DNA from: a virus
IMG/VR virus record: IMGVR_UViG_3300038701_003038
Location: 1 to 49,316 of that record
Strand: one strand, 5' to 3'
DNA length: 49,316 nt
Below are positions 1-49,316 of this stretch, in pieces (within the stretch, counting starts at the first letter, position 1; each line of letters opens with the position of its first letter). The notes under the pieces were generated by a model. That model searched no databases. It was given only the letters and a program-made list of their open reading frames with translations, and was not told the DNA's origin. Made by a program: the position numbers and the translations under genes.

Positions 1-261
1 GACTCGAGACTGTTCATCCAATCTCTCAAGAACTGTTTTGTCTGCCATAACGGCCAATTCGAACTGTAGCGCCAGCTCAGGGTCATTCCCCAAAGCCACT
101 TGTGCATCGCGGGCGTTATCCAGGCCGGTCACACTTTTGGCGATCGTTGTAACCGTTTGTGCAATTTCTGACGCCTTAGAGCCGCGATCAGAATCCAAAA
201 GCCCAATAATTTTCGGGGCGAACTGCGCTAAGCCAATTGCCGTTTGAATCAATGGAATCAC
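1..261 (-). CDS. Holin-like protein, 3' part outside window
   Basis: The reading frame opens with a GTG at 261 that overlaps the endolysin stop (GTGA) and stays open to the left edge, giving 87 codons without a stop. The N-terminus (IPLIQTAIGLAQFAPKIIG) is hydrophobic. It is followed by a polar stretch with the words ALGNDPELALQFE, which resembles the central part of the three-helix holin family of phages and gene transfer agents; later transmembrane helices would lie outside the window. Holins in that family permeabilise the inner membrane so that the endolysin can reach peptidoglycan. The position directly after an endolysin supports this. The family call is by eye. Confidence 0.6.
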   Translation of the reverse strand, partial: MIPLIQTAIGLAQFAPKIIGLLDSDRGSKASEIAQTVTTIAKSVTGLDNARDAQVALGNDPELALQFELAVMADKTVLERLDEQSRV

Positions 262-734
262 AACAACCCCTCCAGCTCGCGCGCATTCTCAAGGTACTCT
301 TCAACCGTCCCCTTGCCAGCCTCACTGTTGTAGTGCTTCTTCCAATAGTGGGCGCGGCCCTCTACATCGGCGGGAAAAGGTTCTGGCTTCAACTTGTAAT
401 GAAGCCGGCAAACTATGATTGAAAGCAACGGCGAGTGCTCAAGCTCGCGGTGCTCAATGATGTTGATATCAATATCGAACTTTTCTCTGAGTGCTTCTTT
501 GTGATGCACCCGGGTTCGAATCTGAACGTCGTCAAACCCAATCTTATCGATCTGGGATAAACCAAACCCAGCACCATAGTCAGTTCGATCGCGAAAGAGC
601 CCCAGGTGAGTCTCTTGCTGGCAAGTCTCAATCACCTGGTGAACGCCAGTGTTATTTACTCCATGGCCAAGCACGTCACAGACTACTCGCGCCATATCCA
701 CCGCGTGGGAGGCGTGAGTCAGTCCGTAATACAT
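258..734 (-). CDS. Endolysin-like lysis protein
   Basis: 158 residues. The central motif QETHLGLFRDRT followed by DYGAGFGLSQID looks like the catalytic core of small phage murein hydrolases of the lysozyme/transglycosylase type, with a glutamate before a Gly-rich loop and a GLSQ element. No signal peptide or membrane segment is seen, so export would depend on the downstream holin, whose GTG start overlaps this stop. The start ATG at 734 is preceded by AAAGG at moderate distance. It is the first gene after a terminator at 1075-1104, so it probably opens a separate late transcript. The enzyme class is uncertain; the role in lysis is likely from motif and neighbour. Confidence 0.6.
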   Translation of the reverse strand: MYYGLTHASHAVDMARVVCDVLGHGVNNTGVHQVIETCQQETHLGLFRDRTDYGAGFGLSQIDKIGFDDVQIRTRVHHKEALREKFDIDINIIEHRELEHSPLLSIIVCRLHYKLKPEPFPADVEGRAHYWKKHYNSEAGKGTVEEYLENARELEGLL

Positions 735-1074
735 TTTTGTGTAACCTTTCTGAAGATTTAATAGGCTGTCAGGGGCAGATCGTGACTTCTGCTAGCACGA
801 TTCGACAATTCCGCTCAGAACCTCACACGGGTCTTGAAGGTTGCGATCCCTGAAGCGCCGTGTGATTTGCAAACTGCCATGCCTTGGTTCCGTTCCGTTT
901 CAGCCCGGGCATCCGCGCAACGAGTGCTCCTAACCATTGAATAACAGGCGCTTCTACTTTCAGCGCCGCCCTGACATAACTTAGAAAATTAGGGCCGGAC
1001 CTCAGCACAGGCATTGACTGAAGTCCGGCGTTAACCGGTGGGTCTACCGGCATGGATGGTAAAACTTCAGGCAC
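735..1074. other. Gap between TA terminator and endolysin
   Basis: No convincing gene. A minus-strand frame from an internal ATG near 1056 to 823 could encode about 82 residues, but it has no clear ribosome binding site or recognisable motif. The stretch contains short inverted repeats around 1025-1052. It is the expected place for a late promoter or antitermination site upstream of the endolysin. I see no good sigma70 promoter here. Confidence 0.35.
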
Positions 1075-1104
1075 AAAAAAAGCCGAACTTTTGCAAGCTC
1101 GGCT
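1075..1104 (-). terminator. Rho-independent terminator after TA operon
   Basis: On the minus strand an AGCCGA/TCGGCT stem (1099-1104 with 1081-1086) extends by three further pairs after one mismatch and is followed by seven T residues (1081-1075). It lies about 60 bases after the antitoxin stop, so it separates the toxin-antitoxin transcript from the lysis genes. Confidence 0.8.
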
Positions 1105-1164
1105 TCGTGTATCGTCAGCAGTCCCTATCCTGACAAAAACATTAACCCAAGGGGTCACAGGTGA

Positions 1165-1713
1165 TCAAGTCTTTTTTTCGAAACCTGACCCTGGCATCTC
1201 AATCTGTCGACCTGAACCAGCCACACGCTTCTTACCTGGCGCCCGTTGCGCTGTCTTTTTCGGGGCAGCTTTTGCAGGCTTCCACCCTTGTTTACCACGA
1301 CGTTCGAGATTCAAAATCGCGTACGATAGATCCGTGATTCGCTTTGATTCCTCAAGCATCTTAATTGCATCTGGACTTTCCTCCAGCGCTTGAAGGTAGA
1401 CGATCTTCAACATCGTTGAATCGCTTTTGCCAATCTCTGTTTTCCGTTTTTCGTTCTCCCATAATGCAATAGTTTGATCAGTAACCCCCAGGAGAGTCCC
1501 AAGGTCTTTTTGAGATAGATCTAGTTCTTTGCGCAAAAATCGCACCTCAGCTTTACTTAAAATTTCAGGCTTACTGGCGATTGCTCGCCCGATAGCCTCA
1601 TGCAAAGCATCGACATCACGAATAAAAACTACTTCATCTCCGTCAATCACTTCCTTCCTGAATCCATTTTTCAGGAAAACATTATCTAAACCACATTCGT
1701 CGTAAAGATACAT
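1165..1713 (-). CDS. HTH antitoxin of DUF4258-type TA pair
   Basis: 182 residues. The centre holds an XRE/MqsA-like helix-turn-helix (RKELDLSQKDLGTLLGVTDQ then TIALWENEKR), preceded by a short N-terminal domain beginning MYLYDECGL. The C-terminus is a Lys/Ala-rich tail. Proteins of this architecture are known as antitoxins and autorepressors of RelE-like or DUF4258 toxins. It lies 31 bases downstream of the toxin gene, so the order is toxin first, as in mqsRA. The palindrome at 2105-2125 is a plausible operator for it. No zinc-binding cysteine cluster like that of MqsA is visible. Confidence 0.75.
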   Translation of the reverse strand: MYLYDECGLDNVFLKNGFRKEVIDGDEVVFIRDVDALHEAIGRAIASKPEILSKAEVRFLRKELDLSQKDLGTLLGVTDQTIALWENEKRKTEIGKSDSTMLKIVYLQALEESPDAIKMLEESKRITDLSYAILNLERRGKQGWKPAKAAPKKTAQRAPGKKRVAGSGRQIEMPGSGFEKKT

Positions 1714-1744
1714 AACAACATCCCCGCAGTGTCGGTAAAACTAT

Positions 1745-2083
1745 TTAGCCAGCCTCAAATGTCGAGACCACGATGACTGATGTGCCATCGTCAATCTCAT
1801 CGAGCCTGGCTACAACCCGTATAATTTCAGCCCTACCCCCCTGAAGAGTGGCTTTCCAACGGCCTCTCTGGTCTTGATGGACTGGTTCAACAATTATTCC
1901 TTTTTTTAAAACCCTTCTTACCTGCGTAAGCGTGATCTTCCTTTCCCTCATACGCTGCTTTGCATGAGATGTTAAACCCACAAGATCATTCTTTACCGCT
2001 TCTTTCACAAAGCAAACAAAAGAGACATCGCTCATAGGCAACGTGGTAACCCCTTGAATTTGCTTTCTTTTCTTAGCTGCCAC
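1745..2083 (-). CDS. DUF4258-family toxin
   Basis: The motif SHAKQRMRERKITLTQVRRV followed by a small beta-rich domain ending SVIVVSTFE is characteristic of DUF4258 proteins, a RelE-like fold generally assigned as mRNA-cleaving toxins. I chose the GTG at 2083 because AGAGG lies 8 bases upstream; a GTG at 2107 falls inside the operator palindrome and an ATG at 2035 is also possible. It is the first gene of a two-gene operon with the HTH antitoxin. In a prophage such a pair could stabilise lysogeny or exclude other phages (inference). Confidence 0.7.
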   Translation of the reverse strand: MAAKKRKQIQGVTTLPMSDVSFVCFVKEAVKNDLVGLTSHAKQRMRERKITLTQVRRVLKKGIIVEPVHQDQRGRWKATLQGGRAEIIRVVARLDEIDDGTSVIVVSTFEAG

Positions 2084-2104
2084 GAGAAAAGCCTCTTTTT
2101 CTTT

Positions 2105-2125
2105 CACCTATAATAATTATAGGTG
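2105..2125 (-). promoter_or_regulatory. Perfect 21-bp palindrome, TA operator
   Basis: Ten-base arms CACCTATAAT and ATTATAGGTG flank a single central A, with every arm position paired. Read on the minus strand it contains TATAAT, so it probably overlaps the -10 element of the toxin-antitoxin promoter. This is the classic arrangement for antitoxin autoregulation. Confidence 0.75.
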
Positions 2126-2338
2126 GTAATTCTAGTCAGCTACGCGCCAGTTAGCAAGGACTCACTTAGAATTATTCTAGACATGGCCCCTGATAAAATT
2201 TCCCACCAGGTCTGCAAAAGTCTGCCAAAACCACCGCTAAAATATTCCAAAATTATTCCCAGGTTAATTTTTGGAGCCTCGTTAGAGGCGCGGCGAAACG
2301 CGGCAATCTAAAACCGCCCATAGATAGAGCGAGAAAAT

Positions 2339-2368
2339 TTGACATGCATAACTTTCGTAGATATCTAC
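2339..2368 (+). promoter_or_regulatory. Sigma70-like promoter with operator palindrome
   Basis: TTGACA at 2339-2344, a 17-base spacer and TATCTA at 2362-2367. A perfect 12-base palindrome, GTAGATATCTAC (2357-2368), covers the -10 element, so a repressor site is likely. The promoter points at the leader and small membrane protein gene downstream. Confidence 0.5.
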
Positions 2369-2524
2369 TGGTACCAACACCTGACCCCATTGTGGACAAC
2401 TAATGAGCTGGATGAATACCGCGCGGACTATACTCTTTATTGAGATATCCACCGTTTTTCCCAGCCGTTATGCAATGACAGATGAGTCTAATGGGTGTTA
2501 AATATTTGGAAGATAAAGGAAGGT

Positions 2525-2554
2525 GCCACGGGTTAATTGCCGTTAACCCGTGGC
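2525..2554. repeat. 12-bp inverted repeat (stem-loop)
   Basis: Arms GCCACGGGTTAA (2525-2536) and TTAACCCGTGGC (2543-2554) pair perfectly around a 6-base loop. No T tract follows on the plus strand. On the minus strand it is followed by a moderately T-rich run, so it could be the terminator of the leftward operon or a regulatory hairpin in the leader of the gene at 2591. Confidence 0.7.
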
Positions 2555-2590
2555 CAGAACAACACAATCGAACGCGGAGACGTTTAAATT

Positions 2591-2731
2591 ATGAAGTCTG
2601 CACTTGAAATCGTAGCAAGAATGGTTGGTTTGGCCAACGATTTACAAAACCCATATCACTTTCTGTTGATCTTTTTGGCGGCACTGGTGGTATTCAGTGT
2701 GCCTTTTGCACTGTACCAGTTAGTTTTTTGA
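2591..2731 (+). CDS. 46-residue single-span membrane protein
   Basis: ATG at 2591 is preceded by GGAG about 10 bases upstream. The product has a polar N-terminal 20 residues and one strong hydrophobic segment (FLLIFLAALVVFSVPFALY). The size and shape are those of small phage membrane proteins: holin or antiholin fragments, superinfection-exclusion peptides or type I toxins. It is the only plus-strand gene left of 12.6 kb, has its own promoter candidate and a 220-base structured leader, and its 3' end overlaps the end of the leftward operon by 38 bases. Function unknown. Confidence 0.55.
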   Translation: MKSALEIVARMVGLANDLQNPYHFLLIFLAALVVFSVPFALYQLVF

Positions 2732-3101
2732 TCACCTTAAAGTCTGGGTCGATCTTTATGTTGTTGGCTAGCTGATCCAAGCGTGAGAGTTGCAAGCTGG
2801 GGTTGTGCTCCCATACCTGGTAATCGTCCACAATCCGGCAGTAGCCATAGAAGAAGAATTCTGAAAAGACCTTCTTCTGGTCAAATGAATGCGAGAAATC
2901 AGGCACAAAAAGTCCGTCAAACTTAATCCAATCATAAAGGGGTTTAATCGTGGCAGAGTCAGTGTGGCGCCGAATCGATTCAAACTCAGCATCCATCTCT
3001 TTCTGCAGTCCATCTAGCTTTTTGCAAGCCTCAAACACGATAGTGTCCAATCGGAGGCCCAGCATCACGATGCTCCTAATTCTACGGCCAGGTGTATTCA
3101 T
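2694..3101 (-). CDS. Hypothetical protein, last gene of leftward operon
   Basis: 135 residues, soluble, rich in aromatic and acidic residues (for example EFFFYGYCRIVDDYQVWEH). I recognise no family. It begins three bases after the preceding stop and ends convergently within the small membrane protein gene on the other strand. Confidence 0.6.
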   Translation of the reverse strand: MNTPGRRIRSIVMLGLRLDTIVFEACKKLDGLQKEMDAEFESIRRHTDSATIKPLYDWIKFDGLFVPDFSHSFDQKKVFSEFFFYGYCRIVDDYQVWEHNPSLQLSRLDQLANNIKIDPDFKVIKKLTGTVQKAH

Positions 3102-3104
3102 GCT

Positions 3105-3302
3105 CTACCCCATAATCTGTCTGTAGATTGCGTCCTGCTCTTTGTGAATAGCGACCTCTTGCTTCCAGCTCCGAGTCTCTTTATCTGCGTTATCCAGGTA
3201 CCACTGGATCAAGTCACAGCGCTGCGGATCTTTCTCACCCTCGAGCATAGTCTGCATCCTGGCCAAGATGATTGATTCTGCTGATGTTCGGTGCATTATC
3301 AT
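3105..3302 (-). CDS. Hypothetical small protein
   Basis: 65 residues from the ATG at 3302, which overlaps the upstream stop as ATGA; the longer frame to 3332 would overlap the neighbour without need. Helical and charged, with one cysteine; no recognised motif. Translational coupling in the leftward operon makes it credible as a gene. Confidence 0.55.
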   Translation of the reverse strand: MIMHRTSAESIILARMQTMLEGEKDPQRCDLIQWYLDNADKETRSWKQEVAIHKEQDAIYRQIMG

Positions 3303-3580
3303 TCCTGCTGCACGCCTGATGCGTTTACCCAACCAGATATAACACTAATAGCTTCTCGAACTTCCGGAGTAACCATTGCCTGATCCCAAGAAATGGAATT
3401 CAATTCTGCACTCATGGGCTTATTATTCGAGTACATCCATTGGAGAATTTGCTCCGCATCTTCGCGACTTCGCACACTGACCGATAAAGTTAGGTTCTTT
3501 TTTTCTAGGAGCGATCTAACGAAGTTTTCTGCCTGTTCGAGTCTTCTTTTTGCGCGTTCCTCTTTAGTTTCTATAGACAT
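3299..3580 (-). CDS. Hypothetical small protein
   Basis: 93 residues. The ATG at 3580 has GGAG upstream at good spacing, better than the TTG at 3601. The N-terminal half is a charged helix (KEERAKRRLEQAENFVRSLL); the C-terminal half is globular-looking. No family recognised. Confidence 0.6.
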   Translation of the reverse strand: MSIETKEERAKRRLEQAENFVRSLLEKKNLTLSVSVRSREDAEQILQWMYSNNKPMSAELNSISWDQAMVTPEVREAISVISGWVNASGVQQE

Positions 3581-3597
3581 TTCCGACGCTCCTATAC

Positions 3598-4176
3598 TCA
3601 ATAATTGATCAAATTACTTGTCGACTCTTCTTTACGACTGGTACTAAGGTTATCTCCCTCTTGCCAATCATGAATCTCACCGGTTATTAGACGGTGAGTT
3701 CTAGCAATCGCGAAGTTATTCAGATAAAACTCTGCATCTACGATTCCATACTTTTCTAGAGCCAATTGTTGGCGCACATATTGTTGTAGAGCGCCGGGAG
3801 ACACATCTATGGCCGACCGCTCAATAATGAATTCTGAGATCGCTGAGCGCGATTCAGCTTCGATTACACTTTCCGCATGATGCAAAGTTAGATAGAGAAG
3901 TTTGAGGTCACCAATCTGGTAAGTAATCTGGCCAGAGAGCGTAATCACCTTTTGATCCTTCGTAGCGATCGTTTGCGGCTTAGTGACAATCACCCTCTTT
4001 CGAATCGTCTGCCTGTATATATCGTCGATAAGTGGAATCTTGAAGTGAACCCCTTGGTACATAACCTTTAAGTGTTTTCCCAGGCGAACCCTAACCACCT
4101 GCTCCCAGGGTGCAACGACCACCCACCAAACAAACATTTGTGAAAAGTTGCGGTAGAGCTCTCTTAATATTTCCAT
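3598..4176 (-). CDS. SPFH/Band 7 (stomatin-like) domain protein
   Basis: 192 residues. A short hydrophobic N-terminus (FVWWVVVAPWEQVV) leads straight into a Band 7 domain: VRVRLGKHLKVMYQGVHFKI, a KDQKVITLSGQITYQI strand pair and a helical ISEFIIERSAIDVSPGAL segment, about residues 20-165. SPFH proteins oligomerise at membranes and scaffold microdomains or control membrane proteases such as FtsH. The protein is shorter than host stomatins and lacks their long C-terminal coiled coil. It sits in the early operon among small unknown genes. In phage it might act on host membrane proteases or superinfection (inference). Confidence 0.75.
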   Translation of the reverse strand: MEILRELYRNFSQMFVWWVVVAPWEQVVRVRLGKHLKVMYQGVHFKIPLIDDIYRQTIRKRVIVTKPQTIATKDQKVITLSGQITYQIGDLKLLYLTLHHAESVIEAESRSAISEFIIERSAIDVSPGALQQYVRQQLALEKYGIVDAEFYLNNFAIARTHRLITGEIHDWQEGDNLSTSRKEESTSNLINY

Positions 4177-4177
4177 C

Positions 4178-4438
4178 TTAGTCGTTTACTACCTCACCAC
4201 AGTCGTCGCAGATCCACTGCTCACCTTCTAGCGTTGAAGCACCGTGGTCACAGGATTCTGGTTGAGTACCTAGTTCATCGCGAAACGGACAACTAAAGTC
4301 ACAATGCTCTGTGCCAGCCAGCGAACAAACAAAGTATCTGTCATCAGTCAGATAGCTACCGCATTCCTCCATCGCTTCTTCAAGAGGGTCTGGCTCGTAA
4401 TGATCTTCGTAGTCCTCAAAATCTTTTTCGCCTTCCAT
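4178..4438 (-). CDS. Acidic cysteine-rich protein, probable zinc binder
   Basis: 86 residues from the ATG at 4438, one base after the upstream stop. Very acidic N-terminus, then cysteines in pairs, including CDFSCPF and a terminal CDDCGEV, suggesting one or two zinc sites. Function unknown; the acidity might suit DNA mimicry or protein binding, but nothing proves this. Confidence 0.55.
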   Translation of the reverse strand: MEGEKDFEDYEDHYEPDPLEEAMEECGSYLTDDRYFVCSLAGTEHCDFSCPFRDELGTQPESCDHGASTLEGEQWICDDCGEVVND

Positions 4439-4439
4439 A

Positions 4440-4745
4440 CTAGGTATCCTCGAAGAACTCTTTGACGTCAGGGTTTTCTGGCCAATTCGTAATGACCCCT
4501 TCACCATTGATTTTCAGGTGGACGTAATCGCCATATTCACCAGGCACAACACCATGAGGGACATAGCCATCTTTCACGGCTACAGTGTTCCAGTCGCTGT
4601 CCAATAGCGTATAAACACCTGCATCACAGACCTTGACAAACATTTCCCGTTCTTCGCCTGCCGGCCACCCCATGATACGTCCTGTGTCGATATCAACCTG
4701 TGCCTTCCAGGTCTTACCCTTAAGAAGTGGGAAATCTGTTGGCAA
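4440..4745 (-). CDS. Hypothetical protein, start codon unclear
   Basis: 101 residues from a TTG at 4745. The same frame is open upstream to 4871 and its translation looks like genuine protein (ELTVRLKGSDIK and on through EKIVIDIEPRY), but between 4745 and the stop at 4872-4874 there is no ATG, GTG or TTG. The gene may therefore start at a rare codon, or its original start has been lost. The C-terminal part (GEYGDYVHLKINGEGVITNW) looks like a compact beta domain. No family recognised. Confidence 0.55.
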   Translation of the reverse strand: MPTDFPLLKGKTWKAQVDIDTGRIMGWPAGEEREMFVKVCDAGVYTLLDSDWNTVAVKDGYVPHGVVPGEYGDYVHLKINGEGVITNWPENPDVKEFFEDT

Positions 4746-4900
4746 GTCATCGTCTACCTCGTCGCCTATGTATCGTGGTTCGATATCAATAACGATTTTT
4801 TCAATCTCAACTTCGACTTTTTTTATTACACTTACTTTGATATCACTACCCTTTAGTCTGACGGTGAGTTCCTATCAATCTCTGCGAAAACTCCGCTGGC

Positions 4901-5191
4901 TTATAACTCACCCTCTGTATCTTCCGAAGGAGCCAGGTAGTCGTACAGTTTCAAACATTCTTCTTGCCCGGTCATAACCAATCCTTCTTTTTCCGCGACG
5001 GCTCTAATCGCAGCCTGTGCTGCGTCAGCGTAGGCACGGGTAATATTCCAATCGTCACACTGGCCTGGTCGATACGTAGCCCAGATAGCTCGCTGCATTG
5101 CTTTCGGGACTCTTCGCCAGTGCTGAAAACACATAAACATTTCTGGCTTTGTGGTCTTGTTGCACTGATAGGCGTGGCAAGTATGAGACAT
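4901..5191 (-). CDS. Small phage protein with Cys/His cluster
   Basis: 96 residues with an N-terminal CHAYQC and a downstream CFQHW, which together could bind one zinc ion, then a helical region. I recognise the pattern as a common small phage accessory protein, but no function is known to me. The start overlaps the upstream stop. Confidence 0.6.
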   Translation of the reverse strand: MSHTCHAYQCNKTTKPEMFMCFQHWRRVPKAMQRAIWATYRPGQCDDWNITRAYADAAQAAIRAVAEKEGLVMTGQEECLKLYDYLAPSEDTEGEL

Positions 5192-5487
5192 TAGACTTTC
5201 TCCGCGTCTGCAGTTTTGGTAGCTCTCGCATTACATGCTTCTAAATATTGGCTACGAATATCTCGATTCATGTAGTGCTCAGCCATTTCTAGCCGTTCCC
5301 GAAGTAACTCAAGCTCATGCGTGAGGGCCGCGATTGACTCCATCAACTCTAAGATATTGGCGGCCGCTCCAGCTATCTCATTCGCGGCAGCCTGAATCTT
5401 GCTGTCTTTATCTGCCAGCGCGGCTTTTAAAGCGCCATTCTCCTCGGCCAGTTTGATGTTTCGCTCCTGCAAACTTTCATCTGTCAT
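5191..5487 (-). CDS. Coiled-coil protein
   Basis: 98 residues from the ATG at 5487; the longer upstream frame lies inside the neighbouring gene. Nearly the whole protein is a heptad-patterned helix (LQERNIKLAEENGALKAAL and beyond), so it is likely a dimeric coiled coil. Function unknown. Confidence 0.6.
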   Translation of the reverse strand: MTDESLQERNIKLAEENGALKAALADKDSKIQAAANEIAGAAANILELMESIAALTHELELLRERLEMAEHYMNRDIRSQYLEACNARATKTADAEKV

Positions 5488-5875
5488 TTCTAGAATCGCC
5501 TTTGCATCGATGTGGAAGATGCCGATCGCGGATAAAGAGAACCCCCGCACCAGCGTGAAGGCAGGCAGCCGGAGTTGGATCAACACAGATATCCTTCCCA
5601 CCGTGCGTCTTAAGCCAAACTACTTCAGCACCACAACGAGTACAGTTCTTGGTTTCAGCTTGAGATGAATCTGGAATTTTGGCAGCAGCTGCTTTAGCGC
5701 TGTTGTAAGCCCGATCGATTACACCCAGCTGGCCGCCGCTCGCCTCATGCTTAGTTGCCAACCCTTTAGCTACACCTCTTTCATAATCAGTAAGCAGTCC
5801 GTAGAGGTCTCCGTTTAGGCAACTAATTCGAAATTGATCATCAGGGGTTAGCTTAAACTTTGGTTTACCTGGCAT
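5477..5875 (-). CDS. Protein with CxxC zinc-ribbon-like motif
   Basis: 132 residues from the ATG at 5875, which overlaps the upstream stop by a few bases. The N-terminal part is helical and the C-terminal part contains CTRCG and further cysteines spaced as in a zinc ribbon. Function unknown; it is in a chain of overlapping genes with the Gp37/Gp68-family gene. Confidence 0.55.
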   Translation of the reverse strand: MPGKPKFKLTPDDQFRISCLNGDLYGLLTDYERGVAKGLATKHEASGGQLGVIDRAYNSAKAAAAKIPDSSQAETKNCTRCGAEVVWLKTHGGKDICVDPTPAACLHAGAGVLFIRDRHLPHRCKGDSRNDR

Positions 5876-6842
5876 AACTGGGATCCTCCAACCAGGTTCG
5901 ACCATCTAATCTGTTGCCTGCTTTCTTCTTGCCGAGAAAGTTAAAAAGCCACGGCTCACCATCGGTGGATGGCTGCATTCCTTCAGGCCAGATATAGCCG
6001 TCATCACTCATGCATATATCGCCCCAGGGGTCACCACCATCATCACCGTACTGCGGACAGTTTGGTTGCCAGCTACCCCATTGCTTGAAAGTAAATGGCA
6101 CACGTGCACGAATACAACCATCACGAACTGAACGCACCCAGTCCGGGTGCAGTGGTCTCGCATTCTTTCGAGTGGCTGATTCGCCGCCAACAACAACCCA
6201 ATCAAGACCACTCCAACAACCGATGTCTTTGCACGTATAGTATTTGTGGTCGCACGGATAATTCATGCCTAGATCGATCGGGCCCAGTAGTGGTTCAGCA
6301 CTTATCCAACGCACTGCGGCTGGAGTCTGCATGAGGTAAGTGATCCGCTCATTGGCCGTGGTTTGATCTTCGACACTCACCCCCAGCCAAACGTTGGGCC
6401 ACAATCGTGGGCTATTCCGAGGGCCAATAGTGACCCCGTTGCGAGTGATTAATTTATTACTTCTGCGATAGTCCCGCATTCGCCCCGGGCGCTTGGTTAA
6501 GATCTGGAAAGTGTGCCGCGGTGCTAATGCCATCACCGCAAACACTTCATCAATGAACTCATCAGGAACATTGGGGTGGAACAAATCTGACATTGAATTA
6601 ACAAAGATCTTGCGCGGGCGCTTCCATCGTAATGGCTGATCTAACTTGTCCGGCACCAGTGTTATCTGACCATTCCACTGGCCACCCTTGGCAATTAGGC
6701 CTTCGTAGGGTTGCCCGGGGCTCTTGAACCTATTGGCGACAATTTCTGCGTAACAGTTACGACAACCTTCCGACACACGAGAGCAACCACGCACAGGGTT
6801 CCAAGTTGCATCGGTCCATTCGATTCCTGTTTTATCGCCCAC
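5865..6842 (-). CDS. Phage Gp37/Gp68 (DUF5131) family protein
   Basis: 325 residues. The N-terminus (KTGIEWTDATWNPVRGC) and the words FVNSMSDLFHPNVPDEFID and ILTKRPGRM are characteristic of the Gp37/Gp68 family, common in phages and mobile elements. Three cysteines at about 20, 27 and 30 (C-x6-C-x2-C) recall, but do not equal, the radical-SAM iron-sulfur motif C-x3-C-x2-C. The family's reaction is not known to me. Full family length; no disruption seen. It lies between two methyltransferase/zinc-protein genes of the leftward operon. Confidence 0.85.
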   Translation of the reverse strand: MGDKTGIEWTDATWNPVRGCSRVSEGCRNCYAEIVANRFKSPGQPYEGLIAKGGQWNGQITLVPDKLDQPLRWKRPRKIFVNSMSDLFHPNVPDEFIDEVFAVMALAPRHTFQILTKRPGRMRDYRRSNKLITRNGVTIGPRNSPRLWPNVWLGVSVEDQTTANERITYLMQTPAAVRWISAEPLLGPIDLGMNYPCDHKYYTCKDIGCWSGLDWVVVGGESATRKNARPLHPDWVRSVRDGCIRARVPFTFKQWGSWQPNCPQYGDDGGDPWGDICMSDDGYIWPEGMQPSTDGEPWLFNFLGKKKAGNRLDGRTWLEDPSYAR

Positions 6843-6964
6843 TTCAGTTACTCCAATCCAATTAGGTGCATTTACCTACAGCCAATATGGTCAATGTCTT
6901 ACATCCAGCACCAAGCAATTTGTTAATCTAGTTTTGCGCTTTGCGTAGGTACCGGTACCAGGCC

Positions 6965-7138
6965 TTAAGCAGCTCTAGCGCGTTGTTTTGCTTTTCGCTG
7001 AGCTGCTTTTGGTTTTTTTGTTTCCTTTTCCTTTTTCGCCTCAAGCACCAGGCGCTCTCTTTCTCTCAGTGCAATCTCAAGCTCGTCTGGCGAATACTTG
7101 TGATCCCATGGTTTTTGATGGGCGTACTTTTGTCTCAT
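6965..7138 (-). CDS. 57-residue basic protein
   Basis: The ATG at 7138 overlaps the stop of the methyltransferase gene (ATGA) and the frame runs to TAA at 6965. The product starts MRQKYAHQKPWDHKYSPDEL and becomes a very Lys/Arg/Ala-rich helix. The coupled start and operon position support a real gene, despite its small size. It may bind nucleic acid (inference from charge). Confidence 0.6.
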   Translation of the reverse strand: MRQKYAHQKPWDHKYSPDELEIALRERERLVLEAKKEKETKKPKAAQRKAKQRARAA

Positions 7139-7884
7139 TTGAACAATCTCCCTTGTGCTTGTGCCGCCTTGTAGCGTTCACACGCTTTCTTAAAAATCAC
7201 CGGGTCCTTTTCGATTCCGATAAACCGAACACCGCGGTTTAAACATGCAATGCCCGTCGATCCGCTACCCATGAATGGATCGCAACAAATTGACCCGCTG
7301 GGCAATGAGTACTGGACGAGAGGATCCAGAATCCCTATTGGCTTTTGTGTTGGGTGTATCGCGTAGCCATGGCAGGAAGGCACTTCGATTACAGAACGCA
7401 TCTTTCTCGGTCCCCCTTCCTCACTGGTGTATTGATCTGTAGCGACTTTTCCGAAATGCCTCAAACCACCTGTCCTTTTGACCGTGCGCCTTTTTGCATC
7501 ATGTGTGACAGGCGTCTCGTGATAGAGATCTCCCCAGCTCCCTTTGTACCAGTGGACGGCTATTTCATGGACTCTGCGAAACCGATCCTTGTGGATAGAA
7601 GAGCCATTGTGTTTTTCCCAAATAACTTCTTGAGCGTGCTTCCAACCACTGGATTCGATACGCTGAGAGACTGCAAGCCAATATTTCATAGACCCGAACG
7701 CCCAAAACTGTCTGGTCTTGATCAGGTTCCACCATCCAGACACGGGGATATCCCACTCGCAGGCTGTATCTCCATAAGGAGGGTCTGTGATTACCGCATC
7801 AACCAGATCAAGCTGAGGCAAGATGTCCATGCAATCTCCTTGTATCAGAGTCGCATCCCCTAGCTGCACGGTGGTCAAAGACAT
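7135..7884 (-). CDS. DNA N4/N6 methyltransferase (beta class)
   Basis: 249 residues from the ATG at 7884, which has GAGG five bases upstream. Motif IV, DPPY, is at residues 34-37 and the SAM-binding motif (CDPFMGSGSTG) is near residue 206, after the target-recognition region; this IV-before-I order defines the beta class. It transfers a methyl group from SAM to adenine N6 or cytosine N4 in DNA. No cognate restriction gene is next to it, so it is an orphan that may protect phage DNA from host restriction. All key residues are present. Confidence 0.9.
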   Translation of the reverse strand: MSLTTVQLGDATLIQGDCMDILPQLDLVDAVITDPPYGDTACEWDIPVSGWWNLIKTRQFWAFGSMKYWLAVSQRIESSGWKHAQEVIWEKHNGSSIHKDRFRRVHEIAVHWYKGSWGDLYHETPVTHDAKRRTVKRTGGLRHFGKVATDQYTSEEGGPRKMRSVIEVPSCHGYAIHPTQKPIGILDPLVQYSLPSGSICCDPFMGSGSTGIACLNRGVRFIGIEKDPVIFKKACERYKAAQAQGRLFK

Positions 7885-8426
7885 CGCCACCTCACATGCC
7901 CTTCGTCAATCAGAAGGTTCTCGATGTCCTTCAGCGCCCAGTCCCGGTAAGTCGCCAGGCAATCAAAGATCTTGCGTTTGTCACGTTTTAGCGTGCTCGG
8001 GGAGCATTGATAGTGGCTCGCCCAAAACTTAAGTGTGTTGGTGTGATCTGAAGTATTCAGTTTCGCCCAGCGCATAATTGCCGTACGCGTGTACCGCGGT
8101 CTTATGGCCAGTCCCGGCTCATTGAGCATCAAAGTTTGCGCCAGACATCTAACGCCTTCTAAATTCTCTGTGAACGTATTGCTAAAACAACTCAGCACCA
8201 CTGCCAGATATAGTGAGTCAGTTCTGGACTCAACCAATCTGCGAGTGAACTCGCGTTGAATTTGTCGCTCTGAAGTACTCATGCTGGACCCACCGCTGCT
8301 CTCAAAAACAGCCAAAGTGCTTGGCAGAGATACATGGTTGATGTCACCACCAAAGCTTTCAGCCAATGCATGAAAGACTGTTTCGTAAGGTGCATCTAAG
8401 GAAGGTTCCATCATGGGTAATGCCAT
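7875..8426 (-). CDS. Possible HTH regulator
   Basis: 183 residues. The C-terminal 70 residues (FWASHYQCSPSTLKRDKRKI then FDCLATYRDWALKDIENLL) look like a helix-turn-helix of the kind seen in Q-like antiterminators and related phage regulators, but the match is by eye only. The start ATG overlaps the upstream stop (TAATG). A late regulator would be expected at the far end of an early operon, which this is not, so the role is open. Confidence 0.5.
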   Translation of the reverse strand: MALPMMEPSLDAPYETVFHALAESFGGDINHVSLPSTLAVFESSGGSSMSTSERQIQREFTRRLVESRTDSLYLAVVLSCFSNTFTENLEGVRCLAQTLMLNEPGLAIRPRYTRTAIMRWAKLNTSDHTNTLKFWASHYQCSPSTLKRDKRKIFDCLATYRDWALKDIENLLIDEGHVRWRCL

Positions 8427-9160
8427 TACTCCTCCGGCGACGGTTCAGCCGCTAGCTCCCGTTGTTGCTCCAGGGGGATTCCCATGAGCTCCATCGCTTT
8501 AATCGTTGGCGCAGCGAATATGTCTGGCGCTTTCAGCAACGGATCCAGACGCGGATCCTGGGAAGGACTTTGTAACCACTGAATGGTTTCTTCGTCTGCA
8601 GCGTACTTACGAGCAAATTCACGCGCTTCTTCATTCGTCATGCCCTGGGTCATCAAGTGAGATATCCAGAGCGCGGTGTGACTGGCTTCCATTTCGCTCA
8701 CCAGCTGCATCGTTTGCTCCTTGAGCTCAATTAGTTTTTTGCCATCACCACTCTCCCGGTCTCGATGATGTTCATGGCCCAAGAGTTTTCCCATCTCAAC
8801 CAGCTTATTGACTTGCTTGGTGGCATGGCCCATTTGGTATCGCTCAAGGTTTTGCAATTTTGCTTGAACATCTTCAAAGTCCTTCTTGAGCGCCAGGTGT
8901 TCATTTAGCAAATGGCCGTAGTGAACCTGTGCACGATGTTTCAAGCGTTGCTCACCCTGAACCGCTTTGCGAAGCTCACCCTCTAACCGCTCAACTTCGC
9001 CTTTTCGAACGCCTTTTAAGGCAAAGCTAAACAACGATCGCCCGGCGATTGCGAGGCACCACTTCGCGCGACGCCAGTTGTTGGTTGGGGAGAGATAGAA
9101 CCCGACAGCCAAGAAGAAGCGTTGAATTCTGTAATACGTTGCAGCGAGTAATTCTCTCAA
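8426..9160 (-). CDS. Coiled-coil protein with hydrophobic N-terminus
   Basis: 244 residues. Residues 8-50 are hydrophobic and basic (YYRIQRFFLAVGFYL and WCLAIAGRSLFSFAL), so the protein may associate with the membrane. Residues 52-165 are coiled coil, and the C-terminus is Pro/Glu-rich. No enzyme motif. The start overlaps the preceding gene. Confidence 0.6.
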   Translation of the reverse strand: MRELLAATYYRIQRFFLAVGFYLSPTNNWRRAKWCLAIAGRSLFSFALKGVRKGEVERLEGELRKAVQGEQRLKHRAQVHYGHLLNEHLALKKDFEDVQAKLQNLERYQMGHATKQVNKLVEMGKLLGHEHHRDRESGDGKKLIELKEQTMQLVSEMEASHTALWISHLMTQGMTNEEAREFARKYAADEETIQWLQSPSQDPRLDPLLKAPDIFAAPTIKAMELMGIPLEQQRELAAEPSPEE

Positions 9161-9579
9161 TGGATGATCCTCTTGACTTTTTTCATTGCGTTTACGACTT
9201 TCCCGTCACCACGCTCCTTGGCAGCATTGAATTGCTGTCTCTGTGCACGAGAAGGCTTGTCTGTTTTCGGTACGAGAGACTGCAAATCATCGGCATCGCG
9301 TACCATGTAGTTCACAAGTTCTGGTGCACCCAGAATGTTCTTATAGGTTTGAATTCGAACAATTGGGTGATCGCGGAAGACGAAGTACTGTTCATTTCTG
9401 ATGGGCTCTGGATCTTGCACAACTCGTTTGGTGAACTTTTCCATCACAGCCATGGTTAACTGCCCACCATTGAGGAGTTTGCAAATCTGCTCTAGATGGC
9501 CCTCGAGAAGTTCAGAGCCATCGCCACGTGCCCACTCTGCCGCGGTGAACTGTTTAATGATCCGCCAGGAGATTTTCAT
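9157..9579 (-). CDS. Hypothetical protein
   Basis: 140 residues, soluble, basic C-terminus (KVVNAMKKVKRIIH). Its ATG overlaps the upstream stop as ATGA. No family recognised. Confidence 0.6.
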   Translation of the reverse strand: MKISWRIIKQFTAAEWARGDGSELLEGHLEQICKLLNGGQLTMAVMEKFTKRVVQDPEPIRNEQYFVFRDHPIVRIQTYKNILGAPELVNYMVRDADDLQSLVPKTDKPSRAQRQQFNAAKERGDGKVVNAMKKVKRIIH

Positions 9580-10100
9580 AGCAGCCCCATGACCTCACTG
9601 CGAAGCTCGCGGAATGTCTTGCAGTCTTTCTTCCACCAGGGATCTTCATCAGTTGTGATCGGATAGGGATTGAAGTACTCAATCCCGTGAAACTTTGACG
9701 ACTGCCTGAAAAATCCCCAGCCTTTGAATCGCTTGCCATGGATAAACAACGTCCATGTTTCTGGCTGCGGGTTGTGGACCTGGTGAATATGACGAGCAGG
9801 TATCCAATTGAAAAAACGGATATCACGGTAATGTTTGCGAATAGCGGGGAATTCGAGATTTCGAGCGTAAGCCTCCTGGTAGCCGCCACTCAGCACCAAA
9901 GCCAGGCCATTAAACGGGTGATCGTGCATGTATCGATCCCGATCTGGGCCGACAAACTTATGCAGGTAAAAGCTCAGACCGCAGACCTGAAACAAATAAA
10001 CCCGGAATAGGTACTGATACCCGTTGGAATCGATATGTTTCGCCGGGCGATTGTTCGCTACCCTTTCAATCACCTTCGTCCACAATCTCGATATCGACAA
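9576..10100 (-). CDS. Cupin-like protein
   Basis: About 174 residues from a TTG at 10100 (AAGGGAAG upstream); ATGs at 10145 and 10157 overlap the preceding gene by 80 bases or more, and a GTG at 10073 is also possible. The words DHPFNGLALVLSGGYQEAY and ARHIHQVHNPQPETWTLFIH place conserved histidines on the strands expected for a metal-binding cupin barrel. Such single-domain cupins occur in several phages without a known substrate. It sits next to genes of the replication cluster. Confidence 0.6.
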   Translation of the reverse strand: MSISRLWTKVIERVANNRPAKHIDSNGYQYLFRVYLFQVCGLSFYLHKFVGPDRDRYMHDHPFNGLALVLSGGYQEAYARNLEFPAIRKHYRDIRFFNWIPARHIHQVHNPQPETWTLFIHGKRFKGWGFFRQSSKFHGIEYFNPYPITTDEDPWWKKDCKTFRELRSEVMGLL

Positions 10101-10542
10101 TTTCTTCCCTTTCCCGAGTAATATTCGCAATAACCGTTCTGTCATTTCCTTGAGCAAGATCTACTCCTATGTTTACTGGATCTGGCCCGTAGGCCATGAG
10201 TGCTTGTTTGTGATGGATGATTATCGAGTCAATGAAAACCCGAAGCTTCCCAACAGTTTGATTAAGGGTTCCACGTGAAACTGAACCCCGTGAATGCGGA
10301 CTAATCAGCGACATATCTGAGGCAATTTTTTCCAGCCCAACCCGTACTTCTTTGTCATCGATGGACACAACACATCGCTCGTAATCCGAGGCGATATTCA
10401 AAAGCTGCTCGTACGTAGCCTCAGCACCGTCATCCGGCGCAAAGGCCGCTAGGGAGCCAATCAGGTTAGTCAGATAAAACAAATCGGGGTGCTGCCCCTT
10501 GGAAAACTCACCCTCCATCGGTGCTTCAATAAGCTCGTTCAT
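10066..10542 (-). CDS. Hypothetical protein
   Basis: 158 residues from the ATG at 10542, overlapping the upstream stop (ATGA); the longer frame to 10605 is inside the nuclease gene. Largely helical and acidic at both ends (ending IVDIEIVDEGD). No family recognised. Being two genes after the initiator, it might assist replication, for example as a helicase loader, but no motif supports that. Confidence 0.55.
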   Translation of the reverse strand: MNELIEAPMEGEFSKGQHPDLFYLTNLIGSLAAFAPDDGAEATYEQLLNIASDYERCVVSIDDKEVRVGLEKIASDMSLISPHSRGSVSRGTLNQTVGKLRVFIDSIIIHHKQALMAYGPDPVNIGVDLAQGNDRTVIANITREREEIVDIEIVDEGD

Positions 10543-10958
10543 GCCGCCACCTCGTATAGCTCGCCGGTCACCGGATTCAGGCACTGGCCCTTCGGACCCA
10601 ACCAAATTTTCTTCTGGAAATTCGCCGCTCTGAGATCATGCAGGTAGGCCACAACGCGTTCTTGTGGATCTTTGAGACCCAGGTGAAATTCGGTCATATC
10701 CTCGTGATAACACCACTTCTCGCACCAGGCGGTTTCGTTGTAGTGAAACCCCGTGGTTTTGTATCGGCTGTGGTGTCCGTCGCAGAGCGGTATTGTCAGC
10801 AGGTGCGCATGTTCAATGACCTTGCCGGCAATGTGGTGAGGCAAGATATCCTCTGCACGGTTTTCTATGCCTTCCAGGTTGCAGCACCAACAACCAAAGA
10901 TCTGGACAATCCAATCCAGCCAACCGTGATCCATTTTGTTCCTAGGCGTGGTTTGCAT
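10539..10958 (-). CDS. Ref-like HNH nuclease
   Basis: 139 residues from the ATG at 10958, overlapping the end of the initiator gene. The signature CWCCNLEG, then ILPHHIAGK, then HAHLLTIPLCDGHHS matches the zinc-containing HNH fold of the RecA-dependent nuclease Ref of phage P1 and of prophage YbcO-like proteins. Ref cuts DNA at RecA-formed joints. The location directly after the replication initiator fits a role in phage recombination or replication repair. The C-terminus (GPKGQCLNPVTGELYEVA) may add a second small domain. Confidence 0.75.
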   Translation of the reverse strand: MQTTPRNKMDHGWLDWIVQIFGCWCCNLEGIENRAEDILPHHIAGKVIEHAHLLTIPLCDGHHSRYKTTGFHYNETAWCEKWCYHEDMTEFHLGLKDPQERVVAYLHDLRAANFQKKIWLGPKGQCLNPVTGELYEVAA

Positions 10959-12027
10959 GAGCGTCCCTGCCTTCGATCTGAGCGGTTTCTTTGCGCAGCT
11001 TGGCGCGCATGATCCGCTCGATGATTTCTTTTTTCGTTTTGATGCCCGCAGTGGTGACCCCGTATTTCGCGGCCTCGCCAACCACCTCGCGCTCGGTCAT
11101 GGACTTGAGGTCTTCGAAGTAACGGTCGATATTTACGTCGTCTTCGCTGAGATTCTTGAAGGTCTTCACCCAGAATTCATAGTTTTTGTGGACATGCTTG
11201 TGCCATCGGGCGTCGAAATCTTTTGCGCGCGGTTTGTCTTTGCCCTGTGGTCCCTGCCAGTATTCAATGAAACTTCGGATGCAGCGGTCTAGGAATTCAA
11301 TCTCGTATTCATCGACGTACTTCTGCCAGTAGACCGGTCGATAACGAATGCTGTCCTGAGGTGAAACGTCGAACTCAGGGTCATCAATGACAAACGTAAG
11401 GTCATCGAACGGACTGGGCTCTTTTGAGCCATCCCCCTTAAGGTTATTAAGGTTAAGGTTATTAGGATCGGATGGGGTTACCCCTTGGGCGTCCCTCCTA
11501 CCCCCTTCCATGGGGGTACCCCCTACCCCATCCAGGGGACTACCCCCTCCGGTGGGACTAGGGACATCACCCTCATTTCCCTTCTGGGGGGTTACCCCTT
11601 CGGTGGGAGTACCCCCGCCCATGGGGTCAGGCTGTGGATAAGAAGGTGGGTTATCAACACCTTGTTCACCTGTTGGGGTTACCCCTCCCACGGGGGTAGG
11701 GTCATGTGTGGGGGTAGGTAACGCATGCTCTTCGGACTCAATGTGCAAGCGAACCATGTTCGAATCGTAGGCAATGCCGCCACTCTCGGTTTCTCGTTGG
11801 CGCTGTTCCATACCCAGCAAACCCAGGTCTTCAAGGCTCTTTCGATGTCTAACGACCTGCTTCTTGCTCAAGCCGACAAAATGCGCAATCTCAGCGGGTG
11901 ACGCGGGCGAAAAGCCTTGATCGTCCGCCTCTTCAGCCCAACGAACTAACACGAGCTTCCTGCTTGCCTGGTTGTGCCCAACGAATTGCCTCCATGCCCA
12001 TTCCACGACCTTTGAACTCAATGCCAA
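10942..12027 (-). CDS. Replication initiator, lambda O-like, with internal ori
   Basis: 361 residues from a TTG at 12027, directly after the upstream stop; a TTG at 12021 has better-spaced GAGG. Residues 1-100 are a winged-helix domain (ASRKLVLVRWAEEADD, PAEIAHFVGLSKKQVVRHRK) like the N-terminus of phage O/DnaD-type initiators. Residues 105-195 are a Pro/Gly/Thr linker of repeated GVTP/GGGTP words; the DNA encoding it is a set of repeats with DnaA boxes, as in lambda O. The C-terminal 160 residues are helical and may contact the helicase machinery. No helicase loader or helicase is identifiable nearby. Confidence 0.75.
   Translation of the reverse strand: MALSSKVVEWAWRQFVGHNQASRKLVLVRWAEEADDQGFSPASPAEIAHFVGLSKKQVVRHRKSLEDLGLLGMEQRQRETESGGIAYDSNMVRLHIESEEHALPTPTHDPTPVGGVTPTGEQGVDNPPSYPQPDPMGGGTPTEGVTPQKGNEGDVPSPTGGGSPLDGVGGTPMEGGRRDAQGVTPSDPNNLNLNNLKGDGSKEPSPFDDLTFVIDDPEFDVSPQDSIRYRPVYWQKYVDEYEIEFLDRCIRSFIEYWQGPQGKDKPRAKDFDARWHKHVHKNYEFWVKTFKNLSEDDVNIDRYFEDLKSMTEREVVGEAAKYGVTTAGIKTKKEIIERIMRAKLRKETAQIEGRDAHANHA
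11438..11696. other. Probable replication origin (iterons plus AT-rich repeats)
   Basis: The word GGGG(T/G)TACCCC occurs at 11474, 11512, 11588 and 11675, with a variant GGGGACTACCCC at 11535; each copy sits in C/G-rich flanks. Next to the array, 11438-11466 is a run of TTAAGGTTATT-type direct repeats, the expected duplex-unwinding element. DnaA boxes lie between copies at 11633-11659. The iterons lie inside the initiator gene, as in lambda ori. Confidence 0.7.
11633..11659. promoter_or_regulatory. Two DnaA boxes
   Basis: TGTGGATAA at 11633-11641 is the exact complement of the consensus TTATCCACA. TTATCAACA at 11651-11659 differs from consensus at one position. They face each other 9 bases apart, within the iteron cluster. 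Confidence 0.65.
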
Positions 12028-12471
12028 CTACCTCACTATGCATAGTCGGTTTGCCCGGGCGACTGATGGCGTTCTAAGAATTGCAAGGCTAGCCTTGACC
12101 GATTCAAGCTTTTTGGTCAGTTCGGCGAGTTCCCATTCTTTTTCCAGCACCAACTGACTGGTATCGAGTACTGCTGGAATTTCCCGGCCTAGCAACAAGC
12201 ACGTCCACTCAAAGCGGTCGTGATTACCCGTTTCCAACTGCAAGATGTCGAGCTCGATCGGCTTAAAGCTGGTCGCCTTATCCGGATCCAAACAAGCGCG
12301 AACGTAACTCGCGACTGTCTTGGTGGTTTGGCCATTACCCAGGTCGTTTTGAATCAGGATATTGGCAAGGTCTGTGGCTGTGCGGCCTTTTCTTAGGCCT
12401 TCCATCGCATCGTATGACGACAGAATATCCACAGTTCTTTTGGGGGGAGTGATGCCGTGAAGCTTTTGCAT
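12028..12471 (-). CDS. First gene of leftward operon, possible regulator
   Basis: 147 residues. The N-terminal 90 residues are helical, with a stretch (TKTVASYVRACLDPDKATSF) that resembles the DNA-binding part of CII/CP76-like phage regulators, and a helical C-terminal tail. The match is weak. As the first gene after the leftward promoter it is in the place of N- or CII-like regulators or of a second initiator subunit. Confidence 0.55.
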   Translation of the reverse strand: MQKLHGITPPKRTVDILSSYDAMEGLRKGRTATDLANILIQNDLGNGQTTKTVASYVRACLDPDKATSFKPIELDILQLETGNHDRFEWTCLLLGREIPAVLDTSQLVLEKEWELAELTKKLESVKASLAILRTPSVARANRLCIVR

Positions 12472-12537
12472 ATAGTGACCCTAGCTACATCAAAAGTGAG
12501 TGAAGGTGAGCTTCAATGAGTAGAAGCGACCCAGCAA

Positions 12538-12575
12538 AACTACATTATATTGCCGTTTAGGATTTGTAAATACAA
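12538..12575 (-). promoter_or_regulatory. Leftward early promoter and operator (PL/OL-like)
   Basis: The minus strand has TATAAT at 12549-12544 with a TTTACA-like -35 15 bases upstream (TATTTA at 17). The operator word AACTACATTATATTG (12538-12552) covers the -10 element. A palindrome, TTGTAAATACAA (12564-12575), overlaps the -35. A degenerate copy, AGCTACATCAAAA, is at 12483. The operator word recurs on the other side of the repressor. Confidence 0.6.
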
Positions 12576-12628
12576 CAAATTGAATTTCTTCGTTGTTAGC
12601 ATTCAACGAGGAAATAGGGTCATATATT

Positions 12629-13273
12629 TTGAATCAGGCAACATTTGGCGGACGGCTTCGTTACGCACGCAAAGAAATAAAGCGTGAATCTCAGAAGGAA
12701 CTGGCAGCTGCAGTTGGAATATCTCCAACCAACGTCAGTAGCTGGGAAGGAAAAGAAAGTGCCGACGTAAACGCGGATAAACTGGCGTTGGCCGCTAAGC
12801 ATCTTGGTGTAAACCTAGCCTGGTTGCTAAACGGCACTGGCGCACCAGTGACTGAGAGCTCGCTCGCAGATCCTGATCTTGTCCCTGTTACCAGTAAAGA
12901 GATTCCGCTCATCACATGGGATCAACTCGAACGATACGTCACGTCAACGAACCCCAGCAGAGAGTTCAAGGAATCACCGCGAGTCACAGTACCAGCGTCT
13001 TCTCCGAGACAATTCGCTCTTGTCTTACCTTCAGCTATCAACGTTAGCGGCATAATGAAGGCCGATGACGTTGTTACTTGCGATCCTGATGGAGTAGTAA
13101 AACACGGCAAATATTTGATCTATCGATTTGCAAACAATGGCGTTTCCGTGGGCGAATACGTTGAATTCTCACCCCCACGAAAAAGTAGAGTGATTGAAAG
13201 TAACGGTGAATTGGCTGCGAATTTTGATCAAGCCAGAGTTATCGCTACTATCGAGAGCAGGCTGTTTTTGTGA
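12629..13273 (+). CDS. CI-like repressor with degenerate S24 domain
   Basis: 214 residues from a TTG at 12629 (TAGGG about 9 bases upstream); an upstream TTG at 12593 adds 12 residues without a ribosome binding site. An XRE helix-turn-helix (QKELAAAVGISPTNVSSWEG) is followed by a linker and a C-terminal domain that follows the LexA/CI S24 fold (FALVLPSAIN and on to IATIESRLFL). Aligned by eye with lambda CI, the catalytic Ser is Ala and the catalytic Lys is Gly, so RecA-stimulated self-cleavage is unlikely. It presumably binds the repeated operators on both sides and maintains lysogeny. Its stop overlaps the next start (GTGA). Confidence 0.85.
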   Translation: MNQATFGGRLRYARKEIKRESQKELAAAVGISPTNVSSWEGKESADVNADKLALAAKHLGVNLAWLLNGTGAPVTESSLADPDLVPVTSKEIPLITWDQLERYVTSTNPSREFKESPRVTVPASSPRQFALVLPSAINVSGIMKADDVVTCDPDGVVKHGKYLIYRFANNGVSVGEYVEFSPPRKSRVIESNGELAANFDQARVIATIESRLFL

Positions 13274-13734
13274 AAAACTTTATCGACTGGGTTTTTAATA
13301 ACTATAGCGACGAGCGTCAAACGCTAATAAAGTTCATGCAGGAACATTTGGGGATGAAAGTAGTACTCGCGGAGCCATTCGTACAGACTTACAGTAGGTT
13401 TCTAGGTGCAGAATATCGACACTTCATTATTCTGAAACTAAAGCTATTGAGTGGTAACGCGGATCCAGCTTTTTACTTAAAAAATCGCCAATTTGGAAGC
13501 GCGAACCCTAATGATTATATTCTTCAAAAACTAGTCCAAGCGGCTTATGTGGGCTACAAGCGTGATTTGAGGCGCGGGAAGTATCACGGGACGAAAGTTG
13601 AATTGGCGATATGGTATTTGCTCTACACCGAATCTCGAATAGTAGATTCGATAGACTCGGGAATGGCATCTTATATTTCAGAGAGAGCATTAGATAAATT
13701 TCCAAACTTAATCACCGATTCCGAATCAGCATAA
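13270..13734 (+). CDS. Hypothetical protein coupled to repressor
   Basis: 154 residues; the GTG start at 13270 overlaps the repressor stop, so the two are co-translated. Helical and aromatic (YSRFLGAEYRHFIILKLKLL), with no membrane span or known motif. Co-expression with the repressor in the lysogen suggests a partner of it, an immunity or superinfection function, or a host-directed cargo protein. None can be chosen from sequence. Confidence 0.65.
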   Translation: MKNFIDWVFNNYSDERQTLIKFMQEHLGMKVVLAEPFVQTYSRFLGAEYRHFIILKLKLLSGNADPAFYLKNRQFGSANPNDYILQKLVQAAYVGYKRDLRRGKYHGTKVELAIWYLLYTESRIVDSIDSGMASYISERALDKFPNLITDSESA

Positions 13735-13742
13735 AAATTTGT

Positions 13743-13791
13743 TTGCAAACTACATTATATGGTTGTATAAAACCTTAACTACATTTTATTG
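13743..13791 (+). promoter_or_regulatory. Rightward early promoter and operators (PR/OR-like)
   Basis: TTGCAA at 13743-13748, a 17-base spacer and TATAAA at 13766-13771. The operator word AACTACATTATATGG (13748-13762) fills the spacer, and a second copy, AACTACATTTTATTG (13777-13791), lies 29 bases further on, over the transcription start. Both match the copy at 12538, so one repressor can shut both early promoters. Confidence 0.65.
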
Positions 13792-13866
13792 TACGTTTTG
13801 GGTCAATCATGAACAGGCAATCAGATAATCCGCAGGACATTTTGCTAGCACGGCACCTTCGCCGGG

Positions 13867-14556
13867 ATGCAGCAAGACGCTATTCCGTCCGGAATCACAA
13901 TCTCTTTACCCGTCTCAAAGTTTGGCTCTGTACGTCACACGCTTTTTGAATCTTGCATGAAAGATGAAAAGAGCAAGTTTTATGAACGCCTGCTAGATGG
14001 AGTCGATTTTGCGCCGGACTACGGTGCTCCACTAGCGCCACGTAGTGAGTGGGCAAGATTAAAACCACCAGGACATTCGGATTACATTAGAAAGAGGTTG
14101 AGCAGTATGCCCGACAACCAATATCAAGATCCCTACCGATTTTTCCCGCTAAAGGAGCAACTGGCGAATTTTCAAGAAGAAGTGCGAAGTCTTTTGGATT
14201 CTCACACCGCACAGTCTGAGCGTATCCAACGTCAGTCTCAGCAAATTGAGTACCTAACCTCAAATCAATTGGCACTAGAACAAAGTCGAAGTGTTCTTGA
14301 AGAAGATCTTGATCGAGTCGCAAACGTCCGGGACGAAGCCCAAAAAGAGCTTCGTGAAGCTAAACACGACCTATCCGCCGCCAAAATCTCAGCGCAAGAA
14401 CTCGTCAGAATGCGTGCTTCAGTCCGTGGTCATTTAGATGACCTTCACAAGATCGGTGCCAGGCCACTCAAGTCCGACTACCACGACACATTAAATCGAA
14501 TCGCGTTTGCTGTGGGGTGGGCTGAGCCTGCGAACGAGGAAGAGCAATGCGGATAG
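13867..14556 (+). CDS. Coiled-coil protein, early in rightward operon
   Basis: 229 residues. After about 100 polar residues a coiled coil runs from roughly residue 95 to 180 (LEQSRSVLEEDLDRVANVRD and on), then a short conserved-looking tail (LNRIAFAVGWAEPA). ATG 13867 has no good ribosome binding site; a 46-codon frame at 13809-13949 overlaps it and may provide coupling. Function unknown. Confidence 0.6.
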   Translation: MQQDAIPSGITISLPVSKFGSVRHTLFESCMKDEKSKFYERLLDGVDFAPDYGAPLAPRSEWARLKPPGHSDYIRKRLSSMPDNQYQDPYRFFPLKEQLANFQEEVRSLLDSHTAQSERIQRQSQQIEYLTSNQLALEQSRSVLEEDLDRVANVRDEAQKELREAKHDLSAAKISAQELVRMRASVRGHLDDLHKIGARPLKSDYHDTLNRIAFAVGWAEPANEEEQCG

Positions 14557-14816
14557 GCAAATTCGAGCTGAATGAAGATCTGGTAGTTCACAACCCTGAA
14601 CTGGCAAAACCAGTGTTTGCAAAGTGCGTGATCGTGGACTGCGTCCGGCGTTTCGATACTCAGAAGTTCGAATACATGGCGCTATCTGACGAGTTCGATG
14701 ACGTCCCCGAGGGTGCAATGGCGCCCTGGTATGACTGGAAAATTTACGTATCCAGCGAAGAACACACCGCGGCGGCTGTGAAGAGAGACAACCGCGCTCA
14801 ACTAATGAACATCTAG
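14547..14816 (+). CDS. Hypothetical small protein
   Basis: 89 residues, starting inside the end of the previous gene. Mixed alpha/beta composition with a WYDWKIYVSSEEH stretch. No family recognised. Confidence 0.6.
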   Translation: MRIGKFELNEDLVVHNPELAKPVFAKCVIVDCVRRFDTQKFEYMALSDEFDDVPEGAMAPWYDWKIYVSSEEHTAAAVKRDNRAQLMNI

Positions 14817-14825
14817 GAGCTAGCA

Positions 14826-15215
14826 ATGAAGCAAGACGAAGTGATAAACCTGGACATACCCAACAACGGCTTTCTCAATTTGCTTTGCACAGTTGAGAAC
14901 GGGGAGCTTCCCGAGGAACTAGACGAGCACCTTAAAGAACAGGTGCGGCTCCTGCGAATTCGTGGCGGTAAGGCCAAAATTACGCTTACCGTAACGGTTG
15001 AGCAGAACAAGAAATTCGAGTCGGTTCAGGATGTGTCCTACGCACTCAAAATTGAACCGCCGAAAAAGCAGACCAAGGGCGCCCTCATGTTTACCGACAA
15101 GGAAAACGGTCTGACAACACACCAACCTACCCAGGGGGATCTGGGCTTTGAGCCAGCCACGGAATCACCGGCTGGCGATGGCAACGTTTCCCATTTGAAA
15201 CCAAAGGACAAATAG
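14826..15215 (+). CDS. Hypothetical protein upstream of DUF2303 gene
   Basis: 129 residues with GGAG upstream of the ATG. Residues 40-80 alternate in a beta pattern (KAKITLTVTVEQNKKFESVQ) and the C-terminus is low-complexity and polar. This kind of protein is often found just before DUF2303 genes in prophages. The function is not known. Confidence 0.6.
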   Translation: MKQDEVINLDIPNNGFLNLLCTVENGELPEELDEHLKEQVRLLRIRGGKAKITLTVTVEQNKKFESVQDVSYALKIEPPKKQTKGALMFTDKENGLTTHQPTQGDLGFEPATESPAGDGNVSHLKPKDK

Positions 15216-16028
15216 ATGTTTGATATCAATGAATTCGTAGGGCAATTAGCCCAACCAGAAATTATTGACGCTGACTACCTCGGTGACCACGTTGGCGACT
15301 TGAAAATACTGGTTACACCGCCTGGCTGGCGTACCAATCAACTCACAGAACTTTTACCGGCTCCACTCAAAATACAATCAGAGATCGTTGTTAACGATGT
15401 GGAAAGTTTTTCTTCGTATCTGGCCGACTTTGTTGATCAAGGCACTCCTCCTCGTGTATTCGCCGACGAAGCAACCAAAAGCATTGTGGCAATACTGGAC
15501 GCCCACCAGAAAAACAAACCCTCGCATCAGTACCATCGCGTTACCCTGTTAATGCATGAGTCTCCCGAGTGGGAAATTTGGAAAAAGTTCTGCGGTGAAT
15601 ACGTCAACAAATCCGTATTCACGCGCTTCATCGAAAACAACATGGAGCAAATCATTGGCGAGTTTTCCGGTGTCAAGTTGCTGGAGATGTGCCGCGACAT
15701 TAGAGCAACTTCTGGCTCCAGTGCTGAATTCAAGGAAGATCTGGAATCCGGTCAACGGCAACTCGCAGTTTCCAATGAATCCGGTGTCACTGCAGGCAAA
15801 TCAAGAATTGCGTTTCCGGAACTGATTAACGTTCAGCTTCGGGTATTTAAAGGTGATATCGAGTTCGACTTTCAGGCCAGGCTTCGTTGGGACTACACCG
15901 ATGGACAGCTCACTTTCGCGATAGATCTAAAAGACTACCGCATTGTTGAAGAACTTTGTTTCCTCAAGATTGCGGAGCAAGTCGCAACTAAGACTGAATT
16001 GCACGTGCTTACTGGCAAGCCAGGTTAA
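15216..16028 (+). CDS. DUF2303 family protein (YfdQ-like)
   Basis: 270 residues, full family length. Recognisable words are LKILVTPPGWRT near residue 30, FADEATKSIVAILDAHQ near 85, SPEWEIWKKFCG near 115, FIENNMEQI near 140 and a C-terminal domain with IEFDFQARLRWDY. Homologues such as E. coli YfdQ occur in many prophages next to DNA-metabolism genes, but the biochemical role is unknown to me. The start directly abuts the upstream stop. Confidence 0.8.
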   Translation: MFDINEFVGQLAQPEIIDADYLGDHVGDLKILVTPPGWRTNQLTELLPAPLKIQSEIVVNDVESFSSYLADFVDQGTPPRVFADEATKSIVAILDAHQKNKPSHQYHRVTLLMHESPEWEIWKKFCGEYVNKSVFTRFIENNMEQIIGEFSGVKLLEMCRDIRATSGSSAEFKEDLESGQRQLAVSNESGVTAGKSRIAFPELINVQLRVFKGDIEFDFQARLRWDYTDGQLTFAIDLKDYRIVEELCFLKIAEQVATKTELHVLTGKPG

Positions 16029-16033
16029 AGAAA

Positions 16034-16102
16034 TTCGGGTGGGCCGAGTACTCCACCCAGCAAGTTTCTTCCCTCTTTCTTGCTGGCCTCGCCCCACCCG
16101 AA
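16034..16102. repeat. Large two-part stem-loop between genes
   Basis: An outer stem pairs 16034-16048 with 16088-16102 (14 of 15 positions). An inner perfect 8-bp stem pairs CCAGCAAG (16057-16064) with CTTGCTGG (16079-16086) around a 14-base loop, with an 8-base bulge on the left side. No T tract follows on the plus strand. It fills the gap before the ATG at 16122 and may control or process the rightward transcript. Confidence 0.7.
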
Positions 16103-16121
16103 ACCAATGGGTCACAGGCAA

Positions 16122-16343
16122 ATGAACCAAAAATCGGTAGATACAAGCGAGCTATTTCTGCCTGCTCCATTTAGGGAGTACCAGGCTCTCACCAATGGCG
16201 GGCAGTTTAATGTGGATCTGACTCAAGATCAGGCGGCTGTGTGTCTAAAAGCACACGACTACGGCATAGATGCGTTGAGTATCGAAGAGAAATCTGAGCT
16301 AAGCATTATCGTCAGCAAACTCAAGAGCGAGATATGGCCGTGA
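16122..16343 (+). CDS. Hypothetical small protein
   Basis: 73 residues from the ATG at 16122 (weak ACAGG upstream); an earlier ATG at 16080 is inside the stem-loop. Composition is ordinary, with a QDQAAVCLKAHDYGIDALSI helix. No family recognised. Confidence 0.55.
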   Translation: MNQKSVDTSELFLPAPFREYQALTNGGQFNVDLTQDQAAVCLKAHDYGIDALSIEEKSELSIIVSKLKSEIWP

Positions 16344-16519
16344 ACGGATTCCAAAAGAAACAGCTTGAGCGAATCGTCAATCCTAAAAAGCTTCCCAAAA
16401 GAGAACTTACAGATTGGGAAGTTGGGTTTCAGGAATATCTGCGAACACTCGGTGAAGAACACGAGTTCACCCCCGCGGAGAACAAGAAGCTCAATGAAGT
16501 TGCGGGGTTATTCGCATGA
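16334..16519 (+). CDS. Hypothetical small protein upstream of methyltransferase
   Basis: 61 residues, basic and helical, overlapping both neighbours (ATGA at its 3' end). It is coupled to the cytosine methyltransferase gene; no motif recognised. Confidence 0.55.
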   Translation: MAVNGFQKKQLERIVNPKKLPKRELTDWEVGFQEYLRTLGEEHEFTPAENKKLNEVAGLFA

Positions 16520-17970
16520 GTCCCCGAAGAGACTACCAAAACAAACTGGATCTCGGCGATGAACTTTTTATTGATAACTTCGCGGGAGGCGGTGGCGCGT
16601 CCACCGGTGCAGAGTGGGCCCTTGGCCGGCCCGTAGATATCGCGATTAATCATTCGCCACAGGCTTTAGCAGTTCACAAAGCTAATCACCCACACACGGT
16701 ACATCTGTGTGGTGACGTGTGGGAGCAGGATCCAAGGGTTGTTACTAAGGGTAGACCCGTTGGGGGAGCCTGGTTTAGTCCAGACTGCAAACACTTTTCA
16801 AAAGCCAAAGGCGGTCGGCCGGTGGAAAAGAACATTCGTGGTCTCGCATGGGTCGCGGTTCGATACGCCGCTACCGTGCGCCCACGTGTCATCTACCTTG
16901 AAAATGTAGAGGAATTTCTCACCTGGGGGCCACTAGACGACAGGAATCTTCCCTGCAAAAAGCGTAAGGGGCAGACATTCTTGAAGTGGAAGCAAGAGCT
17001 AGAAAAACTTGGCTACGAGGTTCAATGGCGAATCCTGAGGGCTTGTGACTATGGCGCGCCCACATCGCGAAAGCGTCTCTTTGTAATCGCCCGGTGTGAT
17101 GGATCGCCTATCGTTTGGCCTGAACCAACCCATGGCCCGGGACTAACTCCTTTTCGAACTGCTGCGGACTGCATTGATTGGTCGATTCCATGCCCTTCTA
17201 TTTTTGAGCGGAAACGGCCTCTTGCCGAAAAGACGTTAGAAAGGATCGCTAAAGGCATTCAAAAGTTCGTCATCGACGACCCGGACCCTTTCATTGCCAA
17301 AAACTCAGCACCAATCATTACCAGGCTGGGGCAAACCAAATGGTCTGAGAATCCAGCAAAACGTGTTGACGAGCCGATCACGACGGTGGTTAGCAAGCAA
17401 GAGCACCTGGTTGCCGCGCCACACTTAATCTCGGTTCCCAGCATTATCAAGCATTTCGGCGGAGTAACAGGCGTTCGCGCGGACAAATCTTACCCCACAA
17501 TCACGGCTCGTGGCACACAGAATCAACTGCTGATTTCCCACTTGCTGACTCTACGCAACAACATGTACGGACAAGATCTTAGAGAACCTATTCCAACAAT
17601 TTCTGCAGGTGGACACCACCATGCTGAAGTTCGATCACTGCTTATCAAGTATTACGGGGCTCGATCTGGGCAATACCAGCGGCCAGACGAACCGATACAC
17701 ACGATCCCTACAAAGACGCGGTACGCATTGGTTACTGTCCACGGCATTGACTACATCATTGTAGATATTGGTATGCGAATGCTCACACCACGCGAGTTAT
17801 TCAGAGCACAGGGCTTCCCTGAGTCTTACATCATCGATCCTGACTTCGAAGGAAAGCCACTAATCAAAACGGCCCAGACCATGTGTTGCGGCAACAGTGT
17901 GCCTCCACACTTGAGTCACGCACTGGTCAAGGCAAATTCAACTCAGAACTCAATCAGTAAGGTTGCATAG
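16516..17970 (+). CDS. DNA C5-cytosine methyltransferase
   Basis: 484 residues. Motif I is FAGGGGAS (residue 22), the catalytic Cys is C91 in SPDCKHFS, motif VI is ENV (129-131), motif VIII is around DYGAPTSRKRLFVIARC, and motifs IX-X are LTPRELFRAQGFP and CGNSVPPHLSHAL. SPDC in place of the usual PPCQ is typical of a phage subgroup. It methylates cytosine C5 in DNA using SAM. There is no adjacent restriction gene, so it probably masks host restriction sites. The target-recognition domain (about 230-400) is long. Confidence 0.92.
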   Translation: MSPRRDYQNKLDLGDELFIDNFAGGGGASTGAEWALGRPVDIAINHSPQALAVHKANHPHTVHLCGDVWEQDPRVVTKGRPVGGAWFSPDCKHFSKAKGGRPVEKNIRGLAWVAVRYAATVRPRVIYLENVEEFLTWGPLDDRNLPCKKRKGQTFLKWKQELEKLGYEVQWRILRACDYGAPTSRKRLFVIARCDGSPIVWPEPTHGPGLTPFRTAADCIDWSIPCPSIFERKRPLAEKTLERIAKGIQKFVIDDPDPFIAKNSAPIITRLGQTKWSENPAKRVDEPITTVVSKQEHLVAAPHLISVPSIIKHFGGVTGVRADKSYPTITARGTQNQLLISHLLTLRNNMYGQDLREPIPTISAGGHHHAEVRSLLIKYYGARSGQYQRPDEPIHTIPTKTRYALVTVHGIDYIIVDIGMRMLTPRELFRAQGFPESYIIDPDFEGKPLIKTAQTMCCGNSVPPHLSHALVKANSTQNSISKVA

Positions 17971-17974
17971 CAGA

Positions 17975-18247
17975 ATGAATCCAAAAGAGGGAGAGAACGG
18001 CTGGGAAGCATTCGACCAGGAAAGCGGTTTGTGGCGTCCCTGCGAAATAGTTGGAAAGGCTGATGATGACAACGATGAATGGGTCGTTAGCTATCTAGAT
18101 GCTGATGAAATTTCTCTGGAATTCTCAAACCGCAATCGAATGCGCAAGAAATGCAAAGGCAACCAAGCATCAGGCAGCACATTTCACCGGGCAACTAGAT
18201 TCAAAGCGCCAGTGATTATTCCAACACCAAAAGGAGGTAGTTCATGA
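17975..18247 (+). CDS. Hypothetical acidic small protein
   Basis: 90 residues from the ATG at 17975; a TTG four codons earlier is less likely. The N-terminal domain (GWEAFDQESGLWRPCEIVGK) looks like a small SH3/Tudor-like beta barrel and the C-terminus is basic. Coupled to the ATPase gene by overlap. Confidence 0.55.
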   Translation: MNPKEGENGWEAFDQESGLWRPCEIVGKADDDNDEWVVSYLDADEISLEFSNRNRMRKKCKGNQASGSTFHRATRFKAPVIIPTPKGGSS

Positions 18248-19938
18248 AAGAAATGAACATCCAGATCTCCGAAGAAATAGTTCTGCCTGCCGATGCCGTT
18301 ACGCAGACCTGGGGGATTGTAGGTAGACGTGGCTCGGGTAAAACCTACGGCGCCACCAAACTTTATGAGCTTTTCTATGAAACAGGTGTTCAGTGTGTTG
18401 CACTGGATCCCGTAGGCCTCTGGTACGGCCTTCGCCTGGACAAAGATGGCAAGAATCCAAGCGGCATTGACGTCCCAATCTTTGGTGGCTCCCATGGCGA
18501 CGTGCCACTAACAGACAAATCAGGTGCACTGATTGCAGACTTCATAGTTGAGAGTGGTACGTCTTGCATCATCGACGTATCCGAGTTTCGAAAGGCAAAA
18601 CGTAAGGTCTTTGTAGCCGATCTTGCAGAACAGCTGTTTCATGCTCACAAATCCGTTCGTAGGCCTATCCACCTGTTTATCGATGAAGCGCAGATATTCA
18701 TCCCACAACGCCCGGGTGAAGGTGAACAACGAATGCTTGGCGCGATGGAAGACATTGTGCGCCTAGGACGTAACTTTGGTATGGGCGCATCGCTAATCAC
18801 GCAACGGCCCCAATCAGTCAACAAAGAAGTGTTGAACCAGGTAGAGCCGTTGGTGGTTTTCCAACTCGCCGCTAAGCATGAACGTCGAGCGATCGAGGAA
18901 TGGATTGTCCACGCCGGTGCCGATATCAAACCAGAAATGATGAATCTATCTGCGCTCAAGAATGGCGACGGCTACTTTTGGTCTCCAGCATGGGTTGATC
19001 GTTTTGAGAGTATTCGATTCCTGGCGAAAAGAAGCTTCGACTCAACTGCAACACCGAAGTTAGGACAGACTCTGCAGTCACCAACCAAGTTAAAGCCGGT
19101 GGATATTGGCGTACTCAACGAAAAGATCTCGGCTCTTGTGCAAGAGGCCGAATCAAACGATCCCACGCTACTCAAGAAAACCATTCTGGATCTCGAATGG
19201 AAACTCCAGCACCAACAGGACGGATTATTCACTGAAGAAGAGGTCCGCGGTCGAATTTCAGCAGCACTTGAAGCACACCGACCTGAACCCAGCGTTGATA
19301 TAGAGGCATTAAAGTCAAAGCTTTCCGCGTGTCTTGACATTCTATCGGAAGAAATACCAAAACCTATCGCGACACCCATACCAGCGATCAGCGGAATAAA
19401 GCCGACAAACAATGAGGTCCCAAAAAATCTCATCAAACTATCGGGTAAAGAACTAACAGGTCCGCAAACGAGAATAGTCGATAGTTTGGCTTGGTGGCTT
19501 GCCACGCCGGTCAAAGGACCTTACACACGGGCTCAGGTGGCTTTCATTGCACAGTACAGTCCCAAAGGCAGTGCGTTCACAAATCCTCTTGGACAACTGC
19601 GCACTATGGGAATCGTTGAATTCCCTGCGCCAGGTATGGTCGATCTAGTGCCTAACTACAGACTAATTAGTGAGGTATTTAAACCAACCCAACAAGAACT
19701 GCACGAGGCGATCCTAAACAAACTATCAGGTCCACAACGGAAAATTCTTAAGCCCCTCCTGGCGGCTTACCCAAGAGAGATGAGCCGTTCGGAGCTGGCT
19801 ACCGCGTCTGAATATAGCGAAAAAGGCAGCGCTTTCACCAACCCTCTTGGGTCATTGCGCTCTTTAGGATTGGTTCAATTCCCGCAGCAGGGCTATGCCG
19901 TAGCGTCTCCCGACTTATTCTTTGGTGAAGATTCATGA
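18244..19938 (+). CDS. HerA/FtsK-like ATPase with tandem winged helices
   Basis: 564 residues. Walker A GRRGSGKT lies near residue 27, Walker B HLFIDEAQIF near 140, and a sensor region (GASLITQRPQSV) near 180: the core of the HerA/DUF87 clan of DNA-pumping ATPases. A coiled linker follows. The C-terminus holds two related repeats of about 65 residues, each containing LSG(K)...GPQ and (K/E)GSAFTNPLG(Q/S)LR, which look like winged helices binding DNA. HerA proteins form hexamers that move along DNA, often with a nuclease partner. Downstream are a winged-helix protein and a DHH phosphoesterase. Confidence 0.8.
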   Translation: MKEMNIQISEEIVLPADAVTQTWGIVGRRGSGKTYGATKLYELFYETGVQCVALDPVGLWYGLRLDKDGKNPSGIDVPIFGGSHGDVPLTDKSGALIADFIVESGTSCIIDVSEFRKAKRKVFVADLAEQLFHAHKSVRRPIHLFIDEAQIFIPQRPGEGEQRMLGAMEDIVRLGRNFGMGASLITQRPQSVNKEVLNQVEPLVVFQLAAKHERRAIEEWIVHAGADIKPEMMNLSALKNGDGYFWSPAWVDRFESIRFLAKRSFDSTATPKLGQTLQSPTKLKPVDIGVLNEKISALVQEAESNDPTLLKKTILDLEWKLQHQQDGLFTEEEVRGRISAALEAHRPEPSVDIEALKSKLSACLDILSEEIPKPIATPIPAISGIKPTNNEVPKNLIKLSGKELTGPQTRIVDSLAWWLATPVKGPYTRAQVAFIAQYSPKGSAFTNPLGQLRTMGIVEFPAPGMVDLVPNYRLISEVFKPTQQELHEAILNKLSGPQRKILKPLLAAYPREMSRSELATASEYSEKGSAFTNPLGSLRSLGLVQFPQQGYAVASPDLFFGEDS

Positions 19939-20390
19939 AATACATCGTGAGATTCATTGACGGTCCGTTAGTTGGTGAAGAAATGGAAGTGAGCGAACCC
20001 ACCTCCAAACAGGGGATCGAACACTATTTTTTCCAACTAAAGGAATACTCCGGCGACACTGAAGTTATCTACGCGTCTAGAAATGACGGAGACGCCAACA
20101 AACTCGTGGATTACCTATGGCGGGCGGCATTTGGTTTCTACAGCGCGTCTATCATGGAGAGAAGAGTTCTCAAGCTAATGATGCATCTAGGGGGTGAGGC
20201 GTCTGGAACTGAGATCGTTAAAGCATCTCAAGACCCTAATCTAAGATTGTCAATTTACGTCACTCTTTCCCGGTTAAGAGAAAAGGGAATGATCGAGCGT
20301 ACCAAAATGGTTAAGGACGCTCAGACTCAAGGCGTCAAGAAAATCTACTACAAACTGGTGTTCCCACACCAGGTGCTACCACCACTTTAG
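19935..20390 (+). CDS. Winged-helix DNA-binding protein
   Basis: 151 residues. The N-terminal 70 form a beta-rich unknown domain (KYIVRFIDGPLVGEEMEV); the C-terminal half is a winged helix (RRVLKLMMHLGGEASGTEIV, SIYVTLSRLREKGMIERTK) of PadR-like type. The start overlaps the ATPase stop. It might regulate this operon or serve as a DNA-binding adaptor for the ATPase. Confidence 0.6.
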   Translation: MKYIVRFIDGPLVGEEMEVSEPTSKQGIEHYFFQLKEYSGDTEVIYASRNDGDANKLVDYLWRAAFGFYSASIMERRVLKLMMHLGGEASGTEIVKASQDPNLRLSIYVTLSRLREKGMIERTKMVKDAQTQGVKKIYYKLVFPHQVLPPL

Positions 20391-20410
20391 ACTGAGGAGC
20401 GAGAATCGTT

Positions 20411-21385
20411 TTGAGCCAAAAACCAAAAACTCTATGCATTTACCACGATGGCTGCGCTGATGGCGTAGCTGCAGCCTGGGTTGTCCAAAGAGCACTTGGA
20501 AAGGACAACATTGAATTTCATCCAGCCGCCTACGGTACTCGCCCACCTGATGTATCTGGACGAAAAGTTGTGATCGTAGACTTCTCTTATCCAAAAGACA
20601 TCTTGTTGGAAATGGAACGTGAAGCTTCTTGGATACTTGTTCTTGATCATCATAAGACCGCAGCTCTAGCTCTGGATGATTTCCATGACGCTACTCAAAT
20701 GTTCCAAGTTGCACGGGCTGGTGATCACAAATTTTTGTCTGCTCTCGTAGATGCGCCAAACATTCCAAACATCGGCGTCCTGTTCGACATGAATCACTCA
20801 GGCGCTATGCTTGCATGGATGTTTTTCTTCGGCGGCCAGGCGCCACAGCTTATTTGTCACGTCGAAGATCGAGATTTATGGAAGTTCAACATTCCACGCA
20901 CAAGGGAAGTTATGGCGGCAGTGTTTTCATATCCGCTTACCGTCGAGCACTTCGATCTTCTGGTGCGCCATCCTATCTCTTCCCTAATAACTGAGGGCGA
21001 AGCGCTACTACGAAAGCAACGAGCTGACGTCGCGCTCCTTGCAAGTCAGTATGTGCGGACCGTGAACATTTGCGGCTTCGAAGTACCATGCGTTAATGCT
21101 CCTCACTTTTATGCAAGCGACATAGGAGACTATATTAACAAACGCGAACATGTGCCGTTCGTCGCAGTGTGTTGGATCACTGGAAACAGAATCAATTTCA
21201 GTTTGAGATCCCGCGAACAAGGGGAAGACGTGTCCAAAATTGCGGAGCAATTTGGTGGCGGGGGTCACAAAAAAGCAGCTGGATTTTTAGCGCCCGTGGC
21301 ACTGAACTCCCCCGCGCCATTTTCATTTAGTCCGGAGGTCTATGTACCGGACAACCGCGAAAAACTCTCTAAGGGTATCGACTAG
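20411..21385 (+). CDS. DHH-family phosphoesterase
   Basis: 324 residues from a TTG at 20411 with GAGGAGCGAG upstream. Motifs are YHDGCADGVAAAW (metal ligands), VDFSYP, the DHH signature LDHHKTA, VEDRDLW, and a C-terminal DHHA1-like GGGGHKKAAGF. DHH enzymes hydrolyse short oligonucleotides, cyclic dinucleotides or pyrophosphate in a Mn-dependent way; the substrate cannot be told from sequence. A phage copy could degrade defence signals or recycle nucleotides (inference). All visible catalytic motifs are intact. Confidence 0.88.
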   Translation: MSQKPKTLCIYHDGCADGVAAAWVVQRALGKDNIEFHPAAYGTRPPDVSGRKVVIVDFSYPKDILLEMEREASWILVLDHHKTAALALDDFHDATQMFQVARAGDHKFLSALVDAPNIPNIGVLFDMNHSGAMLAWMFFFGGQAPQLICHVEDRDLWKFNIPRTREVMAAVFSYPLTVEHFDLLVRHPISSLITEGEALLRKQRADVALLASQYVRTVNICGFEVPCVNAPHFYASDIGDYINKREHVPFVAVCWITGNRINFSLRSREQGEDVSKIAEQFGGGGHKKAAGFLAPVALNSPAPFSFSPEVYVPDNREKLSKGID

Positions 21386-21687
21386 TGTCTAGCGAGAGTC
21401 ACAAGCCACCAGAGGTCGAAGCTAACCAAAACGTGGCGTTGCGCGAGCACTGTTCACGGCATGTGAATGAACATCTTGTCCGGGAACTAAAGTTTCTCTT
21501 GAGCGAAGCTGAAGCTGGAAACTTGCGTTCTTTCATTTCTGTTAGCGGTTGGGTGGGTGGCTTCGCTGGAAATGGTTTTTCGTTTGGTGATTACTCAACG
21601 CCAGAGGAACAACTAATTGGAGAGTTCGAATATCTTAAGGCACGCATCATAGCCAAATACCTAAAGAACAACGGTTTCAACTCATGA
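21385..21687 (+). CDS. Hypothetical protein
   Basis: 100 residues from a GTG at 21385 overlapping the preceding stop. Helical with a Gly/aromatic stretch (GWVGGFAGNGFSFGDY). No family recognised; part of a run of three coupled small genes. Confidence 0.55.
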   Translation: MSSESHKPPEVEANQNVALREHCSRHVNEHLVRELKFLLSEAEAGNLRSFISVSGWVGGFAGNGFSFGDYSTPEEQLIGEFEYLKARIIAKYLKNNGFNS

Positions 21688-21914
21688 ACGCGTTATCTAA
21701 GACAAACCACCAGGCCGAGCTTGAGAGCCTTGAAGATATTGAAACAGCCATAAATCAATACATCCGAAAGACTGATCCTAAACTGGATGGCAATTACTAT
21801 CTGTGTGGTGTCGATCTCAAAAAGTTTGAAAGAGTCCTGAGATATACCGAGGAACGTAAAGCGGAAGTTATGGAAAAAATCAAACTCGAAGAATTCTTGG
21901 AGTCCTGCGAATGA
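21684..21914 (+). CDS. Hypothetical small protein
   Basis: 76 residues, coupled by ATGA to both neighbours. Helical and charged. No family recognised. Confidence 0.55.
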   Translation: MNALSKTNHQAELESLEDIETAINQYIRKTDPKLDGNYYLCGVDLKKFERVLRYTEERKAEVMEKIKLEEFLESCE

Positions 21915-22201
21915 AGATTTTAATTGAAGTTGCTGACGACGGTCGGACTGGATCTGTGGAGATAGACGGAAAAAGCTTCGTCTTAGAAGGAAATTATGGG
22001 AGCGGTTCCGTGGGTATTCAGGCAATCCCTGAAGAGACACAAGAAAACTCTTTTGGGGGACTCGTCATTTCCGAGATTGGCACTGATTTCTTGAAATTGT
22101 TGCACGCTAAACAGGTGGCAGCTGAATCTAACCTAGAAACCTGGTCGATCTCTGCAGACGAATGTTTGCTTGAGAGAATCCAGAAGGCACTCTGGTTCTA
22201 A
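21911..22201 (+). CDS. Hypothetical small protein
   Basis: 96 residues, acidic, with a beta-rich N-terminus (KILIEVADDGRTGSVEIDGK). No family recognised. Four bases separate it from the excisionase gene. Confidence 0.55.
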   Translation: MKILIEVADDGRTGSVEIDGKSFVLEGNYGSGSVGIQAIPEETQENSFGGLVISEIGTDFLKLLHAKQVAAESNLETWSISADECLLERIQKALWF

Positions 22202-22204
22202 CCG

Positions 22205-22531
22205 ATGACCAAATGTTGTTCAACTTGCGGCAGCGAGGTTCACACAGAATGGGTTTCGATAGAGGAGTACTCGAATTTGTCCGGGTTTCCTGTTAGAACT
22301 ATCAGAGGATTTATCGCCAGATACTGGACTGAGGGGGTCGAATACTCATCTCATGTGCCTGGCGGTCGCCTAGCTATCAACATCAAACAGGCAGACGCTT
22401 CATGGCCCACAAAGGTCTCGAGCCCAGAAAAAACTCCATCCGAGTCCAACTCTATGGAGTCCGCTGGAACGTACCAGGTAAGCCCACCAAGACGCAGCAA
22501 GCACTCGTTGCGAGACAACGCGCCTCGATAA
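22205..22531 (+). CDS. Excisionase (Xis-like)
   Basis: 108 residues. The segment EWVSIEEYSNLSGFPVRTIR then GGRLAINIKQADASW is the winged-helix pattern of phage excisionases, preceded here by an extra CCSTCG pair. It is expected to bind the attachment site and turn the integrase toward excision. Its 3' end overlaps the integrase start by 130 bases in another frame, a compact arrangement also known from lambda, where xis and int overlap. Confidence 0.75.
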   Translation: MTKCCSTCGSEVHTEWVSIEEYSNLSGFPVRTIRGFIARYWTEGVEYSSHVPGGRLAINIKQADASWPTKVSSPEKTPSESNSMESAGTYQVSPPRRSKHSLRDNAPR

Positions 22532-23529
22532 AGTCACGCGTTGATGAGCTAGGAGAAGATATCCACGACGTCCTTGCCGATGTATATGGCCCGAAAGAGC
22601 ATAAGCGGGCCGGGACACTGGGGTACTATTTCCAACATTTCATTGACGTAGTAGCGCCTGAAACAGTCGTTCGCAGTACGCTGATGGGCTATGAATCAGC
22701 TTATAACGCCAATTGGCGAGAATTCGATAACACGCCAATCAATCGAATCCCTATCACCCAACTGCAGCGTGCCCTCGCGGCGAAGGAAGTCAGTAAAAAG
22801 ACCAGGCGCAACGCGCTATCAGTACTTCGTTTAACTTACGATTGCGCTGTGCCAGAAGTGTTCGATAAAAATCCCATTGACGATTGGACTATTCCAAGAT
22901 CAAAGGACGATCCAGCACCAGAGCCAGATCCATATGACGACAATGAATGGCCGGTTTTGTTGTCTTGGCTTCATGAGAATGAAGAATCGAAGAAGGCCTG
23001 GCGTTACTTCACCCATGGGTTTGGATCGGGGATGCGAACTGGTGAGTTACTCGGGGCGCCATGGGAAGCCTTGGAAAAACCTTACGAACGAGTTACGCAA
23101 GAGATAGTCCGGCGCAAGGTTCAGAAATACACCAAAACCACAAACAGCCAGGGACGCATAATTCTTCTGCCGGAATTCGTCTGGGATATGCTGGGTTCGA
23201 ACCCCACAAGGTTTAAAAAGACATTCATCCACCTGAACACGTTGGATTCAAATCCTAACTGGGATGCCGACTGGTACATGATGTGGTGGAAGAAGGCGCA
23301 TGAAGCTACAAGAGTGCGAAGACGTTTGGGTTTGTATCCTTGGCGTTCGACCTATATTTCTCTGATGATCAGCGCCGGTGAGGATGAGTACGACGTAGCT
23401 AGGTTCTCAGGCAATTCACCGGCTATTATCAAAAAGCATTATTTGAAGCATCGGAGGGACAGGGATGCTGATACGGCCTACAAGTCCAGAATGGATCAAA
23501 GATTCACGCAAATACTGAAGCCAAAATGA
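22402..23529 (+). CDS. int: Tyrosine integrase
   Basis: 375 residues. The N-terminus (KGLEPRKNSIRVQLYGVRW) is the arm-binding domain seen in many tRNA-targeting phage integrases. A core-binding domain (about 70-155) and a catalytic domain follow. Catalytic residues readable are R212 (GMRTGELLG), K245 or K242 in the beta hairpin, R315 and nucleophile Y347. The two usual histidines appear as Y312 and N338. The attachment site lies 0.8 kb downstream with paired arm repeats. The enzyme joins attP to a host tRNA gene, probably tRNA-Asp. Confidence 0.93.
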   Translation: MAHKGLEPRKNSIRVQLYGVRWNVPGKPTKTQQALVARQRASIKSRVDELGEDIHDVLADVYGPKEHKRAGTLGYYFQHFIDVVAPETVVRSTLMGYESAYNANWREFDNTPINRIPITQLQRALAAKEVSKKTRRNALSVLRLTYDCAVPEVFDKNPIDDWTIPRSKDDPAPEPDPYDDNEWPVLLSWLHENEESKKAWRYFTHGFGSGMRTGELLGAPWEALEKPYERVTQEIVRRKVQKYTKTTNSQGRIILLPEFVWDMLGSNPTRFKKTFIHLNTLDSNPNWDADWYMMWWKKAHEATRVRRRLGLYPWRSTYISLMISAGEDEYDVARFSGNSPAIIKKHYLKHRRDRDADTAYKSRMDQRFTQILKPK

Positions 23530-24299
23530 ACGTAGAGTTTTTCGATGAAAGCTCAACATTTTCTATCTGGCCTTTGGATGATCAGGCGCAGAGGTTACTA
23601 CTAAAGTACTTAGAAGATGAATTTGTTAGAGACCTTAGCCGCGCTGAGAGAGAGGCGGGCTTGGCTTTCGATTACACAGAACAGCCGATCGGAACCATTA
23701 ACTTCACACAATGCAGTTTGAAGTTAGCCAATGCGATTCTCAATAGTCTTCCTCGTCTGATAGATGAGTTAAACCAACATACCAACACTTACATGACCAT
23801 AAAGGGTCAACTGCACATTGGAGTTGGGCGAGCAGAAAAAACTGTAGAAAAGGTTGAATACAACACTTTCAAACACTCAATACAAACAATTCTACGTACA
23901 AAAACTACCAGTAACAGAAGTCACAAAAGCCAACCTTCTGACGATCAAGTATCGAGTTTATCAAATGCTGTCAGCACAGCTGAGTCGGCCATTCATTCCG
24001 CTGTCCTCATGTATCGAGGAATAAATGACCATTCTGACTACCACCTAGAACCAGACGAAGTCGACAGGCTGATATTTATGCTAAATATGTGCATTAAATA
24101 TCTCGAGATGTCTGTTCCACAAGAAACAGGGAAAGTTGGCATATTAGAAGATACAAAGGATGAAGCTGAATCCTTACTGGACAAGGTCAATCGAACAGCA
24201 CACGCTGGGGGTGAACTCGCAGATAAAACAGCCAACGCGTCAGGTGCACTTGCGAAGCTCTTAATGGTGATCGACTCAATATGGGATAAGCTTACTTAG
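23526..24299 (+). CDS. Unknown protein coupled to integrase
   Basis: 257 residues; ATG overlaps the integrase stop (ATGA). Helical, soluble, without a recognised domain. A Ser/Lys-rich disordered patch (about 125-145) separates two halves, and the C-terminus (ELADKTANASGALAKLLMVI) is amphipathic. It is the last gene before attP. Genes in this place in temperate phages are often lysogen-expressed defence or exclusion functions, and the base composition looks more AT-rich than the preceding genes. No function can be named. Confidence 0.65.
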   Translation: MNVEFFDESSTFSIWPLDDQAQRLLLKYLEDEFVRDLSRAEREAGLAFDYTEQPIGTINFTQCSLKLANAILNSLPRLIDELNQHTNTYMTIKGQLHIGVGRAEKTVEKVEYNTFKHSIQTILRTKTTSNRSHKSQPSDDQVSSLSNAVSTAESAIHSAVLMYRGINDHSDYHLEPDEVDRLIFMLNMCIKYLEMSVPQETGKVGILEDTKDEAESLLDKVNRTAHAGGELADKTANASGALAKLLMVIDSIWDKLT

Positions 24300-24306
24300 G
24301 GTGGAG

Positions 24307-24329
24307 AAAAACATCCCAAAAACATCCCC
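24307..24329. repeat. attP arm sites, integrase side
   Basis: Two tandem copies of AAAAACATCCC (24307-24317 and 24318-24328), one helical turn apart. The same word recurs on the other side of the core, as expected for arm-type binding sites of a lambda-family integrase. Confidence 0.75.
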
Positions 24330-24375
24330 AGGCGGGGAAGAAAAAAACTAAGTAATTGATTTTTATGATTTTAAG

Positions 24376-24400
24376 TGGCGGACCGGACGGGACTCGAACC
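24376..24400 (-). other. attP core: 3' end of a tRNA gene
   Basis: Read on the minus strand, the 25 bases begin GGTTCGAGTCCCG and end GGTCCGCCA: a T-loop (TTCGAGT), the 3' half of an acceptor stem, discriminator G and CCA. The 5' half of the tRNA is absent, so this is a copied tRNA end that restores the host gene on integration. The TTCGAGTCCCGTCCG word and discriminator G fit tRNA-Asp best. Confidence 0.8.
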
Positions 24401-24496
24401 TGACCGCAAGAAAATAATGGTAAATCATGGTACCCAAGGTGCTGATTTTAGTGGCCTGCAAGCGACTTAGGTGACCATAGGATACCACCGTTTGGC

Positions 24497-24519
24497 AAAA
24501 ATATCCCCGAAAACATCCC
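24497..24519. repeat. attP arm sites, distal side
   Basis: AAAAATATCCC at 24497-24507 and GAAAACATCCC at 24509-24519 match the arm word at 24307-24329 with one change each. They are in the same orientation and about 100 bases beyond the core. Confidence 0.7.
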
Positions 24520-24569
24520 AGGGACACTCTCAAGACAACAACCAAGACACATCGATTGGCAATTTCAAA

Positions 24570-25448
24570 CTAGGTATCAGGCACCTCTATACCGTGTTCC
24601 TTAATCTTTGCTCGAATTGTAGACTGGTGAACATCCATAGCTTCTGATGCTAGGCGGATTGAATAGTTCTTCTCTCGTAGCATCTCTTCATAAATCTGTT
24701 TTTCGAACTTTTGCAGAAAAATCTTAATGCCCTGCTTGGACGGCTCCGCTTTTAGCAACTCAATGAACAGGGAGATTCTACCCAGAAATCTCATCGCAGA
24801 ACTCGCTTCTAAATCGGTCGTTTCAATCTTGTAGAAAGCCCATACCATGTAGATCGTGGCTAAGGGAACAATTAGCGAAGTATCAAGAACATAGTCTGTC
24901 CTTGACATTAAAACCACGAGGGCAAAGCAGAGTATCGCCGGTAACGTTGCTGCGATCACCAACAAAGATGTAGCGAAAATCCTAGCGTATAGCCCTCGCA
25001 AAAGTATACAGACGGAAGTAACGCTGCAGAAAACATGGTAAAAATCGACGACACCTGAGTATCTACCATCAACATGCACGATGTAGTTAGAACCAATCTC
25101 GAAACGTTCTACAAATGCCCCCAGCATGTGACCAGCCGTGAGAACAACCGGGACGATAAACATTAGCTCTTCACAAGGGAGATTTACCTGAGCGACCTTC
25201 GCTGTAAAAAGCACTAATGAGGTAAACAGGAAGTAAGATAGAACGAGGTAGAGGTGAGCCGCCAGGTAAGAAACAAAATCGAACTTTGGAGCGAAAGAAT
25301 ACGCCACGACTTGGCAAAGACTCATGACCCCCAATAAACCAACCAGCCAACGATATTGAATACTAGCTTGCTTAGAAACGAACCAACCACAACACACTGT
25401 AGAGATCGCCGGTAAAACCGATAACAACATGGCCTCAGAAAAACTCAT
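24570..25448 (-). CDS. Seven-helix membrane protein with Fis-type HTH
   Basis: 292 residues. Seven hydrophobic segments span about residues 5-220 (for example LVGLLGVMSLCQVVAYSFA, HLYLVLSYFLFTSLVLFTA and LLVIAATLPAILCFALVVLM), like the 7TM sensor modules of some histidine kinases. A short linker leads to a C-terminal Fis/HTH_8 motif (SIRLASEAMDVHQSTIRAKI). There is no kinase, receiver or AAA+ domain, so it appears to be a membrane-bound one-component transcription factor. AAGGGG precedes the ATG. It follows the hydrolase gene by 68 bases in the same direction and abuts attP, a cargo position. It may sense a membrane or lipid-soluble signal (inference). Confidence 0.75.
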   Translation of the reverse strand: MSFSEAMLLSVLPAISTVCCGWFVSKQASIQYRWLVGLLGVMSLCQVVAYSFAPKFDFVSYLAAHLYLVLSYFLFTSLVLFTAKVAQVNLPCEELMFIVPVVLTAGHMLGAFVERFEIGSNYIVHVDGRYSGVVDFYHVFCSVTSVCILLRGLYARIFATSLLVIAATLPAILCFALVVLMSRTDYVLDTSLIVPLATIYMVWAFYKIETTDLEASSAMRFLGRISLFIELLKAEPSKQGIKIFLQKFEKQIYEEMLREKNYSIRLASEAMDVHQSTIRAKIKEHGIEVPDT

Positions 25449-25516
25449 TTTTCCCCTTCTTTGTAACTCTAGGCCAGCGTCCCTGCATAGCCCAGATCTC
25501 GCTCAAAGAGAGCTTC

Positions 25517-26230
25517 CTACCCTCTTTCACACAACCTGGTTAATGTCTCCGCAAATTGTTTTGGTTTCTCAAACATCGGGCTATGCCCACAGCAGTCAAT
25601 AACTCCTGTATCAACGTTGTAAGCACCAAGGATGCGTTCAACCGACTGCAAAGGTGTTATCACATCATTCTTGCCCCAGATCGCCTTGATCGGGCATTCC
25701 AAATCACCTAGCAATTTATGTGCTACGACCAATTGATTACTCTCATTCATCAATCGCAGTATCTGAATCATATTGCTTTCAAACGTTGAAATCAGACGAT
25801 CCAGAAATGGACTATCAATTTTGCGTTGATCGAACAATATCAACGACGCGAGTTTGGTAGCACTTCCAGCCGGATCTCTTCGAGAAAACTTAAAACCAAG
25901 GTGATCCAGCTTAACCTCACTGAAACCCGCAGATCCTGAGATAACCACACACTTGACTCGATCTTTTAGTTCCTTCGCTACAAACAATGCAATCAAGCTA
26001 CCAAGGGAGTTGCCAACTAGTGTGACCGGTTTATCGAATTCATTTATCTTATTACAAAATATTCTAACAAGACCACTTATGTCACTATTAAGTTCGCATA
26101 GCGACTCCCTGAACACAAATTGATCAGAGTTACAGGTATGCTTTAGCGCCAAACTCCACATCCAACCTCCGGCAAACATACCTGGCAGATATACATAGGT
26201 TTCTTCGTTCTGATATTTTTTTAGGTGCAC
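25517..26230 (-). CDS. Alpha/beta hydrolase
   Basis: 237 residues from a GTG at 26230 with GGAG 8 bases upstream; the frame is open to 26479, but the extra 83 codons look non-coding and contain palindromic sites. The fold starts with YVYLPGMFAGGW (oxyanion loop), the nucleophile is S75 in GNSLGS, and the acid and base are D189 (GKNDVITP) and H216 (CGHSP). The triad is complete. The family includes BioH-, MenH- and lactonase-like enzymes acting on small esters or lactones; the substrate is unknown. No signal peptide is seen, so it should act in the cytoplasm. It is first in an operon with the membrane HTH protein. Confidence 0.8.
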   Translation of the reverse strand: MHLKKYQNEETYVYLPGMFAGGWMWSLALKHTCNSDQFVFRESLCELNSDISGLVRIFCNKINEFDKPVTLVGNSLGSLIALFVAKELKDRVKCVVISGSAGFSEVKLDHLGFKFSRRDPAGSATKLASLILFDQRKIDSPFLDRLISTFESNMIQILRLMNESNQLVVAHKLLGDLECPIKAIWGKNDVITPLQSVERILGAYNVDTGVIDCCGHSPMFEKPKQFAETLTRLCERG

Positions 26231-26496
26231 AATTATTACTCCATTTTGTCTAAAAAACGTACGATTCGGATTAATCCGAACGATTCGAGGAAACTTTCCC
26301 CTCCCAATGTAGTAAGTGCGGACTAGTCCGTGAGCTCTCGCTTTAAAACCCAGACGGTTCGAAACTATCCTCAAAAGGTGCGGAAAAAATGAACGCTTTA
26401 CTCTTCTTTGCCGGTTTGAGATCAATACATGCCATGCCAACGAAACTAATATGTGGCTATGTGGTGGTTTTATAACCAAGAAGAAATATTTATAGA
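26231..26496. promoter_or_regulatory. Divergent control region with twin palindromes
   Basis: TTCGGATTAATCCGAA (26265-26280) and CGGACTAGTCCG (26319-26330) share the consensus CGGAYTARTCCG. Their centres are 52 bases apart, close to five helical turns, and 43 and 95 bases upstream of the hydrolase start. The 26497 gene is transcribed away from the same region. A dimeric regulator binding both sites on one DNA face is likely. Confidence 0.65.
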
Positions 26497-26763
26497 GTGA
26501 GTGCTAGCGTGAAAGAAAGGAATCGTTACAGCTGGAAGTTAATTGGGGTGGATAACTACGACCCAGCAATCATAGTCAAATCAAATGGCCGGCTTTTCAG
26601 AGTAAAAATTGATCAGCTGAGCCAGCTAAAAAAACTCAGCCCAGACGAGAGAGTTCAGGCCGCCAACGCGCTCGGTTACGTTAGAGGAATGAAAGCTGGC
26701 TCGCGTAAGTTTCAACGTTTCACTGCTTTATCGAAGATTAAGAGCACACGTACGGGAAGCTAG
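26497..26763 (+). CDS. Small basic protein, divergent from hydrolase
   Basis: 88 residues from a GTG at 26497 (a GTG at 26509 is the alternative). Basic, mixed alpha/beta, no recognised family (VKSNGRLFRVKIDQLSQLKK). It shares the palindrome-bearing control region with the hydrolase operon. Its stop overlaps that of the giant late gene by 2 bases tail to tail, so no terminator separates the two. Confidence 0.55.
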   Translation: MSASVKERNRYSWKLIGVDNYDPAIIVKSNGRLFRVKIDQLSQLKKLSPDERVQAANALGYVRGMKAGSRKFQRFTALSKIKSTRTGS

Positions 26764-29700
26764 TTAGCAAAATCGACATCCTCAAGGATTGAACCCTGCA
26801 GTTTTTTGTTCAACTGAATGCCATCTTTTGCGCTTTGTCTGTATGTCTGCCGCCGTCTGATACTTTTACGAATCGTTTCTCCTTCTATGGGGTAGCCCGG
26901 GTTAGCCTGATTGAACTTCACGATCTGTTCCATCACCGCGTAACTATCATCCTCATCTTGGCGACGCCAGGCGGAATAGTACTTGGCCAACAATTCACTG
27001 CGCCGTTTTACAATCCGTTGTTCACGTGCTTTGCGCTTTGAGTTCTCAGCGTATCGGTTAGCCAGTCTCGATGGGGTCCAGCCAAACGCCTGGCCAGCTA
27101 TTTCTATAGCGCTGAACTCTTCAACTAATAGATCACCGGAGCGATTCTCGGCGCCATTGTTTGCCAATCGCCAGGCTTTCATGGGATTACCTACAGAACT
27201 TGGAAAGGCTACCTCCAACGAGCGAAGCATTTTTTCCTCATCACCCCATTCAAAAGTGTCGTATGCACGACCATAGTTCATGAGCACTCCAAACCCAGCA
27301 CCAAGCCATTGCTCTACGTAGTACATTAGCGCTTCTTTGCCTTCTAGTGCACGGTCACTGCCCCTCATCCATAAATTATCCAAGGCTATACGAGATGAGA
27401 CCGAAGCACCTAGCAAGGCGTCTACAGGCCCTCTCGCAATCGCCAAGCTGAGAGTTCGCGCGCTTTCGGATCCAACTAATGGTTCGAAGAAATCAACGAT
27501 GCCTGTCCGCCACCAGGTTTCAAAGTCATAGGGATCATCCTCATCGTCGAACGCAAGATTTACCAACGCTGAAATTGAACTGACCAAAGGCAGAGCCAGT
27601 ATGCCGCCAGCCATGATATGCATGGATAAAATACCAGTGAGTGCCTTCCGAGATTCGGCTCTTTCTGCCTTGTTCTCGTTGTTGAAGGTCTTATTAAATT
27701 CACTGATCAATAAGTAGGATGTATTAATCGAGTACTGCTTAAAAATGAACAGCACTTTTGCCACATCACCGCGCATGACGCGCGCGCGGTTACCACTCGA
27801 ATAGTCATAATGCGTTTTCCAAACCATATCCCTTGCATTCGACAACGCCTTGTTGATATCTCCAGATTTCTTTTTTTCAAGACGATACGCCGCTAGCGCT
27901 GTTACTTCGCGATTCCAAACCTCGGCTTTGTGGAACAAGTAAGCTGCCTTTTCCATCGCTGAACGGAAAAGGGGACTATATTCTGCTCCTTCTTCTGCAA
28001 CTCCGGCCAACATGTGTGCGTTAGTTCGGTCAATGACCCCCCAGTCCAACCAACTGTCATATGCGCTTAGTTCATCATCTTTCAATACGTTTCGAATTGA
28101 ACCCATGCCTCGCATCAAGTCATTTGACGCAGCCAACAACTCCTTTCCTGAATCGGTATAACCATATTTAGCACCCATGACTGGGTACGCGATCAATGGT
28201 GTCTGTGTCACGTTTACTATCGCTGAAGAAACATTGAAACCAAGAAAGTTGAGAAATGTGAATGACGTGATCGAGTTAGCCAGGCTTCCACCCTTTGGGT
28301 TCATTTGCCATTCGTATGATTTCTTTATTTCCCCTAGCAAATCCCATGACTTGTTCTTGTCCTTACCAATCCGCATTGCACTCAGCCGCCTCTCGATCAG
28401 TTTGGCATACGCATCCTCGTAAAACTTCAGGTCGTCACGCGCCTTAAGTGCCAGACCAATGATGTCTTGTAGCTGCTTTAAAGAAGGGTCGTTATCTGAA
28501 ACTCGAAGCTGATCACTGACCTGACTGTACTGACCTCTCAGATCTGAGTGTTTTACCATTTTAAGCGCTTCATTCAGCTCATATATCTCATTTTCAAGAG
28601 CATCAATGTTTCCAGAATCGAATAGCGCCTGCTGGATCTCATTAATTTTGGTATCCATCAATCCTGAGTACTTCAATCTGGAGATCTGCCGGGCTCCATG
28701 CAGCATTTGAGTTGCAAAGGCACGCATAGCGTCGTTCGAATAACCCTTTGTCTTCTTTCGATGTTTCGCCTGCTTACGAATGCTGAGTGACGGGAGTGAA
28801 TCAAGATACAACTGATAGATGCCGTCTTTGAGGAAGTTCATTCGATCGGAATCGCCCCCCTTCTCTACAAGGTCGATCACCTCAGACATGAAGCTTGCCG
28901 GAACTTTTTCTTCGAAATTGAAATCATCTAGCGTGCGGCCATGATCAACATCGTATCCGGATTGCTCCATTTGCTTTCTAAAATTGCGTTGTTCGTCTAA
29001 TTTCTCGAACATGTCGAAAGACACATCGGTGCCTTTCCTCGCATAGACCCAATAATCGCCGAATCGAGCGAGCGGAAAGTAAGGGCCCTGTAACTTCAAG
29101 AACTCGAACTGTTGTCGAAGTTGCGCAATTCGGGCGGCTCGGGTCTTACGCTCACCAATCAATGCATTAACATTTTCCTCAACTATTTGGAAAAGCGTAT
29201 CCCAGCGTTTGATGTACTGATCACGCACCGACTCAAAAAGACCCTGGCCGTCAGAGCTTAACGCCTCGTAGCGCTTTCTCAGACCTGGATATGATGCTGC
29301 TCGGCTGACCTCCGAATCCATCATGCGCTGAATTTCCGATATCTCATCCATGTACGCCTTAACCCTTGATCCCTCAGCGTTCACAGTCTTAATCTGTTGT
29401 CTGATGATGCGGATTTTTTTCTCACCATCCTCTCTTGTCATCAGCACTTGATAATCCTGAGAAGGATCAACTCCCGCTATCGTCGAGTCATGCATGAGGC
29501 GACTCAGTTCTTCACGTTCATTTGGGTGTTTGTTGTTGTATCCACGCCAGTCGCCATCCAAATCGCCAGGTTCCAACATCAGTTCGTTGGTGTACGCATC
29601 CATTTGTTGGGCTAAATTCACGTACTCTTTCAGTTGCGGCAATTCATTTCGGCCAATGTCAGCCAAATCATTACGCCCAACCGCTGCTAACCAATATCTT

Positions 29701-32700
29701 CTTAGTGATGCCATACCGCGATAGAACCGACTTGCTTCAGGGTCATCGTCCACAACTGACTCATTTTCTACAATCTTAGAGTGGTCTCTCCGTGATGCCC
29801 TTGACGCTGGGTAAGTGGCCGGCACCTTTCTGGAACCATGGCCGTGCACGGTGCTTTTTCGTGACTTCATCAGCATGTATCGGATATCAGAAACACTGAA
29901 AGGGATATCAAACCCAATCGACTTGAGAAATTTCCGCATGGAGTTGACGAGATTTGTCCACAGATCCTTAAGGACTCTCGGACCCTTATTCGACAAAGAT
30001 TCACTCTCAGCCATACGAGCAATGATTTCGGCTGCCCGGGTGGCTGGATCCACTTCGCCATGACTTTCCCTGACCGAAGCAGCCAATTTCAGAATCTCAG
30101 GATCACCGCTGCGGTAAAGCCAATCAACCTGATCAAGAAAATCAACATAGTCCTCACCTAGATAGAGCTCAGGGCCTCGATGCCCATACGTCTCGTGTAC
30201 TGCCTCTCTGATGGCCTGGGCCGTGGAACTGATATTTTCACGGTTTAAGAAAACAGTATCTGTCGTGATGTCATAGTAGGCAGAAAGACCCTGGGCCCCA
30301 ACAGGCGCCTCACCGATCTCCTCAAGTACATGCTGGGGAAGATCCGATTCACGATCAATAACCACATAACTGGCACGATTGTTTGATTGATTGAGCACCA
30401 ATGGTGCAATTGCCCTTTCGATCTGTTGAACCGTTAATGATGCATTACCTTGTCGTTTACGGTTTGCTCGAGCAGTACTAGCGGGTTTGTCGATCGTTAC
30501 CAGAACTGTACTAACACCAGTCGATCTGTCTGAGTTGATAAAGCTACCATCGGGCAATGTTTCAATGGTGCCGCCAAGACTTTCAACCCAATCGACAAAT
30601 TCACGATTGTTCTTGAGAGTGTTATTCACGCCAGCAGACATTACTGATACCAGCCGACCCTCAGGCTTTACCAGGTTGAAGGCGTGACGAACGTGGGCAA
30701 CTTGATCCTCAAAAGGTGGGTTCATTAAAACACGATCATACTGGCCCTCGTGCTGGAAGATGTCATTGCCGACAACGTTGTGTCCTTTAAGCTCTAAAAT
30801 CTCACGTAAGGTATGAACCCACTCAATTGCTGTCACCTTAGTATCTGGATACTCTTCAACAATGGCATCCACAATGCTTCCTTTACCAGCTGAAGGTTCA
30901 AGAATCGTATGACCAGTTTCAATATTCGCTTCTTCAAATATGCGATCAATCACCGGTCGTGGTGTTGGGAAGTAGCCATCAAATTTCAAACCAATCAGCT
31001 CACGCTCCTTTGACTTGATTGGGTCTTCGGCTGCTGGGGTTTCACGCACGGTTTCAAGCTCCCTAAGAGCAGCGCGGAGCTCATTCAGGTTGGTGATTCC
31101 CATGTTAGCCAATCGATTTATCTTTGCCGCCTTCTCTGAAATAGAGAGAGCAGTTGTACCGTAGATACCCGGGCGCTTCGCATAGGTTTTGACCTTGTCG
31201 ACGATCTTCGACCAGGAAACACCTAGCACAATATTTGCGTCTGAGTTCTTGCCTTTGATGCGTGAGCGAATGCCGCTGGCTGCTTGCTTGTAACCACTGA
31301 CGTCTTGAAGATCGCGGGCTAGTGACTCAAGGCCATCCACTCGCACAACAATCTTCAGGGCATCGTCGCGCAGAAATTGAAGCTTCTGGTTCAATGTGAC
31401 ATCTGGCTTCCAAGACCTTCTGCTGTTCCCATCTTTCGTTGTGAACTCATCGAGCTGCGCATTCGGAATCGAATACTTAAGTTGGCGCCGGATTGCTTCA
31501 AGATTTTCAAGCTGTACCTTTGAGGTGAGGTTAGCCAGGTATCTAATCGATCCGTCTTCAATCCCTACCGCAATGTTTCTGAGGGTTCGCGCAAATGCGA
31601 TGTTTGACTCAGCATCTGCTACAGCCGAAGCGGCCTGAGACGCCTGGCGAACCGTATTTGTTCGCCGATCCTGATCACGCTTTTCGATTGCTCGTGATTC
31701 AATCTTGTCGGCCATTTCCAACAAATTAGATAGTTTCGAGTTGCCTTTTTTCTCCGAGGCACCAGGAATTTCAACCTCTTTGCCGGAGTAGCTATCGACA
31801 AAGCTCTGTGCCATTTCCTCACTTGGAAACCAATAGTTACCGCGCCAATAGCCACCACCCATCTTGCGCGCTCGCGACATAAGCTTTTTCCAGTCTTCTT
31901 TATCCACCTTCTCGGTGGTTCTGACGTTGAATAAGTCCTCGCCGGTCTTAGAGTGCTTACCAGGCTCGATCGTGAAGCTGATACCTTCGCCTAACTCAAC
32001 CTGAGTTCGAGTGACAACATCTTGTTGCTTTTGATCCTGCACGCGCTTGCGCGTTTCTATGCCGCGTTCGGCTTTGAACTGATCCCACTTTTCAAGTTGC
32101 TCTGGCGACAGCTCACCTTCACCCTTTGTATCAACGAAGTACTGAAGCTCGTCAAACGTTTCAGGGTTTTCGCTGGCCTTTTCTACAAATTCTTGGCGTT
32201 CCGCCCGTGCCTTTTCTGCCTGTTCCAAAGACTCTTTGTTCTCGGCTATGTCTTTCTCGGTGATTGAGAAAACAGCCTTCTTGATACCTTCAAGGCGCTC
32301 GGCTTCAATCTTTTCGCGGTTTCTTAGTTGGCCGAATGAAATGGTTTGAGACGGTACAGGTTTGTTCAGCAAATGACCGTAGAGCATCGCGTCATAAGCA
32401 GCATCCACGAAGCGATCCTTTTTATCATTTTTCGACAATGACCAACCTAAACGAAACCTGCTGAATATCTCCGCTTTCGTTTCCTTCGCAATGCGCTTCT
32501 TAACCTCTGCTTGATTCTCCAGCAACCTGGTGAACGACTGCTGCAGCACGTCTGGCGTCAAGGAACCATCGCGTGCCGCGGTCATCAGCTGGTTGTAATC
32601 TGAAACAGAAAACGGGCCTGCTGTTATCTTTCCAGTGTCTTCTGCAGTAGGGGGCTGTTGGTTTGTCTTCGGGCTTTCATTGGGTTCAGAGGTTTTTGTT

Positions 32701-35700
32701 GACCTTTTCTTGTTTTGTTCTGTGTGTGCTTCATTTTCCTCAATAGCCGGCTGTTCGATCGACTTCGCGTATGACTCAATATTCTGTTGGCCAACAATGA
32801 CCGGCCATGATTCACCGTCATGTGTAAGATCGATTGCTATAAACTGACCGTTGGCCCCCTCAAAGACATCCATTGTGTCTTCTGGCACAGCCTTGAGATC
32901 TGAGAATACAAATCCAGCGTCGAGAATTTCCTTGTGGGGATAACGTTTGGATTCGAAGACGAACTGACCATCGACCGAATTGCTTTGGAACGCCCGATCA
33001 AGAAAAACTCCGTAGTCGTTGGTTGGTATTGTTGCACCGGTTTCATACTCTCTTTCACGCGCACGCCTATCCAGTTCCGACTGTAAGCGGTTAGCGCTTT
33101 CCCGCGCAGTATCTCTGGCTTCGCGGATTCTTTCAATATCACGGTTAAAACCTCCAGCACCAGCACCTTTGGTTCGTCCCTTTGTCACACGCTCGGTATA
33201 GCGTACATTCTGCTTCTCAATCTCAGCCTCATGCCTGGCCAAGCGCTTGCGTAAGCGTGGTTCATCCACAGACCTAAGGTTCTCGTCCGCTACAAGATCG
33301 ATTAATGAGCCTTCATTAAAGCGCTCTAACTTCTTCACCATCAGCAAATTGCTGTAGCGATTTTCCATTTTTACATCGGCTTCAAACGCATCAGCGACCA
33401 CATCCCGCGCAGTATCCAATTTTCTTTGATAGGTTTTATCGAGAGCAAGTTGTATCGGCTCCTTCTTTGGGTCCGGAGTGCTGTCTTTGGAGATTTGAGT
33501 TGGCTGTTTTTGCTCAGGTCTAACGTTAATGAAGTTGCTGATAGTATTTCTGAGTTCACGCGCCATAAACTCACCATCCAGGTCGTCGCTATGACGTGCC
33601 ACTTCTTCCGCAATGGCAGCATCGACGGTTTCCTCGGGATTCATCCCAAGCCTTTCCATTTCTGAACTCACGAAGAGTAGACGGGCAACGCTAGCTTCCT
33701 GATTAGATGAATAGCTGCTCGGATCGGTACTTTCAGGTAACTCCAGCATTGCGCGCCTAAGCTCTGTCGTGGCATCGCGCGCATCTTCTACTGGCTCAAT
33801 AACTTTTCTTAACCGCCTGAAGGATTCAGCATCAGTGGGCAAATCAGAATAAAACATAAAGTTATTTTCAGATTCCGACAGTTCACTTTCGTCTAGCTCG
33901 TCAAATTTCTTCTTCCCAGTTCGAGCCAGTATGTCTTTCTCAATTTGACGAGCTTCTGCCTCTGCGGCTTGCAGCTCCGCAAATGTACCTTCCGGTGATT
34001 CTGTGGCTCTCTGTGCCAGATCAACTGGAGACGAAACTTTCTGAGCAGTTTCGTAAAAGCGTTCTATCCGAGAACGATTATCTGGCTCTGGCTCTACAGG
34101 AGTGTTTGCCAGCTCAGTATTTACTTCAACGACTGACTCAACTTCTTCGGTTGTTTCGGCACCAAGCTGTTGTGCTGGTTTAGAAGTCTGTTCCGGGTCG
34201 TAGACCCATTCACGGAACGTAGCCATGTCCATTTCCGTCGTAGAATCCAAGCCTTGCCAACCATCTTCATAGTTGTTGAGATATGCCTGTTCAGCTTCTC
34301 GCTGGGAGTCATAGCCAAACATGACCTTGTGCTCATCGAACTCGCCATCAATCACCTGGTTGACAACAAAAACTGACTCACTACTAGGGTTAGGCCCAAT
34401 GAAAACATCCACGTGCTCAATATCTGTCTTAACGTCACTGCCCGGATCATCCGCACCACGCGTTTTTCTGATATAGCCGTAATCGTTTGCCATTTCGACT
34501 GACCATTCATTGCCATCCCGATCTTCGCCACGGCGGGTAGAACCTTTCGGGTTTTCGATGGTGATATCAAAGCCGTTAAGTTTGATGTGCCCTTTCTTAT
34601 AGTTTCCGGCTTCTTGTTGTTTCGCGGTGGGTTCCGGCAAGTCATTCAGCGGCGATGTGGCAGCCTCTGCACCGGCCTCGTCTATTTCAACGCGAGCAGT
34701 GCTCTGAATCTCGCGAGTAAAATCATCCGGTTCTAGTTCGAACTCTGTGTCGGACCCTTCGGCCTCCTCAGTGCTATCAGCCAGTTCCTGGTAGCTCGAC
34801 ATTTCCTCTGGATCAAAAGTTATTTCAGTCTGGGGAGCCATAGTGGATGCAGGCTGGGCCAATTCGTCATAACTTGGCTGTAAAATGGGCTTTTGTTCAG
34901 CCTGTACCAAATTCTCTTCTACCAGAGGTTCAGGCATTACCCAGGCCACAACACCAGCCGCTTCGTGTTTCTTTATTGCTCCCTCAAAGGGCGGCTTACT
35001 CGGATCCGATACGTTCACAAACAACCCGGGTGCAATCTCCTCAACAACTGGCAACTCTGGCTCTTGCGCTGGATCCGCCTCGTCAACAATGTCAAACTCG
35101 CCTTCGATATCAACTTCGCGCGGCGCACCTGATGCGGCCGCGATAGCACCACCTACCACACCACCACCGATAGCACCCAAAACCGCGCGATCTGGAACGC
35201 CATCCAGTAGATCCCGGTTCGGATCTAAATCATGATCAATGATTGACTGATTGATATTCATTCCCTGGGAGCCTTCTTCAATCACTTCGGGAACTGCATC
35301 GATCGCTGCACCTTTCGCGGCACGAGCCGCGATTTTGCCCGGTACTTGAGAAGCACCACCAAGACCTATTGCCCCCATGGCAAAGGCGATCGGCAATTGG
35401 CGTTCTGTTGCCTCACGAGCTACTACATTGGCAACAACATTCTTTTCCTCTGTCGTAAGATCCAGTTCAATCGAATCAAGCAGTTTTCGAGCTTCCTGCG
35501 TACCCTCGGAGAATGAATCAGCCCCGCCAATTGCAGCATTGGTTGTGCCATAGCCAGTAAATGCCGCTGCCTTTGAAGGCATGACTCGAGCAAAGAGATT
35601 GGTTAGACCACCGCCGCCAACCAGGAAGGTAGGCAGCATTGGAACAACGGAGAATACAGTGTCAGTGACTTGCGACGAATTAGGCAGCCGCCATTCACCA

Positions 35701-36158
35701 GTGTCCGGGTCGAAAATTTTGTTTGTCTGAATCGCCTCTTTGACTGATTCTGGCTGAAGTACTTCATCGCCGGCCTCAATCCCTTTCTCAAAAAACTCGC
35801 TTGCAGCATGAGTCGCACGTCCAGCTGCGCTGTTAGGGTAGTCATCTGAAACCATGCCACCAACCATGTTCGCGATATCAGGCACAAGCTTCGGTACCAT
35901 CTGCGCGCCTTTAATCAATGAAGCACCTGCGCCCTGGGCGAGCTCTAGCGCAGTTGGTCCGCTCGGCGCTTCTGCAGTGGGTGGCTCAGGAGAATTGCGC
36001 AATCGCTCGTAAAATAAGCTCCTAGTCTCTTCTAGGTTTTCTTCCGGGATATTCGGCGCGAGCGCTCGATTGAAGTACTCATCTTGAACCGCGTATTGCT
36101 GCTCTTCTGTCAGTGCCTGATAGTCTTCGTTTTCCTGAATCGCGCTCCATGGTTTCAC
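26760..36158 (-). CDS. Giant polyvalent virion protein (3132 residues)
   Basis: GTG start at 36158, overlapping the upstream stop. The N-terminal 350 residues have Gly/Ala-rich hydrophobic stretches (TFLVGGGGLTNLFARV, GAIGGGVVGGAIAAASG) like injection proteins. About 515-655 is a pyrophosphatase-like PolyVal domain (GDFDI-type core, HVDVFIGPNP). About 1720-1880 is an adenine-type methyltransferase (LEPSAGKGSI near 1752, NPPF at 1812). About 1900-2090 is a metallopeptidase-like PolyVal domain with HETYGH (1988-1993). About 2625-2900 matches LPD38, with membrane-like helices. Long charged coiled segments join these. As the last late gene, it is in the place of T7 gp16-like ejected proteins and probably enters the cell with the DNA. 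Confidence 0.88.
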   Translation of the reverse strand: MKPWSAIQENEDYQALTEEQQYAVQDEYFNRALAPNIPEENLEETRSLFYERLRNSPEPPTAEAPSGPTALELAQGAGASLIKGAQMVPKLVPDIANMVGGMVSDDYPNSAAGRATHAASEFFEKGIEAGDEVLQPESVKEAIQTNKIFDPDTGEWRLPNSSQVTDTVFSVVPMLPTFLVGGGGLTNLFARVMPSKAAAFTGYGTTNAAIGGADSFSEGTQEARKLLDSIELDLTTEEKNVVANVVAREATERQLPIAFAMGAIGLGGASQVPGKIAARAAKGAAIDAVPEVIEEGSQGMNINQSIIDHDLDPNRDLLDGVPDRAVLGAIGGGVVGGAIAAASGAPREVDIEGEFDIVDEADPAQEPELPVVEEIAPGLFVNVSDPSKPPFEGAIKKHEAAGVVAWVMPEPLVEENLVQAEQKPILQPSYDELAQPASTMAPQTEITFDPEEMSSYQELADSTEEAEGSDTEFELEPDDFTREIQSTARVEIDEAGAEAATSPLNDLPEPTAKQQEAGNYKKGHIKLNGFDITIENPKGSTRRGEDRDGNEWSVEMANDYGYIRKTRGADDPGSDVKTDIEHVDVFIGPNPSSESVFVVNQVIDGEFDEHKVMFGYDSQREAEQAYLNNYEDGWQGLDSTTEMDMATFREWVYDPEQTSKPAQQLGAETTEEVESVVEVNTELANTPVEPEPDNRSRIERFYETAQKVSSPVDLAQRATESPEGTFAELQAAEAEARQIEKDILARTGKKKFDELDESELSESENNFMFYSDLPTDAESFRRLRKVIEPVEDARDATTELRRAMLELPESTDPSSYSSNQEASVARLLFVSSEMERLGMNPEETVDAAIAEEVARHSDDLDGEFMARELRNTISNFINVRPEQKQPTQISKDSTPDPKKEPIQLALDKTYQRKLDTARDVVADAFEADVKMENRYSNLLMVKKLERFNEGSLIDLVADENLRSVDEPRLRKRLARHEAEIEKQNVRYTERVTKGRTKGAGAGGFNRDIERIREARDTARESANRLQSELDRRAREREYETGATIPTNDYGVFLDRAFQSNSVDGQFVFESKRYPHKEILDAGFVFSDLKAVPEDTMDVFEGANGQFIAIDLTHDGESWPVIVGQQNIESYAKSIEQPAIEENEAHTEQNKKRSTKTSEPNESPKTNQQPPTAEDTGKITAGPFSVSDYNQLMTAARDGSLTPDVLQQSFTRLLENQAEVKKRIAKETKAEIFSRFRLGWSLSKNDKKDRFVDAAYDAMLYGHLLNKPVPSQTISFGQLRNREKIEAERLEGIKKAVFSITEKDIAENKESLEQAEKARAERQEFVEKASENPETFDELQYFVDTKGEGELSPEQLEKWDQFKAERGIETRKRVQDQKQQDVVTRTQVELGEGISFTIEPGKHSKTGEDLFNVRTTEKVDKEDWKKLMSRARKMGGGYWRGNYWFPSEEMAQSFVDSYSGKEVEIPGASEKKGNSKLSNLLEMADKIESRAIEKRDQDRRTNTVRQASQAASAVADAESNIAFARTLRNIAVGIEDGSIRYLANLTSKVQLENLEAIRRQLKYSIPNAQLDEFTTKDGNSRRSWKPDVTLNQKLQFLRDDALKIVVRVDGLESLARDLQDVSGYKQAASGIRSRIKGKNSDANIVLGVSWSKIVDKVKTYAKRPGIYGTTALSISEKAAKINRLANMGITNLNELRAALRELETVRETPAAEDPIKSKERELIGLKFDGYFPTPRPVIDRIFEEANIETGHTILEPSAGKGSIVDAIVEEYPDTKVTAIEWVHTLREILELKGHNVVGNDIFQHEGQYDRVLMNPPFEDQVAHVRHAFNLVKPEGRLVSVMSAGVNNTLKNNREFVDWVESLGGTIETLPDGSFINSDRSTGVSTVLVTIDKPASTARANRKRQGNASLTVQQIERAIAPLVLNQSNNRASYVVIDRESDLPQHVLEEIGEAPVGAQGLSAYYDITTDTVFLNRENISSTAQAIREAVHETYGHRGPELYLGEDYVDFLDQVDWLYRSGDPEILKLAASVRESHGEVDPATRAAEIIARMAESESLSNKGPRVLKDLWTNLVNSMRKFLKSIGFDIPFSVSDIRYMLMKSRKSTVHGHGSRKVPATYPASRASRRDHSKIVENESVVDDDPEASRFYRGMASLRRYWLAAVGRNDLADIGRNELPQLKEYVNLAQQMDAYTNELMLEPGDLDGDWRGYNNKHPNEREELSRLMHDSTIAGVDPSQDYQVLMTREDGEKKIRIIRQQIKTVNAEGSRVKAYMDEISEIQRMMDSEVSRAASYPGLRKRYEALSSDGQGLFESVRDQYIKRWDTLFQIVEENVNALIGERKTRAARIAQLRQQFEFLKLQGPYFPLARFGDYWVYARKGTDVSFDMFEKLDEQRNFRKQMEQSGYDVDHGRTLDDFNFEEKVPASFMSEVIDLVEKGGDSDRMNFLKDGIYQLYLDSLPSLSIRKQAKHRKKTKGYSNDAMRAFATQMLHGARQISRLKYSGLMDTKINEIQQALFDSGNIDALENEIYELNEALKMVKHSDLRGQYSQVSDQLRVSDNDPSLKQLQDIIGLALKARDDLKFYEDAYAKLIERRLSAMRIGKDKNKSWDLLGEIKKSYEWQMNPKGGSLANSITSFTFLNFLGFNVSSAIVNVTQTPLIAYPVMGAKYGYTDSGKELLAASNDLMRGMGSIRNVLKDDELSAYDSWLDWGVIDRTNAHMLAGVAEEGAEYSPLFRSAMEKAAYLFHKAEVWNREVTALAAYRLEKKKSGDINKALSNARDMVWKTHYDYSSGNRARVMRGDVAKVLFIFKQYSINTSYLLISEFNKTFNNENKAERAESRKALTGILSMHIMAGGILALPLVSSISALVNLAFDDEDDPYDFETWWRTGIVDFFEPLVGSESARTLSLAIARGPVDALLGASVSSRIALDNLWMRGSDRALEGKEALMYYVEQWLGAGFGVLMNYGRAYDTFEWGDEEKMLRSLEVAFPSSVGNPMKAWRLANNGAENRSGDLLVEEFSAIEIAGQAFGWTPSRLANRYAENSKRKAREQRIVKRRSELLAKYYSAWRRQDEDDSYAVMEQIVKFNQANPGYPIEGETIRKSIRRRQTYRQSAKDGIQLNKKLQGSILEDVDFAN

Positions 36159-37318
36159 TAGTTTTTGACTCCCATGCCGTCGAGGAAGCCAGCAGCGTTA
36201 AATGCACCATTGGATCCAGTGCTTGATGCTGCGCCGTTACCGGCACTATCTTCTGAATTGATTCCCGCCAATGTTTCGGCTTCTTTTTGTAGGTCTTCGA
36301 AAGACTTCGGTTGATAAGGTTCACCAGTCCTAAGTTGATTCATCAATGCCTCTTCACGCTTCTGAAGTTCTTTGAACCAGAAACGCACCGTTTCTTGCTC
36401 GCTGCGGCCTTTGTCGTTCTTTCGAATCGTTGCATCAATAGCATCGTCCTCAGTCCAACCTCGTTTGACTAATTCAGCCACAACCTTAAATTCTCGTGGT
36501 AGCTGGTCACGATCGATCGTCGCCTTATGATCGGCAGTTTTTCTTTGTTCATCGCCTCGCGCAGAAATTTGAGTCATCTGATTTAGATGCTTTTGTCGTT
36601 GTTTAAGCATTTCCTCAACAAATGCATTCCGCTGAGAGTCATAAGCACTGGGATCGCCCCCAGCTGCACGGATCCGCGCTCGTAGCACCGATTTCATCTG
36701 ATCTACGGTGGCCTCCTCACCGTTTGCCATCAGGCTGGCTTCTAGTGAACGAGTTAAGTTCAGTATGTCGCGTTCATTAAATGTCACCAGGTTATCGCCG
36801 CTAACACTCCGCTCCATGTCCATTGGAGCTTTGTAAGAAGTACCATCTTCTCTCTCAATCTCGAGCTCAAGACCAAATTGCTCCATTCCGTTTTCATCTA
36901 GCACGGGGGTGTTGTCTTTAGGATTTAGTAGAGGAAAGACATTACTAACTCTTTTCGACTTTCCACCTTCGCCCCTATTAATCACGTCGTGATTTACAAC
37001 GTTAAAGCTCTCTAGCAAGCTCTGCGGGTCGGATGGTTGCAACCCGGCCAATTGTTCAAGCATCGCACCATATAGGTTTACTTGGTGAGCCTTAACCTCA
37101 TCATTACGCCCGCGACGAATTTGGTCTTGTTTGAATAGCATCTCTAATTCGTTTCTACGGTGATTTTGCTCATCAATCCGATTTTGGCGCTCTCTCTGAT
37201 AGGCCAGGTTGTCCGCCCGCTGTTGCTTGTATTGCTTTCGGTCTTCACGGCCTTCTAAGAATCCCATCACACCGGTAGCCGTACGAATTCCTTCATTAAT
37301 TCCTTCTAAAACACCCAT
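36158..37318 (-). CDS. Internal virion (injection) protein candidate
   Basis: 386 residues, highly charged and helical, with a Gly-containing amphipathic N-terminus (VLEGINEGIRTATGVMGFLE) and a Gly/Ser/Ala tail. Location between other internal-protein candidates and the giant protein suggests a structural or ejected component. No catalytic motif. Confidence 0.6.
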   Translation of the reverse strand: MGVLEGINEGIRTATGVMGFLEGREDRKQYKQQRADNLAYQRERQNRIDEQNHRRNELEMLFKQDQIRRGRNDEVKAHQVNLYGAMLEQLAGLQPSDPQSLLESFNVVNHDVINRGEGGKSKRVSNVFPLLNPKDNTPVLDENGMEQFGLELEIEREDGTSYKAPMDMERSVSGDNLVTFNERDILNLTRSLEASLMANGEEATVDQMKSVLRARIRAAGGDPSAYDSQRNAFVEEMLKQRQKHLNQMTQISARGDEQRKTADHKATIDRDQLPREFKVVAELVKRGWTEDDAIDATIRKNDKGRSEQETVRFWFKELQKREEALMNQLRTGEPYQPKSFEDLQKEAETLAGINSEDSAGNGAASSTGSNGAFNAAGFLDGMGVKN

Positions 37319-37328
37319 ATGAGTCTCC

Positions 37329-38186
37329 CTATGCTCGAGCTTCCAATGCCTGAAGTCGCTGGTCTATGTTTTGGATCGCACCGGTTTGGTGGCCCGCCTG
37401 ATTAATCAAATCAACCACTTTTCCATTTGAAACTTCTGGCGGGAGTTCCTCTGCAATACCGCCTACGAAACGACCTTCCGGCCCCATCCCTTCCTTGTAC
37501 TCCCAACCTTTGTTATCGATGCTGCGAATTACATCCATACTCTTAGCTGTATCGACTGGCTTAATGTTCTTCTTGGCCTTCTCCGTTGAGAGTAACAACG
37601 CCGTGGTGGCAAGCTGAGCAATGCTGCTATTTCGCTGCTGCGTCGCAGCCGCCTGGTTTTGCTCGTTTCTGATGCTTCTTTGATTAGCGGCCGCATCCAA
37701 CTGGTTAATTGAATCAGTTGCCGAGGTAGCAATGTCTCGACCTAAACCAATGACTCCGGCACGAAGCTTCTCCTGTCGATTGGTCGTGTCATCAACCGCC
37801 TTAGCTGCGGCATGAATGGCGCCATTCGATTTTTGTGTTTCCATGTACCGCTTGCGAGCCTCTTGCTGCTCTGGAGTGAGCGACGCACCATATGTATGCA
37901 ATGCAAAGTCCGCGTTGCTTTCTGCACGGTCGAAGCTCTTGTCATTAATTTCTCGTGCCAGTTTGGCCGATTCTTCAATTGCGTTCGGGTCTGTGGCTCG
38001 CGTCAGCAAATCGCGCTCTATCGGAGCAAATGTTTGCTGCCAGTAATCATACAGTTGCCTCGATAATTGAGCGGAACGGCCCTCGATGTTCGCGCTGTTG
38101 TAAGACTGACCTGGATGGTTGTACCCACGCACATCAGTACCGGCTGTGTCATCATTTAGTTCTGGTTGAAAGGCTTCAAACAGCAT
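37329..38186 (-). CDS. Internal virion protein with S74-like C-terminus
   Basis: 285 residues. Residues 1-190 are Ala/Gln-rich helices typical of podovirus internal proteins. The last 85 (LSTEKAKKNIKPVDTAKSMD, then GRFVGGIAEELP, then a terminal LQALEARA coil) follow the pattern of the intramolecular chaperone domain of endosialidases (peptidase S74), including a candidate Ser-Lys pair. In tail spikes that domain trimerises the protein and cuts itself off. Its presence on a non-fibre protein is unusual. Overlaps its upstream neighbour by one base. Confidence 0.65.
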   Translation of the reverse strand: MLFEAFQPELNDDTAGTDVRGYNHPGQSYNSANIEGRSAQLSRQLYDYWQQTFAPIERDLLTRATDPNAIEESAKLAREINDKSFDRAESNADFALHTYGASLTPEQQEARKRYMETQKSNGAIHAAAKAVDDTTNRQEKLRAGVIGLGRDIATSATDSINQLDAAANQRSIRNEQNQAAATQQRNSSIAQLATTALLLSTEKAKKNIKPVDTAKSMDVIRSIDNKGWEYKEGMGPEGRFVGGIAEELPPEVSNGKVVDLINQAGHQTGAIQNIDQRLQALEARA

Positions 38187-38821
38187 TAGACATAACCCCC
38201 GTACTGGTTTGGATCCACGTTTCCGCCAGAGTAGTTGTTGTTGTACTGGTCAGGGACTGCATCCGTTTCGTGATAACTTAACTCAGGCCTGCGTAACATC
38301 ATCGCAGCACCTGTCGCTCCAATCGCATTACCTAGAAGCCGTGAATTGGCATTTTTTCGACTGGTGGCGATCGACGCATCAGAGGCTTGCTCTGCAGCCT
38401 GAATGGCTGAAGCGGTGTTTAGGTTTTTGTCACTCATGTGTGACGTGTTTCGACCCAGTCCTACAATTCTCTGGAGCATGTCTTCGTACTGCTGTTCCGT
38501 TGCTTCAAATCCGGCGTTACCCGCCGCGGTCATCGCACCCGCCTGCTCAGACTCGCGCGCAACCGCGGCAGCCTTTAATGCACCAGAGGTTGTGTTTGGC
38601 GCTGCTGCCATAGAGGGGCCGTTTGATGCATTGATGGCATCGATGACATTGCTTTCACGCTGAGCGTTGGAACCGCGCTGCAAGGAATCGGATATCCACT
38701 CTATTTCATGTGGCATATAAACATTCTGGAATTGTTGCCAACGTCCTTCGGCCTGGCGCATTTGCTCTATTTCAAGCGCCGATGCTCTTTCTTCTGGAAC
38801 ATCGTCATCAAGACACCCCAT
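38186..38821 (-). CDS. Internal virion protein candidate
   Basis: 211 residues, rich in Ala, Gln, Asn and Ser, with an Ala/Gly hydrophobic segment (LLGNAIGATGAAMMLRR) and a Tyr/Asn/Gly tail. The composition resembles gp7/gp14-type ejection proteins. Function inferred from composition and place only. Confidence 0.55.
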   Translation of the reverse strand: MGCLDDDVPEERASALEIEQMRQAEGRWQQFQNVYMPHEIEWISDSLQRGSNAQRESNVIDAINASNGPSMAAAPNTTSGALKAAAVARESEQAGAMTAAGNAGFEATEQQYEDMLQRIVGLGRNTSHMSDKNLNTASAIQAAEQASDASIATSRKNANSRLLGNAIGATGAAMMLRRPELSYHETDAVPDQYNNNYSGGNVDPNQYGGYV

Positions 38822-39275
38822 TACTCATCTCCTCTACGTAGTCTTCCCATGATTGGTCATAGACAAATCGCCGGATTTCAAATGCCGCGGTTCTACCCCA
38901 CTGTTCACCACCCACCATGTATGCCATGTCCAGCACCAAATCGGTTACCGCGCTTCGAATCACGTATGCCAACCTCAATGCACCGACAGACCCATTTGCC
39001 TCCAAATCATTGGCCTCTCGCCAGCGTCTAAACGCTCGCTCCAGGCCGAAAATCATCTGTTCACGGTTTTCAACAAAGAACTGGTTTCTATTCAGCGCGA
39101 TCAACGATCGACTCATCATCTCGTGGATCGCCGAATCAGAAACCTCTCCCTGGTCCTTATCTATCAAGTCGTCATAGGTCTGACTAATGCCGGCCAGAAT
39201 ATTTGCGCACTCAATTGCAGACTGATTACCCTGAAGCCACATCTCAAGCAGCTGTTTTTGCTTAGTCCCCTGCAT
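38808..39275 (-). CDS. Hypothetical late protein
   Basis: 155 residues, helical and acidic. No family recognised. It overlaps both neighbours by 14 bases, so it is translated from the late mRNA with the tail chaperone. Confidence 0.55.
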   Translation of the reverse strand: MQGTKQKQLLEMWLQGNQSAIECANILAGISQTYDDLIDKDQGEVSDSAIHEMMSRSLIALNRNQFFVENREQMIFGLERAFRRWREANDLEANGSVGALRLAYVIRSAVTDLVLDMAYMVGGEQWGRTAAFEIRRFVYDQSWEDYVEEMSNGVS

Positions 39276-39669
39276 TGCCGCCTCCTGGCTTTGAGGGAAA
39301 AGTTACTTCTGATATGTCAGTGATGTGTGGATAGACTTGAGGTAAGTCTCGTAAAGCCTGCCGATACTTCCGCCATTCAAGTTTCTCTTCTTCACTCAGC
39401 GGGGAGTCATTTTCCTGCGTCCAACCACTCGCCAGAAGCAACGAATTGCGCTCAGCTCGCAAGATAGCCATGGCTCGTTGATTTAGATCGGAGTCGTTTT
39501 CTGGCGGCAACTTCTCTGGTTTGCCGTTTTTGATGTGGTACTCGTCCGCCGAATACTCTCCCTCGAGGTAATTGCAGCCCATTAACTCAACATCATTCGG
39601 CTCGGAACCCTTCAAGATGCGCCGGATTTTCCCTTCTGAATCGTAAACAGTCCAAACTCTCAGACTCAT
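39262..39669 (-). CDS. Tail assembly chaperone-like protein
   Basis: 135 residues. The segment AILRAERNSLLLASGWTQEN then DSPLSEEEKLEWRKYRQALR is the signature of the phage tail assembly chaperone family usually found next to fibre or J-like genes. The N-terminal half is a small beta domain. It directly follows the J-like gene and probably helps it fold or assemble. Confidence 0.75.
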   Translation of the reverse strand: MSLRVWTVYDSEGKIRRILKGSEPNDVELMGCNYLEGEYSADEYHIKNGKPEKLPPENDSDLNQRAMAILRAERNSLLLASGWTQENDSPLSEEEKLEWRKYRQALRDLPQVYPHITDISEVTFPSKPGGGNAGD

Positions 39670-41456
39670 CTTAATGCTGCCCCGATAAGTAGTTTGATTT
39701 CGTAATGAGAAACAGTGGGAGTTCCCGCACCAGGCACATCGGTTTGATGCGTTGCCACTTTAAAAGTAAATGTGCCATTACCCGGGTTCACATCAAACTC
39801 CATAATTGGGTATGTCCACTGACCAGGAGGTACGGTTAGAGTTCGCGTGTAAAGTGAACTTGCGTCTTTGTATAGCGTGAAACTGACGGTGTGCGAAACG
39901 CTATCTGAGTTGAAGTATCGAATGAACCCTTTAATCGCTACTACCGAGGTACTGAGCGTATTTGCAGTCGTGACTGACCTTGCTAACGAATAGTATAAAT
40001 GGCTGCTCGTAACATCCAACAATGTTGGTGTGGTGTCTTCTGCTGATTCAGCAATTGTGATTGCTTGACCAGCTAAATTCAGAGTACCGATGTCCGCAAC
40101 ACCGATAAATGCCTCGGCCAACGTTCCTGATGAGGCGTAGATTTTGCTCGCCTCAACAGTATTAATCATTGCGTCTTGAATATGAGCCTCACCAACTAGC
40201 AGCGACGCGAATGTGCCTGAGTTAACGTACAGTTTGGCTGCATTTAGGCTATGGATCTTCGCATTGGTAACCGTCAGATCTTGAATGAATGTATTTGCAT
40301 TCATGGATATCGCATTTGATCCGTTGACGGTGCCAATAACAAAAGGAAATTTGGACGCGCCGCTATCGATCGACGGTGAAGAGACAGCAAACTTGTCAGC
40401 ACTAATAACAAATTCAGAGGAGCCGCCGTCATTCCAAAGTCCATATCCAGCAACTTTGCCGTTAACGTCGGTCTTAACAAGAAATTGAGCTCTTAGACCT
40501 TCACCATTGTTTGTACCAACAACCTCGGCAATCGTTTCCACCGCCGCTGAATAATCACCCACTGCTGCAAACAGAGTGTCGATCCTTGTTGCCGATGCCG
40601 TAAGACCCGTCGTACCGTCTGTGATCGCCAGTCCAATGGTGTTGATATCAGCGGCCATCACGTTCGGAGTAATGCCATCTGCCGGATCGACGCTTGCACC
40701 AGAAAACAACGCGGACACCCGCGCAGCTTGTGCCGAGAGCTCGCCTGGTATGGTGGTATCGATTGAGTGAGTGTGACTGGCCACAACGGCATTCAGGCCT
40801 GTCGCGGGATCGAATATTGCGTCTTGAACTACGTCTGCCCAGTTCACCAACCCGTTACCATCCGGGCCACCCAGAACATCAATAATATCTATTCGACTAT
40901 TTAGCTCGGATACGAGGTGTGATTCAGACAACTCTCCAATCAACTGCTCTGCAATGTAGGCTGGATCAATTGCTGGAGTTGCTGAAACACCAGCAACGGC
41001 GTTGAATGGGCCTTTCTTACCGGATCTAGATACAGCTCTGGCCCAATAGTATTGGGTTTCAGTAATGCTACCTAGTTCGTCTGAAAAGACAGCCGCGCTT
41101 GTTGTGCCAACTAGTACAGCTTGACCCAGGTCATCTACCGCCGCTCGCCATATCTCAACATGAGTGATTAGAACGGATACTGGTGTATCCCAACTGACCA
41201 GCACATAGCCAAACCCACCAGAGGCATTTAACCCGGTAATAATCGGTGGCGCGACAAAGTCTTTGTCCTGGCCAGAGAATAGTCCGGAGTCATATTCGGC
41301 TAGCAAATTCCAATCGAGCAAATTTTGTTGTGTGACATACGGACTACCCTCACGCACCAGTGTACGAAGGAAATCCGCAACATCAGAATTAAACTTGTCC
41401 TGGACAGCATTGCCCGTGGGTTCGGCAATGACCGGGTTTAAGATCGCCGCGTTCAT
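39666..41456 (-). CDS. Tail tip/fibre protein with FN3 and J-like DUF1983
   Basis: 596 residues. About 68-160 is a fibronectin type III-like domain (GFGYVLVSWDTPV, YYWARAVSRSGKKGP). About 330-460 is the DUF1983 region known from lambda host-specificity protein J (SEFVISADKFAV, PFVIGTVNGSNAISMNANTF). The C-terminal 110 form a beta-sandwich (QWTYPIMEFDVNPGNGTFTF), probably receptor-binding. J-type modules belong to long non-contractile tails, so finding one in this set is a mosaic feature. Overlaps the upstream gene by ATGA. Confidence 0.75.
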   Translation of the reverse strand: MNAAILNPVIAEPTGNAVQDKFNSDVADFLRTLVREGSPYVTQQNLLDWNLLAEYDSGLFSGQDKDFVAPPIITGLNASGGFGYVLVSWDTPVSVLITHVEIWRAAVDDLGQAVLVGTTSAAVFSDELGSITETQYYWARAVSRSGKKGPFNAVAGVSATPAIDPAYIAEQLIGELSESHLVSELNSRIDIIDVLGGPDGNGLVNWADVVQDAIFDPATGLNAVVASHTHSIDTTIPGELSAQAARVSALFSGASVDPADGITPNVMAADINTIGLAITDGTTGLTASATRIDTLFAAVGDYSAAVETIAEVVGTNNGEGLRAQFLVKTDVNGKVAGYGLWNDGGSSEFVISADKFAVSSPSIDSGASKFPFVIGTVNGSNAISMNANTFIQDLTVTNAKIHSLNAAKLYVNSGTFASLLVGEAHIQDAMINTVEASKIYASSGTLAEAFIGVADIGTLNLAGQAITIAESAEDTTPTLLDVTSSHLYYSLARSVTTANTLSTSVVAIKGFIRYFNSDSVSHTVSFTLYKDASSLYTRTLTVPPGQWTYPIMEFDVNPGNGTFTFKVATHQTDVPGAGTPTVSHYEIKLLIGAALR

Positions 41457-43099
41457 ACAAACTCACCCAAGTCGTTCGCAATTCCCGCTTGTCGAACTAA
41501 ATCTGTGCCTTCCAATTCAAACTGAACAATCTTTCCGCAGTACCCCTCTGCACCGCGGATATAGAAAGGCTCTGCACCAATATCCGCAGTGATTACTTTT
41601 TCACCCCTTAGAACGCCATCAACAAACACGCGAAAGGTCAAATCATCATAGGAATCTGCAATCACACGCCCGACGTTCCATGTCGTTTCACGATCAAAGA
41701 TAAACTCTTTCGAACGCCACCGGTAAGTGAGTGCGTTGCCGCGATCCCAGCTTTGAATCTTGTTATCGACAACGAGATAGAGGTCATCGGCTACGGGATC
41801 ATGATACGCACCGGTTGCATGAATATCGGTTCTAACCAGACCCGATTCAGCGTCTTGTGGATCCAGAATGAACCCGCCTGGAGTCACGCCATCGTCATAG
41901 AAGCAAAAGTACTTGTCGTCATGAAGTACTCCTAGAGTTGTCGTAGGGTCTAACGCCTGCCAGTCATCACGGCTAAAATATGGGTTAGTGATTAACGCCG
42001 GGGCATTTGAACCGTTAATCAGTACCAGACCATCTTTCGACGGGTACACGACACCATATGGGCCGCTAACGATACCCCGTTTACTCACGCCTCCTTGTCC
42101 GATCGCAAAACGACTTGCGACTAGATTCGACGCTGAATAGCCTGAAATGATGACTGGATCTTCCTGAGTTATTGCAACCACCCGGTTACCAAGTACACCC
42201 ACGCCAACAATCGGTACGGTACTAGACCAGGTATTGAACGGATTCCACGCGTGAGCGAGATACGGCTCTGAGAAGTAGACCCCCTTGTTCGAGAATCCAA
42301 AATAAATGCCATTGTCCATGATACCTAGCGACTGCAAATCGTCAGGTGGCGGAAAGTAAAAATCAGAAACTAGCTCATCGCCAAGTATTTCGACGTCATC
42401 AACGTAGTCAGTTTGCGCGATAGGCAAGACCGCGACGAGTTTGCGCACTACACGTGCATTAACCAACACTGTGCGGTACAAAACTTTTTCAGTAATGTTG
42501 TAGTTGCCTGCCGGCGCCACCGGCAAATCGCTGAGCGTTCTTGTTTGCCCAGCCAGGTATGATTTAGCATCACTCGGGGTACTAGGCGGCCCTAATTCGC
42601 CCTTCGCGCTGAGATAACACACGGAATAGCTGAGGTCCAACGCAGAATCCACGGCCAATCCCTCATCAGCATCACCGCTGACCACCAATGTGGGCGCACT
42701 GGAAGGTGCTGGCACTCCTAGAAGATAGCTGTTCGTCGGATAGTTTGTTCCGCCACCCGCGGTAATGATCGACGCATATGACATTTTGGGTGCGCCTTCA
42801 CCAGACCAATACAGGCGCTCTTCTGTGTCATCAGCAATCGCTGCTTGGACAACATCAACATCTTCTGTCCAATGCAAAAAGAAACCACCAGAGTCATCAT
42901 TGATGTTTTTAGCGTAGCGATAGATTGTCCGGATCGTGCCGACCTTTGTTGGATCATTTCGCTCCAAAAGACCACGCATAGGCTGCAGTGCTCCAGACCA
43001 GAGCTTACAGTTGATTGCGACGTCGGCATTCCAGTCGTTAAGAAGATGCTTCTCACGACGAGGAATCTCCCCACCAAATCGGTCCAGGTTAACCCTCAT
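41453..43099 (-). CDS. Tail tubular/stabilisation protein
   Basis: 548 residues, almost entirely beta structure. N-terminal FGGEIPRREKHLLNDWNADV and a repeated blade-like pattern (NGIYFGFSNKGVYFSEP, GPYGVVYPSKDGLVLING) match the large neck/tail proteins of podoviruses that act like T7 gp12. It is expected to form the tail tube below the portal. No signal or enzymatic motif. Confidence 0.65.
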   Translation of the reverse strand: MRVNLDRFGGEIPRREKHLLNDWNADVAINCKLWSGALQPMRGLLERNDPTKVGTIRTIYRYAKNINDDSGGFFLHWTEDVDVVQAAIADDTEERLYWSGEGAPKMSYASIITAGGGTNYPTNSYLLGVPAPSSAPTLVVSGDADEGLAVDSALDLSYSVCYLSAKGELGPPSTPSDAKSYLAGQTRTLSDLPVAPAGNYNITEKVLYRTVLVNARVVRKLVAVLPIAQTDYVDDVEILGDELVSDFYFPPPDDLQSLGIMDNGIYFGFSNKGVYFSEPYLAHAWNPFNTWSSTVPIVGVGVLGNRVVAITQEDPVIISGYSASNLVASRFAIGQGGVSKRGIVSGPYGVVYPSKDGLVLINGSNAPALITNPYFSRDDWQALDPTTTLGVLHDDKYFCFYDDGVTPGGFILDPQDAESGLVRTDIHATGAYHDPVADDLYLVVDNKIQSWDRGNALTYRWRSKEFIFDRETTWNVGRVIADSYDDLTFRVFVDGVLRGEKVITADIGAEPFYIRGAEGYCGKIVQFELEGTDLVRQAGIANDLGEFV

Positions 43100-43104
43100 A
43101 CTGC

Positions 43105-43563
43105 TTATGAGTCCTCGTTTTCTTCTTCGTCTATCAGATCCAGTAAGGGTTCCAATAGATCAGCTTCCAACTCGTATTCATCGAGCGCTTTTAGAGACAA
43201 CTTCGCAACACCACTGAACTCAACTTCATCGTTTACGATGTCGTTGATTTCTTTTTCAAACTCTTCCCAGTTTTCATCACCCGGCTTAATCAACCAGTTA
43301 CCTGTTTTTCTCGTTAACTGGTCACCATTGTCGTCTAGCTTCGGTTCACCATCCGAATCCAGCTCTGGTTTCTCTTCCTCATAGCCAAGCCGCTTGAGAA
43401 GCTCCATCTTGGTTTCATTCCACTGCTTAACTTCTGACTCAACTTTTCGTTTCCATTTCGCGACTCGATAAGCTGTTTTACCCCGTATCTTGATTTTGGA
43501 TAGCTCTTCTAACTTTGGGTAAATTTCGAGAACTTGTGAAAGATTGAGTTTGACTTCTGTCAT
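43105..43563 (-). CDS. Hypothetical acidic late protein
   Basis: 152 residues with AAGGA upstream of the ATG. Very acidic at both ends (ending LIDEEENEDS), helical in the centre. Resembles small phage proteins that accompany tail genes, but I cannot name a family. Confidence 0.55.
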   Translation of the reverse strand: MTEVKLNLSQVLEIYPKLEELSKIKIRGKTAYRVAKWKRKVESEVKQWNETKMELLKRLGYEEEKPELDSDGEPKLDDNGDQLTRKTGNWLIKPGDENWEEFEKEINDIVNDEVEFSGVAKLSLKALDEYELEADLLEPLLDLIDEEENEDS

Positions 43564-43604
43564 GCTGATATCCTTTTTGTATTTAGCCGTTTTGAATTAA
43601 AACC

Positions 43605-44261
43605 CTAACCGCTGTAGAGCTCCGACAATTCTTCTGGTGTCGGGAAGTGCATCCCGGCGACGCCAATGATTCGACCCCATGAGCCATTTAAACGCCTTGC
43701 CCATTTGACGAAGGTCATATCCACCACACTGCCATCACAAAGCTCAACGGGTTCTGTTCGAACCTGGGTTTGCCCTGTACGTAGAACCTCCTGGTCATTC
43801 TCTGTGTAGACGTTAGCAATAGCATCAGGCCAGACCGCATAGTCCGTCTTGTAGTCTTCCCGGGCATAACCGCGGCAATCTAAGAAAATATCCACATACT
43901 TATCATTAACGTGCAGGACGTTGCCGAAAGGGTCTTTCACCCAATGTGCGAAAGGCGATGAGTTACTTGAGCTTTCCAATGCGAGCAATGCATTCCGCAG
44001 CGCTGTGACTTCTTTGCGTAGGGAGTCCATCTCAAGTGACATTTGCTCAATCTTTTCAGCGTATTTCTCGTTTTGGGTAAGCACCATTTGCTGAAATGCC
44101 AGGACTAACTGAGGATCTTGTTCAGCCGGTCTTGGTTTTTGGGATTCGATCCAGTTGCTACCTAACCAACCCGCGATAATCATCGCTATTGAAAGCAGTA
44201 TGACTAATGCCAGGGTAGGAATTTTGCTGATAAGGACTTTGCCGAGGTCAACGATTACCAT
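43605..44261 (-). CDS. Membrane-anchored PAS-domain protein
   Basis: 218 residues. One transmembrane helix (about 15-35: LALVILLSIAMIIAGWLGS), a coiled coil (about 50-95), then a domain that reads as a PAS fold: WVKDPFGNVLHVNDKYVDIF, EDYKTDYAVWPDAIA, DQEVLRTGQTQVRTEPVEL, FVKWARR and GIAGMHF-like end. PAS domains sense ligands, redox state or light; here there is no kinase or other output domain. It sits between fibre and tail genes of the late operon and overlaps the fibre stop, so it is made late. It might sense the envelope before lysis or be a modified spanin-like protein (inference). Confidence 0.7.
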   Translation of the reverse strand: MVIVDLGKVLISKIPTLALVILLSIAMIIAGWLGSNWIESQKPRPAEQDPQLVLAFQQMVLTQNEKYAEKIEQMSLEMDSLRKEVTALRNALLALESSSNSSPFAHWVKDPFGNVLHVNDKYVDIFLDCRGYAREDYKTDYAVWPDAIANVYTENDQEVLRTGQTQVRTEPVELCDGSVVDMTFVKWARRLNGSWGRIIGVAGMHFPTPEELSELYSG

Positions 44262-46651
44262 TACGCAGCCCTCAGTTCAGCGACTCTGGATTCAAGTCCC
44301 TCTATACGCTGGAGCGCTTCGCCTAAAGCCCCGAAACCCTTGTAAGTGATTGCAGACATATTGACGTTTTTTACTCCGCCACCTTGGGTTTCAAAAACCA
44401 AAGCAGGAAACTCATCTTCTATCTCGTCTACCACCCAACCCAAGAGCTTGCTGCCGTCACCGTCAATCAGATTGTAATTTTTCATCAAAGAGGCGAGGGT
44501 TTTGGTGTCCTCCCACTGGCTTGTTGCTGGAACAATGTTTTCTTTGAATCTTCTCTCAGAGATTGTCCCTAAAGAGCCTGTGGTGGTGCTCAGTGCCCCC
44601 GCATTAGACAGAATCATCTTGGTTGCTCTTGACGTACCGCCGTTAGCCGTAGTCTGGAACTGAAGTTCAGTGCCTCTTGCGCCTGATGACCAATTCTCTG
44701 TTGCGAACCCGATGATAGAAGCGGACAAGCCTATTGCGTTCGTACCGTCAAAAGCACCGCCGAAAAAGTAACCACCAACTCTATGCCCATTAGACATAGC
44801 CGCGCCGTCAGTTGTAGTAGCGTAAAAAGCTCCGGTGTCACCTGCACTGGATGCACTTGTCATGTTAGCTTGAATGACGTGCGTGCCCGTGCCCCCTTCT
44901 ACAAGTAGGTTGCCAGCAGCATTTACATCGTCCGAAAACGTGACGTCACCCGTACTTCCTAGCTTTATGGTGGCAGTACCTCCACTACCCAAATACAAGT
45001 CACCACTAGATTCTTGTAAATAGCTATCTGTTGACCCCACATAAACCACACCCGCAAACGCGGCGCTACCTGTCGCCTCAATAGTCCCTGCGACTTTAAA
45101 TCCAAACCCTGTTGTGAGCATCGTTTTAGCAGATGAGTTCTCTATAGAGATAACGCCACGAGCTACACCACCTGTGTCCATTAAGCTTATAATTGGGCCA
45201 TCCTCTGTCACGTTGCCCGCATAAATTGCAGGCACGGAACCTGAATCAACTTTAAAAGATGATAGTCCTGCACTAAGCGTTTCAGAGCCAGAATAGTGGG
45301 CGGCGCTAACCCCATTCAGATGTAAGGAATCAGAGAAGGAAACAGCCCCAGTAACCCCTAGCGTACCGCCTATAGTTAAATTGTTATCTATTTGGACAGG
45401 CGTAGCTGAAGAGAACGTAAACAGATTTGTGTTTTCGTCTACGGAGAATACGTTCACCGCAGTATTGTAGTTGTATAAAAAGAAATCACCTTGGGCGCCA
45501 GAAGCACCGACTGAGGTGTATAGCGCCCATTGGTCTGTGCCGGATTCGTTTTGGTACGTAACCATAGGACTTGAGGAATCATCGGCCCGGAGAATTAGCT
45601 TCGGGTTACTCTTATCAATGATAATGTTGCCGCTTGAATGGAACGCCTGGTCAATTTCCCAGCGGTCTAAGGTTTCATTCCAGAGGAATGCCACATTGGT
45701 GTCTGTGCCACGCTCAATTTCAAAACCAGCATTAACAGTAGGTGCGCCGGTCTCATAAGCGTTTAGAAGAATGACAGCATCGCCAATGTTGACTTCGTTT
45801 GCGGTAGTCGTTTGAAGGTCGCCGGTAATGGTTACGTCACCCTCGATAGTGATTGAGCCGCCTTTGACGAGCATGTCAGCAGTGGCGTCACCAACAACTA
45901 CACGGTCAGAAGTATCGACCTGAATCATTTCGATTGTGCCATCTTCTGCGAAGTTTGAAGCAATTATAGGTGTAGCGTTCGCAATACCGTCCGTATGCAG
46001 GTAAACCGATGCAGCTAGTAAAGCAGTGGCGGCGTAACTGGCCGCGGATGATGCGGAATTCGAGGCGCTGGTAGAGAAACCTTCAGCTTCATTCCGGCTT
46101 ACCAATGCTTCAGCTGCATAGGTCTGAGTCTGGTCTCTTGCTGAAACAACTGTGAGACGATTCGCTTCAACCTCTGAGGCACTCACTGCCGCCTGATCGC
46201 GATAGCCTTCAGCAGCTGTCTCTGATGCCGCAGCGGCGGTGGCTGAGTTGGTTGCGATCGTAGCTTGCGCGGTTGCGACGTTCGCCTGTTCTTGTGCCGC
46301 GGCAAGCGTAATCTGAGCATCAGTCAGGGTAATGGGTTCTTCTGCATCTACCAGGTCGCTAAGCACCGAATCCTGATCTGGCATCGTCACTACTTCGTCA
46401 ACAAGTTTGCGACCGCCCTGGGTGATTTTTATTGAGTATTGACTGCGCTGGGTGCCGAGCACATTTGGAATGAGGCTTACTGTGGCTTGGCCATTCTCAT
46501 CAGTGAGAATAGAAACATCACTCCGTAAGACGGTGCCTTCCGAGGTGTAGTCAGACTTAGTGAGCTTTATCTTGATCTTTGCGCCTTCAATAGGCGTTTG
46601 GTCAAATGGATCAAGGACAGTGAACGAGAGAGTTCTAGTGATATCTGCCAT
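44261..46651 (-). CDS. Tail fibre/spike with S74 chaperone domain
   Basis: 796 residues. About 1-100 is an Ig-like N-terminal domain (TRTLSFTVLDPFDQTPIEGA), probably the virion anchor. About 105-215 is an Ala-rich trimeric coiled coil. The centre is repetitive beta structure (GSLTIEGDVTITGDL-type words). The last 100 residues are an endosialidase-type intramolecular chaperone (SERRFKENI near 698, then LLGWVVDEIEDEFPALV), which trimerises the fibre and releases itself by cleavage before Ser. This is the likely receptor-binding fibre. Overlaps both neighbours by one base. Confidence 0.88.
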   Translation of the reverse strand: MADITRTLSFTVLDPFDQTPIEGAKIKIKLTKSDYTSEGTVLRSDVSILTDENGQATVSLIPNVLGTQRSQYSIKITQGGRKLVDEVVTMPDQDSVLSDLVDAEEPITLTDAQITLAAAQEQANVATAQATIATNSATAAAASETAAEGYRDQAAVSASEVEANRLTVVSARDQTQTYAAEALVSRNEAEGFSTSASNSASSAASYAATALLAASVYLHTDGIANATPIIASNFAEDGTIEMIQVDTSDRVVVGDATADMLVKGGSITIEGDVTITGDLQTTTANEVNIGDAVILLNAYETGAPTVNAGFEIERGTDTNVAFLWNETLDRWEIDQAFHSSGNIIIDKSNPKLILRADDSSSPMVTYQNESGTDQWALYTSVGASGAQGDFFLYNYNTAVNVFSVDENTNLFTFSSATPVQIDNNLTIGGTLGVTGAVSFSDSLHLNGVSAAHYSGSETLSAGLSSFKVDSGSVPAIYAGNVTEDGPIISLMDTGGVARGVISIENSSAKTMLTTGFGFKVAGTIEATGSAAFAGVVYVGSTDSYLQESSGDLYLGSGGTATIKLGSTGDVTFSDDVNAAGNLLVEGGTGTHVIQANMTSASSAGDTGAFYATTTDGAAMSNGHRVGGYFFGGAFDGTNAIGLSASIIGFATENWSSGARGTELQFQTTANGGTSRATKMILSNAGALSTTTGSLGTISERRFKENIVPATSQWEDTKTLASLMKNYNLIDGDGSKLLGWVVDEIEDEFPALVFETQGGGVKNVNMSAITYKGFGALGEALQRIEGLESRVAELRAA

Positions 46652-47325
46652 TAAAAGTAATCCCGGTGTTGGTTTCGTGCCTGTTTACTCACAATGGGTT
46701 TTCCAGTTGCTTTCAACGTAGCCGGAACATCACCGGTATTACGTCTAATTTTGCCTTCTGCTACAGCCTTATTATAGACAAAAGCATTTGCATTTGCTCT
46801 GTCTTGGTCGTAGTAACGCTTATTCTTGATCGAAAAAATTCTAGCCAAGGTACCAGACACGATTGCTTCACGTTCATCATCAAGAAAGAAGTTAGGAACC
46901 TCGGTTGCATTGCGCACTGGCTTCAGTGACAACGATATTTTAATGGCTCCACTCTCATCCTTTTGAGGAGCACCCACCAGCAATATCTCATCTTCTTCTA
47001 GGCTGAAGATGTAATACTTTGGCGCCAGGTTCCTGCTGTCCCAGTTCCGAACGTTGTCATTCAACATTCGAATAGATGTTGGTACCAACGGCATCCCAGA
47101 AAATCGAACAACGTCAATGCCAGCGACTCGGGATCCAGTCGGCGTATCAATATCGACGACCCTTTCTCCGGCGACCGCATCAACAGGATCCATCTCATAT
47201 GTCCAGAGACGGGTTTGTTCACAGTAATGAACCAGTGTATCGATTATCCGTCGATTAAGTAGATCCGGAAAGATGTCCGGTATCTCGTCATTTATCCAAA
47301 CATGAAATTCTTCAATGTCGATCAT
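46651..47325 (-). CDS. Head-tail or tail tube structural protein
   Basis: 224 residues. N-terminal helices (FHVWINDEIPDIFPDLLNRR) then a mixed domain with LEEDEILLVGAPQ. The order connector, this gene, fibre suggests a tail tubular A-like adaptor. The family is not certain. Confidence 0.55.
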   Translation of the reverse strand: MIDIEEFHVWINDEIPDIFPDLLNRRIIDTLVHYCEQTRLWTYEMDPVDAVAGERVVDIDTPTGSRVAGIDVVRFSGMPLVPTSIRMLNDNVRNWDSRNLAPKYYIFSLEEDEILLVGAPQKDESGAIKISLSLKPVRNATEVPNFFLDDEREAIVSGTLARIFSIKNKRYYDQDRANANAFVYNKAVAEGKIRRNTGDVPATLKATGKPIVSKQARNQHRDYF

Positions 47326-47326
47326 G

Positions 47327-48001
47327 CTATACGCCTAGCTTTTCGATCTTCTTGGACATCACATCATCGGTGACGGTTTTCGCACCAATAAGTTCGAAGA
47401 AGTCACGACGGAATGCCATGGCTTTTGACCAGTTTTGAGAATCGCCCCCATCTCGCGCCAGCGTTCTGTAGCATCCCCAAGAAATCATGGCGGGATGAAA
47501 CGACACATCTATCTCAACTTCGAGATCCGTGCCCTCGGCATCTAGATCCTCTGGCCGTTCATAAACATCTGGTGCGATCGACAAGAGCAATTCTAATGAG
47601 CCGTTTCCATCGTTCGGAGGTGTGACATGAATAATCTTGGGTGATTTGTCGTCCTTGATGATATGGGAAACCACCGCCGACTGATCGCGCCCACGCCAGT
47701 TAGGTGCAGAATTGTTGAGCTCTTTCCGATCATAGTAAGTCACAAACTTTCCGGTAGCGCCGTTGCCATAGGCGTCTAACACCCGCAGCGTACCGGGTCG
47801 TGCCACACCGATGTCCTGTATGGAACCAGCCACCAAATCGACAACTTCAGTCACAGTTAATGCATCAAGGCGCAACGCGACTACCGCCAACTGTGCTTCG
47901 TACAACCACCACCGAATTTGCTGCTTTCGAAATTTGTCGAAGTCGTAGTCTCTCAGCAGCTCGTTGACCTGCCTTTCGAGGTCGCTAAGCATCACCGGCA
48001 T
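47327..48001 (-). CDS. DUF6682-like connector protein
   Basis: 224 residues from the ATG at 48001, which has GGGAGGT upstream; the longer frame to 48034 lies within the neighbour. Helical N-terminus (LSDLERQVNELLRDYDFDKF), central beta domain and a C-terminal helix after FHPAMISWGCYRTLARD, a layout shared with DUF6682 and other head-tail adaptor proteins. One base before the next gene. Confidence 0.6.
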   Translation of the reverse strand: MPVMLSDLERQVNELLRDYDFDKFRKQQIRWWLYEAQLAVVALRLDALTVTEVVDLVAGSIQDIGVARPGTLRVLDAYGNGATGKFVTYYDRKELNNSAPNWRGRDQSAVVSHIIKDDKSPKIIHVTPPNDGNGSLELLLSIAPDVYERPEDLDAEGTDLEVEIDVSFHPAMISWGCYRTLARDGGDSQNWSKAMAFRRDFFELIGAKTVTDDVMSKKIEKLGV

Positions 48002-48692
48002 TGTCACCTCCCTGGTCAGCACCATCTGTTTCACTCTGCGACTGATTGGCGCTTGTGGACGCGAGCTTCAATTCATCAAGTCGTTGCTGTACAACAACCT
48101 TCAAATCCTTGACTGAGGTCTTGCGATCGACACTGATACCAGGCACCCTCGCGATCAACGAAATCAACTCGGCCTTGTTCATCTTCGAGATATCAACACC
48201 CAGGTCAAAATCCGCTTCAAGCTCGGTCACCTGGCTTTCGATAAATTCCCCGCCAAGACTCTTCGATGCTCCGGTTGGCTCTTTGTTGTATTTAATTTCA
48301 CCAGTTTCTGGATCGCGATCCACACCGTCACGTCTTGGCAGTTGTTCCTGAATGAGTGCCTGATGTTCTTGAATCTGCTTTCGGAGTTGGGAAACACCGG
48401 TAGTCTTAGCGTAGTAGAACCCGGGCAAAGTGGCGGCATAAGCCGATAGCATGCCCTTGTCGCACGTGGATATATCGCGGTAGAAATCGACCTTTTCTTT
48501 TTCTTGTAGCTCAAGCAGAACGTCGCGGCTCGGCAGAGTTGATACTGGCACAGCCGATTCAATGTTATTCTCTGCTTCATACTCCTCAGCTTCCTGCACC
48601 GACATCTCGCGAACCTTTTTGTGTTTCGCAAGAACTGGGTTGAAGCGATGCACACTGCCGTTGTCAATGTGCTTGAGATATCGGCCTGTCAT
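47985..48692 (-). CDS. Head-region hypothetical protein
   Basis: 235 residues, mostly charged helices. The segment VDISKMNKAELISLIARVPG looks like a small SAP/LEM-type helical hairpin. Disordered polar tail. Between capsid and connector genes, it is probably a virion or assembly protein. No family recognised. Confidence 0.55.
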   Translation of the reverse strand: MTGRYLKHIDNGSVHRFNPVLAKHKKVREMSVQEAEEYEAENNIESAVPVSTLPSRDVLLELQEKEKVDFYRDISTCDKGMLSAYAATLPGFYYAKTTGVSQLRKQIQEHQALIQEQLPRRDGVDRDPETGEIKYNKEPTGASKSLGGEFIESQVTELEADFDLGVDISKMNKAELISLIARVPGISVDRKTSVKDLKVVVQQRLDELKLASTSANQSQSETDGADQGGDNAGDA

Positions 48693-48726
48693 GTTTGCTC
48701 CCGGGTTAGTTGTTGTTGACTAGCGC

Positions 48727-49170
48727 TTACTCGGCTTCGTCTTCTTCTGATTCAGCTTGCGCGGCTAGCTTAGCGTCGTGCTCGATGGTGTCCTCGCTAT
48801 TTAGTGCGACCATGTGTTTTCGGCGCGCAAGCTCTTCTGTGTAACTAAAAACATCACCGGTTTTGTCGTTGCGAAGGTACTTGGGCCGCTCTACATCACG
48901 ACTATCACCGGCATCAGGTCGGACCCGGTTGCCAACGACATTCCCAGGGCGATTCGGGTGAATTGAGCGTGAGTGCGTCGCCGCGGTAGCCACGGTCGGT
49001 GAACTGTCATCGTCCACAAGGTTTTCGCTTGTACTTTCATCAGGCTCTGCCTGGAGATCAGCTGGGGGCGCATCCAATTTAGTGTCCTCATTCTCTGATT
49101 GCAGAGCCACCTCTTCAGAAGACAGAGCTTCTTGGTTGTTGCTTTCAGTTGTTTCGTTTGGATCTTTCAT
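48727..49170 (-). CDS. Acidic post-capsid protein
   Basis: 147 residues from the ATG at 49170. Residues 1-75 are disordered and acidic; the C-terminal part (RPKYLRNDKTGDVFSYTEEL then ARRKHMVAL) has the look of a small domain found directly after capsid genes in several podoviruses. Might be a head-decoration or assembly factor. Confidence 0.55.
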   Translation of the reverse strand: MKDPNETTESNNQEALSSEEVALQSENEDTKLDAPPADLQAEPDESTSENLVDDDSSPTVATAATHSRSIHPNRPGNVVGNRVRPDAGDSRDVERPKYLRNDKTGDVFSYTEELARRKHMVALNSEDTIEHDAKLAAQAESEEDEAE

Positions 49171-49202
49171 TCTTGCTCCTGACCTTTGTTTTAAGTCAAT
49201 GC

Positions 49203-49219
49203 GCGGGGAAAGTCCCCGC
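49203..49219 (-). repeat. GC-rich stem-loop after capsid gene
   Basis: A 7-bp perfect stem (GCGGGGA with TCCCCGC) around a 3-base loop, 26 bases after the capsid stop. No T tract follows on the minus strand, so it is more likely an mRNA stabilising or partial-termination hairpin that keeps capsid expression high than a full terminator. Confidence 0.6.
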
Positions 49220-49245
49220 ACATTGCAAGTACCAGTGACAATTGA

Positions 49246-49316
49246 TTAGGACTTTGAAATAACAGCGTGTCCCATCGCCGTGTCATTAATGGTTTCGAAA
49301 CCGAAAACATTGAGTA
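49246..49316 (-). CDS. Probable major capsid protein, C-terminal fragment
   Basis: The minus strand entering from the right edge encodes the last 23 residues, NVFGFETINDTAMGHAVISK and one more, then TAA. The ending and place ahead of the post-capsid, connector and tail genes suggest the major capsid protein; the rest is outside the window. The assignment rests on gene order more than on the fragment. Confidence 0.5.
   Translation of the reverse strand, partial: LNVFGFETINDTAMGHAVISKS

Follow-up and report, generated by a model that had tools for sequence, protein, structure and literature searches.

The giant protein described here is predicted to be a late, virion-packaged and ejected polyvalent protein of 'chassis plus cargo' design, a reading for which we estimate a probability of roughly 0.78. 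It is encoded in the window, that is the whole stretch of DNA that was analysed, a virus record of 49,316 bp. The cysteine-free signature that it shares with known injected virion proteins suggests that a multi-enzyme package is delivered into the host along with the DNA. Injection is proposed because the absence of cysteine coincides with the presence of an N-terminal domain of the N4 virion RNA polymerase (vRNAP) and of gp69 from Lessievirus JC1 and with homology to an internal virion protein of phage CRP-4. For polyvalent proteins in general, injection has mostly been assumed rather than shown.

The original prediction had placed a protein of 3132 residues at 26760-36158 without naming a strand. 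Translation of the window bears these coordinates out exactly for the minus strand, where the ORF runs from 36158 to 26760 free of internal stops; the plus-strand reading of the same interval is stop-ridden and was rejected. The gene and the two preceding it are:

26760..36158, minus strand: giant polyvalent protein gene, 3132 aa, GTG start, 0 cysteines
36158..37318, minus strand: upstream partner, 386 aa, 0 cysteines
37329..38186, minus strand: homologue of a virion structural protein, 285 aa, PHROG 8003, 0 cysteines

In the sequence TAGTG, the stop codon of the upstream gene (TAG) and the GTG of the giant gene overlap, and GGGAG is located about 10 bases 5' of this GTG, so that the two genes are probably translationally coupled. 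Matches to the N-terminal 69 residues of the upstream partner occur in 25 ORFs of relatives, and 19 of these lie directly before a giant; a scan of bacterial genomes found no relative of this partner. The genes preceding the giant encode virion and tail proteins, and its operon as a whole contains virion structural, internal virion and tail fibre PHROGs, which is the late, packaging-related setting typical of polyvalent proteins and agrees with the earlier designation as a late protein. Another protein of the late operon (43605-44261, minus strand) gave a borderline PAS-fold match (E 1e-4). The gene immediately downstream of the giant encodes an alpha/beta-hydrolase-like protein (25517-26479, minus strand; esterase/lipase PHROG 789, with several weak matches to hydrolases in NCBIfam), a position that often holds lysis genes in relatives.

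The phage is temperate, and the window carries a repressor-like gene at 12593, an integrase at 22402 and a replication protein at 10942. As capsid, portal and clear large-terminase genes were not recognised among the window proteins scanned, the record is probably incomplete; a HerA/FtsK-like ATPase with weak terminase similarity is encoded at 18244-19938 on the plus strand. Two DNA methyltransferase genes of the PHROG 67 and 116 families (7135-7890, minus strand, and 16516-17970, plus strand) bring the number of methyltransferases in the phage to three when that of the giant is included. A cysteine-dioxygenase-like protein (9576-10157, minus strand; PHROG 4786, E 2.2e-30) is possibly the product of an auxiliary metabolic gene. 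DNA-level relatives of the window were absent from phage and plasmid records, and single-sequence patterns taken from the C-terminal and middle thirds of the giant returned no close relatives, so alignments are needed to find them.

PHROGs group the giant with DarB-like antirestriction and DNA-methyltransferase giants. Its sequence assigns it to the polyvalent proteins, a known class described by Iyer et al. (2017; PMC5512222) and marked by at least two biochemically unrelated enzyme domains in one polypeptide. The giant has an InPase, an adenine methyltransferase and an HExxxH peptidase-like domain, and three enzyme-like domains in a single protein are what had been foreseen. The following segments can be delineated:

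35112..35360, minus strand: N-terminal EG-Q/glycine-rich domain, residues 267-349, ~85 residues, no Pfam model
34203..34622, minus strand: InPase domain, residues 513-652, PF18823, E=1.7e-50, 170.9 bits
31014..32681, minus strand: undescribed ~550-aa module, residues 1160-1715, mostly helical, basic, preceding the methyltransferase
30468..30977, minus strand: predicted gamma-class adenine DNA methyltransferase domain, residues 1728-1897, with FPT 1730-1732, EPSAGKG and NPPF 1813-1816
29829..30386, minus strand: putative zincin-like metallopeptidase domain, residues 1925-2110, HExxxH (H1988, E1989, H1993) plus E2044
29076..29711, minus strand: LPD39, residues 2150-2361, PF18858, E=9.3e-36, 123.8 bits (cutoff 27)
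26796..28409, minus strand: PLxRFG 'tail-700' C-terminal helical module, residues 2584-3121, NF032893, E=7.6e-194, 646 bits (cutoff 100)

At least four further viral ORFs have the full architecture, which thus represents a lineage rather than a one-off. Two further segments had been proposed to be globular but unassigned: that at 1385-1455 corresponds to a small conserved alpha/beta unit at about 1395-1457 inside the ~550-aa module, whereas nothing comparable emerged for 1045-1130, since the profile of region 670-1160 matched just one other ORF among the relatives. A SpoVR-like match at 1437-1509 (E 0.52, Pfam search) was taken as noise. In three relatives (L034, L039 and L046) the giant is naturally split into at least two ORFs between the peptidase/enzyme part and LPD39. 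A single chain is therefore not obligatory, and splits at this position would be expected if the enzyme and C-terminal halves can work apart. Two of these relatives, L034 and L039, contain extra genes between the pieces.

The C-terminus had been taken for an LPD38-like membrane region, and neither half of this description held up, although the original reading was otherwise largely right. PF18857 (LPD38) is unmatched in the giant and in all nine members of the C-terminal alignment, and the LPD38-bearing C-terminus of JC1 gp69 could not be aligned with that of the giant (hhalign probability 1.1). By sequence, the giant ends in LPD39/PLxRFG, with a PLARFG motif (2362-2367) right after LPD39, and LPD38 is an alternative C-terminal module that occurs in 8 of 15 giants possessing the shared N-terminal domain but lacking LPD39. 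A membrane region is not a general property of this C-terminus either: the C-terminal half of the giant has one segment above 1.6 on the Kyte-Doolittle scale (2848-2866), about half of the relatives have one there, and it is absent in 25 of 53. In 71 of 72 relatives no more than 60 residues separate the module from the end of the ORF, and the cargo in front of it varies (among others ADP-ribosyltransferase (ART), MuF_C, PBECR nucleases, cell-wall hydrolase and SNF2). AlphaFold predicts it confidently as all-helical (pLDDT 86.5, pTM 0.83). The model has no significant fold neighbour in the PDB (best E 0.72) and matches viral models including gp39 of Roseobacter phage CRP-4 (E 4.7e-6), a homology on which sequence profiles agree (iE 4.8e-13, hhalign 91%). 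This protein from the Zobellviridae is named internal virion protein D in UniProt.

At the opposite end, a profile of residues 1-400 converged on the 85-residue domain, which has a motif of about EG-x-x-E-E-x-x-Q and a glycine-rich end. No Pfam family was found at residues 267-349. The domain profile matches JC1 gp69 at 501-580 (E 1.2e-18), the giant itself (5.6e-12) and N4 vRNAP at 378-447 (2.2e-7). The N-terminal profile matched giants exclusively (ORFs of the N4, P1 and JC1 stretches, CRP-4 and the window), the best reversed decoy being at 0.53. An independent scan with the domain alone yielded 56 nonredundant ORFs with a cysteine content of 0.022%; 25 of the 26 complete ones comprise at least 1935 residues. 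On the basis of these profile matches, the domain is common to N4 vRNAP and JC1 gp69, both virion proteins. This small domain may guide packaging or passage across the membrane, and it would be of use in engineering protein delivery by phages.

None of the 3132 residues of the giant is cysteine, compared with 98 of 10,814 in the other window proteins. The other late proteins of the window contain 12 cysteines in 4326 residues, and at this rate 8.7 would be expected in the giant. In view of their low content (0.28%), the lack of cysteine might be put down to chance, as a by-product of the make-up of phage structural proteins or of base composition, an explanation that we find scarcely credible. 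Across 70 nonredundant LPD39 giants, cysteine accounts for 42 of 251,384 residues and 45 of the proteins have none, whereas tryptophan, whose codon likewise starts with TG, is normal at 1.09%; the ORFs flanking these giants have 1018 cysteines in 112,170 residues. Furthermore, the same domains carry cysteine in other contexts. InPase domains have 0 of 4821 in LPD39 giants versus 16 of 2148 in short InPase ORFs, for instance portal fusions (Fisher P 6e-9; P values for these counts ignore shared ancestry, the counts not being phylogenetically independent), and SNF2 helicases 0 of 20,805 versus 46 of 10,915 in other types of giant. For methyltransferases the corresponding figures are 0 of 9292 and 20 of 11,888.

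Among known virion proteins, the ejected N4 vRNAP (0 of 3500) and JC1 gp69 (0 of 4515) are equally free of cysteine. The lack of cysteine in N4-like vRNAPs has been explained by injection through tail and periplasm (PMC2784036, PMC3715699, PMC3915230). The virion-packaged DarB protein of P1, a contractile-tailed phage, contains 9 cysteines in 2255 residues, and cysteine freedom is thus not universal for packaged proteins. Judged from sequence counts, the domain-matched depletion extends the published N4-vRNAP signature 'cysteine-free = ejected'; a literature search of incomplete coverage found no paper that had extended it to polyvalent proteins. Purging of cysteine after the move of a domain into a giant would provide a delivery marker that needs nothing but sequence and is applicable to all phage genomes.

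The same observations bear on the idea that the protein acts late in the producer cell, where it could mark progeny DNA, assist capsid maturation or mediate superinfection exclusion, and is never delivered to the next host. The position of the gene, which follows immediately on virion genes within the late operon, would suit such a role, as would the two further DNA methyltransferases of the same phage. However, it leaves unexplained why cysteine was removed from the enzyme domains and why a domain is held in common with the injected N4 vRNAP. In addition, JC1 gp69, which occupies the same genomic slot, was found by mass spectrometry to be abundant in virions (PMC9144972). We therefore regard action confined to the producer cell as very unlikely and favour delivery with the DNA.

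Turning to the cargo, the methyltransferase domain matches PHROG methyltransferase families, and its FPT, EPxAGxG (LEP-AG-G) and NPPF motifs are invariant in 26 sequences with at most 32% identity to the query. An AlphaFold model of residues 1160-2110 (pLDDT 83) has HsdM, M.PacII and M.TaqI as PDB neighbours in Foldseek, M.TaqI superimposing at ~3 A over 187 columns. The catalytic motifs are accordingly placed in a fold resembling type I/TaqI adenine methyltransferases, as the original prediction required, and the domain is a TaqI/HsdM-like adenine methyltransferase with predicted activity. Matches to the RNA methyltransferases Erm and KsgA are read as a reflection of the shared Rossmann fold, because NPPF is present and HsdM, PacII and TaqI rank equal or higher; an RNA methyltransferase identity was rejected.

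In published polyvalent proteins, methyltransferases almost invariably have LPD36 and an SNF2 helicase as neighbours (PMC5512222). The giant gave no helicase match in Pfam, its peptidase follows directly after the methyltransferase, and the methyltransferase is preceded by the ~550-aa module with a pI of 8.9. This module was tested for identity with LPD36 and proved unrelated to the region upstream of helicase-type methyltransferases (hhalign prob 0.1), that region being equated with LPD36 by its published description and not by a Pfam model. Out of 116 nonredundant methyltransferase ORFs, a sample partly drawn with the giant as query, 62 have the module, 39 have the helicase, 13 have neither and two combine the helicase with only the ~100-residue central unit of the module, while the flanking parts of the module never occur together with the helicase. 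Two scans not biased towards the giant gave ratios of helicase to module types of 14 to 1 and 27 to 4, again with zero overlap. The helicase-free methyltransferase module is new relative to published polyvalent proteins and prompts the question by what means a methyltransferase carried in the virion locates its sites on incoming DNA when it lacks a translocating motor of the DarB type.

In the peptidase segment, H1988, E1989, H1993 and E2044 are invariant in 26 of 26 sequences, and the AlphaFold model consists of three strands, then the HExxxH helix, then the helix with the glutamate. This is the arrangement given for polyvalent MPTases in PMC5512222 (three-stranded core, HExxxH helix, glutamate on the next helix), where an HEXXXH group is published as well. 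The proposed metallopeptidase-like domain is thereby substantiated, and sequence and model together identify it as a putative zincin-like peptidase. Pfam gave no peptidase match in the giant, and the Foldseek list for the 1160-2110 model was occupied by methyltransferases.

The identity of the InPase as a family I-type domain (PF18823) is unambiguous at the sequence level. In 103 nonredundant InPase domains E535, R542, Y560, D584, D608, E609 and K611 are almost always kept and D570 mostly. A 9-residue insertion in the metal-binding loop of the giant's InPase, found otherwise in just one of ~100 homologues (L003), could impair catalysis. The InPase encoded at 10001-10579 of L003 is 60% identical to that of the window.

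This insertion lends some weight to the view that the giant is a virion structural or ejection-conduit protein whose enzyme-like domains, as may be the case for InPase-like domains joined to portals, are relics or structural adaptors without catalysis in the host. The resemblance of its C-terminus to an internal virion protein points in the same direction, as does the occurrence of InPase domains on portal proteins (gp19 of 9b41_L) and in short InPase ORFs. On the other hand, even highly diverged relatives retain the catalytic residues of the three domains with little or no variation, which argues against relics as these would not keep such residues, and in relatives the cargo is swapped for other enzymes. 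We consider a purely structural role unlikely and prefer a package of functional enzymes.

In the proposed delivery model, a packaging and ejection chassis would consist of the EG-Q/glycine domain at the N-terminus and the helical LPD39-PLxRFG module at the C-terminus. Exchangeable cargo would be carried between the two, here the InPase, the basic ~550-aa module with the TaqI-like adenine methyltransferase, and the HExxxH metallopeptidase. Unfolded at least in part, the chain would exit the head together with the DNA and pass the oxidising periplasm, and we propose that cysteine was purged from the giant for this very reason. Once the chain has refolded in the cytoplasm, its own peptidase would probably sever the enzymes from the C-terminal module. 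Judging by DarB, the methyltransferase would most likely serve to shield the incoming DNA from restriction, and contact with the DNA would be provided by the basic module instead of a translocating helicase. The InPase may remove PPi or a nucleotide defence signal, a proposal derived from its family (PMC5512222).

A wider proposition, to which we give even odds, is that phages with short-tail-type ejection possess a general modular cysteine-free chassis, made up of the undescribed ~85-residue N-terminal EG-Q/glycine domain and either LPD38 or LPD39/PLxRFG at the C-terminus, that carries any enzyme set through tail and periplasm, captured enzymes being purged of cysteine, and that in a helicase-free branch the ~550-aa basic module replaces the SNF2 motor of DarB. 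The helicase-free methyltransferase module, the domain shared with N4 and the domain-matched cysteine depletion are new and turn 'probably injected' into a testable statement.

Compared with known systems, the giant resembles the polyvalent proteins of Iyer et al. (2017) in uniting InPase, adenine methyltransferase, HExxxH MPTase and LPDs in one late protein and differs from them in lacking an SNF2 helicase or LPD36 beside the methyltransferase; neither the cysteine depletion nor the N-terminal domain in common with N4 vRNAP is described in those parts of PMC5512222 that were available. Its C-terminus scores well above the cutoff for NCBIfam NF032893 PLxRFG and Pfam LPD39, family names that carry no function. 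VPAG_00062 of Vibrio phage douglas 12A4, labelled just hypothetical protein in the phage record, and its relatives in L118, L133 and L169 have the same domain order for most of their length at ~30% identity.

The assumption of a DarB-type anti-defence unit stands with regard to the related adenine methyltransferase but not with regard to SNF2 helicase and LPD36, both of which are missing. With the DarB methylase-helicase dyad the giant shares an EcoKI/TaqI-like methyltransferase with TP (FPTP 1730-1733) and NPP[FY] (NPPF 1813-1816), and related methyltransferases are matched by HMM in P1 DarB (90-275) and JC1 gp69 (1589-1784). In DarB and JC1 gp69 (PMC9024508, PMC9144972) an SNF2 helicase follows the methyltransferase, whereas the giant has no SF2/SNF2 helicase C-terminal to this domain, and the place of LPD36 on the N-terminal side in the DarB dyad is taken by the ~550-aa module. 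JC1 gp69 has the N-terminal domain, the peptidase and the freedom from cysteine in common with the giant but ends in LPD38 instead of LPD39/PLxRFG. The N4 virion RNA polymerase gp50 is likewise a giant late protein without cysteine that possesses the N-terminal domain, and its residues 2193-2236 weakly match the giant's peptidase profile; its cargo, however, is an RNA polymerase, whereas Pfam revealed none in the giant, a T7-like RNA polymerase domain being absent at E<=1.
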